A DNA stretch of 64,000 bases. Source: Embleya hyalina (GTDB lineage: Bacteria; Actinomycetota; Actinomycetes; Streptomycetales; Streptomycetaceae). The notes under the pieces are model-generated. The model saw only the letters and a list, made by a program, of their open reading frames with translations. It had not been told where the DNA came from and ran no database searches. The stretch covers positions 62,001-126,000 of the forward strand of contig NZ_BIFH01000035.1 of NCBI RefSeq assembly GCF_003967355.1, written 5' to 3'. Of this stretch, positions 1 through 64,000 are shown in pieces; the first letter of the stretch is position 1; every line of letters begins with the position of its first letter. The translations under genes were made by a program, and so were the position numbers.

Positions 1-351
1 ATTTCTCTGGTTTCGCTCGTACGACTCCTGCGTGCCCGGCTTGCGCTTGCCGAGTTTTATCCACTCGTCCGACCACTGCTTGTAGGTGGTCTTCAGATGC
101 TGGGGGCGTAGAACTTGCCCACGAGACTTTGCCGCCTTGACCTTGGCTTCGTATGCCTCGGCCTGCGCCTTGAGTTCGAAGGTCATGTCGGCGGGGTCGC
201 CGTTTGCATCTCGAACCCGTGCCGTCCACCCGTGGGTGCAACCCTCTCGGTTGCATTCGCACCTAACTAGGCAGATGCATTTCTTTGCGTTCTTGTGCCT
301 GCATTTCTCCGCGCACAGGCATGGGCACTTGCATCTCTTGCTGACTGACAC
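1..351 (-). CDS. int: Tyrosine integrase, N-terminal part (cut by window edge)
   Basis: Only the first 117 codons are in the window; the catalytic domain lies to the left. After a Cys-rich start (C7, C9, C11, C13, C17, C25, C27, C31, C33, C38) comes HGWTARVRDANGD, which fits an arm-site DNA-binding domain, and then a helical segment (TYKQWSDEWIKLGKRKPGTQ) typical of the SAM-like core-binding domain. Start is GTG at 351 behind GGAAGG. Known role of the family: site-specific insertion and excision at attP/attB. It reads towards the left prophage end. A terminator and an operator motif separate it from the excisionase gene upstream, so it is probably expressed on its own. Identity is inferred from the N-terminus only. 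Confidence 0.75.
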   Translation of the reverse strand, partial: MSVSKRCKCPCLCAEKCRHKNAKKCICLVRCECNREGCTHGWTARVRDANGDPADMTFELKAQAEAYEAKVKAAKSRGQVLRPQHLKTTYKQWSDEWIKLGKRKPGTQESYERNQRN

Positions 352-440
352 AACGATCCTTCCGAGTTGCGTACGAAGGAGTGTCCGCTTCTGATGCAGC
401 AGCGGAAGCATCCCGACAGCCAGAAGACTACAGGAGAAAC

Positions 441-455
441 CTACCAAGTCAACTT
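441..455 (-). promoter_or_regulatory. Stoperator-like site 1 (upstream of int)
   Basis: CTACCAAGTCAACTT on the plus strand, so AAGTTGACTTGGTAG in the direction of integrase transcription. It contains a -35-like TTGACT; TAGTCT follows 16 nt later, so a promoter for int is possible here. Confidence 0.65.
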
Positions 456-506
456 CTGATTGCTCGTGACATGTCCCACCATGGGCCCGAGTCATGGACA
501 CGCAAA

Positions 507-534
507 GAGCCCAGGAGCCGTAGCTCCTGGGCTC
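507..534 (-). terminator. Terminator after excisionase
   Basis: Perfect 12-bp stem (GAGCCCAGGAGC with its complement) and 4-nt loop, followed by TTT in the leftward direction. It separates the early operon ending in the excisionase gene from int. Confidence 0.75.
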
Positions 535-541
535 CTCTATG

Positions 542-712
542 TCAGTTCTGTTGGTCGATCCACCGCTCAAGGTCCGCAGGGCGGCATCTCAGTGTGCGGC
601 CGATTTTCCGAAATGGGATCTTGAGAGGGCGCCAGTTTTCGTAAACCCACGAGGACGGCCGCCCGAGGTACGTTGCCACGTCGTCCACTCCCAGCATTGA
701 GGGCGGGGTCAC
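542..712 (-). CDS. xis: Excisionase-like HTH protein
   Basis: A 56-residue MerR/excisionase-type winged helix: MLGVDDVATYLGRPSSWVYE is the helix-turn-helix, followed by a wing (PFRKIGRTLRCRPADLERWI). Family role: directs the integrase towards excision. The GTG start at 712 overlaps the TGA of the gene before it (GTGA), which indicates translational coupling; the alternative is ATG at 697. It sits next to int, as expected, but a strong hairpin terminator lies between them. Not tested: whether it binds the attachment region. Confidence 0.7.
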   Translation of the reverse strand: MTPPSMLGVDDVATYLGRPSSWVYENWRPLKIPFRKIGRTLRCRPADLERWIDQQN

Positions 713-924
713 GCAGCCGCCCCCATGGAGACCTCCCAGTACCGGCGAGCCATGTACTCGGCAACCTCATGGCCCAGACCCCAGTTACGTGCCTCGTCGT
801 AGATGAGGGCCGCGTACCTGGTGAGCAAGAGCGCAACCTTGGCTCCCTGCTCCATCAGCTCCTGATTCAAACCCTCGCCAATCTCGGCGATCAGCTCCTC
901 AAACGAGTTCTCGTTCTTGTCCAT
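709..924 (-). CDS. Small phage protein, unknown function
   Basis: 71 residues, acidic N-terminus (MDKNENSFEELIAEIGEG) and a helical middle; no recognised domain. Start ATG at 924 has AAGGAG 5 nt upstream. It lies between DNA polymerase and excisionase genes, and its stop overlaps the excisionase start, so it is probably made in the same early transcript. Confidence 0.6.
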   Translation of the reverse strand: MDKNENSFEELIAEIGEGLNQELMEQGAKVALLLTRYAALIYDEARNWGLGHEVAEYMARRYWEVSMGAAA

Positions 925-933
925 GAAACTCCT

Positions 934-2730
934 TCAGTGCTTACTGTCGGCAAGGTCGAGAATCGATCCCCAGGAGCGATCCCCGATTTCAGGCTCGGCC
1001 GGGATGAGTACACCGCGGATAGTGATCTCCATGATGCGAGCAGCTTGCTCCGCCAGCTCTCCGGCACGTTCCCTCGGGAATGAAAAGACCAGCTCGTCAT
1101 GGATCGGCAACCGAACGTGCGGCGTGAATCCGGCCTTATCGAGTTCGATCAGGGCTCGGGCGGTGATGTCTCGCGAACTCGACTGAATGAAGTAGTTGAG
1201 AGCGCTATACGCCCGATGCTTATCCACGGGGAGTCTGCGCCCTGTGGCTGTGTAGATGTATCCCGAGCGCTTTGCTTCCCGTGTCAGCCTGTCGGCCAGG
1301 CGGCCGACGCCTCGATAAGTCTCGTTGAAGGCGGCCAGAGTTGCGCGGGCAAGCTCCAGGGAGATCCCGGCCTGTTGTGCCAGCGCTTTCGGCCCACCTC
1401 CAAAGACGGTCAAAAAGTTGGCCATTTTCCCGACCTTGCGGGGGACTCCTGCGGCATCGGCGGTGATCTGGTGTAGGTCTTTTCCGTCTCGGAAGGCATC
1501 CAGCATGACCGGGTCTTGGGAGTAGGCTGCGAGGACTCGCAACTCCATGTTTCCGTAGTCGATGCTGACGCTGACATCGCCCTCATCGGCAAGAAATTCG
1601 TGGCGAACGAAAGAACTGCTGGCGGGGAACGTCTGAGCGGCAACGGCACCGGTAATGGTCATGCGTGCCGTCCGAGCTTGGCAACTGTTGATGGATGCGT
1701 GGACCCGATCATTTGAGTCACGGTTCAAGACGGCATTCTCGAACCAGGTCGTTCGCCATTTGCCCGCGCGCTTCGCCCGAATCACTGCCTGGCAGAGAGG
1801 GTCGTCCGGGTAGCTGGCAAGCAAAGCATCGTCCACCTTCGGGAGTCCCGTTTTGGTACGCCCCGGGATTTTGATTCCTCGCTCGATCAAAGCCTGAGCA
1901 ACCTGCCGAGTGCTGGCGACGTTTTCGACGCCGTGTTCCGCGGCAATGGCCTGCCATCCACGTTGTTCAGACGCGAGTGCTGCTATCTGCTCAAGGGCGT
2001 AGTCGACATCGAGCAGATAGCCAGTTCGTTCGATCTTGGCCGTGATGTGAGCAAGCCTGTGCTCCCACGAGATCAGGCCCGCCCGGCGTGACCGAGGAGG
2101 GACCTGCGGCAGCAGTCGAGCACACAGCCGGTATGCAAGAACCGGATCGCACCCGGCGTACAGCAGGTATTCATCGTCGGTGAGGTCAACTGCCTTCCAC
2201 ATCTCGGCCCGGCTGACCTTTAGCCGGCGGGCGATCTGTGAGGCGCTGCCCTTGACCTCGGCCGCCGTCCGGGTGCACAGGTAGTAGGCCGTCAGCTCTT
2301 CGAGCCGTAGCCCCGACCCTCCCTCCTTGAGGGCCCGCGGATCGACGAGGTGCGCCAGGAGCTTGGTGTCCAGGGATTTCGGCGCCACGGCCTCCATGGG
2401 CAAACCGCATGCCGCTTCCATGGCGTGCATGTCGAAGGTTCCGTTGTGAGCTACGAGCTGGCTTGCGAACCCCAGCGCCCACACGGCGGCGTCGGTGAAG
2501 TGGCTATCCAACTCCACTGGGAGTACCCAAGACTCGTCAGCGGTGCCGAACTGTACGAGGCGGACACGGAAGTCGTCGCTCCACCAGTCGAGTCCCGTCG
2601 TCTCGGTATCCCACCCGAGGAGCTGTCGGTTGTCGCGAACGAAGAGGTAGAAACGTGACAGATCATCGACGGTTTCGACGATGTTGATCTGTACCGGCGT
2701 GGAACGAATGGTGTAGCTCAGCCGCTTCAA
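934..2730 (-). CDS. polA: DNA polymerase I (family A, with 3'-5' exonuclease)
   Basis: 598 residues from a TTG start at 2730, chosen because GGGAGG lies 4 nt upstream and the homologous part begins there. The exonuclease domain shows WDTETTG (D41, E43), HNGTFD and YAGCD. The polymerase domain has motif A SIDYGNMELR, a motif B region RKVGKMANFLTVFGGG and motif C IHDELVF (about residues 543-549). There is no 5'-nuclease domain, as usual for the phage version. It copies the phage genome with the primase, helicase and nuclease encoded further right in the same leftward operon. Family assignment is firm. Confidence 0.95.
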   Translation of the reverse strand: MKRLSYTIRSTPVQINIVETVDDLSRFYLFVRDNRQLLGWDTETTGLDWWSDDFRVRLVQFGTADESWVLPVELDSHFTDAAVWALGFASQLVAHNGTFDMHAMEAACGLPMEAVAPKSLDTKLLAHLVDPRALKEGGSGLRLEELTAYYLCTRTAAEVKGSASQIARRLKVSRAEMWKAVDLTDDEYLLYAGCDPVLAYRLCARLLPQVPPRSRRAGLISWEHRLAHITAKIERTGYLLDVDYALEQIAALASEQRGWQAIAAEHGVENVASTRQVAQALIERGIKIPGRTKTGLPKVDDALLASYPDDPLCQAVIRAKRAGKWRTTWFENAVLNRDSNDRVHASINSCQARTARMTITGAVAAQTFPASSSFVRHEFLADEGDVSVSIDYGNMELRVLAAYSQDPVMLDAFRDGKDLHQITADAAGVPRKVGKMANFLTVFGGGPKALAQQAGISLELARATLAAFNETYRGVGRLADRLTREAKRSGYIYTATGRRLPVDKHRAYSALNYFIQSSSRDITARALIELDKAGFTPHVRLPIHDELVFSFPRERAGELAEQAARIMEITIRGVLIPAEPEIGDRSWGSILDLADSKH

Positions 2731-2749
2731 GCAGCCTCCCTTCGTGGAT

Positions 2750-2830
2750 TCATTGGGACCGTCTCCCGGCTCGGTATCCCTGGATATAGGCGAGCAGCAG
2801 CCCCGGCACGGCGCCGCCCAAAGCGGCCAT
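2750..2830 (-). CDS. Possible 26-residue peptide
   Basis: A short frame begins with ATG at 2830, four bases after the stop of the gene upstream, and fills the gap before the polymerase. It has a hydrophobic centre (GGAVPGLLLAYIQG). No clear RBS. It could equally be untranslated leader. Confidence 0.25.
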   Translation of the reverse strand: MAALGGAVPGLLLAYIQGYRAGRRSQ

Positions 2831-2834
2831 GAAC

Positions 2835-3086
2835 TCACCCACGGCAGTCGTTTTCGATGTCGTCGAAGGCAAGGTTGAGGCCCGTGACCAGCGATTCCCC
2901 AAGGCTCAGGAAAAGGTCGTGTGCAGCCCGCACGGAGAGGTGCGCAACGTGGCTGGACGCGTGTCGATCGTCGGTCGAGTGAGTGATGACGATCGTGATC
3001 GTCACTTGCCCTTCACTCGTTTGGGATGCGGATGCTGTCGCCGCTTCGTTGACGACTCCGAGGGTGACGGGCAGATCCAATTCCAC
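2835..3086 (-). CDS. Small phage protein, unknown function
   Basis: 83 residues from GTG at 3086 with AAGGAG 4 nt upstream. Contains a beta-rich stretch (GQVTITIVITH) and an acidic helical C-terminus (LNLAFDDIEND). No family recognised. Between the polymerase and the 173-residue gene, downstream of operator-like site 2. Confidence 0.6.
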   Translation of the reverse strand: MELDLPVTLGVVNEAATASASQTSEGQVTITIVITHSTDDRHASSHVAHLSVRAAHDLFLSLGESLVTGLNLAFDDIENDCRG

Positions 3087-3131
3087 AGGGCTCCTTGAGA
3101 AGGAGCGGGGGCGGGCCGTCGAACCCGCCCC

Positions 3132-3146
3132 CACTCAAGTCAACTT
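3132..3146 (-). promoter_or_regulatory. Stoperator-like site 2
   Basis: CACTCAAGTCAACTT, matching the 15-nt motif except in its first bases. Lies between the stop of the 173-residue gene and the start of the 83-residue gene. No -10 box follows, so it is an operator or stop site rather than a promoter. Confidence 0.6.
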
Positions 3147-3165
3147 TTCGGGCAGGCCAACGCCG

Positions 3166-3687
3166 CTACTTGACCTTGAACTTGCCGGTCTTCTTGTCGA
3201 ACCACGCCGGTTCGCACTGATCGGCCTTGTCGGGCGCCGGGCAGAACAGCGCCTTCCAGGTCGGCTTCTCCACCAGGTTTCGTCGACCGTGTTCGCAGGT
3301 CACATCGCCCTGCGGTTCTCCACCGTCCCGAGTCGTTACCTTGCCGCCTTCGAACGACTTGGCTGCACCGCTTTTCGGGCCACCGCCCTTGTACTGGTTC
3401 CGCGTGTATTCGGCGGCTCGCGCGGTGAGGTCGATGGCACCCTCGGCCTTGAGGGCGGTCAGCAGCTCCACCGTGCGCTTGGCCGCCTCCGTCGCGGTGT
3501 GGCCGTACACCTTGGGAGTCAGCCACTCGGCGTCGTAGCCCGCGGCTCCCTTCAAGGTCATGCCAACGACGAACGGCGCCGGAGTGTTCGGAACCTCGGA
3601 CATGGGCGACTCCTGTGCGGTAGTGGGTTGTTCGGGCGGCGTCTCGTCCCACGGGGACGTGTCGGCGAAAGGATCGATGTCGGTCAT
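3166..3687 (-). CDS. Phage protein with C-terminal Cys motif, unknown function
   Basis: 173 residues: a Pro/acidic N-terminus, a helical middle (EAAKRTVELLTALKAEG), and a C-terminus with CEHG...FCPAP...CEPAW, suggesting metal binding, then a basic end KKTGKFKVK. It sits between ribonucleotide reductase and DNA polymerase genes, so a role in DNA replication (for example single-strand binding) is possible but not shown. ATG at 3687 lacks a strong RBS and operator-like site 3 is only 16 nt upstream. Confidence 0.6.
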   Translation of the reverse strand: MTDIDPFADTSPWDETPPEQPTTAQESPMSEVPNTPAPFVVGMTLKGAAGYDAEWLTPKVYGHTATEAAKRTVELLTALKAEGAIDLTARAAEYTRNQYKGGGPKSGAAKSFEGGKVTTRDGGEPQGDVTCEHGRRNLVEKPTWKALFCPAPDKADQCEPAWFDKKTGKFKVK

Positions 3688-3703
3688 CTCTAAGCCTCGA
3701 TAT

Positions 3704-3718
3704 CTATCAAGTCAACTT
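3704..3718 (-). promoter_or_regulatory. Stoperator-like site 3
   Basis: CTATCAAGTCAACTT, one change from the consensus. Between the ribonucleotide reductase stop and the next start. TAGAGA stands 17 nt after TTGACT but runs into the start codon, so a promoter here is unlikely. Confidence 0.6.
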
Positions 3719-3728
3719 TTGGGGATGG

Positions 3729-5732
3729 CTAAATCGGGCATGCGCCGGATGCGCACCACTCGTCGTAGCCGGTGTCCGTTTCGAAGGTGAGGCCGTTCGA
3801 GCGGAGAAGGAACTCGTCCTCGTCGATCCGCTCGTACGGTGCCTGATCTCGGCTCGTCTCGGGGAAGATCGTGCTCCCCTTCAGCCGGGGCATGTACTCG
3901 CGGAGGATCCTCATGAGTTCGCTCACGGTGTACTGCTCCGGTCGAATCGAGGCCGTGTACGACACGGCCTGGTCTGCCCAGAGGCGCTGGTAGAGCACTT
4001 GCACGTCAAGCTGCTGTGGCAGAGTCAGATCTGCTGCACTCTCGAAGTTGGAGAGGCAGTCGATACGGTCTGCCAGGGGGTCGAGCGTCGGTATCTCAAC
4101 TACGCCGGTGTTGGGTGCGTATCGGCAGGGTTCGATGTAGTAGCCGGCCGCGGCGTACCGTTCCATTTGCTGAACCTCGTCGGCCGCCACGGTCGAAAAC
4201 CGGACCCGCCGAATGAAGTAGGGGCTGAACGGTGCGTGAATTCCTTCGCCACTCACGCCTGCGAGCTTCGAAATCGTACCGGTGGGGGCTACCGCCCGCG
4301 TTTTGATCGGGCGCGGAATCCTCAGCTCGTTGCTGTAGTCTGCGGCGGCCTTGTCCACAACTTGCGCAAGCGACTGCAAAAGGTACGCCACCCTGGTATC
4401 GGTCGATGCCGACGAGTACCAGATACCACGCATGGCCAGGTGATCGGCAAGTCCCGTGTGGCCCACGCCGATCCTGCGGTACCGCTCGATCGCCGCCTGC
4501 GATTGCGGATCGGCGACAGTCGCGAAGGTAGCTCGAATCAGGAAGCGAACCAAAAGCCGATGAGCTTCGTCCAGTGATTCGTACTCGACATCCCCGTAAC
4601 CGTTCACGAATGCGCCCAGGTTGATACTTCCCAGCGTGCACGGTTCCCAGGCCGTCAGGGTGGCTTCCCCACAGGGATTGGTCGTGTAGACCCCATCTAC
4701 CTCGCCCTCAGCCGACAACGATGAGTTCCAAAACCCCGGCTCGCCGTTGCTGAGCGCTGCCGCAGCCAACTGCCGGAGAACCCAGATGGCCCGCTCGTCG
4801 TCGCGATCCAGGGCTTCGAAGAAGGCGTCGTCGACCTCGACCGAGATGTTCGTTGTCCAGTGGTCGGACTGGTCGCGTTTGGCGTTGATGAAGAACTCGA
4901 TGTCCAGGTCGGCCCAGTGCTTGATGGACATACGAGCGGACCGACGTACACCACCACTCATGATGCATGCCGCGATCGAATGATCGATGGCCATGGCATC
5001 CATGCCGTCGAGACGGTACCCAACCGCTGAACTCAAAGTACGGCCGACCTCCACCAGCATCCGCGCAAACGGAGTAGGTCCACTGGCCGTACCACCGAAT
5101 GCGCGCAGCGCTGCCCCCTTGGCTCGCACGCGACCTACATCGAAGACCTGGCTTCGGTCCTCGGTGGTCGGGTCGTGTGCCACACGAATCAACTCGGCGA
5201 GCGCGGCAGCCCAGCCTTCGCGGCTGTCCTCCACCGGGTAGGCGCCCGGCCAAGTGGGGTCGTACTCCGAAGAGATGAGGCCGGCGGCCAGCAACTCGGC
5301 GTAGTCGGGATGGGCCGGGTCACAAACGATGTGCACTACCGGCGCGGTCCAGACGAGCGGGTATTGCTCGAAGTACCGCTGCGAGTAGTTGCTTCCAACT
5401 CCTCCGCCCTCGGCCAGGCGAAGGAGTGTGAAGGTGAAGTGTCGCGCAGGCTCCGCCGGATCCCAGCCGGCGGCCCAACAATTGTTGAGGGCGAAGTCGC
5501 TGACGCCGCCGGCTCGCAAGTGCCGGCCGGCCGGCAGGATCCGAAACCGACCGATCTCGTTGATCAGGGCCTGCCGCTCTCCAGCTTCGATGTAACGCGG
5601 CGGCACCAGACGAAGGTTGGCGTCGACCACGCGCTCTACGGTCTCGGGCCAGGTTTCGAGGGAGCCGTCCGGCCGCTCCCGACGGTAGGTGCGCTCGTAC
5701 ACGGTCCGGGCGGTCTCGCTTGCGAAGGTCAT
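3729..5732 (-). CDS. nrdJ: Adenosylcobalamin-dependent ribonucleotide reductase (class II, monomeric type)
   Basis: 667 residues, close to monomeric class II enzymes. Reduces ribonucleotides to deoxyribonucleotides using a B12-generated thiyl radical. Visible motifs: LNNCWAAG and AEGGGVGSNYS in the N-terminal half, IMSGGVRRSARMSI, the active-site loop NPCGEATLTAWEPCTLGSIN with conserved Cys and Glu, TGTISKLAGVSGEGIH, and a C-terminal redox pair in WCASGACPI. The gene lets the phage supply dNTPs independent of the host's oxygen-dependent enzyme. It overlaps the upstream 71-residue gene by ATGA. No thioredoxin gene was seen nearby, so host reductants are presumably used. Confidence 0.93.
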   Translation of the reverse strand: MTFASETARTVYERTYRRERPDGSLETWPETVERVVDANLRLVPPRYIEAGERQALINEIGRFRILPAGRHLRAGGVSDFALNNCWAAGWDPAEPARHFTFTLLRLAEGGGVGSNYSQRYFEQYPLVWTAPVVHIVCDPAHPDYAELLAAGLISSEYDPTWPGAYPVEDSREGWAAALAELIRVAHDPTTEDRSQVFDVGRVRAKGAALRAFGGTASGPTPFARMLVEVGRTLSSAVGYRLDGMDAMAIDHSIAACIMSGGVRRSARMSIKHWADLDIEFFINAKRDQSDHWTTNISVEVDDAFFEALDRDDERAIWVLRQLAAAALSNGEPGFWNSSLSAEGEVDGVYTTNPCGEATLTAWEPCTLGSINLGAFVNGYGDVEYESLDEAHRLLVRFLIRATFATVADPQSQAAIERYRRIGVGHTGLADHLAMRGIWYSSASTDTRVAYLLQSLAQVVDKAAADYSNELRIPRPIKTRAVAPTGTISKLAGVSGEGIHAPFSPYFIRRVRFSTVAADEVQQMERYAAAGYYIEPCRYAPNTGVVEIPTLDPLADRIDCLSNFESAADLTLPQQLDVQVLYQRLWADQAVSYTASIRPEQYTVSELMRILREYMPRLKGSTIFPETSRDQAPYERIDEDEFLLRSNGLTFETDTGYDEWCASGACPI

Positions 5733-5944
5733 GCATCTCCATGGGTGTAAACGGCAGCGGCGGTCAGCATGCGAAGGAGCGGCTGTACGTCCGCAGCAGC
5801 CAGGTTGAGTTCCACGAGTTCGCCCGAGGCGGCCTGGTGGCTCAGATACAGCGGGGTGTGTAGAGCATCGTCGTAGACGATCGTGATCTGGACGGATGCC
5901 GACGAGGTGACGTGGCGGACGTACACGTCGGTGATGTCACGCAC
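5729..5944 (-). CDS. Small phage protein, unknown function
   Basis: 71 residues from a GTG start; beta-rich N-terminal half (VQITIVYDD), leucine-rich C-terminus. Overlaps both neighbours, which points to translational coupling in the nucleotide-metabolism operon. No family recognised. Confidence 0.6.
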   Translation of the reverse strand: MRDITDVYVRHVTSSASVQITIVYDDALHTPLYLSHQAASGELVELNLAAADVQPLLRMLTAAAVYTHGDA

Positions 5945-6488
5945 GGCGACCCGCCCGGCTGGTCCGGTTCATAGCCAGTGCCAGAGCATCAATGGCCCTG
6001 TTCGCGCGCTTTCGCTCGGCGTCGTCTGCTGGCGGCAGCCCGCGGGCGTACACCCTCATCAGTACGTCGCGGTACCCGTCGTTCAGCGTGGCGAGCGCAA
6101 TGCTGGCGTCGATGCGGGCACTTACCAGGTTGTCTGTGATGCGGCACCGCGACAGGTCGTCCTTGCGGCCGATCATGTCCCCGATTTCCGAGTCCGTGTA
6201 CATGAACGAAACGACGGCTGCCCGAGCCTCCGAGGGGGTGTAGTAGTACTGGTCATCCAGAAGATCCGCGGCGTTGCGTTCCCGGCTCGCGTATCGCTTG
6301 CCTTCCACCCACGCGATCTTCCGGACCATGTCATCGTCGGCCAGGTGCTCACTGAGGCGGGTCTCGTGTTCGACGAGGTGGGCCATTACCTCCTGGTGAA
6401 CGTCCTCGGCCTCCACGCATGGCCACTTCCCGGCGACTTCCCGGCCGACCTTCGCCGCGATCGAGTTGATGTGTTCCCAGTTGGTCAT
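5937..6488 (-). CDS. Sigma-factor-like protein
   Basis: 183 residues. The N-terminal half (VEAEDVHQEVMAHLVEH) resembles sigma-70 region 2, where DVxQEV is common. The C-terminal half (ALATLNDGYRDVLMRVY, then a helical end) resembles region 4. Similar weak sigma-like proteins occur in actinophages. The region 4 recognition helix is not obvious, so it may be a non-sigma helical protein. ATG at 6488 overlaps the stop of the phosphoesterase gene (ATGA). Function as a transcription factor is inference. Confidence 0.45.
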   Translation of the reverse strand: MTNWEHINSIAAKVGREVAGKWPCVEAEDVHQEVMAHLVEHETRLSEHLADDDMVRKIAWVEGKRYASRERNAADLLDDQYYYTPSEARAAVVSFMYTDSEIGDMIGRKDDLSRCRITDNLVSARIDASIALATLNDGYRDVLMRVYARGLPPADDAERKRANRAIDALALAMNRTSRAGRRA

Positions 6489-7264
6489 GCTGCCTCCGGC
6501 TGGTAGTAGCGGAAGCCGCCGTACTCGAACGAGGCGTCAGGGCGCATGTACACAACCTCCGGTTGGAACGTCTCGCCCGAGAGGTGTAGTACGACAAATG
6601 CCCTCTGCCAGTTACCGGGAGCCCCCTTCAGGTAGTCCGCTCGCGAGTCGTCCATCAAGTTGCCCGCCTCGACGCCCCACACCGTGCGCGGCTCGCCCAG
6701 GCCCGACGTTTCCGGGACTGCGGCTGCTCGATGGGTGTGCCCCATGACAACCGACACGCCCCATCGCCGTACAGCGGTGAGCGCTGTCAGACCGGCGGTC
6801 CTGTTGAGGGTGATCCGCCCGAGGTGCCCATGCGTGGTGATGACGTTGGGGCCGACGCGGTTGAAGTCGGGAAGCCGCCGAATGTCGTAGTCGTCGAACC
6901 GCAGCAGCCGTTCCATGTGGAAGTGCTGTGAGGCGCCGAGCCCGGGTGCGCGCCCTTCGAGGTACGTCCGCGGACGGGAGTCGTGGTTGCCCTCGTGGAA
7001 GCCCAGGGGGCCGCTGAACACCCCGCGAAGCGGGACGATGAACTCCTGGACGAACGACTCGGACTCGCTCTCGACGTTGCCCTCGTACTCGGCACGGGTG
7101 CCCGTCGACCAGCGACTCGGGGCCTCGTAGTCCAAGGCATCGCCAATCTGGATGACTTCGGTCGGCTCGATGTCACCGATGAAGTCGATGACCGCCTTGA
7201 GTGCGATCGGGTCGTGCTTCGGATACTGAATGTCGGGGATGACAACGATCGTGCGATCGGTCAT
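6485..7264 (-). CDS. Calcineurin-like metallophosphoesterase
   Basis: 259 residues with the full metal-binding set in order: PDIQYP near residue 9 (the first Asp), QIGDALD, HEGNHD and VMGHTHR. These are the signature blocks of the calcineurin-like superfamily, which uses a dinuclear metal centre for phosphomono- or diester hydrolysis. In phages it accompanies replication genes; the substrate is not predictable. Start ATG at 7264 overlaps the stop of the primase gene (ATGA). Confidence 0.88.
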   Translation of the reverse strand: MTDRTIVVIPDIQYPKHDPIALKAVIDFIGDIEPTEVIQIGDALDYEAPSRWSTGTRAEYEGNVESESESFVQEFIVPLRGVFSGPLGFHEGNHDSRPRTYLEGRAPGLGASQHFHMERLLRFDDYDIRRLPDFNRVGPNVITTHGHLGRITLNRTAGLTALTAVRRWGVSVVMGHTHRAAAVPETSGLGEPRTVWGVEAGNLMDDSRADYLKGAPGNWQRAFVVLHLSGETFQPEVVYMRPDASFEYGGFRYYQPEAA

Positions 7265-7944
7265 TGACCACTTCCTTGGGTTGGGGTGTCCTCGCGTAGA
7301 CCGAGGCGAGCCCGAAGAGCCGCCTCGCCCCGTGCGTGGAGATAGCCGTTCACGTCATGGCCTCCGCCGAGCACAATGACCTTGGCGTTGGGCAGTTGAG
7401 CCGCGAGCTTGTCTGCGAACTTCAACCCGGGTTCGTCGTCGTCGGCCATGAGAAAGACGCTCTCGAAGCCGCGCAGTGCCGGGACGAAGAAGGGCTTCCA
7501 CGCGCTGACGCCTTGGATGCCGATGGCGGGAACTCCGGCCGCTTGCATGGCCATTGCGTCCATCTCGCCTTCGCAGAGGGCGATGTGGTTCGAGCGTCGA
7601 ACCAGAGCCCAGGTGTTGAAGATCCGGTGAGGGTCACCCGGTTGGCTGTCGTATTTCGAATGGCCTTCGTGTTTTTCGGGGCCGGGGAATCGGAACCGTC
7701 CGTCGTGCTTGACACACGCGTCTCGGATGCATCGGAATCGCACGGTGGCCACCGCATCTGTGCCGCCGGCAGGTCGGACATAGGGCACCGCGAGGCGTCC
7801 GCGTTGGCGCTCATGACCAGTTAGAGCCGAACCTACGTACCCGAGTCCGAACGCTCCGGCCACCTTGTCCAGTCCGCGAGCCCGGATGTACTCCTCGGCC
7901 GGGCTGCCCGGAAACTGATTCCGATACGTCTTTGCTGCCGTCAC
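7261..7944 (-). CDS. DNA primase, TOPRIM part
   Basis: 227 residues from GTG at 7944. The TOPRIM catalytic fold shows LCEGEMDAMAM (the Glu) and MADDDEPG (the DxD), with SAWKPF between. Family role: RNA primer synthesis at the fork. The zinc-binding part is in the preceding gene, in another frame, overlapping by 134 nt. No good RBS precedes the GTG, so reinitiation, a +1 frameshift or a mutation are all possible. The N-terminus (YRNQFPGSPAEEYIRARGL) resembles the linker segment of intact phage primases. Confidence 0.85.
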   Translation of the reverse strand: MTAAKTYRNQFPGSPAEEYIRARGLDKVAGAFGLGYVGSALTGHERQRGRLAVPYVRPAGGTDAVATVRFRCIRDACVKHDGRFRFPGPEKHEGHSKYDSQPGDPHRIFNTWALVRRSNHIALCEGEMDAMAMQAAGVPAIGIQGVSAWKPFFVPALRGFESVFLMADDDEPGLKFADKLAAQLPNAKVIVLGGGHDVNGYLHARGEAALRARLGLREDTPTQGSGQ

Positions 7945-8200
7945 TGAACCGGCTATGTGCCCAGCGAACTGCGTCAGGGAAATCGCAGGACTCCTCTCGC
8001 ATGATCACGTCCCATGAGTCCTCGGCGATGTCGCACACGAAGCAACTCCAGCGCTGTGCGTCTGTGTTGATCGATGCCGATGGGCGGCTCTCCTGGTGCA
8101 CGGGGCAGCAGATCTTGTCCCACCGCCCGGTGCCGCGGACAGGTGTTTCCGGGTAGTAGTGCGCGAAAACGTCAGCGATCGGTGGTTTGGGGGTCTTCAT
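7811..8200 (-). CDS. DNA primase, zinc-binding part
   Basis: 129 residues as an open frame; residues 1 to about 90 are real primase sequence: a CHC2-type zinc ribbon (KICCPVHQESRPSASI, then WSCFVC) that recognises template DNA. Past about residue 90 the sequence turns Arg/Gly/Ser-rich because it shadows the frame of the TOPRIM gene. In intact homologues the two parts are one protein. ATG at 8200 lies inside the end of the 49-residue gene upstream. Confidence 0.8.
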   Translation of the reverse strand: MKTPKPPIADVFAHYYPETPVRGTGRWDKICCPVHQESRPSASINTDAQRWSCFVCDIAEDSWDVIMREESCDFPDAVRWAHSRFSDGSKDVSESVSGQPGRGVHPGSRTGQGGRSVRTRVRRFGSNWS

Positions 8201-8321
8201 CAGCGATTTTCCGAACCGTGACGGGGAAGTCGTACTGCCGGAACGAGGCGATGTACGTCTGATGGTTGCCTCGCCATTCGCGGCTGCTGACGACGTGGGA
8301 CGAGGATGGAGTGTCGCTCAT
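8172..8321 (-). CDS. 49-residue phage protein, unknown function
   Basis: Begins MSDTPSSSHVVSSREWRGNH and ends DEDPQTTDR. ATG at 8321 overlaps the TGA of the nuclease gene (ATGA), and its end overlaps the start of the zinc-primase gene by 29 nt. This arrangement is a strong sign of a translated gene in a coupled operon. No domain recognised. Confidence 0.6.
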   Translation of the reverse strand: MSDTPSSSHVVSSREWRGNHQTYIASFRQYDFPVTVRKIADEDPQTTDR

Positions 8322-8725
8322 GGGTGCTTTCTCATCTCTCGCTCGGCGGCCAGGAGCCGCTTCAGGTCTCGGTTCTCCCGGAGGAGGGCAAGGAGGCGGC
8401 GGATCGGCATGACGCCGTAGGAGTCGCCGATGCCGCGGAGCCGGGCCTTGATGACGACTGCGCCGTTTTGGGCTTCGGGATGAGCGGCGATTTCGCGCTC
8501 CAGTTCTTTGCAGAACCCCGCGAGATCGAACGTCTGAACGTTCTTCAACTCGAAGACGAATGCCAGATCGGCAAGTTGGATGTCGCCGCGGTCGTTCGAT
8601 CCGTACAGCGTGCCATTTCGACGTATCTCATCCGGATCGATGTCCGGGAACTCGTCGACCAGGTAATCGACGAATTCCTTCTCGAAACGGTATCCCTTGC
8701 GCTTGTTGGCTGTCGGGCTTGGCAA
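8318..8725 (-). CDS. Holliday-junction-resolvase-like PD-(D/E)XK nuclease
   Basis: 135 residues from TTG at 8725, preferred because GGAGG lies 9 nt upstream and the protein family starts with the following KRKGYRFEKEF. The motifs are the early Glu in FEKEFVDYL, then RGDIQLAD with FVFELKN (D...ExK core). This pattern fits archaeal Hjc-type and phage resolvases, which cut four-way junctions during recombination or before packaging. The C-terminal half is helical and basic. Exact activity is inference. Preceded by operator-like site 4. Confidence 0.7.
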   Translation of the reverse strand: MPSPTANKRKGYRFEKEFVDYLVDEFPDIDPDEIRRNGTLYGSNDRGDIQLADLAFVFELKNVQTFDLAGFCKELEREIAAHPEAQNGAVVIKARLRGIGDSYGVMPIRRLLALLRENRDLKRLLAAEREMRKHP

Positions 8726-8756
8726 CCGCCTACACCTCCAAAGTAACCACACTGAC

Positions 8757-8771
8757 CTACCAAGTCAACTT
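8757..8771 (-). promoter_or_regulatory. Stoperator-like site 4, possible promoter
   Basis: CTACCAAGTCAACTT. Leftward it reads TTGACT, 17 nt, TACTTT: a fair promoter whose -35 is inside the motif. The start codon of the nuclease is only about 14 nt past the -10, which is very tight for an mRNA with its RBS. Confidence 0.6.
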
Positions 8772-8787
8772 TGTTTTCATGCGAAGG

Positions 8788-9603
8788 TCAGGTGGCGTGC
8801 TCGACGTCCTTCAGGCGCATCGTCCGGGGGTCAAGGTCGTACGGTGCACTGGTCCCGCCGCTGCTGTCCTCGAATCCTTCGCGGTTCTTCACCGGGCTCA
8901 CGTACAGCGTTCGGCTGTCCATGCCGTCGATCTCCTTGTGGATCGTCAGCACCAGAGAAGGCACCCGACTGATTTTGCCCTTGAGCCCTGACTGCGGAAC
9001 TGGGGTCAGGCCGTCCGCATACTCGCCGACGACGTGATGCAGCGCCAGGACGTGCGCATTGGTCTCCCGTGCCATCTCCGAAAGAAATTCGCAGATGCTT
9101 TCCAGGCTGAACGAGTACTGGCCCGCGTCTCCTGCATCCCCACTGTCGACATTGGAGATGTTGTCGACGATGACGAGGTGGGGAAACGTCCCGTACACCG
9201 CGTGGTAGCAGAGCAGGTGCATCTCCATCTCGGCCGGGGAAGGTCGGGAATTGTAGTTGAACCGCATCCACCACCTTTCTTCGAGTGCCCCGTTGTAGGC
9301 GTCGAAGTCGTCCGAGAGCAACGCTTGTTTGACAGCCTTGATCGGATCGCCGGTGATCAGTGCGGCGGCTCGCGACAGTTGGGTTGCCGCGTTGCTGTCC
9401 GCACTGAAGTACATGACGGGAAAATTCCCGTGGGTGGCCAGGTTCATCGCGAAGAGGCTCTTCCCGGTGCCGGCCCCTGCTGCGACGATCGAGAACTCGC
9501 CGCGGCGGAAGTCGGCGTCCAACCGCGCCAGCCCCTTGAACGGAGTGGGCAGAGGCTCACCGGCCGCTCCCTTCATGCGGGCGCTCTGCGCCAGAGAGTA
9601 CAT
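8788..9603 (-). CDS. DnaB-like replicative helicase ATPase
   Basis: 271 residues with a RecA fold: Walker A GAGTGKS (residues 43-49) and Walker B LVIVDN (143-148), then LALHHVVGE where DnaB proteins have their conserved arginine/histidine region. No N-terminal DnaB domain, so it is the short phage form. Likely unwinds DNA ahead of the phage polymerase. The ATG at 9603 is only three bases from operator-like site 5 and lacks an RBS; a later in-frame ATG at residue 10 is possible. Confidence 0.8.
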   Translation of the reverse strand: MYSLAQSARMKGAAGEPLPTPFKGLARLDADFRRGEFSIVAAGAGTGKSLFAMNLATHGNFPVMYFSADSNAATQLSRAAALITGDPIKAVKQALLSDDFDAYNGALEERWWMRFNYNSRPSPAEMEMHLLCYHAVYGTFPHLVIVDNISNVDSGDAGDAGQYSFSLESICEFLSEMARETNAHVLALHHVVGEYADGLTPVPQSGLKGKISRVPSLVLTIHKEIDGMDSRTLYVSPVKNREGFEDSSGGTSAPYDLDPRTMRLKDVEHAT

Positions 9604-9606
9604 GAC

Positions 9607-9621
9607 CTATCAAGACAACTT
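9607..9621 (-). promoter_or_regulatory. Stoperator-like site 5
   Basis: CTATCAAGACAACTT, ending three bases before the helicase start codon. A bound repressor here would block initiation or elongation directly. Confidence 0.6.
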
Positions 9622-9636
9622 TCTTTGTCGAGAAAC

Positions 9637-9654
9637 GGCCCGATCGCTCGGGCC
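9637..9654 (-). terminator. Hairpin between nuclease and helicase genes
   Basis: GGCCCGA, a 4-nt loop, TCGGGCC, followed leftward by GTTTC. A short stem with few Ts; perhaps a weak terminator between operator-like sites 6 and 5. Confidence 0.45.
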
Positions 9655-9681
9655 TCCTGTGATCAGACTGACGGACCCCTG

Positions 9682-9696
9682 CTACCAAGTCAACTT
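9682..9696 (-). promoter_or_regulatory. Stoperator-like site 6 (contains a stop codon)
   Basis: CTACCAAGTCAACTT. The TGA of the Cas4-like gene is part of the motif (AGT TGA CTT on the coding strand), so gene end and operator share bases. Confidence 0.65.
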
Positions 9697-10478
9697 CTTT
9701 GGCGCGAAAAATCGCAGGCATGCGACACGTCACAGAACTTGCAGCCGAACCCGGGGGCAGGCATGAAGTCCTCGCGCTTGACTCCGGCATCCATGGCGGC
9801 GTAGCGCTGGCCCACGTCCTCGGAGGAGACGTCGGACAGCTTCACGGTTCGACTGAGACGATGATCCTTGGCCAGGTACCAATCGCCGGAGTTGACCGGG
9901 ACGTTGTACTCCTGGCGCACCGCCACGGCGTACGTCTCAAGCTGGAACCGCGATTTCGTGGACCCCGTCTTCAGGTCTCGCACTCGCACGGAACCGTCAG
10001 GCTCCGCGATCAGTTGGTCGATGTAGCCGCGGACAACGACACCGCCGATGACTGTCTCAAAGGCGAGTTCCAGTCCGGCGGTTCCGTCCGGAGCCTTCCA
10101 GATGACCGGACCCGACTCGCGAGCCCATTCCACATACCTGCGGGTCTGCTCCCGGCCCCGTTCGAAGCGCTGCTCGATGTCGTCGGCCGCGCCACCCGTG
10201 CAGGCGTGCAGCCAGCGATCGAGATCGGGTTCGTCCGCGAGGGCCTGGTTGATCAGTCGCCCGTACTCGTCGGAGAAGAGTGCCACCGCTTCGTCCGCAG
10301 TCATCTCCCGGCCGGACCGTTCCACCGCTTCGCACGCGGTATGAAAGGCCGTGCCGTGGTGGGACCAAGCGGCCGGCCTCGACGCAACGCGCTCAACGCG
10401 CCGCAGGTAGTACCTGTGCCCACATTCCTCGTACTGCTGCGCTTGTGAAACCGACCTCGGCTGATTCTCGACGCTCAT
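9690..10478 (-). CDS. Cas4/RecB-like exonuclease with probable Fe-S cluster
   Basis: 262 residues from ATG at 10478 (GGGAG upstream, ATGA overlap with the gene before). PD-(D/E)XK signature of the RecB group: VRVRDLKTG followed by RFQLETYAVAV. Four cysteines at 19 (EECGHRYY), 246, 249 and 255 (CKFCDVSHAC) match the Fe-S ligand pattern of Cas4 and AddB nucleases. Such phage proteins degrade or process DNA ends in recombination and replication. It is not part of a CRISPR system here, as no array or other cas gene is present. Confidence 0.85.
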   Translation of the reverse strand: MSVENQPRSVSQAQQYEECGHRYYLRRVERVASRPAAWSHHGTAFHTACEAVERSGREMTADEAVALFSDEYGRLINQALADEPDLDRWLHACTGGAADDIEQRFERGREQTRRYVEWARESGPVIWKAPDGTAGLELAFETVIGGVVVRGYIDQLIAEPDGSVRVRDLKTGSTKSRFQLETYAVAVRQEYNVPVNSGDWYLAKDHRLSRTVKLSDVSSEDVGQRYAAMDAGVKREDFMPAPGFGCKFCDVSHACDFSRQRS

Positions 10479-10807
10479 GCGACTCCCGGGTAGATGAGGT
10501 GGTATCGAAAGGATTTGCTGCCTGGGAACATCGGGTGTGGGCAATGCGCCTGTTCCACGGAAATGGAACCTTCGTCAATCGAGCAGCCGAGGACCTGGTG
10601 AACATCCCGCTGAAACTCGTCGTTCAGGACCAGATCCGTGACGATGGCTTCGAAATACTGTCCGATGGTGCTGGACAGGGCGGAGGTGATCATCACTCCC
10701 GATGTCACCAGCCGAACTGCATAGTTTGTTACGTCACCCTCGGCGAGGGCTGCAAGCACGTCCGTACGCGACTTCACCATGGTCTGTGAATTCCGGACCA
10801 TGTTCAT
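10475..10807 (-). CDS. Phage early protein, unknown function
   Basis: 110 residues from ATG at 10807 (GGGGAG upstream). Mostly helical, with VLAALAEGDVTNYAVRLVTSG and a His/Cys/Pro stretch near the end. No family recognised. It is the first gene after the repressor terminator, so it probably heads the early replication operon, downstream of operator-like site 7. Confidence 0.6.
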   Translation of the reverse strand: MNMVRNSQTMVKSRTDVLAALAEGDVTNYAVRLVTSGVMITSALSSTIGQYFEAIVTDLVLNDEFQRDVHQVLGCSIDEGSISVEQAHCPHPMFPGSKSFRYHLIYPGVA

Positions 10808-10869
10808 ATGTGCTCCCCAACCCCTGACAATAAAACTGACCCCCGCAGCGTTCTTGCCGTCCCCCGTAC

Positions 10870-10884
10870 CTACCAACACAACTT
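10870..10884 (-). promoter_or_regulatory. Stoperator-like site 7
   Basis: CTACCAACACAACTT, identical to site 8 and differing from the others in the centre (ACAC for AGTC). Lies in the 5' region of the early operon. No -10 box at 17 nt. Confidence 0.6.
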
Positions 10885-10960
10885 CTTGGTGGGCCCAACT
10901 TCACCGTAGCCTGTGATCCTTTGCGGGTCTAGGCGTTTGCAAACCTTCCAGAATCGGAAA

Positions 10961-10988
10961 CGGGCCCCCAGTGCACACTAGGGGCCCG
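10961..10988 (-). terminator. Terminator after repressor
   Basis: CGGGCCCC stem with a 12-nt loop and TTTCC after it in the leftward direction. It isolates the repressor gene from the early operon further left. Confidence 0.65.
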
Positions 10989-11034
10989 AGCGGACAATGT
11001 CACGCAACCATGTGATGCTCATGACAGTCTGCGA

Positions 11035-11535
11035 TCACCTCTCCTCTGGCGGCTCCTCGGGCAGCTCCAGCAGACCCATGACCTGGGCGTCTGCCCGCGG
11101 ACGGTCGGCGGGCCAGGCAACAACGAGCTTGCCGTCAGCGCTTGTACGTGGCCGGTAGTACCACCCTTCTTCCGTCTCGGGGTCATATCCGAGAACTTCG
11201 CCCGAAGCGCGCATACGGGACTCCCACTTGCGTGCTTCGACCAATTGGGCCGCACTTAGCCTCTTGTCACCTATGCGCATCCGAAGCCACAGCTTGACCC
11301 GCTGTGCCTTGTACCGGCTGTGGTGGGTGGTACCCGTAGGATTGCTCTTGATGTCCCACATGGTCCGTAGAATGTCATTGACATCCAGAATCTCATCACG
11401 TCTGTGAATACCCGCGTTCAGCAAGCGCTTGTTTACTGCTTGCTTTGAAACCCCGTATCGCTCGGCGATTTCAAGATCCGATTTTCCCATCGTATGCAGC
11501 TTAACCAGCTCAGCATCTGAGGGCAGTGCCGTCAT
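11035..11535 (-). CDS. Probable immunity repressor (HTH DNA-binding protein)
   Basis: 166 residues. Helix-turn-helix at about residues 18-40 (KSDLEIAERYGVSKQAVNKR); the rest is basic and helical, then Pro/Glu-rich (EELPEEPPEER-type end). No peptidase domain of the LexA/CI kind, so no RecA-mediated self-cleavage is expected. Size, single HTH, position at the outer end of the leftward arm and its own terminator match the L5-type repressors that bind many stoperators. Its promoter carries the motif in the -35, which suggests autoregulation. DNA binding to the motif is inferred. Confidence 0.65.
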   Translation of the reverse strand: MTALPSDAELVKLHTMGKSDLEIAERYGVSKQAVNKRLLNAGIHRRDEILDVNDILRTMWDIKSNPTGTTHHSRYKAQRVKLWLRMRIGDKRLSAAQLVEARKWESRMRASGEVLGYDPETEEGWYYRPRTSADGKLVVAWPADRPRADAQVMGLLELPEEPPEER

Positions 11536-11574
11536 GGCCGACCCCTCTCACCGTCTCTTGTCACGTCCCAATCC

Positions 11575-11600
11575 TAGCCGGTGCCACCTACCAACACAAC
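11575..11600 (-). promoter_or_regulatory. Leftward promoter of the repressor gene
   Basis: TTGTGT, exactly 17 nt, TAGGAT, reading leftward. This is the best sigma-70-type promoter in the arm; the predicted start is about 30 nt before the ATG at 11535. Its -35 is inside operator-like site 8. Confidence 0.7.
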
Positions 11601-11602
11601 TT
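11588..11602 (-). promoter_or_regulatory. Stoperator-like site 8 (operator on repressor promoter)
   Basis: CTACCAACACAACTT overlapping the -35 hexamer of the promoter. A protein bound here would occlude RNA polymerase, so this copy acts as a true operator. Confidence 0.7.
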
Positions 11603-12041
11603 CTCGACGGGTCTGTTTCATCGAACTGACGTTCGAGTGTGATGTGTGGCACGTTCAGACCGTGAGTGTCCGGAGGACTACCACAGGACACCTACATCTG
11701 TAGTGAGAGCAGTTAAAAAGAAATCGATGAGAGACCCAAAAGCGGTACTCCTCGTTCCTCTTAGCCTTTGCCCAGAGCAAACGACAGGGCTATTTGAGCT
11801 TCCTCGTTGAACTCCTCGTTGAGCGCCTGTACATGCTCCGAGTGGAGCCGCCGAGGGCGGCCCCGGGCGCCAGACCAGCATCCGCCCGGGGCCCACAAAC
11901 AGAGCCGATCGTCAGCGGGTAGCTCCGTGCAGGGTCGGCTCAGGGGGTCGGTGTAGGTGTGCACCCAAGGCCGAGTACCACGCGGCAGCTACCGCGCGGG
12001 AAACGCTGGAGGAGCTGGTTTCGAGTCCAGCGCCCCCGCGA
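11603..12041. other. Intergenic segment between early and late arms, probable packaging end
   Basis: No convincing gene in about 440 nt. It lies where cluster A-like phage genomes have their cohesive ends, just before HNH and terminase genes. It holds an AT-rich spot near 11712, an Arg/Glu-rich leftward frame ending at 11761 (FNEEAQIALSFALGKG, no RBS, doubtful), and a stem-loop near 11981 (CGCGG/CCGCG). A T-arm-like stem near 12013 (GCTGG/CCAGC) has an 8-nt loop and no matching acceptor stem, so no tRNA is called. Confidence 0.4.
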
Positions 12042-12062
12042 GGTCCCTCAACGGGGCCTTTT
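12042..12062 (+). terminator. Small terminator-like hairpin before the late genes
   Basis: GGTCCC, five-base loop, GGGGCC, then TTTT, reading rightward just upstream of the HNH gene RBS. Could stop transcription entering the late operon or be part of its leader. Confidence 0.5.
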
Positions 12063-12080
12063 CCTATTGGAGGTGAGTAC

Positions 12081-12398
12081 GTGCCCAGAGCCGCATCGAT
12101 TTGCCTGCGAGACGGATGCACCTCCAAGACCGTTCTGGACGGCCGGTGTAGCGACCACCAGCTCCGCAAGAGTTGGGACCGACCTTCGGCCCGCAACCTC
12201 AGCCGACCGAGCGACTTCCGCACCCGGCGGACGCGGGCCCTTGTCCGCGATCGGTGGACGTGCCAACGGTGCGGTGCCCGCACCGAGCTGGAGGTCGACC
12301 ACATCGTTCCGGTGTCCCGCGGAGGGACATGGGATCTGTCCAACCTCCTGACGCTCTGCCGGGCCTGTCACCGACAGAAAACCTACAGCTCAGGCTGA
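12081..12398 (+). CDS. HNH endonuclease (packaging-associated)
   Basis: 105 residues from GTG at 12081 with GGAGG upstream. The HNH core is clear: CQRCG, then LEVDHIVPVSRGGTWDLSNL and LCRACHRQK, where two CxxC pairs bind zinc. An extra Cys/His set (CLRDGCTSK, CSDH) stands at the N-terminus. HNH proteins encoded beside terminase genes assist cos cleavage in many siphoviruses, and position here fits that. Free homing activity is less likely. Confidence 0.9.
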   Translation: MPRAASICLRDGCTSKTVLDGRCSDHQLRKSWDRPSARNLSRPSDFRTRRTRALVRDRWTCQRCGARTELEVDHIVPVSRGGTWDLSNLLTLCRACHRQKTYSSG

Positions 12399-12468
12399 GC
12401 TTCCAAATCTTCAGCGTTTACCGCACTCCCCATCTTCGGCGGCAGCCGACCCTATCCAGGAGTCCTCC

Positions 12469-12648
12469 ATGTTCGTGTGCGATGGCCGATGCTCATCGGA
12501 TTGCATCTGCCTGCCCGCCGCTCCGCCGGTTCCCCGGCGTCAGAGCCGGGCCGCAGATCGACGAGCCTGGCGGCAGCTTGCCCTCGACGAGTTGACAGAC
12601 CTCGGTGACATCTACGAGGTACCTGATCGAATTCGCGGGGCTGGCTGA
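12469..12648 (+). CDS. 59-residue phage protein with Cys-rich start
   Basis: ATG at 12469 with AGGAG 6 nt upstream; its stop shares an A with the small terminase ATG (TGATG). Starts MFVCDGRCSSDCICLP, four cysteines in 14 residues, then a basic helix and an acidic end (DELTDLGDIYEVPD). Unknown function, but the coupling to the terminase gene suggests a role in packaging. Confidence 0.6.
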   Translation: MFVCDGRCSSDCICLPAAPPVPRRQSRAADRRAWRQLALDELTDLGDIYEVPDRIRGAG

Positions 12649-13076
12649 TGGCCGGCAGGGGGCCGGCACCCAAGCCGAATGCCGTTCGACGGAACAAGGC
12701 GCCGTACGAGCATGACCTTGTCGGCGAGACCCAGGTGGGTCGCGAGCTTCCCCGCGCCCTGGGCGTGAAGTCCGCTGGTGCCAAGCGCTTTTGGCGTACA
12801 TGGTCAACGTCTCCGCAAGCCCGGGAGTGGCAGGAGACCGATTGGGCCGAGTTGGAGCTGACCGTGGTCCTGGTCGACGCCTTCTTCCTTGGTGAGACCA
12901 AGCACGCTTCCGAGATCAGGCTTCGCGTTGCCAAGTGGGGTGCCACCACGGAGGACAGGGCGAGGCTCCGCATGACCTTCGACAAGTCGGCTGAGGCCGA
13001 CGAGGACGAACCGGCAAACGAGACCGCGGCCGACCTGGACGAGGAGCTGTTCCGCTTGCTCAACACGACTGACTGA
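12648..13076 (+). CDS. Small terminase subunit-like protein
   Basis: 142 residues: basic N-terminus (MAGRGPAPKPNAVRRNKAP), helical middle with TWSTSPQAREWQETDWAEL, and an acidic tail. The GRGPxPK start and WxxSPQAxxW pattern occur in small terminase-type proteins of actinophages, which recognise the packaging site. Position directly before the large subunit supports this. No HTH visible. Confidence 0.65.
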   Translation: MAGRGPAPKPNAVRRNKAPYEHDLVGETQVGRELPRALGVKSAGAKRFWRTWSTSPQAREWQETDWAELELTVVLVDAFFLGETKHASEIRLRVAKWGATTEDRARLRMTFDKSAEADEDEPANETAADLDEELFRLLNTTD

Positions 13077-13089
13077 ATCGAGGTGAGGG

Positions 13090-14692
13090 ATGCTCACGGG
13101 AAACATGCCGGAGGGCGTTCCTCATCCGACACGCAGCCTCGGTTACGAGATCATCCGCTGGGCTCAGCGCTACATCGTCCAGCCGGACGGAGAGAACGCC
13201 GGGGCGCCTTGGGCGTTCTCTCCTGAGCAGCTTCGGTTCGTCCTGTGGATGTACGCCATCGACGAGCACGGCCGGTGGCTCTACCGCACGTGCGCCCTTC
13301 GGCGCGCGAAGGGGTGGGGCAAGACACCCCTGTTGGCAGCGTTGGCCATCGTGGAGTTCATTGGCCCGTGCCGCTTCTCCCACTGGGATTCCCTGGGTAG
13401 GCCGGTAGGCAAGCGGGTTCCTTTGCCGCTTGTCCAGATCGCGGCCACCTCGCTCGATCAGACGGCAAACACCCGGGACATGATCCGCGGCATGCTCGCG
13501 GAAAGCCCAGCGGAGCGCGAATACGGTCTCGACATCGGTAAAGGGCTGATCCAGTTCCGTTCCGGTCGCCCGGGTCGTATTGAGCCCGTCACCTCGTCCT
13601 CGCGGGGACTTGAGGGGGCGAGGCCCACCTTTGTCCGGCCCCGACATGATCCGCTCTGTCGGGGCCGGGCTTTGCCACTTCGTTGTATGTGACGAGGTCC
13701 ACCACTGGGTTGAATCCAACGCAGGCATCTACGTATGGGAAACCCTGGACCGCAACGTCCAGAAGACCGCAGGCGCCGGCTCGCGGTTGATCGAGACGAC
13801 CAATGCCTTCAATCCCAATGAGGCGAGCATTGCTCAACGGACCTTCGATGCCGCCATGGAGCAGGGCGCTAAACGCATCCTCTACGACTGCCGTGAAGCC
13901 TCTGGGGAAGTTGACTTCCAGGACCGCGAGGCGGTCATGGCTGCTGTGGCCGAAGCCTACGGCGACTCTTATTGGGTGGACCTCGGCGGTATTGCCGACG
14001 CAATTCAAGACCCTCGAACGAGTACGGCTGTCAGCTACCGCTTTTACCTGAATCGGATTCAGGAGAACGCCGACGGATGGATGACCAAAGAGCATTGGGA
14101 TCTATGCCTGTCCGAGGCGGATCCCATACTTCCTGGCGATCAAATCGCAGTCGGCTTCGACGGCTCGATTCGCGGAGACGCAACAGGGATTGTCGGCTGC
14201 CGACTTCGTGACGGCAAGCTATTCCTTCTGGGGCTGTGGGAGAACCCGCGGACCGACCCCGACTGGGAAGTGGATGTCCTCGCGGTCGAGGCAGCCGTCG
14301 AGCGCACATTCAAAACGTACCGCGTCGAGTGGATGTATGCCGACCCACCGTACTGGCAGGAAGCCATCGGACGTTGGTCGATCGAGTGGGAAGACAGGGT
14401 GTTCGAGTACTGGACCAATAAGCCGACCCGCATGGTCAACGCCACCGAACGCCTGCGCAGCGCTGCGGCCGTTCAGGACGTCAAGCACGACGGTGATTCA
14501 GATATTCGACGCCACGTACTCAATGCGGTCACCCGCGAGGTTCCGCAGGGGCTTCTGATTACGAAGGAGTCGCCGAGGTCCAAGAAGAAGATCGACCTGG
14601 CTGTTTGCAGCATTCTTGCTTTCGAGGCACGAGCCGACGCTATTGCAGATGGGCGGATGAAGATACGACGATCCAGAGTGGTGGGGTTCTAG
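13090..14692 (+). CDS. Large terminase subunit, reading frame interrupted by a 49-nt hairpin segment
   Basis: Packaging ATPase and nuclease. The first frame (13090-13632) carries the Walker A-like RRAKGWGKTP (residues 71-80) and runs to GARPTF. The second (from 13682) continues at VVCDEVHHW, the Walker B with catalytic Glu, and has nuclease Asp motifs such as GFDGSIRGDATG. Left uncorrected, the first frame stops at 13692, so no complete enzyme results. Removing exactly 49 nt (13633-13681) gives a normal 517-residue protein with GARPTF joined to VVCDE. The C-terminal end overlaps the portal start region (TAGATG). So this prophage gene is either broken or needs ribosome bypassing. Confidence 0.85.
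13633..13681 (+). other. 49-nt hairpin insert inside the large terminase gene
   Basis: Contains a perfect 12-bp inverted repeat, 13635-13646 and 13657-13668 (CCGGCCCCGACA and its complement) with a 10-nt loop. It is preceded by codon TTT (13630) and ends with TTC (13679), both Phe and read by the same tRNA. Flanks GCCCACCTTTGT and TTGCCACTTCGT are similar, as in an imperfect target duplication. Confidence 0.75.
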
Positions 14693-16120
14693 ATGAGCGG
14701 TGCTTTCGATTCACCTCCTGATTCCCCAGAGCAGTGGATCAGGTATCTCCAAGGCAAGCTGCTGTCTTCCGCTGGTCGCTTCAAGGCCCTTGGAGACTAC
14801 TACGATGGCGAACATCAGAAATTGGTGTTTGCGCAAGCGCGGCACAAGGAGCAGTTCGCCAGCCTCTTCAACAACTGGTCGGACAACTTCACCGGGCTGA
14901 TTGTCGATTCCGTCAACGAGCGTTTGGCCATTGACGGCTTTCGGATGACCGAGGAGCTACACGCCGACAAGGCGGCCTCGGAAATCTGGCAGCGGAATTT
15001 CATGGACGCTGAGTCCAACGCAGCTCACCTTGACGCCTTGATTCACGGAGTCTCGTACGCGATTGTTTGGGCAGATAAGGACGGCCGCCCGACAATCACC
15101 ATTGAGTCGGCCGAGCATGTGGTCGTGCAGTACCGCCCCGGCAGTCGCAGGGAGATCGAGGCCGCAGCAAAGTTCTACGTCGACGATTGGGGCCGTACCT
15201 GGTCAACGCTGTGGCTACCCAATGGGGTGTACACGTTCCAGGAGGCAGGCCAGACCTGGCGACAGGCCAAGCGAGCCCGCAACCCGACTGGCGTCGTACC
15301 GGTTGTCCCCATTTCGAACCGGTCCCGTCTGACGGGGAAACCGCTGTCAGACCTCCGCGGCGTTATCCCGCTCCAAGACGCGATCAACAAGATTGTTTCG
15401 GATGCCCTGGTGGCATCCGAGTTCATGGCGTGGCCACAACGCTTTGTCACGGGCTTGGAAATCCTTGAGGACGAAGACGGTCGTCCGGTCGAACCCTTTC
15501 AGGTGGCTGTCGACAAGCTTTTGCAGGCCGAGGACCCGAACGCCAAATTTGGGCAGTTCGAGGCCGCTGATCTTTCCAACTACTGTGATCTTGTCGCCAT
15601 GCTCGTCCAGCACATGGCCTCGATTTCGAGGATCCCTTTCCATTATTTCCTGTTGAATGGTGGCCAAGCCCCGTCCGGCGAGGCAATCACATCCGCAGAG
15701 GCCGGCCTTATCAGCAAAGTTCGCGAGCGCATGCTCCACTTCGGTGAGGCGTGGGAGCGCGTCCTGCGTTTGTGCTTCGCGGTCATGGGTGACAAGAAGC
15801 GGGCCGAAGCCTGGTCCGCCGAAGTTATGTGGCGTGATCCGGAGAACCGTACCGAGGCTCAGCATATGGACGCGTTGATGAAGCTCAGTCTCATCGGCGT
15901 CCCGCGGAATCAGCTTCTGGCCGATGCCGGTTACTCCCCACAACAGATCGAGCGGTTCAAGAGCATGCGCGAAGACGACGCCAAGGACGAAATGGAATTG
16001 GCGAGGAAGTACCCCGCGCCCGTGCCAGCCGAGAAGGAAACCCCCGGCGACGAGAAAACCCAGGTCGCGAGCAAGTCTCCACAGGGCAACGCCGGCAACG
16101 CAGCGCGCGAAGCTGCATGA
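14693..16120 (+). CDS. Portal protein
   Basis: 475 residues, typical size for SPP1-gp6-like portals. Shows YYDGEHQKLVFA near the start, NWSDNFTGLIVDSVNERL, and in the middle the typical PISNRSRLTGKPLSDL and ISRIPFHYFLLNGGQAPSGEA. The C-terminal 60 residues are charged and disordered. Forms the dodecameric DNA gate at the capsid vertex and docks the terminase. Directly after the terminase gene, as usual. Confidence 0.88.
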   Translation: MSGAFDSPPDSPEQWIRYLQGKLLSSAGRFKALGDYYDGEHQKLVFAQARHKEQFASLFNNWSDNFTGLIVDSVNERLAIDGFRMTEELHADKAASEIWQRNFMDAESNAAHLDALIHGVSYAIVWADKDGRPTITIESAEHVVVQYRPGSRREIEAAAKFYVDDWGRTWSTLWLPNGVYTFQEAGQTWRQAKRARNPTGVVPVVPISNRSRLTGKPLSDLRGVIPLQDAINKIVSDALVASEFMAWPQRFVTGLEILEDEDGRPVEPFQVAVDKLLQAEDPNAKFGQFEAADLSNYCDLVAMLVQHMASISRIPFHYFLLNGGQAPSGEAITSAEAGLISKVRERMLHFGEAWERVLRLCFAVMGDKKRAEAWSAEVMWRDPENRTEAQHMDALMKLSLIGVPRNQLLADAGYSPQQIERFKSMREDDAKDEMELARKYPAPVPAEKETPGDEKTQVASKSPQGNAGNAAREAA

Positions 16121-16134
16121 CACCAGCTAACCCC

Positions 16135-16155
16135 GAGCCCCCGAAACGGGGACTC
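16135..16155 (+). terminator. Hairpin between portal and scaffold genes
   Basis: GAGCCCCC, loop GAAAC, GGGGACTC with one mismatch, followed by TCTTT. It may partly stop transcription so that portal and terminase are made in smaller amounts than capsid proteins. Confidence 0.45.
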
Positions 16156-16184
16156 TCTTTATGCCTCCGAAATGGATGGTTTGC

Positions 16185-16757
16185 ATGACTGATGACACCA
16201 ACTCTCCCGATCCCTCCGGAGCTTCGGCTGCGGTGCTCGTGGACGAGACCCATGTTCACACGCTCGAAGAGCTTCAAGCCGAGGTCGCCAAATGGAAAGC
16301 CCTGAGCCGTAAGAACGAAACCGCGTTCAAGGCGGCCAGCACTGAGTTGGATGGAATTCGACAGTCGGCGATGAGTGACCAGGAGCGGGCCATCGAGGCC
16401 GCTCGAACCGAAGCACGGACCGCAGCTCTTTCCGAGGTCGGGAATCGCCTCGTCGAGGCGGAGCTTCGAGCCTCCGCCGCGGCAGTAGGGGCAACCCTTC
16501 CTGCCGCCGAATTCTTGAACACTGCCGCCTTTCTCGGCGCAGACGGCTCCCCGGACACGGAACGAATTTCCGCGTTCGTCTCCACCCTTCCCAAGTCTCC
16601 CGTCGAGCCGGTCTATGACCAGTCCCTCGGGCTGGGACGACAAGGCGCCGTGAGCGGCCAATACACCCGAGACGACCTGTCTCGAATGACTCGCGCTGAA
16701 CGTATCGAGGCCCGCAAGGCGGGAAAGCTCGACGCGCTCATGCGGGGTGACATCTGA
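16185..16757 (+). CDS. Capsid scaffolding protein
   Basis: 190 residues from ATG at 16185 (GGATGG upstream); an ATG at 16161 in frame would add eight residues. Long charged coiled coil (LEELQAEVAKWKALSRKNE, then ARTEARTAALSEVGNRLVEAEL) and a basic C-terminal end (RMTRAERIEARKAGKLDALM), which in scaffold proteins contacts the capsid subunit. Located between portal and major capsid genes. No protease domain. Confidence 0.8.
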   Translation: MTDDTNSPDPSGASAAVLVDETHVHTLEELQAEVAKWKALSRKNETAFKAASTELDGIRQSAMSDQERAIEAARTEARTAALSEVGNRLVEAELRASAAAVGATLPAAEFLNTAAFLGADGSPDTERISAFVSTLPKSPVEPVYDQSLGLGRQGAVSGQYTRDDLSRMTRAERIEARKAGKLDALMRGDI

Positions 16758-16777
16758 TCTAACAGACGAGGTCCTGC

Positions 16778-17854
16778 ATGGCAATTGAATCCGGCCCGAT
16801 CAAGGGCGTTTACACTCAGGCCGGCGACAAGCTCAATACGGGCGTCGCCGGTACCTTCATTCCGGAGATTTGGACTGACCAGCTCCTGGAAGACCTGGAG
16901 GAGGCTCTTGTCCTCGGGTCGGCGACGATCACCAACCGGAACTACGAAGGAGAGTTCCGCCGGGAGGGCGACGTCATCCGCATCCCGCACTTCGTTGACA
17001 CTGTCGACGACAAGGGGCGGGTTGGTGCCTACGGCTCGATCGGGGATGCCGACCGAGCCGAGCTTGAGTACATCAAGATGACCGTCAACAAGGGATCCTC
17101 GTTCCACCTGGAGATCGACGCCCTTCACCAGCTTCAGACCAAGGCCGGCATCGACCTCATGTCGGAGCTGATCCGCCAGCGAGGCAAGGCGCTCGCTCGC
17201 ACCATGGACAGGGTCATCGCCCAGACCATCGTTGCGGCCGTCGCGGGCAAGGACTCCAACGGTGTCGAAGCCATCAACGTGGCTCCCGCCGAGTTGGCAA
17301 AGTTGCCGGACCTGCACGGTGCCATCGACACGGCCGCGCTGCCGCAGTCCGTCAAGGACACCAAGGCTGTCAGCGTCTATGACTATGTCGTCGACATGCT
17401 TGAGCGGCTGGACGTTCGGAGCGCGCCGGAGGACAGTCGATACCTTTTCATCGCTCCGAAGTTGCGGAGTGCGATCCTGCGGGACAAGAAGTTCATCGAC
17501 GCCAGCCACTTCGGGCACGGCGTCATGCCGACCGGTGTGATCGGAACCATCCTCGGTGTGCCGGTCCGAGTAACGAACTCCCTTGGTGTGACGGCTGGTT
17601 TGCCTCAGCCGAAGCTCGGCGCCAAGCAGGGCCATGGCGTTCTGTCCGGCATCGACATGATCATGGGCTCCACTCAGGCCGTGTCGCTTGTGATTCCGCA
17701 CGCAGAGATGGACTCGTACCGGCCCGAGAAGAAGTTCGTGGACGCGATCAAGTCGCGAGTCATCTACGACACCAAGGTGATTCGCCCCGAGCAGATCATC
17801 GTGGCCAAGGCGGTTGAGGCCGACATCGCGGCGATCAACAAGCCGACCCCGTAG
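16778..17854 (+). CDS. Major capsid protein
   Basis: 358 residues. Starts MAIESGPIKGVYTQAGDKL, with FIPEIWTDQLLEDLEEALVL and GDVIRIPHF near the N-terminus and PTGVIGTILGVPVRVTNSLG in the C-terminal third, a pattern of the HK97/P22-fold coat proteins. Assembles the icosahedral head around the scaffold. Strong RBS and the position after the scaffold support the call. Confidence 0.88.
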   Translation: MAIESGPIKGVYTQAGDKLNTGVAGTFIPEIWTDQLLEDLEEALVLGSATITNRNYEGEFRREGDVIRIPHFVDTVDDKGRVGAYGSIGDADRAELEYIKMTVNKGSSFHLEIDALHQLQTKAGIDLMSELIRQRGKALARTMDRVIAQTIVAAVAGKDSNGVEAINVAPAELAKLPDLHGAIDTAALPQSVKDTKAVSVYDYVVDMLERLDVRSAPEDSRYLFIAPKLRSAILRDKKFIDASHFGHGVMPTGVIGTILGVPVRVTNSLGVTAGLPQPKLGAKQGHGVLSGIDMIMGSTQAVSLVIPHAEMDSYRPEKKFVDAIKSRVIYDTKVIRPEQIIVAKAVEADIAAINKPTP

Positions 17855-17862
17855 GGGGCCGC

Positions 17863-18459
17863 ATGTCAGTAAGTGTTGACGACGTGGCCGCCCGTTTGGG
17901 GCGGCCCGTCACCGACGAGGAACGGCCGCGGATCGGCGCCTTCCTCGTAGACGCCCTGGCCTTCGTCGAGGACTACACCGGTCGGGACTTCCAGCGCCGC
18001 GAGCACGAGAGTTTCACCGTGTCGGCCGGGCCGGATCCACAGATCTCCCTGCCCATTCGCTACCTGCATGAACTCGCCATCGAGTCTGTGCGGAGAACGG
18101 ACGGAACCGAGCTGCTGGGCTACACATTCGATGGCACCTCGCTTTGGCGAAGCGGGGGTTGGGGCTCGACAGCACAGGTTCGCGTAACGGGTACGTGGGG
18201 CTACTCCACGATCCCGGCGGTCGTACGGGCAACGGTATGCGCCGAGGTCATTCGGTGGCTGGCCATCTCGCCTGGCATCGTCAGCGAGCGGGTGGGCGAG
18301 GTCGAGGTCGAGTTCGGCTCGTCCTCGTCGGTTCAGTCGCTTTCCGCTTCAGCGCGAACATCGCTGCGAGGGTACCGCCGGCGCTTTGCAAGCCTCTCCG
18401 TGCGGCGGTCGTACGTTCCTCTGCACGTGGGGGGGCCGCCTGGTGCTCCTCGCTACTGA
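17863..18459 (+). CDS. Head-tail connector (adaptor) protein
   Basis: 198 residues. The start VDDVAARLGRPVTDEERPRIGAF and AFVEDYTGRDFQ matches HK97 gp6-like adaptors, which form a ring below the portal. Middle part beta-rich (VRVTGTWGYSTIPAVVRATVC). Lies right after the capsid gene, the normal place for this protein. Confidence 0.8.
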   Translation: MSVSVDDVAARLGRPVTDEERPRIGAFLVDALAFVEDYTGRDFQRREHESFTVSAGPDPQISLPIRYLHELAIESVRRTDGTELLGYTFDGTSLWRSGGWGSTAQVRVTGTWGYSTIPAVVRATVCAEVIRWLAISPGIVSERVGEVEVEFGSSSSVQSLSASARTSLRGYRRRFASLSVRRSYVPLHVGGPPGAPRY

Positions 18460-18772
18460 TCACATTGAGATCTACCGCGCCGAGCTGGTGGTCGACGCCT
18501 ACATGCATCGACGGGACTGGACATCGGCACATCTCGTCTGGTCCGGGCTTGCCCATGTGCAGCCCGACGGGGCGGCTGTCGAGTCCCGGTCCCCTGAGCG
18601 CGAGACAGCCGAGGAGCGACTACGCATCTGGTTGCCCCCGGGGGCCGTCGTCGACTCGGCGGACAGGGTTCTTCGCGGCGGCCACTGGTACGAGGTCCAG
18701 GGCGTGCCTCTTGCTTGGGCCCACGGATCCCTACGACATGTGCAGATCCGAGCCTGGCTGGTGAAGCACTGA
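18443..18772 (+). CDS. Head closure (stopper) protein
   Basis: 109 residues from GTG at 18443, overlapping the adaptor gene by 17 nt. Beta-rich, with HIEIYRAELV and VLRGGHWYEVQGVPLAW; the conserved WYEVxG segment is common in head completion proteins of this position (gp16-like). Seals the portal after packaging. Called from context and pattern. Confidence 0.65.
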   Translation: MLLATDHIEIYRAELVVDAYMHRRDWTSAHLVWSGLAHVQPDGAAVESRSPERETAEERLRIWLPPGAVVDSADRVLRGGHWYEVQGVPLAWAHGSLRHVQIRAWLVKH

Positions 18773-19128
18773 TGGCAGCCAAGAAGACGTTCGTTCTCCA
18801 CATGCTCCCGAGTTGGGAGCGGCCCATCCTCGCCTCCACCGAGACTCACCGCCTGGTCGAGACCACGACCGAGGACATCCTTCGGCTTGCCCGCCAGGGG
18901 GCCCCGCGGTCGCGCGGCGGGCGCTACCACTGGAACTCCATCCGGAACCACCTGTCCAGTGCCGTTCTTTCCGATCTCGACGGCTACTTCGGTCAGGTCA
19001 TCGTCGAGTTCGACCCGAGAGTTCGACACGCGATGCTGCAAGAGCTGGGCTATCGAGATCTCCGAGGCTCCCGGCATCCCGGTCGGCTCTACCTCAAAGC
19101 CGCCCTGGAGAAAGCGAGGATCGAATGA
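18772..19128 (+). CDS. Neck/tail-completion protein (HK97 gp10-like)
   Basis: 118 residues. ATG at 18772 overlaps the previous stop (TGATG). Helical with HHWN-type motif (RYHWNSIRNHLSS) and a basic end (LYLKAALEKARIE) that often closes gp10-like proteins. Its place between stopper and tail terminator genes supports the call. Confidence 0.6.
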   Translation: MAAKKTFVLHMLPSWERPILASTETHRLVETTTEDILRLARQGAPRSRGGRYHWNSIRNHLSSAVLSDLDGYFGQVIVEFDPRVRHAMLQELGYRDLRGSRHPGRLYLKAALEKARIE

Positions 19129-19134
19129 TGCTGA

Positions 19135-19521
19135 ATGATGCTTGATCCCGTTGCTCTCGTGGCCGGCTACCTGACGAGTTGCAGCGACGTTCCGGCGGCT
19201 GCCGTAACCGGAGATCTCCTCGACCGGCAGGCCGGCCAGACGAGCATTTACCTGCGCCACTCCGGCGGATTCCGGGTAACGCGACACCGTATGGACCGTG
19301 CCGACGTCGAGTACGACGTCTACCACGAACACCGGTCGGAGGCTTCCACTCTGTCTCGGGTGTGCCGGGATCTCCTCCTCGAAGACCTGCCGGGGCGCGT
19401 CGTCAACGGCGCCCTGGTCCTCGATGTCGTTGAGATCTCGTCTCCGCAGTACTACCCAGATCCCACTTCTCGTGAGCATGTCTACGGGGGCGAGGTCACT
19501 ATTTTCTATATCGAGAGCTAG
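19135..19521 (+). CDS. Tail terminator protein
   Basis: 128 residues: LDPVALVAGYLTSCSDVPAAAVTGDL at the start (kept in parts), then alternating strands (VEYDVYHEHRSEASTLSRVC) and SPQYYPDPTSREHVYGGEVT. This is the usual pattern of gpU-like proteins that cap the tail tube before joining the head. Immediately precedes the major tail gene. Confidence 0.65.
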   Translation: MMLDPVALVAGYLTSCSDVPAAAVTGDLLDRQAGQTSIYLRHSGGFRVTRHRMDRADVEYDVYHEHRSEASTLSRVCRDLLLEDLPGRVVNGALVLDVVEISSPQYYPDPTSREHVYGGEVTIFYIES

Positions 19522-19529
19522 GAGCCTGT

Positions 19530-20243
19530 ATGGCTAATGACGCACATCAGATCCGTTTCGCGCCTGCCGGTGCCCTCTATCTCGCTCCGGCTCCGAAGAA
19601 CACGCCAGGCGGTACTGTACTGCCGACCACGATCGGTGACGGCAAGACCGCTCCGGCAGGTTACAAGGATTTCGGGTACGCCGATGAATCCGGGGTGACG
19701 ATCACCCCACAGATCGAAACCGACCCTGTCAATGTCTGGCAGTCGGCCGTACCGGTTCTGTACAACGTCAAGGGCGCCTCGTTCAAGATCAAGGCCACCC
19801 TGATGCAGACCACGAAGATTACGACGGAACTGTTCTTCGGCGCACCGTGGAAGCCGGTTCTCGGTAACGACGGCAAAGAGACCGGAATTTTCCGCCTCGA
19901 CATCTCCTCGACTCCCGACCTGAGTGAGCTTTCTCTTGTTGTCGACTGGTCCGAACGTAACGTCATGTATCGATGCGTCATCGGTCGGGCCATGGTTTCC
20001 GATCGGGGTGCCATTCAGCTCCAGCGGACCGAGAACCAGAAGTACGAACTGACCATCGACGCCTTGGACTACTCGGGTTCGCTGGGTTACGTGCTCACCA
20101 ACGACGACATTAACGAGACCGGCAGTGTCGTTACCCCGGCCTCGGCGGCGTTGGCCGCCACCACCGTCGAACAGGGTGCGACCGTGAAGATCAACGGCTT
20201 GCACTTCAAGGCGGGCTCCAGTGTCACCGGAAAGGCGGCCTGA
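19530..20243 (+). CDS. Major tail tube protein
   Basis: 237 residues, beta-rich (ESGVTITPQIETDPVNVWQS, then SFKIKATLMQTTKITTEL). Forms the hexameric rings of the tail tube. The last part (VEQGATVKINGLHFKAGSSV) looks like the first strands of an IPT/TIG-type Ig domain and then stops; the missing half is in the next frame. So a longer form could arise by -1 frameshifting near the end. Confidence 0.85.
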   Translation: MANDAHQIRFAPAGALYLAPAPKNTPGGTVLPTTIGDGKTAPAGYKDFGYADESGVTITPQIETDPVNVWQSAVPVLYNVKGASFKIKATLMQTTKITTELFFGAPWKPVLGNDGKETGIFRLDISSTPDLSELSLVVDWSERNVMYRCVIGRAMVSDRGAIQLQRTENQKYELTIDALDYSGSLGYVLTNDDINETGSVVTPASAALAATTVEQGATVKINGLHFKAGSSVTGKAA

Positions 20244-20245
20244 CC

Positions 20246-20428
20246 ATGGCAAACACCCCCACCAAGATCACGTTTACCGCGCCGACGGCGGGTTCCGACG
20301 GCACGTTCGTGATGAGCGCGACCGTCGCCGCCGACTGTGCGCCGGGCGTTTACGCCATCACCGTCTCGGACGGCTCGGTCGAAGTCTCCGCCGGCACGCT
20401 CACCGTGACGGCGAAGGCCGGCGGCTGA
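20246..20428 (+). CDS. Ig-like domain half, probable frameshift extension of the major tail protein
   Basis: 60 residues: KITFTAPTAGSDGTFVMSA, then ADCAPGVYAITVSDGSVE. This is the second half of an IPT/TIG fold whose first half ends the tail protein. It is in the -1 frame relative to it; ATG at 20246 is two bases past the stop, with no clear RBS of its own. Either separately started or joined by frameshifting. Ig domains on tail tubes can bind cell-surface sugars. Confidence 0.65.
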   Translation: MANTPTKITFTAPTAGSDGTFVMSATVAADCAPGVYAITVSDGSVEVSAGTLTVTAKAGG

Positions 20429-20455
20429 CTCGGCTTCACCCCCTTTTCTTGTTGC

Positions 20456-20480
20456 GCCGGGGAGGGTTTGCCTCCCCGGC
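20456..20480 (+). terminator. Terminator after tail tube genes
   Basis: GCCGGGGAGG, loop GTTTG, CCTCCCCGGC, then TCTTCC. Perfect 10-bp stem; probably reduces read-through from the highly expressed head and tail tube genes. Confidence 0.6.
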
Positions 20481-20513
20481 TCTTCCATATCCGTTAGACC
20501 TCCGGGAGACACC

Positions 20514-20819
20514 ATGGCTACTGCGAAGCCCGCAACCCCTCGTAAGACCGCCCCGCGGAAGACGGCAGCCGCTCGAAAGGCCGAGGCGACCAAGAGCACC
20601 ACCTCTGTCGAACATGCCGGTGTCACGTATGAGATTCCGGCTGCACTCGATATGCCGGTCGGTATTCTGGAGGCCCAGGACGAGGTCGAGGCGATCCGCC
20701 TGATTCTCGGTCAGGATCAGTGGGACGCGTACAAGGCAACCGGCGCGACGATCGGCGACTTCTCCGTCTTCGCGGACAAGATCACCGCTGCCGCCGGGCA
20801 GGGTGACGCGGGAAACTGA
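20514..20819 (+). CDS. Tail assembly chaperone, short form (gpG-like)
   Basis: 101 residues. Basic Ala/Lys/Thr-rich start (KPATPRKTAPRKTAAARKA), then GVTYEIPAALDMPVGILEA and a helical end typical of tail chaperones (ILGQDQWDAYKATGATIGD). Ends in a slip site that allows the longer fused form with the next gene. Binds the tape measure protein before tail assembly. Confidence 0.8.
   Translation: MATAKPATPRKTAPRKTAAARKAEATKSTTSVEHAGVTYEIPAALDMPVGILEAQDEVEAIRLILGQDQWDAYKATGATIGDFSVFADKITAAAGQGDAGN
20810..20816 (+). promoter_or_regulatory. Programmed -1 frameshift site
   Basis: G_GGA_AAC in the reading frame of the short chaperone, immediately before its TGA at 20817. It is a canonical X_XXY_YYZ heptamer, as used in siphovirus gpG/gpGT genes. 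Confidence 0.85.
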
Positions 20820-21223
20820 TGGGAACCGTCCGTGCCATCGATCGGTTCGGTGACGAACTCGAAGCCGATTTCCTGGAGTTCTTCGGAATCGATCTGCTCG
20901 ACCTGTGGCGCGGGCGGCTGTCTCTACGACGAGTCGCCGTTCTCATCAAAGCATTGGGACTGAAGAACGGCCGTTCGAACTTTGTTGCGGCGGTCGACGA
21001 AAGCACCACGTGGTCCACGACGGACCACCTTCTTGCGCGCGTGTCAGACGCGCTCGAACTGAGCAATTTCATGTTCATCAAAGCCAACTCCGACGGATCG
21101 AACAACCTCGATCCGCCGTCGCCCATTCCGCGCCCGGGTGCTCCTGCGGCCCCGGCGCCCCCACAGGAATTCGCGTCCGGTGCCGAGGTGAGCGAATTCT
21201 TCGCGCGCATGAATTCCCTGTAG
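20819..21223 (+). CDS. Tail assembly chaperone, frameshift extension (gpT-like)
   Basis: 134 residues in the -1 frame relative to the short chaperone: FGDELEADFLEFFGIDLLDL, then RVAVLIKALGLKNGRS, a pattern widespread in gpT-like proteins. The C-terminus is Pro-rich. It can be made as a fusion through the slip site. Located, as always, directly before the tape measure gene. Confidence 0.8.
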   Translation: MGTVRAIDRFGDELEADFLEFFGIDLLDLWRGRLSLRRVAVLIKALGLKNGRSNFVAAVDESTTWSTTDHLLARVSDALELSNFMFIKANSDGSNNLDPPSPIPRPGAPAAPAPPQEFASGAEVSEFFARMNSL

Positions 21224-21226
21224 GAG

Positions 21227-24200
21227 ATGCCTATGGCGCGCGGGCCCATCAAGGTCGGCACCGGTTATATCGATATCATCCCGCAGTTGAATACCGCGGG
21301 AACGGCGGCGATGCGTGCCGAACTGACCCGAGAAATGCAGGCCGCCGGCGCCACAGCCGGCACCAGCATGCAGACCGGCATGACCCGGGGAGCCGCACAG
21401 GGGGCATCCCAGACCCGGCAAGCAGTGGCTCGCGAGGCCCGCGACTCACAGGCGACGCTGACACGAATCGAGCGGCAGATCACCGCCGAGTACGGCCAGC
21501 AGGCGGCAGCTCGCTTTCGCGCGTTCCGAGAAGCGGAGCTTGAGCGGCGATCCCTGCTTCAGGGAACGTCCCAGGCCACGCAGAGCGCGATCAGGCAGAC
21601 GGCTGCCGCCGAGGCCCAGGCGGCGCGCGAGCGACAGCGGCGCGTCGAGGACTCGGCCCGTATGGACCGGGAGCTGCACCGCGAACAGCTTCGCTTGGCG
21701 CGAGAGCAGACGACCAACCGCCTGACACAGAGTCAGATTGTGGACCGGGCCCATGCCCAGGCCCTCCGGGAGCAGGCTCGCCGAGAGTCCCAGGCGCAGG
21801 CCGAGGCTCAGCGCATGGGCCGCCTGCGGGTCCAGGCCGAGCGGATGATGCATGCCGACATCAGGTCGTCCGAGCAGGCCCTGTTGAGGGACTGGCAGCA
21901 GGGACAGCTTCAGCGACTCCGCGGCGAGGTCACCACGACCCAGGGGATCCAGGCCCAGCTTCGCGACCGCATCGCGGCTCAACGCACGGCGATGAACGAC
22001 GTGGCGAACACCCACACATCCGGACTGACGGCCGTGCGGGCTCAGTGGGACCAGACGTCCCAGGCAATGCAACGGGTGGGCACGAATGCCCAGGAGTTGG
22101 GGCGCTCGATCACGACGAGCCTGATCCTGCCTCTGACGACCGCGGCCGGTCTGCTGACCAATGTGGGTGTCAAGAGCGCGGACAGGAACTTTCTCTCGTC
22201 GGCGGGTCTGGCTCGTGCCGGGTTCGACCAGAAGCAGGTGGCCGAACGGCTCAAGAGCATCCAACAGTTCGCGGTGATGACCCCGTTCTCGCTGGAAGAC
22301 ATGATCGATAAGTTCATGCAGTATTCGCGGAACTTCGCGAACCATGACCCCCGGTTCGATGGCGAGGACCGAAACGCGAAGCTTGACGCCGGCAACACCG
22401 CCATGAAGCAGGCCGAAGCCCTGATCAAGGCGATTGCCGACGCCGCCGCGGCGTATGGCGTCATGGACCCCGAGCGGGTCAAGGGTGCGATGTACGCGGC
22501 CGACCTGTTGATGGACTACTCCAAGCTCAATACGCGTTCCCTCAAGCAGTTCACGCGCGGCACTGGTATTCCGATTCAGGAACTCGCGAAAATGGCGGGT
22601 TTCACGATCGAGCCAGGCAAGGGCAAGAACGCGGTGAAGAACGCCGAGATCGACGATTTCAACTCCCGGGCACAGTATGCCTATCAAGGCAAGCTGGATC
22701 AGTACAAGGCCGCCATGGAGCGCTGGGAGGCTATGAGCCCGGAAGAGCGCAAGGGAAAGGCCAAGCCCCAGGTGCCCTTGGCACCGAAGCTGAAGACACG
22801 CCTCGACGACGAGGAGGCGGAGGAAGAGGAGTCTGCGGCTTTCCTGGCCAAGATCCAGGAGCGTGGTGGACCCGGCGTCAGCAGCAAGCAGTTCTTCGAC
22901 AACTTCATCAAGTTCACGCAGGAAAAGACGATGAACGGCAAGCCGATCTCGGGTGCCGCGGTCGAACTTTCACAGGGATCCATCGGCGGCAAGATTCAAG
23001 GTCTCAAGGAGAAGACACAGCTCAGCCTCGGAAAACTGTTCGGCGACTTTGACCCGGAGACCGGGAAGTTCGAATGGACCGAACTCGGCCAGCGTGTTCA
23101 CGCCCTCGTGGGGAAGCTTGACGATATCGGTCAGGCTTTCAAGCCGACCGTCGTCACCCTCTTGGAGAACTTCTTCTCGGGCCTCGAAAAGGCCGGTGCC
23201 GGACTCCAATGGATCGCGGATGGCCTCAAGGCCCATCCTGTGCTCCGGGAGATGCTGGGCAAGTTCATCCAGATCCTTGCCATTGCCGCCCCGTTCATCA
23301 TCGCCTTCGGCATCCTCACCAAGGTCATCGGCAAGACCGGGAAACTGCTCGGCTCGATCGGCGGGGCGGCAGCAACGGCAGGGCGCGGAGCCCGCGGAGC
23401 CGGCCGCTTCGGAACCCAGGTGGCCAGCGGTGCGAATCGGTGGTCTCAGGGAGGCAGCTTCCGGGACGGCTACACGGACCGGCGGGACCGGTACCGGCAG
23501 CGGGACCAGGACCGCGCGAACCCGGGCGGCCGTGAGCTTCAGCGCTTGCAGAACGAGCTGCGCGACGTCGACAGCCGAATCGGCGCTCTGCGCCGGGAGA
23601 TGGCCGCCGTCAACAACGTCAGCCTGAACGACGTCATCAACACGTTGAGCGGTGCTGGTGGACGCAGTGTGGGTTCAGCGGCTCGCAACGCCGAGGACAT
23701 GGTTCGACGGGTCGGCACCCAGGGCATCCGGGACCTGAACGGGACCTCGCTGAACCCGACAATCCGCAACCTTGAAGGGGTCCGCGACAAGGCCGATGCA
23801 GTCGAGCGGGCTGTCAAGGCAATCAGCGCGGAAGTGGGGCAGCTCAACGGCCGGAGCCTCATCGGCTTGCGTGCCGAGTTCTCCACGACGACCAGTGCGG
23901 CCGACGGCCTCTACGAGAAGATCGGCCAAGGCACGGGTGCTACCAGCATCGCGGGCCGCGTCGGACTGCTGAACGGACGCACACTCTCGGGGATCCGCAG
24001 CGAGTTTGATCAGCTCACAGCGGCTGCCGACAGAACCTACGAAAAGGTCGGCCAAGGAACCGGTGCTACCAACCTGGCAGGCCGAATTGGCCTCCTGAAC
24101 GGCCGCACTCTCGCTGCCATCCGCGCAGAGTTCGAGGCGCTTACAGCCGCCGCAGACGGCGCCTACGAAAAGGTTGGCCAAGGTACGGGAGCCACATCGC

Positions 24201-27022
24201 TCGCCGGCCGTGTCGGGCTGCTCAACGGGCGGTCCTTGTCGGACATCACTCAGCAGGTCAAGGATCTCCGGGACGCGTTGAAGGATGCGGACGACAAGGC
24301 CGAAGGGCTCGATCGCAGTATCCAAAGCATCAACGGCTCAACAGGCCGTGATGGCGGAAATAACGGGGGCGGCAAGAACAAGAAGTTCGCCGCTGGAGGT
24401 GTCCTCCCGGGCTATGCCCCGGGAATCGACTCCATTCCCGCGATTCTGTCACCGGGAGAAGCGATCCTACGACCCGAGGTCGCCAACGCCCTGGGACACG
24501 GAACGATCCACGCCTGGAACGCGGCTGCCACCCGAGGCTTGATCTCACGGTTTGCCTCCGGCGGCGTGGCGGGCCGAGGAAACGGCGGGAAACTGTCGTT
24601 CCTCCTCGATGCCCTGGACACGTTCAACATCGGCCCCCTGGCAGCGTCGTTCGGCAAGTCCGTGGGATTCCAGAGCGCCGCGTCCCGAGTTGGCGGCGAC
24701 ACCAGCCGGAACCTGATGGGCTGGGGCCGGGACACCGTGAAGTGGAACGGCACCCAAGGCGCCGGCAAGTTCGCGGGCATGTACGACTGGGTCCTCAACA
24801 AGCTGCCCGAGGGCCTGCGGAACCTCCCGACCGGTTACAGCCAGATCATCGGCACGGTGGCCGGCGCCATCGCCCCGACCCTGGGCGAGAACTTCTCCAA
24901 GGACATTTGGCACGGCACGGGAAACATTGTCGAGCGAACGGGGAAGTTCCTCTGGGACTCGTTCAACCCCAAGGCCGTTTTCGACATGGCCAAGGATCTC
25001 GTCACAAATGGTCTCGACTCTGTGAAGGGAATCTGGGAATTCGCGAAGTCTGCGGTTACCGACCCCGTTGGGACCGTGACGGATGCGATCAACGACGTCA
25101 AGGACCTGTTCACGGGGACAACCGATGGCCTGACGGAGATGATCCGGTCCGTCAACGACATCCGGAACAACCCGGGTGAGCATGCCCGGGACATGGCGGA
25201 CGCCTGGATGTCGACGGCCAGGGCGGCCATGCCCAATACGGAAGGGCTCTTCGAGTTCTCCGAGGGTGGGATCGTTCCCGGCTACTCGCCGGGGCGAGAC
25301 TCCGTTAGGGCTCTCCTGTCGCCGGGTGAAGCCGTACTCCGCCCGGATGCGGTCAGGGCACTCGGTTACCGGGCTGTGCTCGGTCTCAACCAGGGGGCGA
25401 AGACAGGCTCCCTTGCGGTCGGGGACGCGACTCAGGGGTTCGTGCCCGATGCCGCGGCCGTCGAGGACGCGGTGACGCGCATTCGCACGTCGCTGACCGA
25501 TCTCGTCGACCAGTTCCAGGCCGTCCAGGCGAAAGCGGGCTCGTCCTGGTCCTCGATGACGATCGGGCTCCAGGGGCTACAACGTCAGGTAACGATGTCG
25601 GCCGATGACATGGGTACGCGGATGCGCGCCTTCCAGATGACGAACTCCGTTGTCTGGACAGCCTCTCAGGCTGACGTTCTCCGCTCGGTCACCTCGATGC
25701 AGACCGGCCTTCGAGGGCTCGAAGGGTCCTTCAACGCCACCGAGGTTGCCGTCTCGGGTTCGATGGGCCGTCTCTCTTCGGCTGTGCAGAGCGCCGTGCG
25801 AAGCGCGGTCAGCTTCATCCAGGCCGCCATGGTCGAACCGATCAACACCAAGCTCCTGGCACCGGCGAAGATCCCCCTGATTGGAGATCTTCCCAGGTAC
25901 GCGGCGGGCGGTGTGCTGCCTGGTTACGCGCCCGGCGTGGACTCCGTACTCGCGATGTTGTCGCCCGGCGAGTCCGTCCTACGGCCCGAAGTTACTCGGG
26001 CTCTCGGATCCGACACCGTGCACGCCCTCAACGCGGCAGCGATGCGAGGCAACCTTCCTCGCTTCGCTACCGGAGGGGTCGTGGGGGATTGGAGTTTCGC
26101 GGGGAACTCGTTCCCGGGCTCCTTCGCTGCGGACTCGAAGCCCGCGCTCGACCAGTCGATGAATGCATTCCTTGGGGGGATGACACAGCTCGGCTGGCTC
26201 GGTGGCATCGTCCAGGCCGGTGTCGAAAAGGCGCGCTCCGGAATCGACGCCTTGCTTCGCTCGCGCGACGAAGAGTTCGGTACAGGCGCTCAGGCGGTCG
26301 TCGATGCCGCCCGCCGAGAGATCGGTCAGGGCGACAGCGGCGGCGACAACCGCAACAAGTACAACGGTTTCAACGGCGAGGCTTGGTGCGCGGATTTCAT
26401 CTCGTGGATTGTGGGTGAAACGCGCTCCCAGCGCGGCTACTGGGGTCTCGGCGGCTTCCGCTCCGCCCCCGCCGTTGCGACGTGGGCAGGGGCCGCCGGT
26501 TCGGCGGGGGACAGCTTCACCGACCCGAACCGGGCACGGCCCGGCGACCTCGCGATGTACCGCGGATCCGGTCCCGGATCCTGGGGCCACATCAACCTCG
26601 TCGAGGAGAACCGTGGCGGCCTGTTGACCACGATCGGCGGTAACGAGGGCCCGGTAGTCAAGCGCTCCGTTGGCTACGGAAACCGCGCCGATCTCTTCGC
26701 GAGGCCGAACGCCAAAACCTTGGCAGCGCTCAGGGACGGCGGAACGGCTGAGGAGAGCCCCTTCGACGAGAGGGCGCTGACCGGCCGGGGCTACTGGATG
26801 GGTACGCCCAGCGCCTCACCGGGACTGGCCCTCGTGGGCGAGCGCGGTCCGGAGTTGGTGAATTTCAGGGGCGGCGAGCGCGTTATCCCGGCCGCCGAAA
26901 CGGCAGGTCTACTCAGCAGTGGGCCTCGCTACGAGATCCACATCCACGCCGTTCAGGGCGTGCCGACCGACAGGGAGATCGTCCGAGCACTCCAGTACGC
27001 GGAGTCGATGTACTCGCTGTGA
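21227..27022 (+). CDS. Tape measure protein with CHAP-type hydrolase domain
   Basis: 1931 residues. N-terminal coiled-coil part (Arg/Gln/Glu-rich), hydrophobic helices near residues 685-720 (ILAIAAPFIIAFGILTKVIG), three exact-length 42-residue repeats at about 873-998, three copies of a glycine-rich block with PGYxPGxDS, and near residues 1700-1830 a CHAP domain (EAWCADFISW with the Cys; GSWGHINLVEE with the His). Sets tail length and probably helps pierce the cell wall by cutting peptidoglycan. Largest gene of the late region, directly behind the chaperones. Confidence 0.93.
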   Translation: MPMARGPIKVGTGYIDIIPQLNTAGTAAMRAELTREMQAAGATAGTSMQTGMTRGAAQGASQTRQAVAREARDSQATLTRIERQITAEYGQQAAARFRAFREAELERRSLLQGTSQATQSAIRQTAAAEAQAARERQRRVEDSARMDRELHREQLRLAREQTTNRLTQSQIVDRAHAQALREQARRESQAQAEAQRMGRLRVQAERMMHADIRSSEQALLRDWQQGQLQRLRGEVTTTQGIQAQLRDRIAAQRTAMNDVANTHTSGLTAVRAQWDQTSQAMQRVGTNAQELGRSITTSLILPLTTAAGLLTNVGVKSADRNFLSSAGLARAGFDQKQVAERLKSIQQFAVMTPFSLEDMIDKFMQYSRNFANHDPRFDGEDRNAKLDAGNTAMKQAEALIKAIADAAAAYGVMDPERVKGAMYAADLLMDYSKLNTRSLKQFTRGTGIPIQELAKMAGFTIEPGKGKNAVKNAEIDDFNSRAQYAYQGKLDQYKAAMERWEAMSPEERKGKAKPQVPLAPKLKTRLDDEEAEEEESAAFLAKIQERGGPGVSSKQFFDNFIKFTQEKTMNGKPISGAAVELSQGSIGGKIQGLKEKTQLSLGKLFGDFDPETGKFEWTELGQRVHALVGKLDDIGQAFKPTVVTLLENFFSGLEKAGAGLQWIADGLKAHPVLREMLGKFIQILAIAAPFIIAFGILTKVIGKTGKLLGSIGGAAATAGRGARGAGRFGTQVASGANRWSQGGSFRDGYTDRRDRYRQRDQDRANPGGRELQRLQNELRDVDSRIGALRREMAAVNNVSLNDVINTLSGAGGRSVGSAARNAEDMVRRVGTQGIRDLNGTSLNPTIRNLEGVRDKADAVERAVKAISAEVGQLNGRSLIGLRAEFSTTTSAADGLYEKIGQGTGATSIAGRVGLLNGRTLSGIRSEFDQLTAAADRTYEKVGQGTGATNLAGRIGLLNGRTLAAIRAEFEALTAAADGAYEKVGQGTGATSLAGRVGLLNGRSLSDITQQVKDLRDALKDADDKAEGLDRSIQSINGSTGRDGGNNGGGKNKKFAAGGVLPGYAPGIDSIPAILSPGEAILRPEVANALGHGTIHAWNAAATRGLISRFASGGVAGRGNGGKLSFLLDALDTFNIGPLAASFGKSVGFQSAASRVGGDTSRNLMGWGRDTVKWNGTQGAGKFAGMYDWVLNKLPEGLRNLPTGYSQIIGTVAGAIAPTLGENFSKDIWHGTGNIVERTGKFLWDSFNPKAVFDMAKDLVTNGLDSVKGIWEFAKSAVTDPVGTVTDAINDVKDLFTGTTDGLTEMIRSVNDIRNNPGEHARDMADAWMSTARAAMPNTEGLFEFSEGGIVPGYSPGRDSVRALLSPGEAVLRPDAVRALGYRAVLGLNQGAKTGSLAVGDATQGFVPDAAAVEDAVTRIRTSLTDLVDQFQAVQAKAGSSWSSMTIGLQGLQRQVTMSADDMGTRMRAFQMTNSVVWTASQADVLRSVTSMQTGLRGLEGSFNATEVAVSGSMGRLSSAVQSAVRSAVSFIQAAMVEPINTKLLAPAKIPLIGDLPRYAAGGVLPGYAPGVDSVLAMLSPGESVLRPEVTRALGSDTVHALNAAAMRGNLPRFATGGVVGDWSFAGNSFPGSFAADSKPALDQSMNAFLGGMTQLGWLGGIVQAGVEKARSGIDALLRSRDEEFGTGAQAVVDAARREIGQGDSGGDNRNKYNGFNGEAWCADFISWIVGETRSQRGYWGLGGFRSAPAVATWAGAAGSAGDSFTDPNRARPGDLAMYRGSGPGSWGHINLVEENRGGLLTTIGGNEGPVVKRSVGYGNRADLFARPNAKTLAALRDGGTAEESPFDERALTGRGYWMGTPSASPGLALVGERGPELVNFRGGERVIPAAETAGLLSSGPRYEIHIHAVQGVPTDREIVRALQYAESMYSL
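23843..24247 (+). repeat. Three 126-nt coding repeats in the tape measure gene
   Basis: Units begin at 23843, 23969 and 24095, with a partial fourth from 24221. Each encodes LNGRxL...AEF...YEKxGQGTGAT...AGRxGL (42 residues). Equal unit length suggests growth by duplication, which would lengthen the tail in fixed steps. Confidence 0.85.
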
Positions 27023-27027
27023 TGTCC

Positions 27028-27062
27028 AGCCCTCCAGAGTCGATGTCCGGCTCTGGAGGGCT
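27028..27062 (+). terminator. Terminator after the tape measure gene
   Basis: Perfect 12-bp stem AGCCCTCCAGAG with its complement, 11-nt loop, then TTCC. Separates the tape measure from the tail tip genes. Confidence 0.7.
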
Positions 27063-27088
27063 TTCCGCTGCCCCCAGGGAGGGTGCCG

Positions 27089-28087
27089 ATGCCGATTCCG
27101 TCCCTACCGGGGCCGATAGCCCCAGACAAGCCGAACCCGAGTCCCCGCCCTCCGCTACCGATGCGGTGGGCCCACACGTATGTGTCCATCGCAGGGTCGA
27201 ACGGTGCCGGCGAAGAGATCCCCCTGACGGGATTCGTCGATCGAGAGTGGCCGGCGATCATGATGCGCGAAGGCGCGACCGGGCTCGACATGCCGCCCTT
27301 TGAACTGCACGCGGATGACAGCCCGAATTTGGACGGAAGCATCTACCGGTCGAGCAGGGCGACCGCGCGACAGATCATGCTGCCGCTCCATCTCCAAGGT
27401 ATCGACAGGCGCACGCTCAAGGAGCTGAAGCGCAAGCTCTCACGAGCACTCAACCCGCGCAACGGTGCCTGCAAACTGACGTTCACCGAGGCGGATTCTC
27501 AGCCTCGGCATCTTTGGTGCTACTACGTCGACGGCATGCAGGGCGCGGAAGGCGTCGACACAGCCGGGTTCAAATGGTGCCGCTACGGCATTCAACTGAT
27601 TGCCCACGACCCTTGGTTCTATTCTCCGGATCTTACCGTTGCCGAGTGGACCTTCACGAAGGGGTCGGCGTTCCTGAAGAAGGGGGCGACGCCCTTTCTG
27701 CCGATAACTATCAACAAGGGTGTGCTTTCGTCCGAGGCGGTACCTGTCATCAATCCGGGTGACGTAGAGGCGTGGCCGGTGTGGGAGATCAAGGGCCCTG
27801 TTCGGTCGCTGACTTTCACATCGCCGACAGGAGCGTCCTTTGCCCTTCCCGGCCGATCCGATGGCCAACCCGCTGTTGCCGACGGGCGAACCCTCTCCGT
27901 CGATACGCGGCCGGGGAAGAAGACGCTGGTCGACGACCGCGGCGAGAACTATTGGCCGCTGCTAGGCCCGAACCCCTCCTTGTGGTCGGTGCCGGCCGGT
28001 AAATCAACCGTCTCCATTGTGCTCGTACCAGGAGCAGGAGATCCACGGCTGAGATTGACGCTTCGCCCCCGCTACGAGAGCTACTGA
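27089..28087 (+). CDS. Distal tail protein (Dit-like)
   Basis: 332 residues from ATG at 27089, chosen because GGGAGG lies 6 nt upstream (a GTG at 27083 is too close). Pro-rich start, then a domain with FELHADDSPNLDGSIYRSS, LHLQGIDRRTLKELKRKLSRAL and WCRYGIQLIAHDPWFYSP, the usual features of actinophage Dit proteins. The C-terminal half is a beta domain (VWEIKGPVRSLTFTSP). Joins the tail tube to the tip. Confidence 0.8.
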   Translation: MPIPSLPGPIAPDKPNPSPRPPLPMRWAHTYVSIAGSNGAGEEIPLTGFVDREWPAIMMREGATGLDMPPFELHADDSPNLDGSIYRSSRATARQIMLPLHLQGIDRRTLKELKRKLSRALNPRNGACKLTFTEADSQPRHLWCYYVDGMQGAEGVDTAGFKWCRYGIQLIAHDPWFYSPDLTVAEWTFTKGSAFLKKGATPFLPITINKGVLSSEAVPVINPGDVEAWPVWEIKGPVRSLTFTSPTGASFALPGRSDGQPAVADGRTLSVDTRPGKKTLVDDRGENYWPLLGPNPSLWSVPAGKSTVSIVLVPGAGDPRLRLTLRPRYESY

Positions 28088-28088
28088 C

Positions 28089-29318
28089 ATGGGATATCGC
28101 ATCGAGGTGCGCGATCGAAACCTCAATCGAGTCGGCGAGATCGACACCTGGACCAAGCTCGATTTCACAGTGCGCTACTGCGACAAGGGGTACTGGAAGC
28201 TGCTGCTCAAAGACGGAACCGCGCAATCCCGCCTCATCGAGAAAGGCGGTGGGATCGCGATCTGGCAAGACGGCGTCCCCGTCCCCGTCATCTCCGGACA
28301 GGTCGAGGAATTCAACCGCTACTTCACCGTGGAGCAACACACAGGACCCGGCTCGGTCTACATATCCGGGCAGTGCGACAACAAGGTGGCGTTCAACCGG
28401 CTCGCCTGGCCGGATCCGACGAAGCCGATCAATCAGCAGTATCAGGCGCCGGACAACCGCGGGGCATCCGGCCCTGCCGGTCAAGCGCTCTGGTGGGAGC
28501 TGGACAGGAGTATCGGGGACAACGCCCTCGTCGACCGTCGCGTTCCGGGAATTGTTATCGGACCGAACCCCGGGCTGGGTGACATAGTGGCGGACAGCCT
28601 TCGTTTCGACGTCCTTGGCACCAAGTTCCAGGAATGGTGCAAGGCGAAGTCCGTGGGTTACAGGTTCGTGTGGAATCCGGATCTGAGAAAGATCGTCCTC
28701 GACATCTTCAGGCCCTCGGACAAGTCGACGAAGGTCCGCTTTTCCACGGAGTTGGGGAACCTGCGCGAGTACACCTGGACACTGACCGCACCGAGGGTGA
28801 CGAGAGCCATCGTTGCCTGTCAGGGCGAAGGCGCCGATCGATACATCCATCAGAAGGTCGATGCCACCGCCGAGGCGGAGTGGGGGTTTTCCATCGAAAG
28901 CTTTGTGGATCGCCGTGACCTCCCGTTGAAGACGGACCCCGCAACCGGTCTCCCGATCAAGGCGAAAGCCGAGACCACCGACGACGAGTTCGCAAAGGCG
29001 AAGCTCGCCGTGGTCGAAGCGGCTGATGCGGCACTGAAGGAAGGCGCGGGAAGCGGCAATTTCCAGATCTATCCCATCGACACCGAACAGATCCAGTTCG
29101 GTCGAGACTATTTCGTCGGCGATCGGGTTACGGTTGCGGTCGATGGCGAGGAGTATTCGGACATCGTCCGCGAGGTCAACATCTCGGTGGAAGACGGCGG
29201 GAAGTCCTCGTCCGTGACCCCGGTAATCGGCGAACAGGGCACCAATGCGCCCCTGAACCTGTACGCACACGTGGCCGCCATGCGCGATCGAGTGCGACGA
29301 CTCGAAGCGAGGCTCTAA
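28089..29318 (+). CDS. Tail tip hub protein (Gp37-like, Tal family)
   Basis: 409 residues: YRIEVRDRNLNRVGEIDTW at the start, GPGSVYISGQCDNKVAFNRL, and DYFVGDRVTVAVDGEEYSDIV in the last quarter. The last element is typical of the siphovirus ReqiPepy6 Gp37-like hub family. Ends in a helical stretch (VAAMRDRVRRLEARL). Probably forms the trimeric hub on which fibres sit. Confidence 0.8.
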   Translation: MGYRIEVRDRNLNRVGEIDTWTKLDFTVRYCDKGYWKLLLKDGTAQSRLIEKGGGIAIWQDGVPVPVISGQVEEFNRYFTVEQHTGPGSVYISGQCDNKVAFNRLAWPDPTKPINQQYQAPDNRGASGPAGQALWWELDRSIGDNALVDRRVPGIVIGPNPGLGDIVADSLRFDVLGTKFQEWCKAKSVGYRFVWNPDLRKIVLDIFRPSDKSTKVRFSTELGNLREYTWTLTAPRVTRAIVACQGEGADRYIHQKVDATAEAEWGFSIESFVDRRDLPLKTDPATGLPIKAKAETTDDEFAKAKLAVVEAADAALKEGAGSGNFQIYPIDTEQIQFGRDYFVGDRVTVAVDGEEYSDIVREVNISVEDGGKSSSVTPVIGEQGTNAPLNLYAHVAAMRDRVRRLEARL

Positions 29319-30391
29319 TGGCGGAAATCAGCTACCCCTATACGGAAAAGAACGCCTCGGGAGCTACGGATCTGGTGAGTCAGGTCCAGTGGCAACGCAT
29401 GGCAACCACGTGGGGCGGTGACTGCGTGGACTTCCAGTTGACCGCTGGAGGCTATTCGAACGGCTCTCTACCGTTCGATTATCAGGTAGTAAATGGCAGG
29501 TCTCTTCAACTGGGTCCGGGTGCCGCCGTCGTCGGAGGCTTCCACTACGAGCTGACGTCGGCCCTCGCACTTGACGTCCTTCCGAATCCGACCGATCAGA
29601 CGCGACTCGACACCATTGTGATTCGAACGGACCTCACGCGGGGGGCAACGAACCTGGCGATCGTCAAGGGGCAGCCGGCCACGATTCCGATTGCCCCGCA
29701 GCCTCAAAGGGTTCCGGGGCAGATTTGGGAAATGGTGCTCTACGAGATCATCGTGGCGCCGAAGGACGGCGTGATTTCCCCACGCGATCGGCGTACCTTT
29801 CGAACCCCGAGCCCGGTCGGCATGGCCTGGAACGTCGAGGAGTCCTCGAAGAACCTGGTTCCCGGCACGTTCGTTCTCGACATGGACGCGGACGGCTCCG
29901 ATACCCAGTACGAGGGGTGGAGGGGGCGCGACGGGTACATGGTGACCCGCCATCTGGGGCGCTCGCTGGGGTACACGCCCCGTCTGGCACGAGCGACGAA
30001 TGCGCCGGCGGAACTGCGTGCCGTCGGCCGGTGGCGTTTCATCGCTCCCGGAACGGTGTGGTTCACGGCCAGGATCCAGAACGCGACGGACATCACCATT
30101 CGCACCAACGGCGAATCGTTGGGCCTCGGACTGCCCATGCAGGCGAGCGGCACCGTGGGACAGGTACTCACGGGTCATCTTCAGAATCCGTACGAGAAAT
30201 CCGGCATGCCGAACTTCATGCTGCTCCAGGCCCTGTGCTGGGAGGGGAACGGGATGGAGAACCCTTCGCTGTACACCCAAAGCCAATGGTCCGCCGCGGA
30301 TGGCATGGATGTCCTGACCACAATGCCCGCTCAGTCGAGCATCTACTTCAGCGGTGTGTACGAAGCCAATGTGTTCAACGAAAGGGGCTGA
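29318..30391 (+). CDS. Minor tail protein (baseplate upper-type)
   Basis: 357 residues, beta-rich; begins MAEISYPYTEKNASGATDLV and has RSLQLGPGAAVVGGFHYEL and RLDTIVIRTDLTRG in the first third, a pattern shared with phage baseplate and fibre-base proteins. The C-terminal half resembles a carbohydrate-binding-like beta domain. Overlaps the hub gene by one base. Likely structural. Confidence 0.7.
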   Translation: MAEISYPYTEKNASGATDLVSQVQWQRMATTWGGDCVDFQLTAGGYSNGSLPFDYQVVNGRSLQLGPGAAVVGGFHYELTSALALDVLPNPTDQTRLDTIVIRTDLTRGATNLAIVKGQPATIPIAPQPQRVPGQIWEMVLYEIIVAPKDGVISPRDRRTFRTPSPVGMAWNVEESSKNLVPGTFVLDMDADGSDTQYEGWRGRDGYMVTRHLGRSLGYTPRLARATNAPAELRAVGRWRFIAPGTVWFTARIQNATDITIRTNGESLGLGLPMQASGTVGQVLTGHLQNPYEKSGMPNFMLLQALCWEGNGMENPSLYTQSQWSAADGMDVLTTMPAQSSIYFSGVYEANVFNERG

Positions 30392-30392
30392 C

Positions 30393-31178
30393 ATGGCACG
30401 GAATCTTTTCGGCGGAACCCCCGCCGATGTGGCGGAGGACATCGACGGTCGCCGAATGTCCGGCGCCGTGGGCACGGCCTGGGACGGGCCGGGCGAGACC
30501 GCCCGCCGGATCACCGACCTCGCGGCGGCGGACGGGTCTCCGCTGATTCAGCTCCAGGCCGACCACCGCGGCATGATCGCGCCCTTCTACGGACCTGCCG
30601 ACGACAGCGAACGGCTGTGGGTCGACTTCGGGGTCGGCCGCCTGGCGCTGGTGTCGACGACGGTCGGTGAGCGGCTGAGGGACCACGCGACGGCGGACGA
30701 CCCCCACCGCAGCAAGGCGTACGTCAACGACCAGATTTCCAAGGTGCTGCCCAAAACCGGTGGGGTGGTCGAAGCCGTCTCCGAGACGAGCTGGCTCACG
30801 GTCACGGTCCCGCCCGCAGTCGCCGGGACCGCGGACGGCGTCGGAAACGCGTGGGTCCTGCGAGCCCAGGACGGCACCGGCACGAAGGACTTCACCCGCC
30901 TGAAGAACAGCGGCGCACTTCAGATCGATCCCGTGGGAGCCCATCTGCCCCTGGCGGTCGGCTCGTTCCAAACCGAGCCGGGATCGCCACTGATCCGGGG
31001 GCATCGAGGTCGCAGTGGGACCGGCGGCGGTCCGGTCGTGTTCGAGGTGACGACCGGTGGTGATGTTCACGCCGAGGGCGCGGTATCCGCCTCCAACATC
31101 GGTTCCGCCCGCGTGTATTCGGGCCCCAACCCTCCGGCGAACCCTCGTGCAGGAGATGTGTGGGTGCGCTATGCCTAA
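30393..31178 (+). CDS. Minor tail/fibre protein
   Basis: 261 residues. Repeated short strands, DDPHRSKAYVNDQISKVLP (a segment common to actinophage tail fibre proteins) and an end GPNPPANPRAGDVWVRYA that is typical of fibre tips ahead of small partner proteins. No enzyme motif. Probably part of the receptor-binding apparatus. Confidence 0.65.
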   Translation: MARNLFGGTPADVAEDIDGRRMSGAVGTAWDGPGETARRITDLAAADGSPLIQLQADHRGMIAPFYGPADDSERLWVDFGVGRLALVSTTVGERLRDHATADDPHRSKAYVNDQISKVLPKTGGVVEAVSETSWLTVTVPPAVAGTADGVGNAWVLRAQDGTGTKDFTRLKNSGALQIDPVGAHLPLAVGSFQTEPGSPLIRGHRGRSGTGGGPVVFEVTTGGDVHAEGAVSASNIGSARVYSGPNPPANPRAGDVWVRYA

Positions 31179-31998
31179 CGTCCTTGAGTACAACGGAACA
31201 GCGTGGGTCGAGAGAGTGCTCACCGCCCGCTCCGGAACATCGTGGGGATCCGCCGAAGCCCTGTACTGGGATGGCCTGGAGTGGCGCACCGGGGCACCGC
31301 CGGCTCAGGAGTTCCCCATCTATCGGAGCAGCAGCCAGGGCGAGACCGTCAACAGCCCCAGTGTCGAACTACGCCTGCCCGCAGTCGCGGTGTCCGATCT
31401 CGTGGTGTCCGTCTGCACGTCGGTCGGGCCGATCGACAGGGCGCCGAGCGTGGTCGCCCCCGCCGGCCTACTCACCACGCAGTACCGGCTGCGCGCGTCC
31501 GGCGTGCTGTTGCAGGTCGTCATGTGGCCGTGGGCTCCCGAACGCGGGAAGCAGGTCGTGTGGGACCTGGGCGGTGCGGCACACGCCGCGGTCACGAACC
31601 TCGTATACCGGGCCGCCGACCTGTCCGCCCTGGGCGTCACACCGGTTGTGGAGATCAAGGAGGTCTCCAATTCGACGGAGATTCCGCTCGCGGCCTCTCG
31701 CAACCACACGACGCTCTACCTGGCGGCCACGGTCAGCAGCGATTTGACCGGGGCGGCCTGGCCCCCGGGCGTGATGGCCCGCACCACGCAACTCGGGGTC
31801 TGGGGCGAGGACCGCGTCAGTGTTCTCACAGCCGACACACCGGGCGCAGGCGCCTCACCGGGATCCCTGCGGCTCGACACAGCCGTGCGCGGCGCCGCCT
31901 GCGTCGTCATCACGATCCCCGGCCAATCCGACGGACTACCGACGTGGATTCTCGGCGACCTGGCATCCCGCCTCGGTCCGACTACCTATCTGGGGTGA
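31171..31998 (+). CDS. Tail fibre-associated protein
   Basis: 275 residues from ATG at 31171, overlapping the previous gene by 8 nt. Begins MPNVLEYNGTAWVERVL and repeats the element YWDGLEWRTG (NGTxW/DGxxW), a small strand motif frequent in actinophage tail proteins. Remainder beta-rich. Likely adhesin component. Confidence 0.6.
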   Translation: MPNVLEYNGTAWVERVLTARSGTSWGSAEALYWDGLEWRTGAPPAQEFPIYRSSSQGETVNSPSVELRLPAVAVSDLVVSVCTSVGPIDRAPSVVAPAGLLTTQYRLRASGVLLQVVMWPWAPERGKQVVWDLGGAAHAAVTNLVYRAADLSALGVTPVVEIKEVSNSTEIPLAASRNHTTLYLAATVSSDLTGAAWPPGVMARTTQLGVWGEDRVSVLTADTPGAGASPGSLRLDTAVRGAACVVITIPGQSDGLPTWILGDLASRLGPTTYLG

Positions 31999-32005
31999 TG
32001 ACGGC

Positions 32006-32542
32006 ATGCCAAAGCCAACCATCAAAAGCTGGAACGCGCGTGAACAGGTCACCGCAGAAAAGCTGAACGAACAACTGCGGGACACGACCGCATTCCTGTA
32101 CCAACCGCCGTATGCCTCCCTTTGGACGGCGGACAACACGCAGACCGCGGGCGGATCCGTGACGCAGCTCTCGTGGACCGATTGGGAGTTCCGGGGAGTG
32201 GCGATCCAAAGCAGCGCTCCTCGTGCCGCCTCCGGCATCCTCGTGCAGGAACCCGGTCTCTATCAGATCGACTATGCAGTGTTGGCTCAACCCGTCGGTG
32301 GCATCAGCCACATCCTTACCTACGTAAGAGTGAACGGGACAGAAGTCATCGGCAGTGCCGCAACCGCCGCAGACGTGGGGTTCATGTCGACGGGCCGCAT
32401 CAACGGGGTTGTGAAGTTGCGGGCAGGCGACGTGGTGTCCTTTGCCTACTACTTCTCCAGCGGTCGATCCGGCGTGGTTATCGGAAACGGCGCAGTCAAG
32501 CGCGGCACCCATGCCTATGTCTACTACGTAGGGGAAAGCTGA
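32006..32542 (+). CDS. Tail protein with C1q/jelly-roll-like domain
   Basis: 178 residues. N-terminus NAREQVTAEKLNEQLRDTTAFL is a phage anchoring segment. The rest (PGLYQIDYAVLAQPVGG, YVRVNGTEVIGSA, LRAGDVVSFAYYFSSG) follows the C1q/TNF-like jelly-roll pattern that often forms receptor-binding heads. Likely a host-recognition protein. Confidence 0.6.
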   Translation: MPKPTIKSWNAREQVTAEKLNEQLRDTTAFLYQPPYASLWTADNTQTAGGSVTQLSWTDWEFRGVAIQSSAPRAASGILVQEPGLYQIDYAVLAQPVGGISHILTYVRVNGTEVIGSAATAADVGFMSTGRINGVVKLRAGDVVSFAYYFSSGRSGVVIGNGAVKRGTHAYVYYVGES

Positions 32543-33084
32543 TGTCCATCGTCACCCCCATATTTCCCGCCCCACGCACGTGGGTGGCAGGAGAGTTGAT
32601 CACGCCGGCCATGCTCGACGAACAGATATATCGAACTCGCCTGAGCCTGTGCGCAAGACCCGCAGCGGCATTCAGCGCCGCAGTGGTCAAGGCCGGGGCA
32701 TTTCCGGCTCGGAACATCACATGGGGCGCGGTCGAAAAGAGCGAGATCGATGTCCTCACAAACTCGGAGTTCGCCTACCGGGCAGCGAGCATCCGCCATG
32801 CCGGGCTGTACGAAGTACGCCTGGGCCTGCGCTGCCAGGCCGCGAGCGGACGGGGGACCACACAAATCTCGGCGGTCATCCGTGTCAACGGCACGGAAGG
32901 CGCACGGGGATCGACCGCCGCGGCGGGATGGTGGGACGCCTGCGAGGCATCCACCCTGGTCAACCTCCAATCCGGGGACTGGGTCGAAGCCTACTGGGAC
33001 ACATCCGACGCAGCCGGCGCGGCCGTTTTCGAAGGAGCGGGATCGAGCCGCTTTTCCGTGCGAATGATTTCACCAACACTGTGA
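32542..33084 (+). CDS. Second tail protein with C1q/jelly-roll-like domain
   Basis: 180 residues, related in plan to the gene before it: anchoring segment WVAGELITPAMLDEQIYRTR, then AGLYEVRLGLRCQA, VIRVNGTEGARGS and LQSGDWVEAYWDTSD. Probably arose by duplication and divergence. ATG overlaps the previous stop region (GCTGATG). Confidence 0.6.
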   Translation: MSIVTPIFPAPRTWVAGELITPAMLDEQIYRTRLSLCARPAAAFSAAVVKAGAFPARNITWGAVEKSEIDVLTNSEFAYRAASIRHAGLYEVRLGLRCQAASGRGTTQISAVIRVNGTEGARGSTAAAGWWDACEASTLVNLQSGDWVEAYWDTSDAAGAAVFEGAGSSRFSVRMISPTL

Positions 33085-33090
33085 GGCCCT

Positions 33091-33354
33091 ATGACGCCGA
33101 CTGACATCTTCGGCTATGCCGGAACCCTCGCCTCCGTAATCGCTGCCCTGGTCATGGTCAAGGCAGCCTGGCACATCAACACCGCCCAGGTATGGCGCGG
33201 CGAAGCCGAGGCACAAAAAACTCGGGCCGATAGATTGCAGGAGGACATGAACGAGGTCAAGGAACGCCTCGTGCGCATCGAGAGGGAAAACGCGCGACTC
33301 ATCGAGATCCTGACCTCCCTCGCCCCATCTCAGGTCCAACCGCCACGCATCTAA
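33091..33354 (+). CDS. Small membrane protein with coiled coil
   Basis: 87 residues: one membrane segment (about residues 6-28, FGYAGTLASVIAALVMVKAAW) shown here in part, then a charged coiled coil (RADRLQEDMNEVKERLVRIE). Immediately before the lysis genes, so it may be a holin partner or spanin-like lysis helper; it could also be a tail-associated protein. Confidence 0.55.
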   Translation: MTPTDIFGYAGTLASVIAALVMVKAAWHINTAQVWRGEAEAQKTRADRLQEDMNEVKERLVRIERENARLIEILTSLAPSQVQPPRI

Positions 33355-33369
33355 ACACGTAGCCGAGAC

Positions 33370-33404
33370 AAGCCGGATCCACTTTCGTGGGGGCCGGCTT
33401 TTTT
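33370..33404 (+). terminator. Terminator before the endolysin gene
   Basis: Stem AAGCCGG...CCGGCTT with an extra inner helix and a run of six Ts. Strongest rho-independent terminator of the late arm. Confidence 0.8.
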
Positions 33405-33426
33405 GCTGCCCAAAAACAGGAGGACC

Positions 33427-35076
33427 ATGGCGAATTCCGCTGCGTCGATGATCGAGCTGGCTGCTACGCAGGTCGGCTACAAGGAAGGCCGAGACAACTG
33501 GACGAAATATCCACCCGAGGTACCGGGCCTCGGATGGGCACAGAACGATGCTTGGTGCCAAACCTTCATTAGCTGGTTGGCCGTCAAGACTGGTAATACC
33601 GACGTTGTTCCCATCACCGCGAGTTGCGTAACCTGCACGAATTGGTACAAGAACAAGGGGCGTTTCTACTCCTCTCCTCGGGTCGGCGACCTCGTCATGT
33701 TCGGACCGTCGGGCGGCTCGCACGTCGAGCTGGTGGTGGGCGTCTCCGACTCCGAGATCACCACGATCGGTGGCAACACCAGCGCCACGTACTCCGCGAC
33801 CGGTGACGGGGTCTACCGCAAGAAGCACGACCGCTCGTTCTCGCGGATCCACGGCTACTGCCGACCGGCCTACACCTCCGGCTCGACATCGCCCGGCGGC
33901 AGCTCGGGCACGTGGACCGTAAAGCGCGGGCAGACGCTGACTGCCATCGCCGCGGCCCTGGGCGTCAGCATCGCCGCGATCCTCGCCCTCAACCCGTCGA
34001 TCAAGGACCCGGACAAGATCAACGAGGGTCAGGTCATCTCGGTACCCGCACCGGCGACGCCGGGTGTGCCAACCGGCCCCGGCAAGCCGGTGGATCCGCC
34101 CACCGCGGGCTCGTCGGAACTCCTGCCGTACGCACTGACGGTGAAGCAGGAGACGTTCTCCCCCAATGACAGCCAGTGGGCTCACGCGCGGACGATCGTC
34201 GAGGTCGGCCGCGAGCGGGGTTTGCCCACGCGGGCCTACGTCATCGCGGTGGCGACCGCACTCCAGGAGTCAACGCTTCGGAACCTGTCCTACGGCGACC
34301 GAGACTCCCTCGGCCTCTTCCAGCAGCGGCCTTCCCAGGGGTGGGGGACTCCGGCTCAGCTCCAGGACCCGACCTATGCAAGTAACGCCTTCTACAGGGA
34401 GTTTCAGGCCCGCAGCATGGCGAAGTGGAGCGATTGGCGGACACGCCAGCTCTGGGAGGTAGCGGACTACGTTCAGCGGTCCGGCTACCCGACGTACTAC
34501 GCCCGCTGGGAGCGCCAGGCGGCGAACATGGTGGCGACGATCCTCGGCGACGGAGTTCCTACCGAGGTACCGTCCACGCCCGCGGAGAGCCCGACGTCAC
34601 CGCCTCCTGCGGGGGCCCGCGTCATCGTCCGCGAAGGGCAAACGCTGTCGGGCATCGCGGCATCCCTCGGAGTGTCACTGAGCCGCCTCCTGGCGGCGAA
34701 CCCCCAGATCTCGAACCCGGATCAGATCTACCCGGGCCAGCGCATCAACATCCCGGGGAGGGGAGGCGCGGCGGCTGAGCTGGTCGTGAATCCTCGAAAG
34801 TCGAAAACTCCGAAGACGAACACCACCGCGCCCGTCAAGCAGCATAAGGGCAAGCGGCACACGATTCACTGCGTGCATGTCACGAATGTGAACGTGACGG
34901 TGAACAACACCATCAACGTGATCGTCGTGCAGCCGAAGCCCAAGCCCACGGAGAAGCCCAAGCCGCCGGTCATCAACAAGCCCGAACCGACACCGATCGA
35001 GACCCCGAAGGAGAAGGAGAAGGAGCAGGAGAAGAAGCAGCCGACGAAGACTCAGAAAGAGGTGAAGGCAGCATGA
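33427..35076 (+). CDS. Endolysin: CHAP, LysM, lysozyme-like domain, LysM
   Basis: 549 residues from ATG at 33427 (GGAGG upstream). Residues 1-150: CHAP amidase/peptidase (Cys44 in NDAWCQTFISW, His99 in GGSHVELVV). About 160-206: LysM (WTVKRGQTLTAIAAALGVS). About 235-370: a lysozyme/transglycosylase-like domain with ATALQESTLRNLSYGDRDS and LGLFQQRPSQGWGT. About 392-440: second LysM. A Lys/Pro/Glu-rich tail with a beta strip (VNVTVNNTINVIVV) follows. It degrades the host wall; two catalytic and two binding domains make it large. Confidence 0.9.
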   Translation: MANSAASMIELAATQVGYKEGRDNWTKYPPEVPGLGWAQNDAWCQTFISWLAVKTGNTDVVPITASCVTCTNWYKNKGRFYSSPRVGDLVMFGPSGGSHVELVVGVSDSEITTIGGNTSATYSATGDGVYRKKHDRSFSRIHGYCRPAYTSGSTSPGGSSGTWTVKRGQTLTAIAAALGVSIAAILALNPSIKDPDKINEGQVISVPAPATPGVPTGPGKPVDPPTAGSSELLPYALTVKQETFSPNDSQWAHARTIVEVGRERGLPTRAYVIAVATALQESTLRNLSYGDRDSLGLFQQRPSQGWGTPAQLQDPTYASNAFYREFQARSMAKWSDWRTRQLWEVADYVQRSGYPTYYARWERQAANMVATILGDGVPTEVPSTPAESPTSPPPAGARVIVREGQTLSGIAASLGVSLSRLLAANPQISNPDQIYPGQRINIPGRGGAAAELVVNPRKSKTPKTNTTAPVKQHKGKRHTIHCVHVTNVNVTVNNTINVIVVQPKPKPTEKPKPPVINKPEPTPIETPKEKEKEQEKKQPTKTQKEVKAA

Positions 35077-35354
35077 CCTTCATCCGTACCAACCCTGCCC
35101 GCCTGTACTCCATCGTGACTGCGGCTCTGCCGCTGGCCGTTTACTACGGCCTCGACCTGCCGATCGAGATCGTCATCCCCTTGGCGGCTGCGCTCTTGGG
35201 GCTGGGTGAGGTCGTCCAGCGCACCGAGGACCGCAAGACGACGGACGCACTGTACGCGCCGTCTCCCGAGCACGAGGTAATGCCGGTCATCGGCTACCTC
35301 GGCTTGGTGGACGGCGACCAGGACGACGAGTCCACCGAGGCGAAGAACGCCTAA
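35073..35354 (+). CDS. Holin
   Basis: 93 residues with two close hydrophobic segments (about 12-28 and 30-48: LPLAVYYGL, VIPLAAALLGLGEVV) and a charged C-terminal tail. ATG at 35073 overlaps the end of the endolysin gene. Forms membrane lesions that release the endolysin. Called from size, topology and position. Confidence 0.8.
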   Translation: MTFIRTNPARLYSIVTAALPLAVYYGLDLPIEIVIPLAAALLGLGEVVQRTEDRKTTDALYAPSPEHEVMPVIGYLGLVDGDQDDESTEAKNA

Positions 35355-35360
35355 CGCACA

Positions 35361-35395
35361 ATGGCCCCGGCCGCCCAGAGGGCGGCCGGGGCCAT
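35361..35395. terminator. Bidirectional terminator at the end of the late operon
   Basis: Perfect 16-bp stem ATGGCCCCGGCCGCCC with its complement and a 3-nt loop, followed by TTTTCT rightward. It separates the late genes from the leftward arm that converges on it. Confidence 0.85.
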
Positions 35396-35418
35396 TTTCT
35401 CGTATTGCGGCGCGGCGG

Positions 35419-35649
35419 CTATTCGTCGACGGGTACGAAGTCCTTGCCCACGATCCACCCCACGAGCAGGCCCGACACGGCGTGGTAGACCGGACGCCTG
35501 TCCGACTCAGCCACGGTGGGTGCGGCCTGTTCCGGCACGGAGATCGAGAACGGCGTGAGCGTCTGTGGCCGGGTCGGCGCAACCGTCAAGGTTGGCTCAG
35601 GCTCCGAGGGTGGAGCCAGGAACGCCAACGTCGGCAGGCTCGGGTTCAT
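35419..35649 (-). CDS. Small phage protein, unknown function
   Basis: 76 residues from ATG at 35649 with AGGAG upstream. Long Pro/Thr/Ala-rich N-terminal part and a short hydrophobic end (HAVSGLLVGWIVGKDFVPVDE, partly shown), possibly a membrane-associated segment. Last gene of the leftward arm, convergent with the holin. Confidence 0.55.
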   Translation of the reverse strand: MNPSLPTLAFLAPPSEPEPTLTVAPTRPQTLTPFSISVPEQAAPTVAESDRRPVYHAVSGLLVGWIVGKDFVPVDE

Positions 35650-35735
35650 GGGTGTGCTCCTGGGACGGTCGTGGGGTTCGACCCAGGATCGCATCTCACC
35701 CCGACAGTTGCCTTCCGTTTTCGGACATGACAAAA

Positions 35736-35763
35736 CCGCCCGGCACCGTGAGGTGCCGGGCGG
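35736..35763 (-). terminator. Terminator in the leftward arm
   Basis: CCGCCCGGCACC, loop of four, complement, then TTTTG leftward. Perfect 12-bp stem. The 250 nt around it up to 35901 hold no convincing gene. Confidence 0.7.
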
Positions 35764-35901
35764 CAGGCGGAGCCGAGCTGCATCGGACATCCGCAATCTT
35801 CGTCGAATGGCGCTCTCCGAAGGCTGGTGCTCCACCAGTGTGCACAGTCCCCGGTCCGAAATCCAATCGCGGTCGGACAGAATGAAACAACTGAATCCTT
35901 G

Positions 35902-36486
35902 CTAGGGGCAGACGAGTTCGGCGAGCGGACGCAGAGCCACAAACTCGTCACCCCGGAGATATCCGATCAGCTCGCCCGTCTCGTAGTGGTGGACCTCCCC
36001 GGTCTCCCAGTCGACCGGGTGAGCGGTCGCACCGTAGGCATCACTCGACGCTTTGGAAAGGGGCACCTCCGCCTTCCCCGGGCCCGCGTCAACATGTGGC
36101 GGGCTCACAACAGAGTGCTTCTCCACGAACGCCGCTGCCGCTCGTCGCCCCTGCGCCTGCCTACCGGTGACTGCCATTTCCGCAGCACGCTCAACCATCC
36201 ACTCACGCGTGACCGACGAAACGGCGCCAGAAGCACCCTTCCCCGGCCTTCGGGTCAACGACCGAAGCTCTGCCCGAATGGCTGCATGCGCATCGGCCGC
36301 CTCGCAGTAGCCCCAGAGTCCTTCACCGACAGCAACGGTCGTCAGCCCAGAAATCTTGCTCTCCTTGGTTGGTTTGAACTCTCGACTGTCCATCAGGACG
36401 TTCAGACGCGGCGCGGAAATGCGCTCCGCGCAGACGTCGCAGTCACAGGGATGGCTCATGCACCAGCACGTGACCTCGTCGCACAA
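35902..36486 (-). CDS. Cys-rich phage protein, start uncertain
   Basis: 194 residues from TTG at 36486: CDEVTCWCMSHPCDCDVC, six cysteines that could bind zinc, then a helical middle and a C-terminus with ETGEVHHYETGELIGYLRGD. The same frame stays open upstream to 36858 and encodes LQCLACRAAWANED and CLGYPLPHGHPY, which look like genuine protein with more metal ligands, but contain no ATG, GTG or TTG. The true product may therefore start inside the upstream gene or come from a frameshift. Function unknown. Confidence 0.6.
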   Translation of the reverse strand: MCDEVTCWCMSHPCDCDVCAERISAPRLNVLMDSREFKPTKESKISGLTTVAVGEGLWGYCEAADAHAAIRAELRSLTRRPGKGASGAVSSVTREWMVERAAEMAVTGRQAQGRRAAAAFVEKHSVVSPPHVDAGPGKAEVPLSKASSDAYGATAHPVDWETGEVHHYETGELIGYLRGDEFVALRPLAELVCP

Positions 36487-36686
36487 CCGGTCGGGCCCAT
36501 GCCCGTCACCACGGTGGTACCAGGTGGGGTAGACGACGTGTTGTCGGTCGTACGGGTGTCCGTGCGGAAGCGGGTAGCCCAGGCACGGTTGCGTTGACCG
36601 TGTCGCAGAATCCTCGTTGGCCCAGGCTGCTCGGCATGCGAGGCACTGAAGCCGGCCCTCGGGCCGCAGTCTCAGCCGATGCTGGC

Positions 36687-38078
36687 TCAGAGCAGCGCCC
36701 GCAGAGGGTTGGTCGATGCCTGGCGTGCAGCATGCGGCTTGGGAACCCGGGCCTGCGTGGTCGAACCGGCCGACGGCCGATCCGGTGCTACTCGAACCAC
36801 CCGGAGCGGCGGGGAAGTTGAAGGCGGCTCTGTCACGGGCTCGTTGCCCTCCTGCCTCTCATCGCGACTCACGAACCGGTACACCGTCGGGCGGTTGCCC
36901 AGCCCGCTTGCGCTTTGGCCCCTGACCATCTCGACGTCAGACATCGACGCGACCGCCTCTTTGATCTCATCAGCCGTCGCTCGATGCATCAGGCCGCGCG
37001 TCATCAGCTTTCCCGTGGCTTCGCCGCCGTTGCGTTGGATCACCCCCCGAATCAGCTCGGGCAACGTCTTGGGGACAACGCTCGTCGCCTTCGTCGCGGA
37101 AGCATCTGTAACCAGCTTCTCGACGGAAGCACCGGCGTACTCAATGAAGGCCATGGCCGCTTCGAGGCATTCCACATCAATGAACGAGCGGCGAGCGCTG
37201 GCACTGAGAACGGTCGCGACGCGTTGAACCTGCTCCGAGGCACGAGCCACGAACGCGCCGATGTGGTCGGGCATGGCCCGGACCTTCGCCCGATGCTCGA
37301 CCCGGAACGCGTCGAAGCGCTCGGACGCCTCCCTGTCGAAGACGATTCTTCGTGGCCTGGAAGTCGCCCATGTGTAGGCGTCCGTCAGATCTCGCGACTC
37401 AGTGATCTCGGGTACGTGGCTCTCAGGGAGGACAACATCACTTTCGACGGAGATGAAGAGGTAGCGGTTGTAGGACCCGCCGAGTGCATCCCGCACCTTG
37501 ATGTACGCCGCGAACTCGCCGGGGGTGATGTGAGCGTGCAGACCCAAAAGGGGGCGGGCAACAATCTGCTCGTTGTCCTTGCCGTCCTTCCCCTTCGCGC
37601 GGTTGGCGATCCTCTGTCCGTCCCACGCGGTCCGAAGGTGAGGCCCGAACGTCGGGCACGTGGCACTGCGGCGAAGAACTGTGGGCCACTCTTGCTCGAC
37701 CAGGAGGGCGCGGCCGTCCACTCCTCCCTCTGTGCCCCTGGTGGCCACCTCCAAGCCATGGAGAAGGTCTACAAGCGACGGCCCCGACGTGATACCTGAG
37801 TACGTACGGGCCGAGAGGAACCCGCTGATCGAAGGGCCCACGGCCGCTCGTGCGGTGGACAAGGCGTAACCCTTGTTGCCGTCAGCTGTACGACCAGCCA
37901 GAACCGTCCAGACGCCGACGGGTCGCGCTTTGCCCGTTCGTATGTGCCCGTTCAAGGCCGACGAGAACAAAGTCAAGGCCGCCGCGTACACCCCTACTGG
38001 GTCCGCCTCGGTGTGGGGCAGGGCCCGCTCGACTGCTTCGCCGAGCGGGCCATACTGCATGGCATCGATCGAGGTCAC
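36687..38078 (-). CDS. DUF3987-like protein (putative primase/helicase-type)
   Basis: 463 residues. N-terminal YGPLGEAVERALPHTEADPV and VLAGRTADGNKGYALSTA (a degenerate P-loop-like turn), and LGLHAHITPGEFAAYIK plus GSYNRYLFI in the middle match the pattern of DUF3987 proteins of mobile elements. The C-terminal 55 residues are Pro/Arg-rich. ATGA overlap with the gene before it. The P-loop lacks the usual GKS/T, so ATPase activity is doubtful. Confidence 0.55.
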   Translation of the reverse strand: MTSIDAMQYGPLGEAVERALPHTEADPVGVYAAALTLFSSALNGHIRTGKARPVGVWTVLAGRTADGNKGYALSTARAAVGPSISGFLSARTYSGITSGPSLVDLLHGLEVATRGTEGGVDGRALLVEQEWPTVLRRSATCPTFGPHLRTAWDGQRIANRAKGKDGKDNEQIVARPLLGLHAHITPGEFAAYIKVRDALGGSYNRYLFISVESDVVLPESHVPEITESRDLTDAYTWATSRPRRIVFDREASERFDAFRVEHRAKVRAMPDHIGAFVARASEQVQRVATVLSASARRSFIDVECLEAAMAFIEYAGASVEKLVTDASATKATSVVPKTLPELIRGVIQRNGGEATGKLMTRGLMHRATADEIKEAVASMSDVEMVRGQSASGLGNRPTVYRFVSRDERQEGNEPVTEPPSTSPPLRVVRVAPDRPSAGSTTQARVPKPHAARQASTNPLRALL

Positions 38079-38602
38079 GCGGCCCGGTCCTCCTGCGCCT
38101 CGACGATTCCGTGAAACCGAATGCTGTCGATGTCTTGCTCATCCACGGTGCCGTCGGGATCCTCGTTCCACACGGCTTCCATAAGTCCGATTTCTTCGTG
38201 CTCAAGCAGGTACTCACGCACGCTTGCGGCACTGCGCGCGACGTTCGCGGGAACCTCCATCGTCACTGTGGCCTCGTACGAGACGGACTCGGTAACTTCC
38301 ACCGTCACGGAGACATGGACGGTTTTGCCTTCGTCGACCAACGCCTGTTCGGCGGCCACCTGAAGAACCATCAGATCCGCTGCCTTCTTGTGGACGGGGA
38401 CCAGTTCCCGCACGTCCGTGACGGTTCGCTCCAAGAACAGGCGGGTCAGGTCAACGTCGCCCGCAGTGGGGTCAAGCCGATCCCGGAGCATCTTGGCCAC
38501 GACGGTGCAGGCGTCGTACTCATTCGATGCGCGGGCCCGCAGTTCGAACGTGTCGGCGGCGGACGCTCCGCCCCAATAGCCGGTGACCAGGTAATCACGC
38601 AT
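38075..38602 (-). CDS. Phage protein, unknown function
   Basis: 175 residues from ATG at 38602 (AGGAGA upstream). Helical first half (ASNEYDACTVVAKMLRDRL), then a beta-rich part (VHVSVTVEVTESVSYEATVT) and an acidic end. No family recognised. Coupled to the DUF3987-like gene. Confidence 0.6.
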   Translation of the reverse strand: MRDYLVTGYWGGASAADTFELRARASNEYDACTVVAKMLRDRLDPTAGDVDLTRLFLERTVTDVRELVPVHKKAADLMVLQVAAEQALVDEGKTVHVSVTVEVTESVSYEATVTMEVPANVARSAASVREYLLEHEEIGLMEAVWNEDPDGTVDEQDIDSIRFHGIVEAQEDRAA

Positions 38603-38616
38603 GCTGTCTCCTATAA

Positions 38617-38877
38617 TCAGTTGGTGGGTTCGAGGGGGCTGCTGGCGCCCCATTGGGCGTTGAAGGAAGCGGCAATCTGGGTCATGGTCGAGACCACCGA
38701 CCGGTCGAGGACGCAGTTCTGGCAATCAGCGCACGTCACCTCGATGTCCTCCGTATCGATGCGGAGAAACCTTGGGGGCCCGTGCTCTCCGCTCGCGTCC
38801 CAGCGGAGACACAGAGGTGGATTGATTTCGAAGTCGGTACTTCCACAATGCGGACACAGCGCGTCGTCACGGTTCAT
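38617..38877 (-). CDS. Small zinc-ribbon protein
   Basis: 86 residues with CPHCG near the start and CADCQNC in the second half, giving two likely zinc-knuckle pairs. Overlaps the BRCT-domain gene by ATGA. Probably nucleic-acid or protein binding; specific role unknown. Confidence 0.6.
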   Translation of the reverse strand: MNRDDALCPHCGSTDFEINPPLCLRWDASGEHGPPRFLRIDTEDIEVTCADCQNCVLDRSVVSTMTQIAASFNAQWGASSPLEPTN

Positions 38878-39449
38878 GCAGACTCCTTCAATCGAGTGGA
38901 CTTCCTTTTCAGGGAGGGGAGTTCATCTCCCTCGGGCAGTCGACCAGCCGAGATCGCGCGGGCGAATGCACCCGGTGTGGCAGCGTCAAAGCAGCCCGTG
39001 GCCGCCTTGCGCGCTGCTCGCACAAGGGCTGCCGACGGGTCGTCGCCACATACGATCAGCGACGTATCGGGGCCGATCTCATCGACGACGACGTAACCCC
39101 TGCTTCTGACCGCGTCGGCCGCATCGTGAGGGTGGTAGCCGGGGATACTGCCGGTGATGACGACGGTGGGTGCCGGCCCCGTGGGGTGGCCCGACTTTTC
39201 GTCGTCCTCCTGGACATCCGGCCCAGGTTCGTCCTCGTCGGCTTCGGGCTCGGTTGGCATCTCGAATAGGTCCCGAAACCAGCCGGCGAATCGGTTCGCG
39301 TGTTCGCCGCACAGGTCCCAGGCATCCGTCCCGAGACGAAGTTCGTCGGACGCCGGTACCTCTTCTCCCTTCGCCGCGCATGCATCGCACTGGACTACTT
39401 CGATCACTCGTCGTGCCACGAGTCCCCTTTCGGTCCGGGCGGACATCAC
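38874..39449 (-). CDS. BRCT-domain protein with N-terminal Cys motif
   Basis: 191 residues. N-terminal CDACAAKGEEVPASD with DLCGEHANRF, a CxxC...CxxH metal site as in small actinobacterial DNA-associated proteins; acidic linker (EADEDEPGPDVQEDDE); then a BRCT domain (TVVITGSIPGYHPHDAADA, RGYVVVDEIGPDTSLIVCG) as in NAD-dependent ligase tails. BRCT modules bind DNA ends or phosphoproteins. Unusual for a phage. Possible role: recruiting or blocking a host repair factor. Confidence 0.7.
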   Translation of the reverse strand: MMSARTERGLVARRVIEVVQCDACAAKGEEVPASDELRLGTDAWDLCGEHANRFAGWFRDLFEMPTEPEADEDEPGPDVQEDDEKSGHPTGPAPTVVITGSIPGYHPHDAADAVRSRGYVVVDEIGPDTSLIVCGDDPSAALVRAARKAATGCFDAATPGAFARAISAGRLPEGDELPSLKRKSTRLKESA

Positions 39450-39497
39450 CAGGGGGCGACGTCTCGCCGCCCCCTGATGAACCCCAACCGGCTTTCA

Positions 39498-39728
39498 CTA
39501 CTGGACAGGCACCGGGCCTGTGTCGCTGACGTCGACGTCGTCTAGCTCGATGTCCTCACCCGCCAGAGAAAGGGCGGTCCACACCGCGACCCGGACCATG
39601 CCCTCAGTCCAATCCGGCGGTGCTTCCAGCTCGATGACATGCATTTCGAACTGGCCCAGACTGGGTGCGGTGCACAGCCACAGACGCGGCGTCAGCTCGG
39701 GCGTCGCGTTCCCTTCGTCAGGCGGCAT
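39498..39728 (-). CDS. Small acidic phage protein, unknown function
   Basis: 76 residues, beta-rich (FEMHVIELEAPPDW) with a very acidic end (EDIELDDVDVSDTG). Overlaps the gene upstream. No family recognised. Confidence 0.5.
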   Translation of the reverse strand: MPPDEGNATPELTPRLWLCTAPSLGQFEMHVIELEAPPDWTEGMVRVAVWTALSLAGEDIELDDVDVSDTGPVPVQ

Positions 39729-40020
39729 CGGACGCCGTCACCCCCGCCCTATGCCTGCGTAGTGCGTCCTGGTAGATGGCCCCGACCGCTTGGACGAGCC
39801 CGCAGTGAGCACTCGTTCGTTCGTCTGCTGGGTAGAGCGTCGATCGGTCGTAGGCATCCACGTAGATGCGAGACAAAGCCACGTGCCGACCCGCCGGGCT
39901 GTCGATCACGGCGGCCTTCTCGGCGGAGGCTTGAAGGTCGGACAGGTCATCCCAATACAGAGACACCTGATCCCATTCGATCGAATCCAAGGATTCGATG
40001 TAGCGCTTCATTTGCGACAA
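39718..40020 (-). CDS. Phage protein, unknown function
   Basis: 100 residues, helical; KRYIESLDSIEWDQVSLYWD at the start and YDRSTLYPADERTSAHCG in the middle. Coupled to the acidic gene downstream. ATG at 40020 has weak RBS. Unknown role. Confidence 0.5.
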   Translation of the reverse strand: MSQMKRYIESLDSIEWDQVSLYWDDLSDLQASAEKAAVIDSPAGRHVALSRIYVDAYDRSTLYPADERTSAHCGLVQAVGAIYQDALRRHRAGVTASDAA

Positions 40021-40060
40021 GTAGGCGCTCCAAGGTTTAGACGGTTTATGGTCAACGTGC

Positions 40061-40426
40061 TCACTCGTTCCCGGGACAACTATCGTGGGGCTCGGCGCAT
40101 GCGTGGATTCCGAGAACCGAGATTCCTCCGGGCTGGAGCGCGAGCAGTGCTACGGCGCTCATCAAGGCCACGCGGCTTTCACGCCGCTTCTCGGTCTGCT
40201 TGCCGCCGTACTGGAGGATGTCTCCGTAGTGGGCAATCAAATCCAGAGCCATCACCCGTATTGCCTCGCGCTCTCCTTCGCTGGCAGAGCGCAACTCGTA
40301 AATGCGCCATGGGACGAAGCCCAACAGGAAATCGACGAGGTTGTCACGGAAGGGGTCACTGCGGAGCGGGACCGGTGTGGTCTCGTGGGGGACGGCTCTT
40401 CCCAGCGGACCATAGGATTCAGTCAT
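40061..40426 (-). CDS. Phage protein, unknown function
   Basis: 121 residues from ATG at 40426 (GGAGGAG upstream). Helical with DNLVDFLLGFVPWRIYEL and a hydrophobic stretch near the end (ALMSAVALLALQPGGISVLG) that could be membrane-associated. Overlaps the gene before it by 8 nt. Confidence 0.55.
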   Translation of the reverse strand: MTESYGPLGRAVPHETTPVPLRSDPFRDNLVDFLLGFVPWRIYELRSASEGEREAIRVMALDLIAHYGDILQYGGKQTEKRRESRVALMSAVALLALQPGGISVLGIHACAEPHDSCPGNE

Positions 40427-40859
40427 TACTCCTCCGCTCCCAACGCTCCGCCGACCCCTGGTGCGGACACTGGCCGTTGGGGACCCCGAGATGGTAAAGA
40501 TCCGCGTCGCACTCACAAGGGTCCGTGGCTACGCGTTCTTCCCACATTCGGTAGCACACACCGACTCGGCGCCAATCGAATCCCCACCACGTTTCGTAGC
40601 GGCCGAGATGATTCAAGAATTCTTCGGTCTCGACTTCGACGAGGGCCGCGCGTTCGAAGCGCACTCGATCGATTTCTCGCTTCGGAACGTCGTCCCTGTA
40701 ATCCGCAGCCAACAGACTTCGGGTGAGCTGCGACACTACGAACGGCAGGACCGCGCTTTGCGAACGCTGCTCGTTCAGAAGGACGGGATGTCCGACCTTA
40801 GTGGTGTCCTTGAGCATTACGTTGAACCCGAACTCAGGCAGAAATCTGATATCTCCCAC
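40419..40859 (-). CDS. Phage protein with possible zinc site, unknown function
   Basis: 146 residues from GTG at 40859 (AAGG upstream). Middle part charged (KREIDRVRFERAALVEVETE), C-terminus CECDADLYHLGVPNGQCPHQ with three Cys and two His. No family recognised. Confidence 0.55.
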   Translation of the reverse strand: MGDIRFLPEFGFNVMLKDTTKVGHPVLLNEQRSQSAVLPFVVSQLTRSLLAADYRDDVPKREIDRVRFERAALVEVETEEFLNHLGRYETWWGFDWRRVGVCYRMWEERVATDPCECDADLYHLGVPNGQCPHQGSAERWERRSND

Positions 40860-40905
40860 ATTGCACCTTCGGCTTGTGGCTCCCTCTTGACGGGCGCCCA
40901 TCAGA

Positions 40906-40931
40906 CGGGCCCGGCCCAATTGCCGGGCCCG
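40906..40931 (-). terminator. Hairpin between small genes
   Basis: CGGGCCCGGC, 6-nt loop, complement: a perfect 10-bp stem, but without a T run. Terminator or processing site. Confidence 0.45.
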
Positions 40932-40946
40932 CATGAAAGGGGTCCG

Positions 40947-41240
40947 CTAGTGCTTTGCGTCCAGCGACGCCACGTAGCGTTTCGAATCCCATCGGTTCAA
41001 CGTCAAGACCTCTTCGTGACACTCCATACGGGTGCTGGATCCGTCGCGGAACCTGATGTCCATGTGTTGGATCGGAAGGCCGTTGGAATGGAGCGTGAAA
41101 GCCATCGACCAGCGATACAGCGAGACGATTACGCGCCGCTGTGACCCCTCGGTGAGGACATCTCCGACCTTCAAACGGCGGACCAGGCGATAGACGGGAG
41201 AGTGTTCGCCGTTGGCGTCACGCCATTTCGACATCGACAC
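40947..41240 (-). CDS. Phage protein, unknown function
   Basis: 97 residues, beta-rich, basic: RLKVGDVLTEGSQRRVIVSL, then AFTLHSNGLPIQHMDIRFRD. Could be a small barrel. Overlaps the gene upstream by 23 nt. Unknown role. Confidence 0.5.
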   Translation of the reverse strand: MSMSKWRDANGEHSPVYRLVRRLKVGDVLTEGSQRRVIVSLYRWSMAFTLHSNGLPIQHMDIRFRDGSSTRMECHEEVLTLNRWDSKRYVASLDAKH

Positions 41241-41469
41241 CGTTGCCGGTCCCCCATTCCTCCACCTTGATCACGTAGATGCGGACCGATCTACCTTCGG
41301 GGGAGACGCCCGGTATTCCCGTGGACCCATAGCGGTTGACTTCCCGGCGGCACTCGGAGCACCGATTTTCGGTCCACGCGGTACCTTCGGATTCGAAGGT
41401 GATTGAGCACTCGGGCCCCCACAAGCAACCCCTTGCGGCACAACCACCAGAGCGACGCGGTTTCGCCAT
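41218..41469 (-). CDS. Small Cys-rich phage protein
   Basis: 83 residues from ATG at 41469. CAARGCLWGPEC and CSECRREVNRYG give a likely zinc site, followed by a beta strip (RSVRIYVIKVEEWG). No family recognised. Confidence 0.55.
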   Translation of the reverse strand: MAKPRRSGGCAARGCLWGPECSITFESEGTAWTENRCSECRREVNRYGSTGIPGVSPEGRSVRIYVIKVEEWGTGNGVDVEMA

Positions 41470-41476
41470 TCCTGCC

Positions 41477-41683
41477 TCAGTTCCTCTCGTCAATGATGTC
41501 GGTGGGGTTCGCGAAGTCGTCCTGCCGATCGCGGGCTCCATAGAAGAAACCCACGTATTCCGCCCCCCACCACCCGACGCGTTCCCGCGCGAGATCCCTT
41601 GTGTTCGCCCACGATTCGCTTTGGACGATCACCACCATCCACGAATAGTCACCGCGCTGCCCGATCCCGGTGATTGTTTTCAC
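41477..41683 (-). CDS. Small phage protein, unknown function
   Basis: 68 residues from GTG at 41683, overlapping the previous TGA (GTGA). YSWMVVIVQSESWANTRDLA then GWWGAEYVGFFYGARDR; aromatic-rich. No family recognised. Confidence 0.5.
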   Translation of the reverse strand: MKTITGIGQRGDYSWMVVIVQSESWANTRDLARERVGWWGAEYVGFFYGARDRQDDFANPTDIIDERN

Positions 41684-41952
41684 GCGTCTTCCTCTTCGTC
41701 TGCCCGCTCGTACTGGTAGTGCTGGAGACCCCGGTTGTTGCACTCCTCGAATTCGAGGCCCAAGGAGTCGCAGGCGTGGCGCAAGTCGCACAGGAAGTCG
41801 GCAACGACAACTTGAGCCGCGTCCCGTTCGTCATCGCTCCCGGTATAGATCATCCAATCGGGGCAATCCTGTCCCGTCAGTCCTGTGAAGAATTCGAGCG
41901 CTTCCTTTGCCCACTCGGCCCTATCGGCATTTGTGAGAATGTAGGCAGGCAT
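41680..41952 (-). CDS. Acidic phage protein, unknown function
   Basis: 90 residues from ATG at 41952 (AGGAGG upstream). Helical and acidic (NADRAEWAKEALEFF, SDDERDAAQVVVADFL), ending YERADEEEDA. The overall charge and position one gene after ardA fit a DNA-mimic or another counter-defence protein, but this is only a guess. Confidence 0.55.
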   Translation of the reverse strand: MPAYILTNADRAEWAKEALEFFTGLTGQDCPDWMIYTGSDDERDAAQVVVADFLCDLRHACDSLGLEFEECNNRGLQHYQYERADEEEDA

Positions 41953-41989
41953 AATCCTCCTGTTAACGTGTGATGTCAGGTCCGGCGGA

Positions 41990-42030
41990 CCATGGACAGG
42001 GCCGGTACGAGACCGGCCCGACCAAAGCAC
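41990..42030 (-). repeat. 41-nt duplicated terminator, copy 1
   Basis: Identical over 41 nt to 43606-43646. Contains GGGCCGGT, a 5-nt loop and ACCGGCCC. Both copies follow the stop codon of a leftward gene, so it is a reused terminator or processing element. Confidence 0.8.
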
Positions 42031-42037
42031 TCGGGGC

Positions 42038-42565
42038 CTAGTTGTCAGCGAAGATGTGAACACCGTCGGGTGCTTGGACCACGTCGTATGCGTTCTCAAG
42101 ATCTCTGGCGTACGACTCGTAATCGAAGTACTCCGTTATGAAGTCCGGATACTCAGAGAGCATGGCGTCTGCATAGGAGTCCGAGAATTCTCGGAACGAG
42201 TCGTGAGTGCCTACGTAGCGATCCTTGATGTGCCGCTCCAATTCATTGAGAGCGCACGTGTTCTCGCCCAGGAAGTGAGCCAACACGGCCGATCCGCAGG
42301 TTTCGATTAGGCGCGAATAAATGACGAGGTCCCCAATTGGGGTGTACTCGCCAATCGCTATCGGATCGAACCCCTCAGAGTCATGAATTGCCCATTCTTC
42401 GGCCGCTTCACCGTATTTCCGGGCCGTGGGGGATGCTTTGAGCATTGCCTCAATTTCATCCCAAATCCCGGATTCGGTATTATCCGCTACATCGATCCAC
42501 GCCCCGTGAAGAATCTCATGGTTGTAGTCGCTGAGACTGGCTACGTAAATACGCTCGGTACTCAT
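42038..42565 (-). CDS. ardA: ArdA antirestriction protein
   Basis: 175 residues, normal for the family. The start ERIYVASLSDYNHEILHGAW is the ArdA hallmark (IYVASLxDYNxGxLHGxW). The protein is acidic (many Asp and Glu spread over the whole length), as expected of a B-form DNA mimic that blocks type I restriction enzymes. C-terminal FREFSDSYADAMLSEYPDF also fits. Protects phage DNA on entry into a restricting host. ATGA overlap with the gene before it. Confidence 0.93.
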   Translation of the reverse strand: MSTERIYVASLSDYNHEILHGAWIDVADNTESGIWDEIEAMLKASPTARKYGEAAEEWAIHDSEGFDPIAIGEYTPIGDLVIYSRLIETCGSAVLAHFLGENTCALNELERHIKDRYVGTHDSFREFSDSYADAMLSEYPDFITEYFDYESYARDLENAYDVVQAPDGVHIFADN

Positions 42566-42813
42566 TGATTTCCTGCCAAGGTTGAAAGGATGTCAAAACC
42601 GTCGATAAAAGCAACCGGCATCTGAACCACCACCGGGACGTTGAAAGCCGAAGTCGCGTCCCGCAGACAAGCCTGCTGCCCCCACCCCAAGGACTCCACG
42701 AACGCCACTGCATTCGTCAACTGGGGGAATTCGAGGTCATAGAATTCTGCGCAAGATCCATGCACGATGCCCTCGTGCATGTGCACTACTCTGGCCAGTT
42801 CGATGATGTTCAC
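42562..42813 (-). CDS. Small phage protein, unknown function
   Basis: 83 residues from GTG at 42813 (AGGGAGA upstream). FPQLTNAVAFVESLGWGQQA, then NVPVVVQMPVAFIDGFDIL; mixed alpha/beta. Coupled to ardA, so perhaps also acting early after infection. Confidence 0.55.
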   Translation of the reverse strand: MNIIELARVVHMHEGIVHGSCAEFYDLEFPQLTNAVAFVESLGWGQQACLRDATSAFNVPVVVQMPVAFIDGFDILSTLAGNQ

Positions 42814-42885
42814 GCTGGCTCTCCCTTTCTGTTCGACCATGCCAGAGACTCAGAGAGTCTGAGCCCCGGCAAAGCGGAACAGAGG

Positions 42886-43563
42886 TCAGAGAGGCAGACG
42901 CATTTGCCCCGCCGATTCGAGAGCGCGATACATCAACCGAATCTCGCCCGCCCGAATTGCCTCTTCGCGTTCTCCCGCTTCGACGTGGTTCTGATCCCAC
43001 TCATAGCAATAGGGGCAGTCCCAGGCGTAATCGTTCGAGGGTGAGGCGGAACCGTCCTCGATTGCCTCGCGAAAGAGCGTGATGCATTCGTGAGCATCGA
43101 TTTTCCGCTCAAGCTCTCTGACGGGACACTCGCAATCTTCCTGTGCGTAACATTCGGTGTCGCTGGGGTGATTCATCTCCCATTCGGTTTCGGAGTAATG
43201 AACGTCGTCCGCAACCCCGTAGTCGGCAAGCTGATCGATCCACTGCTGAACGGACCGCAGCGCAAGGGCGTCATCGCGACGCACATAGATGCGGTCGTAC
43301 CAGCCGTAGGCCCAGTGCCCGAAGTGAAGCGCTTGGATCGTTTCCGGGTGTTCCTCGCTCAGCCGTTCCGAAATAACCTCGAAATTTGATCGTTCGAGTG
43401 CTTCGGCATCACGGTGTTGGCTGAATGGCGTGGCCAACCAGAGCGTGAGGGATTCCCTGTCCCATATGGCCGCACCCTTGTGGACATCACGGGTGTAGTC
43501 CGTCAGTTGCTGCACAATGGGCATGGCAGCGGCAATGCGTTTGATTCGCTTGGTTCGAGACAT
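42886..43563 (-). CDS. Phage protein with possible zinc site, unknown function
   Basis: 225 residues from ATG at 43563. Basic start (MSRTKRIKRIAAAM), then acidic; CYAQEDCECPVREL and CPYCYEWDQNHVEAGE give possible metal ligands. Several Trp and Tyr (FGHWAYGWYDRIYVRRDD). No family recognised. Upstream of ardA in the same leftward block. Confidence 0.55.
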   Translation of the reverse strand: MSRTKRIKRIAAAMPIVQQLTDYTRDVHKGAAIWDRESLTLWLATPFSQHRDAEALERSNFEVISERLSEEHPETIQALHFGHWAYGWYDRIYVRRDDALALRSVQQWIDQLADYGVADDVHYSETEWEMNHPSDTECYAQEDCECPVRELERKIDAHECITLFREAIEDGSASPSNDYAWDCPYCYEWDQNHVEAGEREEAIRAGEIRLMYRALESAGQMRLPL

Positions 43564-43605
43564 GAATTTCCCCCGAGTCGATTGAATGGAAATTGGCTTG
43601 AGAAG

Positions 43606-43646
43606 CCATGGACAGGGCCGGTACGAGACCGGCCCGACCAAAGCAC
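43606..43646 (-). repeat. 41-nt duplicated terminator, copy 2
   Basis: Identical to 41990-42030; begins directly after the stop of the 68-residue Cys-rich gene. Its hairpin has an 8-bp GC stem. Confidence 0.8.
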
Positions 43647-43647
43647 G

Positions 43648-43854
43648 TCAAGCAGCGACGGAATCCGCTTGTTTGACCGGCTCACATTCGCCCGGATATG
43701 TGCAACCAGATCCGTCGCAGTACCCGGTATAGCAATGCCACGCACTTTCGAGATCACAGACGTCGTGCTCGTGACACGAAGGACAGGGGTCTCCCCTGTA
43801 GCCATGGACAGCCGTGCCGCAGCACGGGCAGTCAAAGACGCCGGACAAGGTCAT
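43648..43854 (-). CDS. 68-residue very Cys-rich protein
   Basis: Ten cysteines: CPCCG, CPSCHEHDVC, HCYTGYCDGSGC and GEC. Likely binds two or more zinc ions, in the style of DnaJ zinc-finger or small phage zinc proteins. ATG at 43854 has AAGGAG upstream. Unknown partner. Confidence 0.6.
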   Translation of the reverse strand: MTLSGVFDCPCCGTAVHGYRGDPCPSCHEHDVCDLESAWHCYTGYCDGSGCTYPGECEPVKQADSVAA

Positions 43855-43870
43855 GTAGACTCCTTAGACA

Positions 43871-43905
43871 GCGGCCCCGGAGTGTTAGCGTCATTCCGGG
43901 GCCGC
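43871..43905 (-). terminator. Hairpin upstream of the Cys-rich gene
   Basis: GCGGCCCCGGA stem with 13-nt loop and complement. No T run leftward; may end the transcript of the gene upstream or stabilise the 5' end of the next. Confidence 0.5.
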
Positions 43906-43930
43906 TTCCGTATTGTTGAAGCGAATGTTG

Positions 43931-44215
43931 CTACACGGGCAGAAGTACGAGGTTGTAGCCGGAGGCCACGTATTGGATTCCGTCGTACGTCCCGATCTGC
44001 GCGATCCAGTCGGGGGCTTCACGAGTGCTGAACTCAGCCACGAGTTCCCATCCGCGTCCCAATTTGCGGACGTAGATCTTCTCTGGACTGACCCCATGTG
44101 CCCGGAGTGCCATTCCGAGTGCGATGGTCGACTTTCCCAACCAGTGCCGAGGGAGATAGCGGTTCTCGGCCCACTCGGTCAACTGATTAACGCTGTCGAA
44201 CTCTTTGCTGTACAC
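43931..44215 (-). CDS. Phage protein, unknown function
   Basis: 94 residues from GTG at 44215 (AGGAGA upstream). WAENRYLPRHWLGKSTIALG resembles the start of a small helical domain, then LGRGWELVAEF and GTYDGIQYVASGYNLVLL. No family recognised. Preceded by operator-like site 9. Confidence 0.55.
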   Translation of the reverse strand: MYSKEFDSVNQLTEWAENRYLPRHWLGKSTIALGMALRAHGVSPEKIYVRKLGRGWELVAEFSTREAPDWIAQIGTYDGIQYVASGYNLVLLPV

Positions 44216-44227
44216 CGATCTCCTGTC

Positions 44228-44242
44228 CTACCAAGTCAACTT
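44228..44242 (-). promoter_or_regulatory. Stoperator-like site 9
   Basis: CTACCAAGTCAACTT, exact consensus, 13 nt before the GTG of the 94-residue gene and just before its RBS. No -10 box at the right distance. Confidence 0.65.
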
Positions 44243-44257
44243 TTTGGGCATGGCGAA

Positions 44258-44515
44258 CTACTCCTTCACGAGAGAGACCACTCCCGTGTGGCAGACGTGC
44301 TCCTTCATCCATGTTGCTACGGTCTCGTCCACCTCATTTTCGGTAGGGGTGTCAGTGAAGCCCAGTGCCCTACCGAGGGAATCGTTGTAGACGTACTGCA
44401 ATTCGATACCGTGCTCACACGTGGTGCAGTGAGCCCAGCGGTACATCCTGTAGCTGTTCCCGTCGTGAATCATGGCGGGCGAGCCGCCGGATATTCTGCT
44501 AATACCGATGATCAT
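44258..44515 (-). CDS. Small phage protein, first gene of the leftward block
   Basis: 85 residues from ATG at 44515 (AGAGGA upstream). HCTTCEHG and EHVCHTG give possible metal ligands; the middle (IELQYVYNDSLGRALGF) is alpha/beta. No family recognised. It is the last supported phage gene before the right prophage end. Confidence 0.55.
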   Translation of the reverse strand: MIIGISRISGGSPAMIHDGNSYRMYRWAHCTTCEHGIELQYVYNDSLGRALGFTDTPTENEVDETVATWMKEHVCHTGVVSLVKE

Positions 44516-44992
44516 GTTGCATCCTCTTTTCCTGGCACACCAAAGGCCATAGACGCCCCCCTAAGAGCCTCTTGCGGCCCCGTGGTCACGAAGTACCACA
44601 GTGGCCCCGTAAGCGTCTGAGGGCGACGCCTATGGTTTTTGGTAGTGCGTTCGGGCAATGCGCAGTGCGGCTCGTACTCCCTTTCATTTGTAGTCCGTTT
44701 TCCGGCTCCTATGCCCGATTCGTTGCTGTTCTCCACGCCACTCGGGAGAACTCACCTAGAATTGATTGGGGGACTAGGGAGCCCCATACACGGTTTGACA
44801 GGTTCCGCGTGTTCGGGTGTGGCCCGAACCTTCAGAGTTTCCTGCGCTTCCGTTCTTGTCGTACCCATCACCGGGACTGCCCGCCCCAGAACGAAAGCGC
44901 TCTTTTCCCTCATATCAGCGTGCTCGCTGATCGGTACTCGGTGGCTGTTCTGTGGGGCTTGCCCGACACCGAGAACGTTAAGGGCCAGAGAC

Positions 44993-45007
44993 CTACCAAG
45001 ACAACTT
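44993..45007 (-). promoter_or_regulatory. Stoperator-like site 10, possible promoter
   Basis: CTACCAAGACAACTT. Leftward it reads TTGTCT, 18 nt, TAACGT, so it could drive the leftward block starting at 44515 and be closed by the repressor. Confidence 0.55.
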
Positions 45008-45474
45008 CTGTGTATGTGACGCCGGTCACATTGCCTTTCGTCTCTTGTTGGCAAGTGGAGTGTGCGCGGGACATGCGCGCGTGTAGCCCACGTACAGCTT
45101 TCTGGCAATGCTCGAACGGTCTGGAGAGTGTGGGAGTCGCCACAGGATTCATTCACGAACGAAGTCGAGCGATAGGCCGGAGCAACGCTCCTAGCCGGCA
45201 CCCTCGCGCCCTGCCGGCTATTCCTGGCGCCGTGGTAGCGGAGGAGAACGGGTGAACGTGAATGAATGGATGGATATGCAGACGGGGGTAACATCATGCA
45301 TTCACGCATAAGGACCCACCGGGGGTGCTGTCCTCCGGGCAGGTACGGGTCTGAATCTTTCAGCGCGAGCCTGACGGCCTCCTGGGGCCCACCCGTCCCG
45401 GGAGTCCCCTCAGACCTTTCTAAGCCCGTACGGAGCCGTCAGCGCCTCCGGAGTACCGAATATCGCCAAAACCC

Positions 45475-45490
45475 ATGTTGACTTGGTGTG
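45475..45490 (+). promoter_or_regulatory. Inverted, partial copy of the motif
   Basis: GTTGACTTGG on the plus strand: the ten-base core of the motif in the opposite orientation to all other copies. It may mark the last phage sequence before attR. Confidence 0.4.
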
Positions 45491-45723
45491 TGAATGAATG
45501 AACGGCCGTGAGGTGAGCCACTTCTCACATGACAACGTCCAAAAGTTGCTCGTAGGTCAGCTACATCTTTAGTGCGGGTGTATATCTTTGGCGCTTTAAA
45601 TGCGTTGACAGGCTGCTCGGCCGATGCTCCAAGTGATCGGCTGGTCCCGGGCCCCCGTGGTTGGACCGATGGGCCGACTGAGGTGTCCTGCGCAAGGCAG
45701 CCGCAAGGGGTTAGATTCGCGGC

Positions 45724-46569
45724 ATGGGTTATACACCGGACCTGCGCACTGAGGCCATCGATGGCATCCTTCGCCGAGTCGAGCGCGGCCTCGGGACGCA
45801 CCTTCGTGCGGGCACCGTAATTCGCAAACGGCGTTCGATCGGTGCCGTGACCGATCGGGGCACGTGGGTACGGATCGAGCGTCGGCCGCTGTCGCGCATC
45901 GATGGCCAAGGCTGGAACGGCATCGAGACTGCGGCGACGCTCGAAGGCATTGCCCAACCAAGGTGGATCGCTGGCATGTCGTGGCGGGACACCGAGGTAT
46001 CGGCAATGTGGCGGGCCGACGAGACCGAACTCGTGGCCGCGGAGCCGGTGAAGTCCGGTGGCCGATTGTCCGTCGACCCGAAGTTGTCGGACGCGTGGTG
46101 GGCAACGCTGAACGCTTCTCTCGACTCCTTGGCTGCGCAGGAGACAACGCGTGTGGCAACTCCGGACACGGTGACAATTACTCAAGTCGGAGTGACAAGC
46201 ACGATTGGCAAGGCGTTCGGCGACCACATCGATACCACGGTGGACGAGTGGATCCCCGCGCACGCCGACCTGAACTGGGCGAACGTAACGGCCCCGGACT
46301 GCTGGATTCTCGACTGGGAGGACTGGGGCCTCGCACCCCGCGGCCTCGACGCAGCAACGTTGTGGGGCAACTCCTTGGCCCTTCCCACTCTGGCTGAACG
46401 AGTACACCGGGAGCGGTGCGCAGACCTGGAGTCACGGTGCGGTCGGATCATGGCCCTGTTCTTCTGCGCCAAGGTGGTCGGCGAGTATGGCGACCCCGCC
46501 GACCCCCTTTACGCACCTAGTTGCCGCCAGGCGAAGCGGTTGCTTGAGGAGCTTCAAGACGCTGGCTGA
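45724..46569 (+). CDS. APH-like phosphotransferase fold protein
   Basis: 281 residues. C-terminal lobe has HADLNWAN (His180, Asp182, Asn187) and ILDWEDWG (Asp197), the catalytic loop and metal-binding Asp of aminoglycoside-phosphotransferase-type kinases. The N-terminal lobe is short, without a clear ATP-binding Lys. Possible substrates are small molecules, a peptide or none. It converges on the aldo/keto reductase gene and overlaps its end by 16 nt, which suggests it belongs to the same island. Start ATG at 45724 (AAGGGG upstream, weak). Confidence 0.75.
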   Translation: MGYTPDLRTEAIDGILRRVERGLGTHLRAGTVIRKRRSIGAVTDRGTWVRIERRPLSRIDGQGWNGIETAATLEGIAQPRWIAGMSWRDTEVSAMWRADETELVAAEPVKSGGRLSVDPKLSDAWWATLNASLDSLAAQETTRVATPDTVTITQVGVTSTIGKAFGDHIDTTVDEWIPAHADLNWANVTAPDCWILDWEDWGLAPRGLDAATLWGNSLALPTLAERVHRERCADLESRCGRIMALFFCAKVVGEYGDPADPLYAPSCRQAKRLLEELQDAG

Positions 46570-47411
46570 GCCCGTGCTTGCAGCCCGGCTCGATAGGCAG
46601 CGAGGCGTTCCGCATGGGGCGTGAGTCTCAATGCCTCGACGAGGGCGCGCAGATGACCGGGATCGTCGGTGCCCACGGCTACTGCGGACACAGAGGGAAG
46701 GCAGTAGGAAATACGGAAGGCGGCTTCGATCCGCGTGGTGTTCCCGGGATCCCGAAGGAAAATCCGCGGATCCACCCTTTGCCACAGCTCACTTGCGGTG
46801 CTGCCTCCGAAGGGGCTCATGCCCCAGCGGTGATGTTTGTCGACTTGCCATTGGGCTGCAAGCGCGTCAGCCGCGTTCAGGACTTCGATGCCTGCAAGCA
46901 GCCCAGCACGGGTCATGAGGACGTTCGGTCTCGGCAGCCGGTCATCGACAAGGGCGGGTAGGCAGCGCGGATTCCAGGATGCGATGCCCCAAGCCCCACA
47001 CATCCCGTCAGTGGTGGCTGCGGCGACTTCCGCACAGGCCGCGGCAAGCACGGCTCTTGCTTCGTTGCGAACCTTTGCCGCAAGCGATCTTTCGGGGCTG
47101 TGGATGAAAACGACGTCCGGTTCGCGGCCCAGGTCCCGCGCTGCCTGCTCCATCGCCGACCGTAGCCGGCGGGGGTCTAGCGAGTGCTCCGCTCCTCCCG
47201 GCTGGGGGAAGAATCCGACCTTGGTCGAGATGAAGAGGCGGTTGAGCAGGTCCGGGGCCACGCTGGCAAGGCGCCTGTGTGCCCCGAAGCTGGCGTAGTT
47301 CGTCGCCGTGTCGATGGCTTGGACGCCCATGTCCAGTGCGGTGGTCAGGGTATGGCGTTGGTAACGAGATCGGTGTAGCCCGAGAACAACTCGGGGGTCA
47401 GGACTGAACAC
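46554..47411 (-). CDS. Aldo/keto reductase
   Basis: 285 residues from GTG at 47411 (GGAGGG upstream), overlapping the end of the oxygenase gene by 67 nt. AKR tetrad visible: DTATNYASFG (Asp and Tyr), STKVGF (Lys) and VVFIHSPE (His). The nucleotide-binding loop region (VSAVAVGTDDPGHL) is present near the C-terminus. Family: NADPH-dependent carbonyl reduction. In this operon it may reduce a carbonyl on a peptide or a small metabolite; the substrate is not predictable. Confidence 0.8.
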   Translation of the reverse strand: MFSPDPRVVLGLHRSRYQRHTLTTALDMGVQAIDTATNYASFGAHRRLASVAPDLLNRLFISTKVGFFPQPGGAEHSLDPRRLRSAMEQAARDLGREPDVVFIHSPERSLAAKVRNEARAVLAAACAEVAAATTDGMCGAWGIASWNPRCLPALVDDRLPRPNVLMTRAGLLAGIEVLNAADALAAQWQVDKHHRWGMSPFGGSTASELWQRVDPRIFLRDPGNTTRIEAAFRISYCLPSVSAVAVGTDDPGHLRALVEALRLTPHAERLAAYRAGLQARAQPAS

Positions 47412-48568
47412 AGTCCCTCCTTGACGAAGACGGAGGCCAAGCCGCGAAGGATGCCGTCGAGCCGGGTCTCGATAGGGACTTCCGGGGTGAGGTGTACGGG
47501 ATGCCCACTCAGCAGCATTCGTGCGGCAGGTTCGGCTTCGGCAGCGATACCGAGCCGCAGGCCGCTGGAGACGATCTCGACCTGGCCCTCGTTCACGTCA
47601 ATACGCGGGGCGAACTCGGTGGTGCAGACCACGGCGTCCAGGGGACCGAACGCCTCGATCCACGGGACGTGCCGAGCGGGTGTCGTCTCCTGCTCGATGC
47701 GGTCGAGGTAGAGGGAAGGCCCTCGGGCCGCGATCAATTTTCGGGCTGCTTCGGTCAGCTCTCGGGCCTGCTCCTCCTGCTCGCGTGGAGAGTCGTCGCG
47801 GTGGAGGTTGTGGCGGAAGACTTCGTCGTCTCGGCACCACTCGGCCAGCCAGCCCAGCCAGGATGCCCCGGTGCGCCGGGGGAATCCGAACGTCATGTGG
47901 GTGCTGTGGCCGCCCGCCCCCTGCCCTACGCGAGTTGCGCAATGCCAGTAGCCACGAGGGATGTGCATGACGTCACCGGCGACCATCGTGCCCTCCCACA
48001 CGATGTCCTTGGGTGGTGTGTCGTTCCGCTCCGAGTCCCTGAACATCGGGGCAACGCGCGATGCCCCCCGGACCTGCCAAGCCTTCTCGCCGGCGATCTG
48101 TACGACCAGAACCTCGTGGTCGTCCCAGTGCAGTCCGAACCCGGCTGTGTCGCCGGTGGTGGTGTAGATGTTCACCTGCACTCGTTCGTGCGCCCACCAC
48201 TGCATCGCCCGGCAGGCAACCTCCAGGGTGGCGTCGAAAGCGTTTCCGCCGTCCAACACCAACGTCGCCCCGGAGTCGAGGAGGTTGCCCAGCCGCCGCA
48301 TATTCACCATGGAAATGTTCTGCCCGCGGCGCGTGGTCACGGGGCTCAGGTACTCGCGAGGGTGCAACTCGTTCCCCTCCCGAAACAGCCTGACTTGCGG
48401 GTTGCTCAAACTCCGTCGCATCACGAGGTCCAAGAGCTTGTTCGGGGTCAGCAGGCGCTCAAGCAGGTCGGGATCTCCGAGGCCGCCGCGGGCGAACTCG
48501 CGTCCGAGTTGGGCTGAACCACGCCAGCCCAGGGCCTGTTCGACGGCGTTGACCAGCCGGTGTTCCAC
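47345..48568 (-). CDS. JmjC/cupin-type 2-oxoglutarate oxygenase
   Basis: 407 residues from GTG at 48568 (GGAGG upstream). FGLHWDDHEVLVVQIAGEKAW (partly) carries the Fe(II) ligands His147 and Asp149, and MHIPRGYWH the distal His209; this spacing and the PRGYWH end match YcfD/NO66-like ribosomal-protein hydroxylases. The C-terminal third is a winged-helix-like or dimerisation region. Family: hydroxylates Arg, His or other side chains of proteins or peptides. The gene directly follows a 56-residue peptide gene, which is the natural candidate substrate. Confidence 0.8.
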   Translation of the reverse strand: MEHRLVNAVEQALGWRGSAQLGREFARGGLGDPDLLERLLTPNKLLDLVMRRSLSNPQVRLFREGNELHPREYLSPVTTRRGQNISMVNMRRLGNLLDSGATLVLDGGNAFDATLEVACRAMQWWAHERVQVNIYTTTGDTAGFGLHWDDHEVLVVQIAGEKAWQVRGASRVAPMFRDSERNDTPPKDIVWEGTMVAGDVMHIPRGYWHCATRVGQGAGGHSTHMTFGFPRRTGASWLGWLAEWCRDDEVFRHNLHRDDSPREQEEQARELTEAARKLIAARGPSLYLDRIEQETTPARHVPWIEAFGPLDAVVCTTEFAPRIDVNEGQVEIVSSGLRLGIAAEAEPAARMLLSGHPVHLTPEVPIETRLDGILRGLASVFVKEGLCSVLTPELFSGYTDLVTNAIP

Positions 48569-48653
48569 AGCGTGCCTCCAAGTGGGGACAGCAGAAAGGA
48601 GAGGCCGCGCGGCATGTACCGCGCGGCCGTGGCTCGCGTGCGCTCGGAGTTGA

Positions 48654-48824
48654 CTAGGCGGGGTAGTTCAGGCCGTCGCCGTCCGGCTGGCTGTCGCCGG
48701 TGGCGTGGGGCGGCGGGTCAGAACGATCGGCGTCGTTGCGGTCGTGGACAGCGCCGAGTTCTTCGATCGTGACGACCAGATCGTGAGCGAGAACCTGAAC
48801 GGCCTCGCGTTGTGGATCACTCAT
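48654..48824 (-). CDS. 56-residue peptide, possible RiPP precursor
   Basis: ATG at 48824, GGAGGG ten bases upstream. Leader-like first half (REAVQVLAHDLVVTIEELG), then a hydrophilic Pro/Asp/Gly part and the end DGDGLNYPA. No Cys, no transmembrane segment. The amphipathic leader plus a short distinct tail, directly before a peptide-type oxygenase, is the pattern of a ribosomally made, modified peptide. It could instead be a small partner protein of the operon. Candidate modified residues are the Asn, Asp and His of the second half. Confidence 0.5.
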   Translation of the reverse strand: MSDPQREAVQVLAHDLVVTIEELGAVHDRNDADRSDPPPHATGDSQPDGDGLNYPA

Positions 48825-49018
48825 GCGGATCACTCCCTCCATATCGGGTGGGTAGTGCTGTGCCGCTGTGCGAAGGGCCGAACTACTGCCGATGAGGCAG
48901 GAGTTCGGGCCGGTTCCATCGTGCGCAGTACGGGTTCGAACCTGCAACGGTTCGGAGGGGCCCGGCTGCGTGGTCGGCCGTTCATTGGTAGACCCTTCGA
49001 GAGCGTGGTTGGGGTGGT

Positions 49019-49177
49019 TCAGTCATCGGGGCACGACGACGCGTCCGGGATCATCCCGGACCCGCAATCGCAACACGTGGACAGGTTTCCGCGCGTCGAC
49101 CGGTGCCCGCCTTGGGCGCACTCGTCCGGCTCCAGCGGGTAGAGGCTGCCGTCCGGGCGTTGCTTCTGTTTCCCCAC
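49019..49177 (-). CDS. 52-residue Cys-rich protein
   Basis: GTG at 49177, four bases before the end of the kinase gene, GGGAG upstream. Five cysteines, four of them late: CCDCGSGMIPDASSC. Gly/Ser-rich. May be a zinc protein or a second peptide of the locus. It lies between the kinase and the 56-residue peptide. About 190 nt with no gene follow before that peptide. Confidence 0.55.
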   Translation of the reverse strand: MGKQKQRPDGSLYPLEPDECAQGGHRSTRGNLSTCCDCGSGMIPDASSCPDD

Positions 49178-49180
49178 GGC

Positions 49181-49969
49181 TCAGGCACTCCCTACGAGTA
49201 ACGGGAGCCAGCCCTCGCAGTGCTCGGGAGGGTCGGGGATTTCCGACCGGGCAGCGGCCAGGTACGCGCTCCGAGCCGAGCGGGACACGCTGTTCCAGGC
49301 CGGGCACACCTCCAGCACCCACCTCATCGCGCTCGTATGCGTGTGCCCGGCGTATACGAGCCATCGATACATCCCGGCGGCTTCCACCCAGGCCGGGCCG
49401 ATGCTGGCTCGCCCCCAGTCCAACAGCGCGAGCGTCCCGTCGTTCGAAACTCGCGTGTTGCCGGGCGATACGTCGTAATGCAGCAGGGAACTGCCCTGGA
49501 GCAGGGAGCGATGAGCGGGTGCGAGATGCGGCCCGAAACGATCCACGACCGTGGGCAGACCCGAGCCTGGGGCCAACTGCACCGTACCTACCGCGCGTAA
49601 CGCCTGAACCAGCAGAGGCAGATCGGCGGAACCGGGCGAGTAGTCGGCCGGGCGCCCCGGAGCCTCGTGAACGAGGAGCACCGACCACTCGTCGACCGAC
49701 AAGCTTCGGATGAGACGGGGTGAGATGCCGAGCGGCGCTACCAAGTTTGCTGCGATGACTTCGTAGCCCTGACTGGCGGCCGAGTGAGGATTGCGGATGC
49801 GGCTGGAAGCCTTCAGGAAGACCCGCTCTCCATCCCCGCGGATCACAATGCCGGCAGCACAGCTCGTGTGTGGGTCCGTAGCCGCAGGCCCGGGTTTGAC
49901 TCCACCGATCTGCCCGATGACGGCGCGCCGTACATACACCGGCAGCGCCTCGTACCACGTTGCACTCAT
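49181..49969 (-). CDS. APH/choline-kinase-like phosphotransferase
   Basis: 262 residues. VFLKASS (Lys53, ATP lysine), HYDVSPGN (His164, Asp166, Asn171) and LLDWGRA (Asp184) are the standard APH-type kinase residues in order. ATGA overlap with the 151-residue gene before it. Similar kinase-fold proteins occur in some RiPP loci (class V lanthipeptide, thioamitide) where they act in Ser/Thr activation; a small-molecule kinase is the alternative. Confidence 0.75.
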   Translation of the reverse strand: MSATWYEALPVYVRRAVIGQIGGVKPGPAATDPHTSCAAGIVIRGDGERVFLKASSRIRNPHSAASQGYEVIAANLVAPLGISPRLIRSLSVDEWSVLLVHEAPGRPADYSPGSADLPLLVQALRAVGTVQLAPGSGLPTVVDRFGPHLAPAHRSLLQGSSLLHYDVSPGNTRVSNDGTLALLDWGRASIGPAWVEAAGMYRWLVYAGHTHTSAMRWVLEVCPAWNSVSRSARSAYLAAARSEIPDPPEHCEGWLPLLVGSA

Positions 49970-50421
49970 GAGGCTTCGCCCTCCACGCAGAAAAGCTCGG
50001 CCCAGTTCGCCACATGCCCCATGGGGTGCGGGAAGTTGGTCCACACGAGATCCGACAGCAGTGCAAACCACGCCCCCGTGGCCGGGGGCTGAACCGTGGC
50101 CATCGCACCGCCCCCGCGGAGCGCCCACATCTCCATCAGTTGCCCGGGGGAACGCCGCGTCGAGTCGTCGGTGCCGACGTACCGCACGTACGCACCAGAA
50201 ACGGGTGGGGGCGGGCTCACGACCACCAAGTACTCCATGTAGCAGTCGAACTCGAAGCCGCTTGCGTCGCGCAGGTAGAGGTGTGTCCCTACGGCGTCCA
50301 TGAGTACACCGTCTTGGCCCGTCTCGTCGTTGCGGCAGACGGCGTGTCGGTACCGCGCGAGAAACGCGTTCCCTGCGGTAATTGCCTCCTGTGTATGCGC
50401 GGAAATCGGCAGGGTGGTCAT
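49966..50421 (-). CDS. Unknown protein of the island operon
   Basis: 151 residues; start ATG at 50421 is chosen because it forms ATGA with the previous stop. Alpha/beta with LYLRDASGFEFDCYMEYLVV and WFALLSDLVWTNFPHPMGH. No family recognised. Overlaps the kinase gene by ATGA, so it is probably made in equal amount and may act with it. Confidence 0.6.
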   Translation of the reverse strand: MTTLPISAHTQEAITAGNAFLARYRHAVCRNDETGQDGVLMDAVGTHLYLRDASGFEFDCYMEYLVVVSPPPPVSGAYVRYVGTDDSTRRSPGQLMEMWALRGGGAMATVQPPATGAWFALLSDLVWTNFPHPMGHVANWAELFCVEGEAS

Positions 50422-50759
50422 CGGGTCCGCCCCCATCCCCTGCGAAACCACCGCAGCCATGGTTGCCGCAGACGACGCCCCTCAGTTGCCGGCGCGTTGT
50501 TGCGCGGGACCGCATCTGCCAAAGCCGCCAACAGGTCGGCGGAAGCCTTCAGTTGGGCTCGCGCCGCGGCAATGCGTTTCGCTTCGTTCTTGCGGGCAAC
50601 GGCGGCGTCCCATTGGGCCTGGGCCTGGGTGGCGTCGTCGTCCGCCTGGACGTCGGTGGTCCATCTCCGGACAAGATCCCGCAGCCGTGCATCCTGTACC
50701 CGCTCAACGGCCAACGTTCGGGCTGCGCCACTGTGAATCTCGGCAGCCGAATCTGTCAT
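50418..50759 (-). CDS. Coiled-coil protein, first gene of the island operon
   Basis: 113 residues. Charged, Ala-rich helix (QAQAQWDAAVARKNEAKRIA then QLKASADLLAALADAV), basic end with Trp (LRQPWLRWFRRGWGRT). No domain recognised. ATG at 50759 has AAGGGA upstream. The 186 nt before it towards 50945 hold no gene. Confidence 0.55.
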   Translation of the reverse strand: MTDSAAEIHSGAARTLAVERVQDARLRDLVRRWTTDVQADDDATQAQAQWDAAVARKNEAKRIAAARAQLKASADLLAALADAVPRNNAPATEGRRLRQPWLRWFRRGWGRTR

Positions 50760-50945
50760 TGTTGTCGTGTCCCTTCCAATCGGGGCACGTAGGGGACGGG
50801 GCCACTGTCCAGGTAGATCCCCGTCCCCTACGCTCGTCGCGCAGCCGGGCGAGCCGCCGCTGCGCTGCCACCCCTCCCGAGAACTACGTCACGGGAGGTT
50901 CACAGCCCCAGCGTGCGAGGAGAGGCATCGCACACCGGGGCAGTC

Positions 50946-51137
50946 TCATGCGGGCGCCAACCGGCGCACGGGTGACAGGAGTTCGATCCCCGAGCGCGTG
51001 CGAATTTTGACGTTCGGCCCGTCGTAACCGCAGACGGTACCCGAGCGGCCAGAGATGACCTCTTGAACTTCGCGACCCTCGTACTCGTCGGCAAAATTGC
51101 GTGCGGACTCGTGGGCTCTGTCACTGTCACCGGGCAT
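50946..51137 (-). CDS. Small protein with SH3-like strand pattern
   Basis: 63 residues from ATG at 51137 (AAGAAGG upstream). EGREVQEVISGRSGTVCGYD and VKIRTRSGIELLSPVRRL suggest a small beta barrel as in KOW or Tudor-like modules. Divergent from the DUF5753 regulator gene. Role unknown. Confidence 0.5.
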   Translation of the reverse strand: MPGDSDRAHESARNFADEYEGREVQEVISGRSGTVCGYDGPNVKIRTRSGIELLSPVRRLAPA

Positions 51138-51304
51138 GGCTGTGCCTTCTTCCGGTTGCGTGTATCGGCAGTGCCGCCACCGATGATGATCACGCGGCGT
51201 AGTGCGGTACTGACTCGTCACGTTCGCATGCAACACTTGTTACAGCAACCGTTACAGCGATGCGCCACGGAATGATTCATCAGATCTGAGCCGAGGAGCT
51301 GTTT

Positions 51305-52141
51305 GTGGAGCCACGACGGACGGGAGGGGTTGCCGCCGAACTGCGGCGCCTACGCACCGAGAAGGGCCTGTCAGTCGAAGCCGTGGCGGCGCTCGCGCCC
51401 GGTTGGAACAAGGCCAAAGTGTCGCGGATCGAGACCGGCAAGACGCCGGTGACAGCCGATCACGTCGAAGACCTTGCCGGCCCTCTGGGACTGACACCCG
51501 TGGGCCGGATAAGACTCCTGCGCCTTCTTGGCGGTGCACAGGGTGACGAGTGGTGGCAGCCGTACCACAGCGTCCTGCGAGAAGAGTACGAAGAACTCAT
51601 CTACTGGGAGTCGCTGGCTGTAGAAATGGACGCGGGGCACGCACTGTTCCCGGGGTGGCTTCAGGAGGAGAGCTACGCGCAGGCAACTATCATGCGGAGC
51701 GCCTTCGTTCCCGATCCGGACGATGCCGAGATGCTTCTGAGTGTCCGCTTGGAGCGACAACGCGTCATCATCGATCGGCGCGTCAAGCTGTGCGTGACCC
51801 TGGCCGAGACGGCACTGACGGATCAGTTCTGCGGGCGAGTAGCCTTGAAGGCACAACTACGTCATGTGCTCGACCTCAGCGACTTGGACCACCTCAGCCT
51901 GCGGATCGTGCCCGCTGCCGCTGAGGGCACGAGCTTCTTGGGCGGAGTCACGGTCATGGACTTCCCGTCAGACCTGGGGCAACAGCCCTTGGCGTTGATT
52001 GAGTACCAGTCAGGGACGGACTTCTTGAAGCGCGAACGCATTGTGAAGCGCTACCGCCGAGACCTAGCGCACTTCAGGTCTGCGGCAGTCACTGAAGACC
52101 AGTCTCGGGCGATGATTGCGGAAAGATTGGATGTGCTGTGA
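51305..52141 (+). CDS. XRE-family regulator with DUF5753 domain
   Basis: 278 residues from GTG at 51305 (GAGGAG upstream). N-terminal helix-turn-helix (GLSVEAVAALAPGWNKAKVS, residues 21-40), then DUF5753 (WWQPYHSVLREEYEELIYWE, LFPGWLQEESYAQA). Streptomyces has many such proteins, each paired with a DUF397 partner that inhibits it or acts as antitoxin-like cofactor. Here the pair is complete and coupled. Could control the adjacent island operon. Confidence 0.9.
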   Translation: MEPRRTGGVAAELRRLRTEKGLSVEAVAALAPGWNKAKVSRIETGKTPVTADHVEDLAGPLGLTPVGRIRLLRLLGGAQGDEWWQPYHSVLREEYEELIYWESLAVEMDAGHALFPGWLQEESYAQATIMRSAFVPDPDDAEMLLSVRLERQRVIIDRRVKLCVTLAETALTDQFCGRVALKAQLRHVLDLSDLDHLSLRIVPAAAEGTSFLGGVTVMDFPSDLGQQPLALIEYQSGTDFLKRERIVKRYRRDLAHFRSAAVTEDQSRAMIAERLDVL

Positions 52142-52326
52142 CCAGCATCGATAGACGCCCTTGGCGCAAGTCTCGTTACTCGAACGGCGACGCAAGCTGT
52201 GTTGAGGTAGCCCCGCTCGACAGCACCGCTACTGGGGTGCGTGACACCAAGGACCGCGAACGAGGCCACTTGGAGATCGCTCCGTACGCGTGGTCGGCCA
52301 TGTTGAAGGCCATCAAGCCGAGTTGA
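52138..52326 (+). CDS. DUF397 protein
   Basis: 62 residues, starting GTG inside the previous stop (GTGA). PWRKSRYSNGDASCVEVAPL and VRDTKDRERGHLEI are the DUF397 hallmarks, ending with the typical WSAMLKAIK. Partner of the upstream XRE/DUF5753 regulator. Confidence 0.9.
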   Translation: MTSIDRRPWRKSRYSNGDASCVEVAPLDSTATGVRDTKDRERGHLEIAPYAWSAMLKAIKPS

Positions 52327-52361
52327 TCCGCGCCTTCCGTAGCGCGTGAATGAATGGATAG

Positions 52362-52394
52362 GACAGCGGGCCCGCCACCGGCGGGCCCGCTGTC
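52362..52394. terminator. Bidirectional terminator
   Basis: Perfect 15-bp stem GACAGCGGGCCCGCC with its complement and 3-nt loop, between the convergent DUF397 and GntR genes. GTTTC follows rightward. Confidence 0.8.
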
Positions 52395-52399
52395 GTTTC

Positions 52400-52720
52400 T
52401 CAAGTCTGCGCCACGCCCGGAGGAGCTGGCCGCTCCCTCACGAGCCGACCGCGGCCCTTAACCACCTCGATCAGCCCGCGGTCCTCAAGATCTGACAGAG
52501 CGCGGCGCAGGGTGTTCCGAGCTACCCCGTATTGCTCGCTTAGTACGCGCTCGCTGGGCAGTGGTGATCCCGGAGACAGGGACTCAACGAGCGTCGTGAG
52601 GGCTCGAAGCGCGTTCTCATGCGGCCAGAGGGCTGGGTCATTCTCCACGTCGGACAGCGTAGTTGTTGAACCACTTGAACCACCTGAACCACTCTCGTAG
52701 TGTGGGCGGCTGAACTGCAT
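52400..52720 (-). CDS. GntR-family regulator, small form
   Basis: 106 residues from ATG at 52720, or possibly shorter from a GTG within. Winged helix: SPGSPLPSERVLSEQYGVAR and NTLRRALSDLEDRGLIEV. It has no large effector-binding domain. Small GntR proteins of this size are typical of integrative elements (KorSA-like). The 5' part of the gene carries three 9-nt tandem repeats that could be its operator if translation starts later. Confidence 0.8.
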   Translation of the reverse strand: MQFSRPHYESGSGGSSGSTTTLSDVENDPALWPHENALRALTTLVESLSPGSPLPSERVLSEQYGVARNTLRRALSDLEDRGLIEVVKGRGRLVRERPAPPGVAQT

Positions 52721-52786
52721 GAAAGTGCCCGGCGACCGTGCGACCGGTCCCGGGCGTTGGCCGTAGCTTTCTGAGGAGCTATCGAC

Positions 52787-53128
52787 GTGAGCAATGCTAT
52801 TGCTTCTGCACTCGCATGGTGCGCCCGCCTCCTGTTTTGTTCGCGGGGACGGGACGCTTCGCTGACACCAGCGCTGGCACCTGCGAATCCTCGCTTCCGT
52901 GATACGCCCCCCGTGGAAGTGCGCCAAGCTCAGCCACAGCCCGATGAAGTCAAGTTCGTTCGGCCGTTTGTGCTTGTTGCCCAGCAAGCTCTGCTGAAGG
53001 CTCGCCAGGCCGAGCGGCGCGCCGCGCTGGAGGCCGCGATCCGGGCTCACGAAGCTGACCTGACCGCGATGGCTCATGCCGCAAGTGCCGCCGCTTGGCC
53101 TCGTTCGGAAGCACTGGTGGCAAGGTAG
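52787..53128 (+). CDS. Unknown protein of mobile-element type
   Basis: 113 residues from GTG at 52787 (GAGGAG upstream), divergent from the GntR gene. Ala-rich; the C-terminal half is a long helix (QQALLKARQAERRAALEAAI) with basic and acidic residues. Similar small proteins sit beside GntR regulators of actinomycete integrative elements. Function unknown. Confidence 0.5.
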   Translation: MSNAIASALAWCARLLFCSRGRDASLTPALAPANPRFRDTPPVEVRQAQPQPDEVKFVRPFVLVAQQALLKARQAERRAALEAAIRAHEADLTAMAHAASAAAWPRSEALVAR

Positions 53129-53157
53129 CCGGCCCGCCCCTGGCGGGCGTCCCAGGC

Positions 53158-53196
53158 CGATCGAGAAGGCCCGTCCATGCGGCGGGCCTTCTCGAT
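53158..53196 (+). terminator. Terminator at the right end of the island
   Basis: Perfect 15-bp stem GATCGAGAAGGCCCG with its complement and 9-nt loop. Ends transcription of the 113-residue gene. Confidence 0.7.
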
Positions 53197-53287
53197 CTGT
53201 CGCCACAGGATCGCCACACGGCACCCAGAATCAGGCCGGAATAGGCATGATCAACCAGGAGAACCGACCGTGCAGACCGAGATCGAA

Positions 53288-53327
53288 AAGGCCCCCTGAC
53301 CTGCATGTTCGCAGATCAGAGGGCCTT
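53288..53327 (-). terminator. Terminator of rnpB
   Basis: Leftward: AAGGCCCTCTGA paired with TCAGGGGGCCTT (12 bp, one wobble) followed by TTCG, starting 16 nt after the 3' end of the RNase P RNA. Confidence 0.75.
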
Positions 53328-53342
53328 CGTTCAGATGGCCGA

Positions 53343-53756
53343 CGGACGAGTCTGCCTATACGCCGGGTTCTGTCTCCCGGGAGCCTTGCGGCGCCCGGGG
53401 AGGCGGCCATCCATCTACGACTGCCGTTGCCGACAGCCTCCAGCGGTCTACCCGCGAACTCGGGCGGGCCGCCCTCGAACGTTCGCGCGGAGCACGTTTC
53501 ACGGTGCTCGTCTTGACCTTGCTCCGGGTGGGGTTTACCTAGCCGCCCGAGTCGCCTCGGGCGCTGGTGGTCTCTTACACCACCGTTTCACCCTTACCGG
53601 TCGTCCGAGGACGCCGGCGGTCTGTTTTCTGTGGCACTGTCCCGCGGGTCGCCCCGGGTCGGTGTTACCGACCACCCTGCCCTGTGGAGCCCGGACGTTC
53701 CTCGGCGGAACCCTCCGAGGAGGAATCCCGACGCGGCCGCCCGGCCGACTCATCCG
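53343..53756 (-). ncRNA. rnpB: RNase P RNA (bacterial type A)
   Basis: About 414 nt. Near the 5' end is the universal core GAGGAACGTCCGGGCTCC followed by ACAGGGCAGGGTGGT; further on are AGAGACCACCAG, GGTAAACCCCACCCGG and GCAAGGTCAAGA, and near the 3' end GGCAGACTCGTCCG, all classical P RNA segments. P1 is formed by CGGATGAGTC (5') with GACTCGTCCG (3'). Processes the 5' ends of tRNA precursors. The first 92 nt overlap the end of the RNB-family gene, on the same strand. A TAGGAT element just upstream (53768-53773) could be its -10. Confidence 0.95.
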
Positions 53757-55200
53757 CCGTGCCGTCCATCCTAGCCGGGGCGAAGCGAACCCTTCGCCGG
53801 GTGTCGTCGGCCTCGGTGAGCCGCACCCGCACCCGCTCGCCCAGACCCAGGCCCGGCCCGTCGAAGCGGGCCCGGACGGCCGGCTCGGCGAGTTGTACCG
53901 TGCCGCCATCGCCGCGCTCGTTGAGATCCACCACCACCGCGTCGAACACGTCGCCGACGTGGTCCGCCAGCACCACCGCCTCGACCAGGGAGACCGCCTC
54001 GCGCTCGACCTCGTGGGCCCGGCGATCACCGCTCTCCATCGCCTTGGGCAACTCGTGCAGCCGCGCGCCCACCCACTCGGGCACCTCGACGCCCGCGACC
54101 AGCGAGAGACAGATCTCGCCCGCGTACCGGTCGACCAGGCGCCGCAACGGCGCGGTCACGTGCGCGTACTCGTCGGCGACCGCCGCGTGCCCGGCCTGCT
54201 CGGGCGCGCCCGCGTCGAACGCGGTGTAGCCGGCTCCGCGCAGCAGCCCGGTGGCCTCCTCCAGGAACGCGGCGTGCCGGGGGTTGTCGGGGTCGAGCGA
54301 GCGGATCACCGCGCCGTAGGTGGCGCCCTCGGGCCACGCCACGTCGAGCGCGCGCCCGACGCGGCGGACCCGGTCGAGCGCCTCGGGCGCCGGCTGCGGC
54401 AGGGTGCGCAGGACGCCGATGCCCGCCCGGGTCATCAGGTCGGCGGCGGCGATCCCGGTGAGCAGCGAGATCTGCGCGTTCCAGCCCTCGGCGGGGATCG
54501 GCGCGCGGTACTCCAGCCGCCACGAGTCGCCGTGCTCGACGATCTCCTGCTCCGGGATCGGCAGGCTCACCCCGCCGCGCTCGATCTCCAACCCCTCGCG
54601 CAACCGGCCGATCTCGGCGAGCAGCGCCAACGGCTCCGCCGCGGACCCGCTCTCGATCGCCCGTTGCACGCCGGGATAGTCGTACCGGGCCCGACTGCGC
54701 ACCAGCGCGCGAAAAACGTCGGTGCCGACCAGGTCGCCGGACCCGTCCAGGTCGAGCACCCACACCAGGGCCGGCCGGTCCCGACCCGGGAGCAGGCTCG
54801 CCGCCGCCTCGGACAGGGCCGGCGGATGCAGCGGGATGCGCTCGTCGGGCAGATACAGCGTCTCCACCCGGCGCATGGTCTCCGCGTCCAGAGCGCCGCC
54901 CGGGGTGACCCACGCCGCGACGTCGGCGATCGCGTAGTGCACCCGGTAGCCGCCGTCCCGACGGGCCAGGTGCATCGCCTGGTCCAGGTCCATCGACTCG
55001 GCCGGATCGATGGTCAGGAACGGCAACCCGGTCAGATCCCGCCGAGTCGATGTCGGTCCGCGCCGCACCGCCACGTCGGCCTCCGCCAGCACCTCCGGGG
55101 AGAACGCGCCCGGCAACGCCAGATCGGTGCGCAGGCGGGCGAAGCCGGCCCGCAGGAGATCACCGTCGGCGGACCTGATGTGGAGATGGCGACGAGGCAC
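53665..55200 (-). CDS. RNB-domain exoribonuclease (RNase II/R family)
   Basis: 511 residues from GTG at 55200. RNB catalytic region with FLTIDPAESMDLDQAMHL (the Asp cluster that holds Mg2+), HYAIADVAAWVTPGG, YLPDERIPLHPPALSE and HVTAPLRRLVDRY, all RNB family blocks. Lacks N-terminal cold-shock domains; short basic C-terminus. Degrades RNA 3' to 5'. Its last 30 codons lie within rnpB, so the C-terminus (Arg/Ser/Gly-rich) is dictated by the RNA. Confidence 0.93.
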   Translation of the reverse strand: MPRRHLHIRSADGDLLRAGFARLRTDLALPGAFSPEVLAEADVAVRRGPTSTRRDLTGLPFLTIDPAESMDLDQAMHLARRDGGYRVHYAIADVAAWVTPGGALDAETMRRVETLYLPDERIPLHPPALSEAAASLLPGRDRPALVWVLDLDGSGDLVGTDVFRALVRSRARYDYPGVQRAIESGSAAEPLALLAEIGRLREGLEIERGGVSLPIPEQEIVEHGDSWRLEYRAPIPAEGWNAQISLLTGIAAADLMTRAGIGVLRTLPQPAPEALDRVRRVGRALDVAWPEGATYGAVIRSLDPDNPRHAAFLEEATGLLRGAGYTAFDAGAPEQAGHAAVADEYAHVTAPLRRLVDRYAGEICLSLVAGVEVPEWVGARLHELPKAMESGDRRAHEVEREAVSLVEAVVLADHVGDVFDAVVVDLNERGDGGTVQLAEPAVRARFDGPGLGLGERVRVRLTEADDTRRRVRFAPARMDGTADESAGRPRRDSSSEGSAEERPGSTGQGGR

Positions 55201-55377
55201 GAGTCGAGCTTAGGAAAGATCCGCCGCACCGAGAAGGACTTTCCCGGCTTTTCGCCCGCGCGCCCGGAGCGCCGGCGGCGCGTTCGGTCGGGGTCGTCCC
55301 CATAAACTTGGTCGGTCGCCCGCCGGCCGCGAACCCGGTCGGTCGCCCTGCCGTCCGCGTCGCTTGGAGTTGCGCCC

Positions 55378-56175
55378 GTGCTCGTGTTGTTGCCGCCCTC
55401 CGAGGGCAAGGCCGCTGCGGGGACGGGCCCCGCGCTCGATCTCGCGGGTCTTTCGATGCCGGAACTGAACTCCGTGCGGCGGCAGGTGCTCGACTCGCTG
55501 ATCACCCTGTGCGAGGGCGACGAGCGCAAGGCGCTGGAGGTGCTCGGCCTCGGCCCGAAGCTGCGCGGCGAGGTGCTGCGCAACCTCGACCTGCGCGAGG
55601 CGGCGACGCTGCCGGTGGCCGGGCTGTACACCGGGGTGCTGTACGACGCGCTCGACCTGTCCTCGCTCACCGGCGCGGCGGCGGCGCGCGCGGCCGGTTC
55701 GATCCTGGTCTTCTCCGGACTGTGGGGCGCGCTGCGGCCCACCGACCGAGTGCCGCCCTACCGCTGCTCGATGGGGGTACGGCTGCCCGGCATCGGCGCG
55801 CTCGCCGGGCAGTGGCGCGCGGTGACGGCGCCGGTACTGCCCAGGCTCGCGGGCGACGACCTCGTCCTGGACCTGCGGTCGGCGGCGTACGGCGCGGCCT
55901 GGAAGCCGGTCGGGGCGGTGGCCGAACGCACCGCGACCGTGCGGGTGCTGCACGAGCGGATCGTGGACGGGGTGGCCAAGCGGTCGGTGGTCAGCCACTT
56001 CAACAAGGCGACCAAGGGCCGGATCACCCGCGACCTGCTGGTCTCCGGCGCCGAACCGCGCAACCCGGCCGAACTCGCCGACGCGCTGCGGGAACTGGGC
56101 TGGACCGTGGAGACCGCCGAGCCGAAGCAGGCGGGCACCCCCTGGGCCCTGGACGTCGTGGTCGCCGCGGTCTGA
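55378..56175 (+). CDS. yaaA: YaaA-family peroxide stress protein
   Basis: 265 residues from GTG at 55378. Family hallmarks: VLLPPSEGK at the start, LYTGVLYDALDL, LVFSGLWGALRPTDRVPPYR, and SHFNKATKGRITRDLL near the end. YaaA binds DNA and limits iron-driven oxidative damage in E. coli. Divergent from the RNB gene; a 177-nt gap holds both promoters. Confidence 0.9.
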   Translation: MLVLLPPSEGKAAAGTGPALDLAGLSMPELNSVRRQVLDSLITLCEGDERKALEVLGLGPKLRGEVLRNLDLREAATLPVAGLYTGVLYDALDLSSLTGAAAARAAGSILVFSGLWGALRPTDRVPPYRCSMGVRLPGIGALAGQWRAVTAPVLPRLAGDDLVLDLRSAAYGAAWKPVGAVAERTATVRVLHERIVDGVAKRSVVSHFNKATKGRITRDLLVSGAEPRNPAELADALRELGWTVETAEPKQAGTPWALDVVVAAV

Positions 56176-56179
56176 CCCC

Positions 56180-56440
56180 TCACTCCCGCCGCCGGAACAC
56201 CTCCCGCCCGGCCACCGAGCCGACCGACTCCCATGCAATCCCGGGCCGTTCCCGCTCGGCCGGGCGGTCACCAGCACGGGTCTCCCGGATCCGGTGCGGC
56301 CCGTCGATTCGATCCCCGGCCTCCCGAGTGCCCTCCTCGACCATCTTCCTGGCATCGTTTCCGGTGCACCCCACGGCAAGTGGCAAGAGGGCGATCACGA
56401 TCGCCGTCGGTCCCATCTTGACAAAACCGGGGAGCTTCAT
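56180..56440 (-). CDS. Small lipoprotein
   Basis: 86 residues from ATG at 56440. Signal peptide with lipobox LAVGC (Cys about residue 25), then a highly charged domain (KMVEEGTREAGDRI, then RETRAGDRPAERERPG). No family recognised. Ends four bases from the YaaA stop, convergent. Confidence 0.7.
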   Translation of the reverse strand: MKLPGFVKMGPTAIVIALLPLAVGCTGNDARKMVEEGTREAGDRIDGPHRIRETRAGDRPAERERPGIAWESVGSVAGREVFRRRE

Positions 56441-56549
56441 GATCCTGACGCTTCCTCCGCAGACGGAAAACAAAGCATTTCGTCCTACTTTCGGACGATC
56501 CGTGCGTCACGTCAGACGGAGTGAACGACCCGACATCCATGGGGGATGA

Positions 56550-57257
56550 GTGAGTTACCCGCCGCCGCCCGGCCAGGACCCGAACCAGCCGTACGGCCAG
56601 CCCCAGTACGGGCAACCGCCCTATCCGGGTCAGAGCCAGGGCCAGGGCCAGTACCCAGGTCAGTACCAGCAGCCCCAGTACCCGCAGGGGCAACCGGGCC
56701 CGTACGGACAACCGCAATACCCGGGCGCCTACCCGCAGGGCGGCGGCTACCCGCCCCCGCCGAACCAGAGCCGCAAGGGGCTGTGGATCGGCGTCTCGGT
56801 GGTCGCCGTGCTCGCGATCGTCGGCGTGCTCGTCGCCGTGGGGCTGTCCGGTGGCGACGACGACAAGAAGTCGACGGCCTCCTCCACGTCTTCGGCGACC
56901 GGCACGAGCGCCCCGAAGTCGGGTTCGCCGATCCCGACGACCAAGGCGACCAAGCGCACCGTCGCGCCCGAGCCGTCCGACGACGACTCGACCTCCGCCC
57001 CCGGCCCCGGCACGCGCGGGCTGGGCGAGGACAACTTCCTCACCACGATGCACCGACTGATCCCGGGGACGAAGTCGACCCCGGACGCCGAACTGGTCTC
57101 GCAGGGCAAGCAGGCCTGCTCCGACCTCAAGTCGGGCAAGACCCTGCTCGACACCGCGATGAAGGTGACCGCGGTCAGCGGTGTGTCGGAGAAGGGCATG
57201 CTCGTCGGCGGCGCCATCGCGGCGTTCTGCCCGGACCAGTCGGGCAAGGTCTCCTGA
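56550..57257 (+). CDS. Membrane protein with Pro/Gln-rich N-terminus and DUF732-like end
   Basis: 235 residues. Residues 1-75 are Pro/Gln/Tyr/Gly repeats (QPQYGQPPYPGQ), one membrane helix (about 79-100, WIGVSVVAVLAIVGVLVAVG), a Ser/Thr-rich linker, and outside a small domain with NFLTTMHRLIPGTKSTPDAE and QGKQACSDLKSGKTLLD, similar to DUF732. Type II membrane topology. GTG start with GGGG upstream. Extracellular role unknown. Confidence 0.75.
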   Translation: MSYPPPPGQDPNQPYGQPQYGQPPYPGQSQGQGQYPGQYQQPQYPQGQPGPYGQPQYPGAYPQGGGYPPPPNQSRKGLWIGVSVVAVLAIVGVLVAVGLSGGDDDKKSTASSTSSATGTSAPKSGSPIPTTKATKRTVAPEPSDDDSTSAPGPGTRGLGEDNFLTTMHRLIPGTKSTPDAELVSQGKQACSDLKSGKTLLDTAMKVTAVSGVSEKGMLVGGAIAAFCPDQSGKVS

Positions 57258-57310
57258 CCCGCCCCACCGCCCGAACGCCGGCCTGAAAGCCGGCCCGGGC
57301 GCCGGACGGG

Positions 57311-57350
57311 CCCGGCCCGCGAGATGAAAGTGTGAATCTCGCGGGCCGGG
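57311..57350 (+). terminator. Terminator before the chaplin gene
   Basis: Perfect 15-bp stem CCCGGCCCGCGAGAT with its complement and 10-nt loop, then CGTTTCC. Confidence 0.75.
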
Positions 57351-57425
57351 CGTTTCCCCTTCACGATCACGTCGTTGACCAGCCTGCCGAACCTGGTCGG
57401 CACGCTACGTGGAGGAACGAACGCA

Positions 57426-57671
57426 GTGACGAACATGAAGAAGATCGCCGCCGTCGCGGCCATGGCCGGTGGCATCGCGGCCATGGGCGCCGGAATCGCC
57501 AACGCGAGCGCCGACGCGGACGGCGCGGCGGTCAACTCGCCCGGTGTCGTCTCGGGCAACAACGTCGAGATCCCGGTGCACGTGCCGGTCAACATCTGCG
57601 GCAACACGGTCGACATTCTGATCGGCGTGCTCAACCCGACGTTCGGCAACGTCTGCGTCAACGCCGGCTGA
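57426..57671 (+). CDS. Short chaplin
   Basis: 81 residues from GTG at 57426 (GGAGG upstream). Signal peptide (KKIAAVAAMAGGIAAMGAG), then one chaplin domain: SPGVVSGNNVEIPVHVPVN with ICGNTVDILIGVLNPTFGN and VCVNAG; the two Cys form the disulfide. Chaplins make the hydrophobic amyloid coat of aerial hyphae, so this gene strongly indicates Streptomyces or a close relative. Confidence 0.95.
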   Translation: MTNMKKIAAVAAMAGGIAAMGAGIANASADADGAAVNSPGVVSGNNVEIPVHVPVNICGNTVDILIGVLNPTFGNVCVNAG

Positions 57672-57711
57672 TTCGCCCGCCCCGGCCTGCCTCCTTGGTC
57701 GGTGGCCGGCG

Positions 57712-57751
57712 CGACCGCCCCGTTTCCGGCATTCCGGGAACGGGGCGGTCG
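57712..57751 (+). terminator. Terminator after the chaplin gene
   Basis: 18-bp stem (one wobble) CGACCGCCCCGTTTCCGG with its partner and 4-nt loop. Of the 320 nt up to the next gene (57672-57991), this is the only structure seen. Confidence 0.8.
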
Positions 57752-57991
57752 TCGTTGTGAGCGCCGCGCCGAACACAAGCGGATCCGCGATGTACATTTC
57801 TCGCAGGCTCGCGGCGTCTTACTCGTGCCATTCCGTGCCATTCCGTGCTGGTCCGGTCATCTCCGAACCCGGTCGGCAGATGGACGCGGGCGACCCGCGA
57901 TGATGGGGATTGCCCGGACGGGTCTTCCGCGTTGTATACGCAGAGGCGCCGTGTGGGGCGCGCACGCAACGCACGCGGAAGAAGGGGTTCC

Positions 57992-58681
57992 ATGGAGCGA
58001 ATGGGCAGAATGGCCGGATGGCTGCGCCGTCGACCGCGTGAGGATCCGGACACCGTTCGCGACCGGCGGGCCGGACTGCTCATGGACGTGGTGGAGCGTG
58101 GTTGGCCCGTCTGTCCGGCGGCGCACCCGGTGGGCTTCGGCTGTTCCTGCGACCGGGTCGGCTGTCCGTCGCCGGGCATGCACCCGGTCTCCTTCGCCTG
58201 GCAGACCCAGGCGTCCACCGACCCCGTACAGGTGGCGCGCTGGCTGGAGCTGTATCCCGACGCCAACTTCGTGACCGCGACCGGCACGGGCCACGACGTG
58301 CTCGACGTGCCCGCGCGGGCCGGGGAGATCGCCCTCGCGGTATTCGCCGAGCAGGGCATCGAGATCGGCCCGGTGGCCTCCTGCGGCCCCGACCGCACGC
58401 TGTTCTTCACCGCGACCCGGGGCACCCCCGCCGACGAGGACGAGTGGTGGCCCTGCGAGTTGGACTGCCACCCCGAGACGCTGGACGCCCACCCGGGGCT
58501 GCGCTGGCACTGCCGGGGCAGCTACGTCCTGGTGCCGTCCTCGCAACACCCCTCGGGGCAGCCCGTGCGCTGGATCCGCGGCCCCGAACTCCCGCTGCCC
58601 GACCCGCTGCGGGTGCTCGACGTGCTCACCGACGCGTGCGACACCGTGGGCGCCGCGGCCGCCGACGGACGCTGGTCCTAG
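57992..58681 (+). CDS. Bifunctional primase/polymerase-like (prim-pol) domain protein
   Basis: 229 residues from ATG at 57992. Short basic start, then RGWPVCPAAHPVGFGCSCDR with GCPSPGMHPVSFAWQTQA, and VARWLELYPDANFVTATG, the signature N-terminal half of the archaeal-type prim-pol domain. The polymerase Asp motif appears as HDVLDVPARAG, only partly conserved. Widespread in Streptomyces chromosomes without known function. Confidence 0.8.
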   Translation: MERMGRMAGWLRRRPREDPDTVRDRRAGLLMDVVERGWPVCPAAHPVGFGCSCDRVGCPSPGMHPVSFAWQTQASTDPVQVARWLELYPDANFVTATGTGHDVLDVPARAGEIALAVFAEQGIEIGPVASCGPDRTLFFTATRGTPADEDEWWPCELDCHPETLDAHPGLRWHCRGSYVLVPSSQHPSGQPVRWIRGPELPLPDPLRVLDVLTDACDTVGAAAADGRWS

Positions 58682-58703
58682 CGGCCGTCCGGTCGGCGAC
58701 CGC

Positions 58704-59663
58704 TCACTCGCCCTCGGCGCCGACCAGGCCGTACACCCAGCCGACCAATTGCACCTTGCCGCCGGCCTTCGGGACCACCGCGACGTACTCGGAGAGCCGG
58801 TGCTCGGTGACCGACCGGCTCGGCTTGCCGGTCAGGAACGCCAGCGTCGACGGGTCCACGTCGCCGAGTCGGCGCGGGGGTTGCACGGTGAGCTTGATGC
58901 TGTGCTGGAGCGCGAACAACACCAGCGCGCCGCCGTCCGCGGTGCGCACCGCCAGCGGCGGGAACTGCGCCGCCGGGCTGTCCACGGTCTGCCGGACGTA
59001 GCCGTCGCCGATCGGCTCGTCCCGCTGCTTGCGCAACTGCGCGGTGTACGGGTCGGGCCCGAACAGCTCGGCGCGGGTCTTGCCGTCCTTGAGGAACTCG
59101 GTGAGTACGGGGGCCAGTTCGCCGGGCGAGGCGGCCAGTCCGCCGGCGTTGGGGGAGACCTGCTCCAGATGGCCGGACGAATCCCGCTTCAGCTTGGGCA
59201 GTTCGCTCCGCAGCGTCGGCCCCCACGCCGCCTGCCACACCGCGTCCGGGCCCGCCCGGAGGAAGACCAGGAACTGCGGCTTGGCGTTGTTGAAGTTCGG
59301 GGTGTTCTGCACGGCGAACCACTTGGGCCAGCCGATCACCTTCGGGATCAGGAACTCCGGCCGCTCGTGCAGGATCGGGGCCCGGCCCAGATTGCCGTTC
59401 GGGTCGGTGAAGGCGAGGATGCGCAGACCGGCCTGGTCGAGCACGCCGAGCGAGCCCGTCTCGGCCCGCGCGTTGAGCGGGAGATCGCGGTTCGCGTACG
59501 CCTGGTTGTTCTGCACCTCGTAGTCGTGCAGCACCTTGGCGGCCTCGTGCTTGTCCAGCGCCGCGACGGGCGTGCTCGCGCCGCTGACGGTGACACAGCC
59601 GGTCGCGGCGAGCGCGGTCGCGAGCAGGGCGGCGACCGCGGCCGGCATGCGGGATATGCGCAT
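58704..59663 (-). CDS. Lipoprotein, unknown function
   Basis: 319 residues from ATG at 59663. Lipobox LAATGC, then a domain with AKVLHDYEVQNNQAYANRD and FLVFLRAGPDAVWQAAWGPT and the end VGWVYGLVGAEGE. Matches a conserved actinobacterial surface lipoprotein pattern. Convergent with the prim-pol gene. No enzyme motif. Confidence 0.8.
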   Translation of the reverse strand: MRISRMPAAVAALLATALAATGCVTVSGASTPVAALDKHEAAKVLHDYEVQNNQAYANRDLPLNARAETGSLGVLDQAGLRILAFTDPNGNLGRAPILHERPEFLIPKVIGWPKWFAVQNTPNFNNAKPQFLVFLRAGPDAVWQAAWGPTLRSELPKLKRDSSGHLEQVSPNAGGLAASPGELAPVLTEFLKDGKTRAELFGPDPYTAQLRKQRDEPIGDGYVRQTVDSPAAQFPPLAVRTADGGALVLFALQHSIKLTVQPPRRLGDVDPSTLAFLTGKPSRSVTEHRLSEYVAVVPKAGGKVQLVGWVYGLVGAEGE

Positions 59664-59753
59664 CGGTAGTCGGCAACTCTTCCGGGGGAGCGGGCAGGAG
59701 GAGATCTCGCGAAACCATACTGCCCGCACCCCGGAACGCAGCGCGCCCAGGCC

Positions 59754-60602
59754 CTAGGCCAGGGTGAGGACCTCGGCCCCGGAGTCGGTGACGACCAGCG
59801 TGTGCTCGAACTGGGCGGTGCGCCTGCGGTCCTTGGTGACCACGGTCCAGCCGTCGTCCCACATGTCGTAGTCGTGGGTGCCCAGGGTCAACATCGGCTC
59901 GATGGTGAAGGTCATCCCGGGCTCCATCACGGTGGTCGCCCGCTCGTCGTCGTAGTGCGGGATGATCAGGCCGGAGTGGAACGAGCTGTTGATGCCGTGG
60001 CCGGTGAAGTCGCGCACCACGCCGTAGCCGAAGCGCTTCGCGTAGGACTCGATGACCCGGCCGATCACGTTGATCTGCCGACCCGGCTTGACCGCCTTGA
60101 TGCCCCGGTTCAGCGCCTCGCGGGTGCGCTCGACGAGCAACCGCGACTCCTCGTCCACGTCGCCCACGAGGTAGGTCGCGTCGGTGTCGCCGTGCACGCC
60201 GCCGATGAACACGGTGACGTCGATGTTGACGATGTCGCCGTCCTCGAGCCGGGTGGTGTCGGGGATGCCGTGGCAGATCACCTCGTTGATCGAGGTGCAG
60301 ATGGTCTTCGGGAAGCCCCGGTAGCCCAGGCAGGACGGATAGGCGTGGTGGTCGAGCACGTACTCGTGGGCGACCTTGTCCAGCGCGTCGGTGCTCACCC
60401 CGGGCGCGATGTGCGCGGCGGCGGCCTCCATGGCGCCCGCCGCGATCCGCCCGGCGATCCGCATGCGCTCGATGGTCTCGGCGTCCTGCACCTCGGGCCC
60501 GGTGTACGGGGTGGGGGCCGGCTTGCCGACATACTCCGGCCGCGGGATGTCGGCGGGTACGGAGCGGATGGGGGTCGGCTTACCGGGTACGAGAATCGCC
60601 AT
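59754..60602 (-). CDS. map: Methionine aminopeptidase
   Basis: 282 residues from ATG at 60602. An N-terminal Pro-rich extension of about 45 residues (actinobacterial MetAP1c type), then the pita-bread fold: [10 protein letters not shown], the metal ligands in [33 protein letters not shown] and QFEHTLVV. Removes the initiator Met from new proteins. Divergent from the small gene at 60684. Confidence 0.95.
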
Positions 60603-60683
60603 AACCAGCGAGTGTAGCCGGCGCCGCGACCGAGCCGGCGGGTGATCCGGTCGGCGGCGGCATCGAGTGGGTGGAGGACGGCC

Positions 60684-60902
60684 GTGAGGTTCAGACTGTG
60701 GCGCAGGCCCGAGGGTCGCGCCGGCGAGTGGTACTACTGCATCAAACACGGCAAGGTCGAGGAGGGACCCGACTGTCCGGCCCGTGACCGGCTCGGCCCG
60801 TACGCGACCCGCGCCGAGGCGGCGAACGCGTTGGAGACCGCCAAGACCCGCAATCAGGCGTGGGAGAACGATCCGCACTGGAACGACCCCGGACGCCGCT
60901 GA
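60684..60902 (+). CDS. Small protein, unknown function
   Basis: 72 residues from GTG at 60684 (GGAGG upstream). [18 protein letters not shown], then [20 protein letters not shown]: the family is common in Streptomyces next to map and similar genes. Small fold with a Cys/His pair. Role unknown. Confidence 0.7.
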
Positions 60903-60929
60903 GCGGGCCCGCGGCCGGCGGCGGGCGGG

Positions 60930-61703
60930 TCACTCGGCGGGTTCGGGGACCCGCCCACCGCCGGCGGTGAGCACCCCGGGCAGTTCGGACAGGCCCGACA
61001 GCAGTTCCCCCGGTTCGCCCGGCCCCTCCAGGAGCAACACCACCGCCGCGGCCCTCGGTTCGGTCACCGGCACCTCGCCGGCCTCCTCGACGGGCTCGCG
61101 CTCGCGGTTGTGCACGGAGACGTCCACCACGGTGAACCCGGCGCCCGTACAAGCCACCAGGACCGCGGACAACACGCCGTATCCGGGCAGATAGGAGAGC
61201 CGGATCTCGGCCGCCCGGTCCCGGGGGCCGCCGATCCGGCGGATGATCGGCGGATAGCCGTAGACGACCACGAAGTGCAGCGTGGTCACCCCGATCGCCA
61301 GGTACGGCAGGCCCGCGCCGCAGGCCATGCCGATCGCGCAGGTGAGCCAGACCACCGCGGCCGTGGTGAGGCCGCGCACGGTGTCGCGGCGGACGAAGAT
61401 CAGGCCGCCGCCGATGAAGCCGATGCCGGAGACCACCTGCGCGGCGATCCGGGAGGGGTCCCAGCCGACGTGGCCCGCGGGCAACACGTCGGTGAAGCCG
61501 TACTTGGAGATCTCCATGAACAGCGTGGTGCCGACCCCGACCAGCGCGTGGGTGCGCAGTCCCGCGCTCTTCTGGCGCACCTCGCGCTCGACGCCGATGA
61601 CGCTGGAGAGCACGAAGGAGAGCATCAACTCGGAGAACTGGGTCCACCCCTGACTCGCGCCGATCCCCTCCGACCACGCCGCCAGGGTCGTTCCGGAATG
61701 CAC
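60930..61703 (-). CDS. MgtC/SapB-family membrane protein
   Basis: 257 residues from GTG at 61703 (GGAGGAGG upstream). About five membrane segments; SSVIGVEREVRQKSAGLRTH is the MgtC signature, followed by GIGFIGGGLIFVRR and TTAAVVWLTCAIGMACG. C-terminal ACT-like cytosolic domain (beta strands GAGFTVVDVSVH). Linked to magnesium limitation and acid stress in other bacteria. Confidence 0.9.
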   Translation of the reverse strand: MHSGTTLAAWSEGIGASQGWTQFSELMLSFVLSSVIGVEREVRQKSAGLRTHALVGVGTTLFMEISKYGFTDVLPAGHVGWDPSRIAAQVVSGIGFIGGGLIFVRRDTVRGLTTAAVVWLTCAIGMACGAGLPYLAIGVTTLHFVVVYGYPPIIRRIGGPRDRAAEIRLSYLPGYGVLSAVLVACTGAGFTVVDVSVHNREREPVEEAGEVPVTEPRAAAVVLLLEGPGEPGELLSGLSELPGVLTAGGGRVPEPAE

Positions 61704-61847
61704 GCGCCCACCTCCTCCGCCCGGGACCGGGGGTCCCGGGGCTGCTCGATCCTCTTCCTCTGCTCGCTCGCTACGACTCCATACGGAGCAATGGGTCACG
61801 GACGAGGTTCGGATACCGCGATCGAGGGAGGGGTGGGCGACGGAACG

Positions 61848-62333
61848 TCAGGCGCGCGAGCGAGCCGTGGTGCGCGTGCGCGAGGTGGTCGTCCTGGCCA
61901 CGGCCTTCCGCGGACGCGACGTGGCCGTCCTGGATACGGCCTTTCGGGGACGCGACGTGGCCGTCCTGGATACGGCCTTTCGGGGACGCGAGCCGGCCGT
62001 CTTGGATACGGCCCTTCGCTGGGACGCGGCCTTTCGGGGACTCGATACCGCCTTTCGGGTACCGGATACCGCCTTTCGGGGACGCGAGGCGACCGGTTTG
62101 GACACCGGGCGCTTTCGCACGACGGCGGCCGACGCGCGTGCCGCCGTGGTGTCGACCGTACGGTCGTCGACCGTTTCGGTGTCGCCGTTGCGCTGGATGT
62201 AGCGAAGTGCGGTCAGCGCCTCGCGCTTCGTTTCATAGGGCGCGGACTTGATGACCGTCGAACCGTTGGCGGCGGTCAACACGAATCCGAACTTGCCGGA
62301 GCGTCCCTTGGTGACGATGAATTTGGCCGGCAC
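61848..62333 (-). CDS. YegP-like (DUF1508) protein with histone-H1-like tail
   Basis: 161 residues from GTG at 62333 (AGGGAG upstream). Residues 1-50 form one DUF1508 unit (PAKFIVTKGRSGKFGFVLTA, then KREALTALRYIQRN). The rest is Arg/Lys/Ala/Ser/Thr only, made of repeats such as SRPRKAVSRTAT, like the C-terminal tail of histone H1 or mycobacterial HupB. Likely binds DNA or RNA through the tail. The combination is uncommon. Confidence 0.8.
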   Translation of the reverse strand: MPAKFIVTKGRSGKFGFVLTAANGSTVIKSAPYETKREALTALRYIQRNGDTETVDDRTVDTTAARASAAVVRKRPVSKPVASRPRKAVSGTRKAVSSPRKAASQRRAVSKTAGSRPRKAVSRTATSRPRKAVSRTATSRPRKAVARTTTSRTRTTARSRA

Positions 62334-62516
62334 GACATCTCCCTGGGAGAGAAGAGAAAGTTTTCTCCTCCACGGAAACATGGTTCGTCCCGGTTGTCAT
62401 ATATAAGTGCTATTTAGGGGTGAATCGACCTCCGCAGCCGAAAACCACTGTGACCTCGACTGCATCCGGGCGCGGACCCCGTGTTCTCTCGGGTTTCGGC
62501 CGGCAGGATCGCGCCC

Positions 62517-63209
62517 ATGACAACCCCCTCGTCCCCCAAGCGTGACCCGCGCGACCTGCCGAACATCGACGATCTGGTGGTCGGCGTCCTCGGCGGCACC
62601 GGTGAGCAGGGCCGCGGCCTCGCGTACCGCCTGGCCGTCGCCGGCCAAAAAGTGATCATCGGCTCGCGCAGCGCCGACCGTGCCGCGTCCGCCGCGGCCG
62701 AACTCGGTGCCGGCGTGCGCGGCGCCGACAACGCCACCTGCGCGGCCGAGAGCGACATCGTGATCATCGCCGTCCCCTGGGAGGGACACCGCGATCTGCT
62801 GCTCTCCCTCACGGGCGAGCTGGCGGGCAAGATCGTGGTCGACTGCGTGAACCCGATGGGCTTCGACAAGCAGGGCGCGTTCGTGCTCGACGTCGAGGAG
62901 GGCAGCGCCGCCCAGCAGGCCGCCGCCGTGCTCCCCGACTCGACCGTGACGGCCGCCTTCCACCACGTGTCCGCGGTGCTGCTGCTCGACCCGAACGTGG
63001 AGTCGCTCGACACCGACATCATGGTGCTCGGCGACAAGCGTGAGGCCACCGACGCGGTGCAGGCGCTCGCGTCGCGGATCCCCGGCATGCGCGGGGTGTA
63101 CGCCGGCCGGCTGCGCAACGCGCGGCAGGTCGAGGGGCTGACCGCCAACCTGATCTCGACCAACCGCCGCTACAAGGCACACGCCGGACTGCGCGTCACC
63201 GACGTGTGA
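62517..63209 (+). CDS. npdG: F420-dependent NADP reductase
   Basis: 230 residues from ATG at 62517. Rossmann start VVGVLGGTGEQGRGLAYRLA, IIGSRSADRA (NADP-binding SR), DIVIIAVPWEGH, and the F420-side segment TAAFHHVSAVLLL. Transfers hydride between NADPH and deazaflavin F420, supplying reduced F420 for actinobacterial metabolism. Confidence 0.93.
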   Translation: MTTPSSPKRDPRDLPNIDDLVVGVLGGTGEQGRGLAYRLAVAGQKVIIGSRSADRAASAAAELGAGVRGADNATCAAESDIVIIAVPWEGHRDLLLSLTGELAGKIVVDCVNPMGFDKQGAFVLDVEEGSAAQQAAAVLPDSTVTAAFHHVSAVLLLDPNVESLDTDIMVLGDKREATDAVQALASRIPGMRGVYAGRLRNARQVEGLTANLISTNRRYKAHAGLRVTDV

Positions 63210-63249
63210 GCCGGCCCGGCCACGCCCGCCAGTGCCCGTCCGACGCACG

Positions 63250-63295
63250 ACGGCGTGCGGCCCCGCGCATCCGAGGATGTGGGGCCGCACGCCGT
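63250..63295. terminator. Bidirectional terminator
   Basis: Perfect 15-bp stem ACGGCGTGCGGCCCC with its complement and an inner CATCC/GGATG stem; between two convergent genes. Confidence 0.8.
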
Positions 63296-63354
63296 TCGTG
63301 GTTTTCGGGGCCGGAGCCGAGGGTGCCGGGGGATCGCCCGGAGTCGCCCGGGGA

Positions 63355-63963
63355 TCAGACCTGGGCGGCGTTCCAGGTCCGGAGCGGGCGGGTGACCAGC
63401 TCGCCGGCACCGTTGTCGATCGCGTCCCGCAGGCCGCCGAGCACGTGGGTGACCATGCCGGCGGTGACCGGGTCGGTCAGCACGTGCTGTACGTCGGCCT
63501 CGACGCCGAGCCGGGTGTGCACCTCGGGCACCGCGATCTCCGGGCCGGAGACGACGAAGTTGCCCAGGTCCCGCAGCAGCGCCTTGAGCTGGATCAGCGC
63601 GCGGATGCCGCCCTGGGGGCCGGGCGAGGCGGACATGGCGACGATCGACTTGCCGGTCAGGACGCCCTGGGCGTACGGACGCGAGGCCCAGTCCAGCGCG
63701 TTCTTGAGCACGCCCGGCAGGCTGCGGTTGTACTCGGGGGTGGTGATGATCAGGCCGTCGGCCTCGACGATCGCCTCACGCAGGCGCACCACGGTGGCGG
63801 GCGGGTTCGGCTCCAGGTCCTGGTTGAAGTGCGGCAGTTCGTCGAGACCCTTGAACACCTCGATCTGCATGCCCTCGGGCGCGAACGGCTGGAGGGCGTT
63901 CAGCAGAGCCGTGTTGAACGACTCGGCGCGCAGCGAACCGGAGATGGCAAGGATGCGGGACAT
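63355..63963 (-). CDS. NADPH-dependent FMN reductase
   Basis: 202 residues from ATG at 63963. Flavodoxin-like: ILAISGSLRAESFNTALL (FMN phosphate loop), IITTPEYNRSLPGVLKNALD (the PEYN-SLPGxLKNxxD hallmark) and SASPGPQGGIRALIQL. Reduces quinones, azo dyes or chromate with NADPH. Ends of the window follow. Confidence 0.92.
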   Translation of the reverse strand: MSRILAISGSLRAESFNTALLNALQPFAPEGMQIEVFKGLDELPHFNQDLEPNPPATVVRLREAIVEADGLIITTPEYNRSLPGVLKNALDWASRPYAQGVLTGKSIVAMSASPGPQGGIRALIQLKALLRDLGNFVVSGPEIAVPEVHTRLGVEADVQHVLTDPVTAGMVTHVLGGLRDAIDNGAGELVTRPLRTWNAAQV

Positions 63964-64000
63964 GGGTTCCTCCGTGGATGGAGAGAGGGTGCCGGGTAGG

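Follow-up and report, generated by a model that had tools for sequence, protein, structure and literature searches.

We found that a short RNA hairpin interrupts the gene for the DNA-packaging motor, the large terminase (terL), in a phage region of Embleya hyalina and in at least 28 related phages, and that this arrangement is best explained by ribosomes jumping over about 50 nucleotides of the message. Such long jumps were until now known in phages and bacteria from essentially one gene of one virus, gene 60 of T4. Although the ribosomal step is inferred from sequence comparison alone, our confidence in programmed bypassing is high, and the elements form a new, testable family.

Structure of the interrupted terminase gene

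The DNA analyzed (hereafter the window) is a stretch of 64,000 nucleotides from E. hyalina (NCBI RefSeq assembly GCF_003967355.1, contig NZ_BIFH01000035.1, positions 62,001 to 126,000 of the forward strand). It holds phage structural genes in the following order, the first three on the plus strand: an HNH endonuclease gene at 12081-12398 (PHROG 144, E=5e-21), a terminase small subunit gene at 12648-13076 (Pfam Terminase_7, E=6.5e-29), the large terminase, a portal gene at 14693-16120, a scaffold gene, a major head protein gene and a tape measure gene. A ribonucleotide reductase gene (PHROG 367, E=1e-217) lies near the phage genes on the minus strand at 3729-5732. The large terminase is open in two frames. 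The first part, 13090-13632, encodes the ATPase domain with Walker A (GWGKTP), ends with ...SSSRGLEGARPTF, and is 89% identical to the ATPase part of Streptomyces phage Ponzi. The second part, 13682-14692, begins VVCDEVHHW, starting with Walker B (VVCDE), and continues into the nuclease domain (PF20441, E=1e-10). The two frames fit when the 49 nt at 13633-13681 are skipped. This gap follows the codon TTT (13630-13632) and ends in TTC (13679-13681), which is read by the same tRNA. The perfect 12-bp stem is formed by 13635-13646 and 13657-13668, and two more pairs (G-C and U-G) extend it to the base next to the TTT, so that the stem-loop spans 13633-13670. Its minimum free energy is -31.9 kcal/mol, with a z score of -5.5 against dinucleotide shuffles. 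The sequence-only reading had pointed out the two frames, the 49 nt between two Phe codons and the 12-bp stem, and this observation was confirmed.

The gap is present in 29 of 165 related genes

Viral contigs were searched with the second part of the terminase, and a script was used to place the junction in each relative. Many relatives have nothing at this point, whereas others have a hairpin of similar size at exactly the same point. Further searches and de-duplication gave 24 gap and 86 gapless genes, a whole-genome search added one gap gene (L226; L numbers denote individual loci of relatives), and the last round added four gap and 50 gapless genes. Thus, 29 of 165 distinct genes resolved at the junction, the window gene included, carry a gap of 44-61 nt, and the rest read straight through. 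Further gapless genes from the whole-genome search, a few unresolved cases and a few small TTA-type cases are not in this count. The sequences are related by descent and the counts are therefore not independent events. The carriers are Streptomyces and Kitasatospora genomes, one Actinomadura, the window's own genome, soil metagenome contigs and phage Ponzi. Three different prophages of one genome (L013, L041 and L050; IMG genome 2933705211) each carry a hairpin gap. Streptomyces phage Success, Ibantik, Thermobifida phage P318, Samy and SpeedDemon are continuous at the site.

The take-off codon is TTT in 29 of 29 gap genes, although TTT accounts for only 54 of 377 other Phe codons in 25 of these genes and stands at the junction in 36 of 86 gapless relatives. 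The gap ends in TTC in 13 genes and in TTT in 13 genes, whereas ATC, CTC and GTC, which differ in the first base, are found in three genes of one divergent lineage. TTY makes up only 1.9% of the other triplet positions in the gaps. Gap lengths leave a remainder of 0, 1 and 2 on division by three in 4, 12 and 13 genes, respectively, and all four gaps divisible by three contain an in-frame stop, which indicates that they cannot simply be read through. In every case, skipping from TTT to the base after the last gap codon gives the protein of gapless relatives with no residue lost or added. In L283, the hairpin follows another TTT nine nucleotides further on (ETYVVF^DESH), and its gap again ends in TTT, indicating that the rule follows the codon and not the position. 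In L280 and L283, the ATPase part upstream of the gap looks interrupted by an intein (a C-terminal junction-like VPTHN^T before TGNVYDT).

A search of the window's own genome with the stem pattern returned no second copy, and a search of plasmids returned none. When a hairpin model was run over 395 family genomes, the full-length hits outside terL that we inspected, which were not all of the hits, look like isolated hairpins and are probably terminators. A DNA-pattern scan of viral contigs gave 13 hits, of which those outside terminases (L069, L070, L072 and L073) showed no coding gap. A second match of the hairpin model at the end of L064 lies in what looks like a duplicated contig end and was set aside. 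Comparison with Rfam gave only hits below the gathering scores.

Stem covariation and purifying selection

The stem starts at the first base after TTT in nearly all gap genes. A MAFFT alignment of 24 gaps was not usable for pair counts because indels differ between the arms, and a 13-sequence subset and a register-based count were used instead. In the 13 alignable gaps, 7 of 16 pairs show changes on both sides that keep pairing, which none of 500 shuffles reached, and sliding the partner by one column drops the paired cells from 96.6% to about 54% or less. Over all 29 genes, stem positions +4 to +6 are paired in 29 of 29 and +7 in 28 of 29 despite four standard pair types each. L188 (Actinomadura rubrisoli) and the L309/L312 lineage have quite different stem sequences that still pair.

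Between gap-carrying genes, synonymous differences are large while dN/dS is mostly 0.01-0.2 in both parts, indicating strong purifying selection on both. One upstream comparison (L155/L160) is higher, 0.49, perhaps because of an alignment effect of a local insertion. Phage Ponzi forms plaques and was isolated on Streptomyces lividans, and its completely sequenced genome carries a 50-nt gap in the terminase, which is annotated as two genes, "ATPase domain" (gene 42) and "nuclease domain" (gene 43). A tblastn search with the ATPase part found one place in that record, so no second, intact copy was seen.

Probable signals around the take-off codon

A purine-rich, Shine-Dalgarno-like tract, GAGGGGGCGAGG (13612-13623), ends 6 nt before the take-off codon and is conserved at the nucleotide level in the GARPTF/S-type gap genes. 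Its pairing to the anti-Shine-Dalgarno sequence, -12.6 kcal/mol against a mean of -8.2 for synonymous recodings, is stronger than in nearly all such recodings (fraction at least as strong 0.000-0.013). Pairing is also stronger in gap genes than in gapless ones (medians -12.6 and -6.8 kcal/mol, not corrected for descent), although in the other lineages the tract is weak or absent or its pairing is not different. There was no signal of an upstream 5' stem-loop and only a weak excess of structure downstream. The codon directly after the take-off codon is GTC in the window and a sense codon in all 29 genes. The protein sequence is conserved in gapless relatives as well, so that comparison does not separate out a nascent-peptide signal in the exit tunnel. 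Eight tRNA genes, tRNA-Phe(GAA) among them, lie just upstream of the gapless terL of phage Success (L061:288-1346), whereas none was found in the window.

Scattered distribution of the gap

On a quick tree of the second part, presence and absence of the gap need 14 changes, at least 10 of which are forced by well-supported branches. Such a scattered distribution is as expected for a mobile element. Close pairs such as L140 (with gap) and L148 (without gap), which are 91% identical over 300 nt, differ at many synonymous positions within about 25 nt of the junction. The gapped allele thus seems to arrive with a short flank, as by gene conversion or transfer, or the flank is selected. It has been suggested that the T4 insert protects against a neighbouring homing nuclease (PMC5009743). 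HNH genes lie close to terL in the window, Ponzi, Success and Ibantik, but a similar role here is a guess.

Probable programmed bypassing and alternative explanations

Of the two alternatives offered by the sequence-only reading, a bypass element in a packaging gene or a small palindromic insertion that killed the prophage, the former is supported and strongly favoured. In this view, ribosomes translate the first part to TTT and pause as the very stable stem enters the ribosome. The stem-loop, probably helped by the Shine-Dalgarno-like tract just upstream, would then make the peptidyl-tRNA-Phe release its weak wobble pairing with UUU, the ribosome would slide 44-61 nt past the hairpin, and the tRNA would re-pair with TTT or TTC, so that translation resumes at Walker B and gives one continuous terminase. 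Our analysis establishes the anatomy, its conservation, the covariation, the exact restoration of the protein in 29 genes, the selection on both parts and the presence in an infectious phage, whereas the ribosomal step itself, the joined protein, the role of the Shine-Dalgarno-like tract, the efficiency and any regulation are inferred.

Removal of the hairpin at the RNA or DNA level before translation, by a minimal intron or excision element, is unlikely. The scattered presence at one site and the exchange of short flanks would suit a mobile intervening element. However, 44-61 nt is far too small for a known self-splicing intron, no Rfam family reaches its gathering score, the sequenced DNA of phage Ponzi keeps the gap, and excision does not need a Phe codon on both sides.

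It is similarly unlikely that the two parts are made as separate proteins by termination and re-initiation and then assemble, as the annotation of Ponzi implies, although an in-frame ATG lies inside the gap in the window. In a predicted structure of a gapless relative (mean pLDDT 65, usable at the domain level only), the fold matches the large terminases of HK97 and T4, and the strand 181-185, the Walker B strand, begins at the junction Phe and is directly followed by DE. The gap therefore separates Walker A from Walker B inside the ATPase core and does not lie between domains. The frame-0 product ends 1-136 codons after take-off with no conserved length, and the second part has no consistent start codon: in seven related genes and in L226 a stop directly precedes the landing codon, and several others have no start near it. 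In addition, a split gene has no need for TTT...TTY or for an exact residue-level fit in all genes. Many carriers are prophages in draft genomes, and a single case would be read as an inactivating palindromic insertion or an assembly error, but this is contradicted by the many independent assemblies, the infectious phage, the purifying selection on both sides at strongly diverged synonymous sites and the compensatory stem changes.

Comparison with known bypass systems

T4 gene 60 likewise has a gap of 50 nt between matched codons, a stem-loop at the take-off codon and a joined product from two frames (PMC11194080). The gap lengths of 44-61 nt straddle the 56-nt limit of high processivity reported for gene 60 (PMC11194080). 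The present elements lie in a different gene with no known sequence relation to gene 60, use Phe TTT instead of Gly GGA, have a sense codon instead of a stop after take-off, a detail of gene 60 that bypassing in general does not require, and have a much longer GC-rich stem. They have many members, which are scattered by gain, loss or transfer, and three of them have a first-base mismatch at landing. The mitochondrial bypass inserts of the yeast Magnusiomyces capitatus are also repeated short frame-breaking inserts in genes that remain functional, with take-off and landing codons that are not always perfectly matched (PMC5009743). They occupy 81 sites with an unused codon in the A site and little dependence on context, whereas here there is one main site with ordinary A-site codons and a conserved hairpin.

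A 2016 review names a different candidate bypass in the terminases of phage Hau3 and prophage Strep C.1 (Smith et al. 2013, as cited in PMC5009743). There, only a few nucleotides, centred on the bldA codon TTA next to KGWG at Walker A, must be skipped, and there is no hairpin. Walker A of the window gene is continuous and has no TTA. Gaps of that kind (TTAG, TTAGC, TTAGGGC and others) were found in many relatives, which widens the Hau3-type candidate bypass. TTA-containing gaps of 4-7 nt are located at GWG^K or GWGK^T in L015, L018, L019, L037, L040, L043, L062 (phage P318), L076, L178, L179, L183, L185, L186, L188 and L226. Some have matched codons around TTAN (TGG-TTAT-TGG in P318, TGG-TTAG-TGG in L178, GGC-TTAG-GGC in L185), and others differ only in the first base (GGC to AGC, AAG to TAG). 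L259 and L265 have 7-nt TTA gaps with matched codons (CGA-TTAC-CGC and TCC-TTAG-TCC, respectively) a few codons before Walker B, and the junction of L268 has a 2-nt offset at TTT TTA, which fits -1 slippage or another TTA-linked recoding. Six of the 29 hairpin genes carry both kinds of gap. In L188 (3001-4634), terL has three discontinuities: the TTA type at Walker A, the hairpin gap, and a further frame change near YADP that also lies at a TTA. The hairpin gap differs from the TTA type in place, size and anatomy, and our literature searches, which covered only open-licence papers, found no mention of it; the hairpin family thus seems undescribed.

Long bypassing in phages and bacteria rests on one gene, although counterparts had long been presumed to exist (PMC5009743). 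It is somewhat more likely than not that a mobile family of hairpin bypass elements, carried by actinobacterial phages, inserts at a preferred Phe codon in the packaging ATPase and is tolerated because it programs efficient bypassing of 44-61 nt. In evolution, the element behaves like a unit that is repeatedly gained, lost or transferred at one preferred site. It would be the first multi-member family of long bypassing outside mitochondria, and may protect the most conserved part of terL from homing endonucleases or tune terminase output. The finding also affects annotation, since such terminases are now called as two genes or as broken. Twenty-nine diverged natural examples, with natural variation in stem, gap length, landing codon and even position, allow the rules of bypassing to be read from evolution and tested in Streptomyces.

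Follow-up and report, generated by a model that had tools for sequence, protein, structure and literature searches.

A putative RiPP-like peptide-modification cassette with a JmjC oxygenase, carried by an actinomycete prophage

Several described systems pair oxygenases or kinases of the kinds considered here with ribosomal peptides or proteins. In the biphenomycin pathway, a JmjC Fe(II)/2-oxoglutarate enzyme, BipG, is encoded beside a short precursor and has been shown to hydroxylate ornithine in that precursor; it is inactive on Arg-containing peptides (PMC12707348). A structure-based survey of RREs notes a winged-helix, RRE-like domain fused to JmjC (PF08007) and says that the bacterial homologues lie in RiPP-like contexts; its passage on these fusions describes no precursor family, aldo/keto reductase (AKR), kinase or mobile carriage (PMC12710340). 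The ribosomal oxygenases YcfD/RoxA, MINA53 and NO66 (PF08007) have a ribosomal protein as their substrate, and in class V lanthipeptide and kintamdin/thioamitide pathways (LxmK, KinD, TvaE) an APH-fold kinase adjoins the RiPP precursor. Here we describe a four-gene locus of Embleya hyalina, within a 64,000-nucleotide stretch (the window), that shares features with each of these systems. It is likely to be a self-contained RiPP-like peptide-modification cassette of no class found here, carried as prophage cargo, in which hydroxylation would be followed by reductase and kinase steps.

An earlier note on this DNA had grouped eight genes, including two kinase genes and one for a Cys-rich protein, into a single locus. 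All eight open reading frames were found where it had placed them, and Pfam matches agreed with its JmjC, AKR and leftward kinase assignments (Table 1). Adjacency and shared orientation in the window speak for one unit, but the leftward kinase, 52-aa, 164-aa and 113-aa genes were absent from the other cassettes when loci were compared. The leftward kinase also belongs to a family with 6–9 copies in the genus, most of which adjoin XRE or DUF397 regulators far from JmjC. Because these four genes are not kept with the cassette, we rejected the single eight-gene locus, which is highly improbable. The conserved cassette comprises only the 56-aa peptide, JmjC, AKR and convergent kinase genes (45724–48824); the 5' end of the AKR gene overlaps the JmjC gene, and the 3' end of the convergent kinase gene overlaps the AKR gene.

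Table 1. Positions of the cassette genes and neighbouring features in the window
Feature	Coordinates	Strand	Remarks
Convergent APH-fold kinase gene, 281 aa	45724–46569 with stop (45724..46566 without)	+	
Aldo/keto reductase (AKR) gene, 285 aa	46554–47411 with stop (46557..47411 without)	-	Pfam AKR, E 3e-11
JmjC (PF08007) Fe(II)/2-oxoglutarate oxygenase gene, 407 aa	47345–48568 with stop (47348..48568 without)	-	Pfam JmjC_2, E 4e-20
Spacer with G+C-rich hairpin, between peptide and JmjC genes	48569..48656	-	
56-aa peptide gene, putative modified-peptide precursor	48654–48824 with stop (48657..48824 without)	-	
Cys-rich 52-aa gene	49019–49177	-	Outside conserved cassette
Leftward APH-like kinase gene	49181–49969	-	Pfam APH, E 8e-8; outside conserved cassette
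Unknown-protein gene, 164 aa	49966–50460	-	Outside conserved cassette
Coiled-coil-like gene, 113 aa	50418–50759	-	Outside conserved cassette
Prophage neighbours (52-aa, second APH-like kinase, 164-aa and 113-aa genes)	49022..50759	-	Not in conserved cassette
attR, 83-bp imperfect repeat, rnpB 3' end	53286..53368		Paired with attL, left of the window

A 54-kb prophage sits at the 3' end of rnpB and contains the cassette, a setting that the earlier note had missed. All hallmarks were found: att repeats (attL at contig C35:60942-61024, ~1 kb left of the window), an integrase gene at attL, structural genes, and an empty integration site in the sister genome G002. The cassette is cargo in the right arm of this element. 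The portals of Streptomyces phages Success, Ibantik and Ponzi are 70, 58 and 56% identical to that of the prophage, and Success, whose 57-kb genome is close to the prophage in size, shares its layout, with replication genes leftward, structural genes rightward, and the endolysin followed by the right arm. Unlike the prophage, none of the 50,697 phage records searched contained a JmjC homologue.

Dozens of loci combine the peptide, JmjC and kinase genes, and almost all of them have the AKR gene too; the combination holds across clades and is found on actinomycete chromosomes, on plasmids and in phages. JmjC, AKR and kinase were present in 26 of 26 wide clade-A loci, where no other gene was equally conserved; two phage-borne copies lacked the AKR. 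A peptide-profile search of 394 genomes of the family returned 41 homologues (E <= 1.6e-8; next-best match 5e-4), every one of them directly upstream of a clade-A JmjC gene. Because all 41 adjoin the same gene and the next-best match is so much weaker, we take the peptide gene to be more than a chance reading frame. The peptide was also present in all eight independently found loci (four viral contigs and four plasmid loci), and in a distant clade, with JmjC proteins ~30% identical, gene order is kept and a related peptide is present. The earlier note's proposal had depended on conservation of the peptide beside the oxygenase, which was thus observed in genomes and mobile loci alike. Public annotation labels the products of cassette copies as hypothetical, cupin, aldo/keto reductase and phosphotransferase.

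These distributions bear on whether the peptide gene is incidental, with the oxygenase acting as an accessory ribosomal oxygenase on a ribosomal protein and its neighbours as passengers. Such a role would suit an enzyme most similar to NO66, MINA53 and YcfD, but its patchy spread (43 of 394 family genomes) and its carriage by phages and plasmids are unlike those of a housekeeping ribosome enzyme, and the gene association holds at 30% identity. Neither an AKR nor a kinase partner accompanies the JmjC-only relatives, and no peptide was found in the JmjC-only loci examined (L087–L112 and L154) or in the Oceanicaulis relative L051. We regard this explanation as improbable.

The cassette oxygenase carries the iron ligands HxD...H (His147, Asp149 and His209, invariant in 36 sequences) and has the full architecture of NO66/YcfD-like ribosomal oxygenases, in which a JmjC domain, a helical domain and a C-terminal winged helix are combined. 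A model of residues 1–392 aligned with NO66 over 365 residues (Z 24.2, rmsd 6.8; VIA). Its C-terminal region was modelled as three strands plus helices, where ribosomal oxygenases also have a winged helix; this domain, isolated from the window protein and from five of its homologues, had no match to the Pfam model of PqqD/RRE leader-binding domains and gave weak HTH and ROXA-wH matches below the Pfam cut-off. Unlike the ribosomal oxygenases, the cassette enzyme is encoded with a dedicated peptide, an AKR and a kinase and is patchy and mobile, and its substrate is presumably the peptide rather than a ribosomal protein.

The AKR matched PF00248 at 43.6 bits (cut-off 24), and its tetrad Asp34, Tyr39, Lys64 and His104 is invariant. 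By sequence, the convergent kinase fell under the Pfam gathering score (PF01636, 12.1 versus 23.2 bits), and a sequence-profile search for solved relatives gave chance matches only, whereas fold comparison succeeded: the model has the APH fold proposed for it in the earlier note (Z 15.9 to APH(4)-Ia, rmsd 4.5, 247 residues aligned), with the LxmK and TvaE structures among its matches. The HxDxxxxN...D residues His180, Asp182, Asn187 and Asp197 are invariant, so that catalytic residues are kept in all three enzymes.

Assignment to a known RiPP class was rejected, as the conserved cassette holds only JmjC, AKR and APH-fold proteins beside the peptide, with no class-defining enzyme (lanthipeptide, YcaO, radical-SAM or others), in agreement with the earlier note, and no NCBIfam precursor family. 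Nor is a protease, a transporter or an enzyme of a known RiPP class conserved in the cassette flanks. Thioether formation of the class V/thioamitide kind is very unlikely because no HopA1-like lyase was found in the cassette, none is conserved in its flanks, and 54 of 55 distinct peptides lack Cys. The MNIO, B12 radical-SAM, arginase and TldD-like enzymes of biphenomycin clusters are likewise missing from the conserved cassette; an AKR and a kinase are not described for biphenomycin, and its core sequence differs from the cassette peptide. A known anti-phage defence system was also rejected, none of eight proteins having a PADLOC match at E <= 0.01. Searches of family models and open-licence literature found no description of the cassette, nor of a JmjC enzyme with an AKR or phosphotransferase in RiPP clusters.

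The 56-aa peptide (MSDPQREAVQVLAHDLVVTIEELGAVHDRNDADRSDPPPHATGDSQPDGDGLNYPA) is preceded by a Shine–Dalgarno sequence, GGAGG, ahead of its ATG, and matched no Pfam, NCBIfam or PADLOC family. Leu16, Arg29, Asp36 and Asp50 are invariant in the 55 distinct peptides, and in most peptide pairs the changes are concentrated at third codon positions. The C-terminal part is Gly/Ser/Asp-rich, with variable tails. Downstream, the spacer contains a G+C-rich hairpin, GGCCGCGCGG..CCGCGCGGCC, which is stable in all 29 long spacers examined; 23 of these scored z < -2 against dinucleotide shuffles, compared with 1 of 29 control pieces inside JmjC. The hairpin is possibly a partial terminator or an mRNA stabiliser. 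Precursor, then hairpin, then enzymes is an order typical of RiPP operons.

The same observations can be weighed for a different role, in which the small protein, rather than being a processed precursor, would serve as a stable regulator or partner for one of the three enzymes, and these would act on a different, small-molecule substrate. The strongly conserved core, the missing protease and exporter, and the usual preference of AKR and kinase families for small-molecule substrates would all be in keeping with this. Against it stand the established activity of ribosomal-oxygenase JmjC enzymes as protein and peptide hydroxylases, the shortness of the peptide with its Gly/Ser/Asp-rich end and variable tails, and the RiPP-like gene order. 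On balance a partner protein seems rather unlikely, albeit a more serious contender than an incidental peptide gene. The RiPP-like reading has its own difficulties: conservation of the core exceeds that of typical RiPP cores, no protease or transporter is conserved nearby, and the missing PqqD/RRE match of the winged helix, the two phage-borne copies without an AKR and the inactivity of BipG on Arg-containing peptides count against it. As in RiPP systems generally, a short encoded putative precursor is conserved beside putative modifying enzymes, and we would name the locus a new RiPP-like cassette outside the known classes, its RiPP status being putative. The earlier note's unclassified RiPP or signalling peptide therefore remains the best class of explanation, although the extent it gave the locus was wrong.

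On the RiPP-like reading, the conserved peptide helix (around LVVTIEELGAVHDR) would be bound by the oxygenase, perhaps through its winged helix at the C terminus. One of the conserved residues would then be hydroxylated at the Fe(II)/2-oxoglutarate centre, a step for which BipG is a precedent. Our preferred guess is Arg29, given its invariance and the activity of close relatives on Arg, His or Orn; otherwise one of the invariant Asp residues would be the site. The AKR might then reduce or oxidise the newly made group, and the APH-fold kinase might phosphorylate the peptide or the finished product, in the latter case as self-protection. By its position behind the peptide gene, the hairpin may keep peptide transcripts in excess over those of the enzymes. 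We put at about even the chances of the most specific version, a new modified-peptide class in which JmjC hydroxylates invariant Arg29 or an invariant Asp of a 45–60-residue precursor, the AKR and kinase act later, and the whole is spread on prophages and plasmids. That the core is conserved and not hypervariable points to a single defined product, for instance a signal or an effector, more than to a family of diversified antibiotics.

The cassette is probably an undescribed route to a modified peptide. Its three to four genes make a compact unit, open to expression and assay; the invariant residues are concrete test sites, and the peptide profile is a handle on further copies. If the modification is real, the cassette would represent a RiPP-like class based on a type of oxygenase whose best-known role elsewhere is to hydroxylate ribosomes, combining reductase and kinase chemistry as in no other class that we found described, and phages and plasmids would move a complete peptide-modification pathway among actinomycetes.

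The eight open reading frames described in the earlier note were all found where it had placed them, and comparison across genomes divided them into a recurring cassette and unrelated neighbours. We searched for the JmjC protein in 394 family genomes and a named genome collection, and compared the resulting loci by tblastn using every gene of the window. In clade A (JmjC 50–62% identical), the recurring set comprised the peptide, JmjC, the aldo/keto reductase (AKR) and the convergent kinase. When wider flanks were compared, JmjC, AKR and a kinase of the convergent type occurred together in 26 of 26 loci, a conserved association that no other flank gene approached, the runner-up being an XRE-type regulator (14 loci). 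The gene order is unchanged in clade B (JmjC ~30% identical; from Streptomyces and elsewhere), with a 45-aa peptide ending in SDVSSGRSDGND preceding the enzyme genes; there the kinase is co-oriented, as in Lentzea, versus convergent in the window. Pairwise distances among JmjC, AKR and kinase correlated at 0.98–0.99 (n = 20 loci with all three proteins, mostly clade B), values that mostly reflect the clade split and fit predicted inheritance of the three as a unit. The proposal of one eight-gene locus thus held for the four cassette genes and failed for the leftward APH-like, 52-, 164- and 113-aa genes, which did not recur with other cassettes. The latter three had no counterpart in any other locus compared. 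The APH-like gene had 7 matches in its own genome and 6–9 per genome in three sister genomes; most copies fetched with their surroundings adjoin XRE and/or DUF397 genes, and among these the window copy alone lies next to a JmjC cassette.

Features of the cassette, the prophage and related loci (window coordinates unless stated; C35, contig NZ_BIFH01000035.1; L, fetched locus)
Feature	Position	Detail
Prophage	1-53368 (C35:60942-115368)	integrated at 3' end of rnpB
83-bp imperfect repeat	C35:60942-61024 and 53286-53368	latter at rnpB 3' end
Tyrosine-type integrase	left end of prophage	
Phage genes	1-44 kb	DNA polymerase, ribonucleotide reductase, terminase, portal, capsid, tape measure, endolysin
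Kinase and AKR genes	45724-46569 (+) and 46554-47411 (-)	convergent; stop-codon ends overlap 16 bp
Kinase-like family	49184-52326; own genome (G000) C15, C16, C20, C48, C71	6–9 copies per genome in genus
L165, IMG/VR contig		replication initiator, profile match near cassette
L167, IMG/VR contig	4029-6322 of contig	DNA polymerase and primase, profile match near cassette
L168, IMG/VR contig	7725-10938 of contig	tail and endolysin, profile match near cassette
L051, Oceanicaulis JmjC relative	7752-13546 of locus	31% identical

A profile of the clade-A peptide, run on the 394 family genomes, gave 41 matches at E <= 1.6e-8, with the next only at 5e-4; when positions were compared with the JmjC search, all 41 lay directly upstream of a clade-A JmjC gene, separated by ~15–110 bp. 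Clade-A-like JmjC occurred in 43 genomes, and the peptide was missing from two: G172, whose JmjC (42% identical) also lacks AKR and kinase, and G020, where the JmjC match covers residues 190–407 only. A combined profile found the peptide in eight of eight independent later loci absent from profile building (four IMG/VR contigs and four plasmid loci), and had no match beside JmjC-only relatives. Leu16, Arg29, Asp36 and Asp50 were invariant among 55 distinct peptides (Asp44 in 54, Ser35 in 53), and third codon positions took most changes in the majority of peptide pairs, which points to constraint on a translated gene. Clade-A and clade-B peptides could be aligned over the helix (hhalign probability 67%), suggestive of relatedness there, with the alignment least certain in the short C-terminal part. 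Most clade-A peptide–JmjC spacers are 67–98 bases long and form a stable hairpin rich in G+C, with z < -2 against dinucleotide shuffles in 23 of 29, compared with 1 of 29 equal-length pieces within JmjC; the hairpin might favour precursor mRNA, either by partly terminating transcription or as a stabiliser. The short AKR/kinase end overlap was seen again in many clade-A loci. At several loci (L155, L156, L157, L158-L159, L160 and L185) JmjC looks truncated, frame- or contig-split, or interrupted, and in some AKR or kinase looks likewise damaged; the peptide gene appears intact in most.

Pfam matched JmjC (JmjC_2, PF08007), AKR and, as APH, the leftward kinase; the convergent one stayed below threshold in the sequence search. 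The peptide, 52-, 164- and 113-aa proteins matched no Pfam or NCBIfam family above curated cut-offs and no PADLOC model. Catalytic residues were intact in all three cassette enzymes. His147, Asp149 and His209 of JmjC were invariant in 36 sequences, and its model (mean pLDDT 90) best matched NO66 over residues 1–392 (Z 24.2, rmsd 6.8, 365 aligned), followed by MINA53 and YcfD; a JmjC sequence profile likewise pointed to these enzymes. The NO66 match indicates the architecture of a complete ribosomal oxygenase with winged helix, for which peptide binding is a candidate role. The invariant AKR tetrad (Asp34, Tyr39, Lys64, His104) indicates that AKR is probably active. In the convergent kinase (mean pLDDT 94), His180, Asp182, Asn187 and Asp197 were invariant; its modelled fold resembles APH(4)-Ia (Z 15.9), with the RiPP pathway kinases LxmK and TvaE also among the matches, and is compatible with a peptide kinase and a self-resistance kinase alike, so that it cannot discriminate between them. 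Elsewhere, many actinomycetes (L087-L112) carry a single JmjC (PF08007) without peptide, AKR or kinase, presumably an ordinary ribosomal-oxygenase-like protein. In the Oceanicaulis relative, inspection of the translations by eye placed an ABC exporter of the C39-peptidase type and a Fic-like protein within a few genes of JmjC; a search of that locus for a cassette-type peptide found none.

The window cassette is carried by a prophage. G+C content is 57–68% from ~C35:61,000 to window 53,300 and mostly 67–76% outside, and in a sister genome (G002) both flanks join directly across a single repeat copy. The repeat pair and this empty site define a prophage of ~54.4 kb with the cassette in its right arm. 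Success, Ibantik and Ponzi, all Streptomyces phages, are related to it; Success shares its gene order but lacks the cassette, and none of 50,697 phage records had a JmjC match. The cassette is mobile: it occurred on four IMG/VR contigs, in three of which profiles confirmed nearby phage genes (in the fourth, L166, the single protein tested had no match). AKR is missing from phage-borne L167 and L168, the latter with its kinase doubled in tandem, which suggests a minimal set of peptide, JmjC and kinase. Clade-A JmjC homologues also reside on plasmids of Embleya, Streptomyces, Nocardia and Pseudonocardia, and clade B on Streptomyces plasmids; the full set including the peptide was checked at four plasmid loci.

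We propose that JmjC would hydroxylate the peptide, a reading we consider fairly likely, and that a redox step and phosphoryl transfer would follow. YcfD hydroxylates Arg, and NO66 and MINA53 hydroxylate His. Arg29 is a tentative, somewhat doubtful choice of site, favoured because it is invariant and because known relatives hydroxylate Arg, His or Orn. BipG, a proven JmjC RiPP enzyme, hydroxylates Orn and does not accept Arg (PMC12707348), making Asp36, Asp44 and Asp50 serious alternatives; the role of Arg29 may instead lie in recognition. JmjC fusions to RRE, a leader-binding domain type of RiPP systems, appear with bacterial homologues in RiPP-like contexts in an RRE domain survey (PMC12710340), and to that extent the idea of JmjC RiPP enzymes was already known. 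The open-licence literature and family libraries searched held neither the precursor family, nor the JmjC, AKR and kinase combination, nor its prophage and plasmid carriage; automatic detection may have picked up the cassette earlier. On these grounds, we rate the cassette as RiPP-like and outside all known classes.
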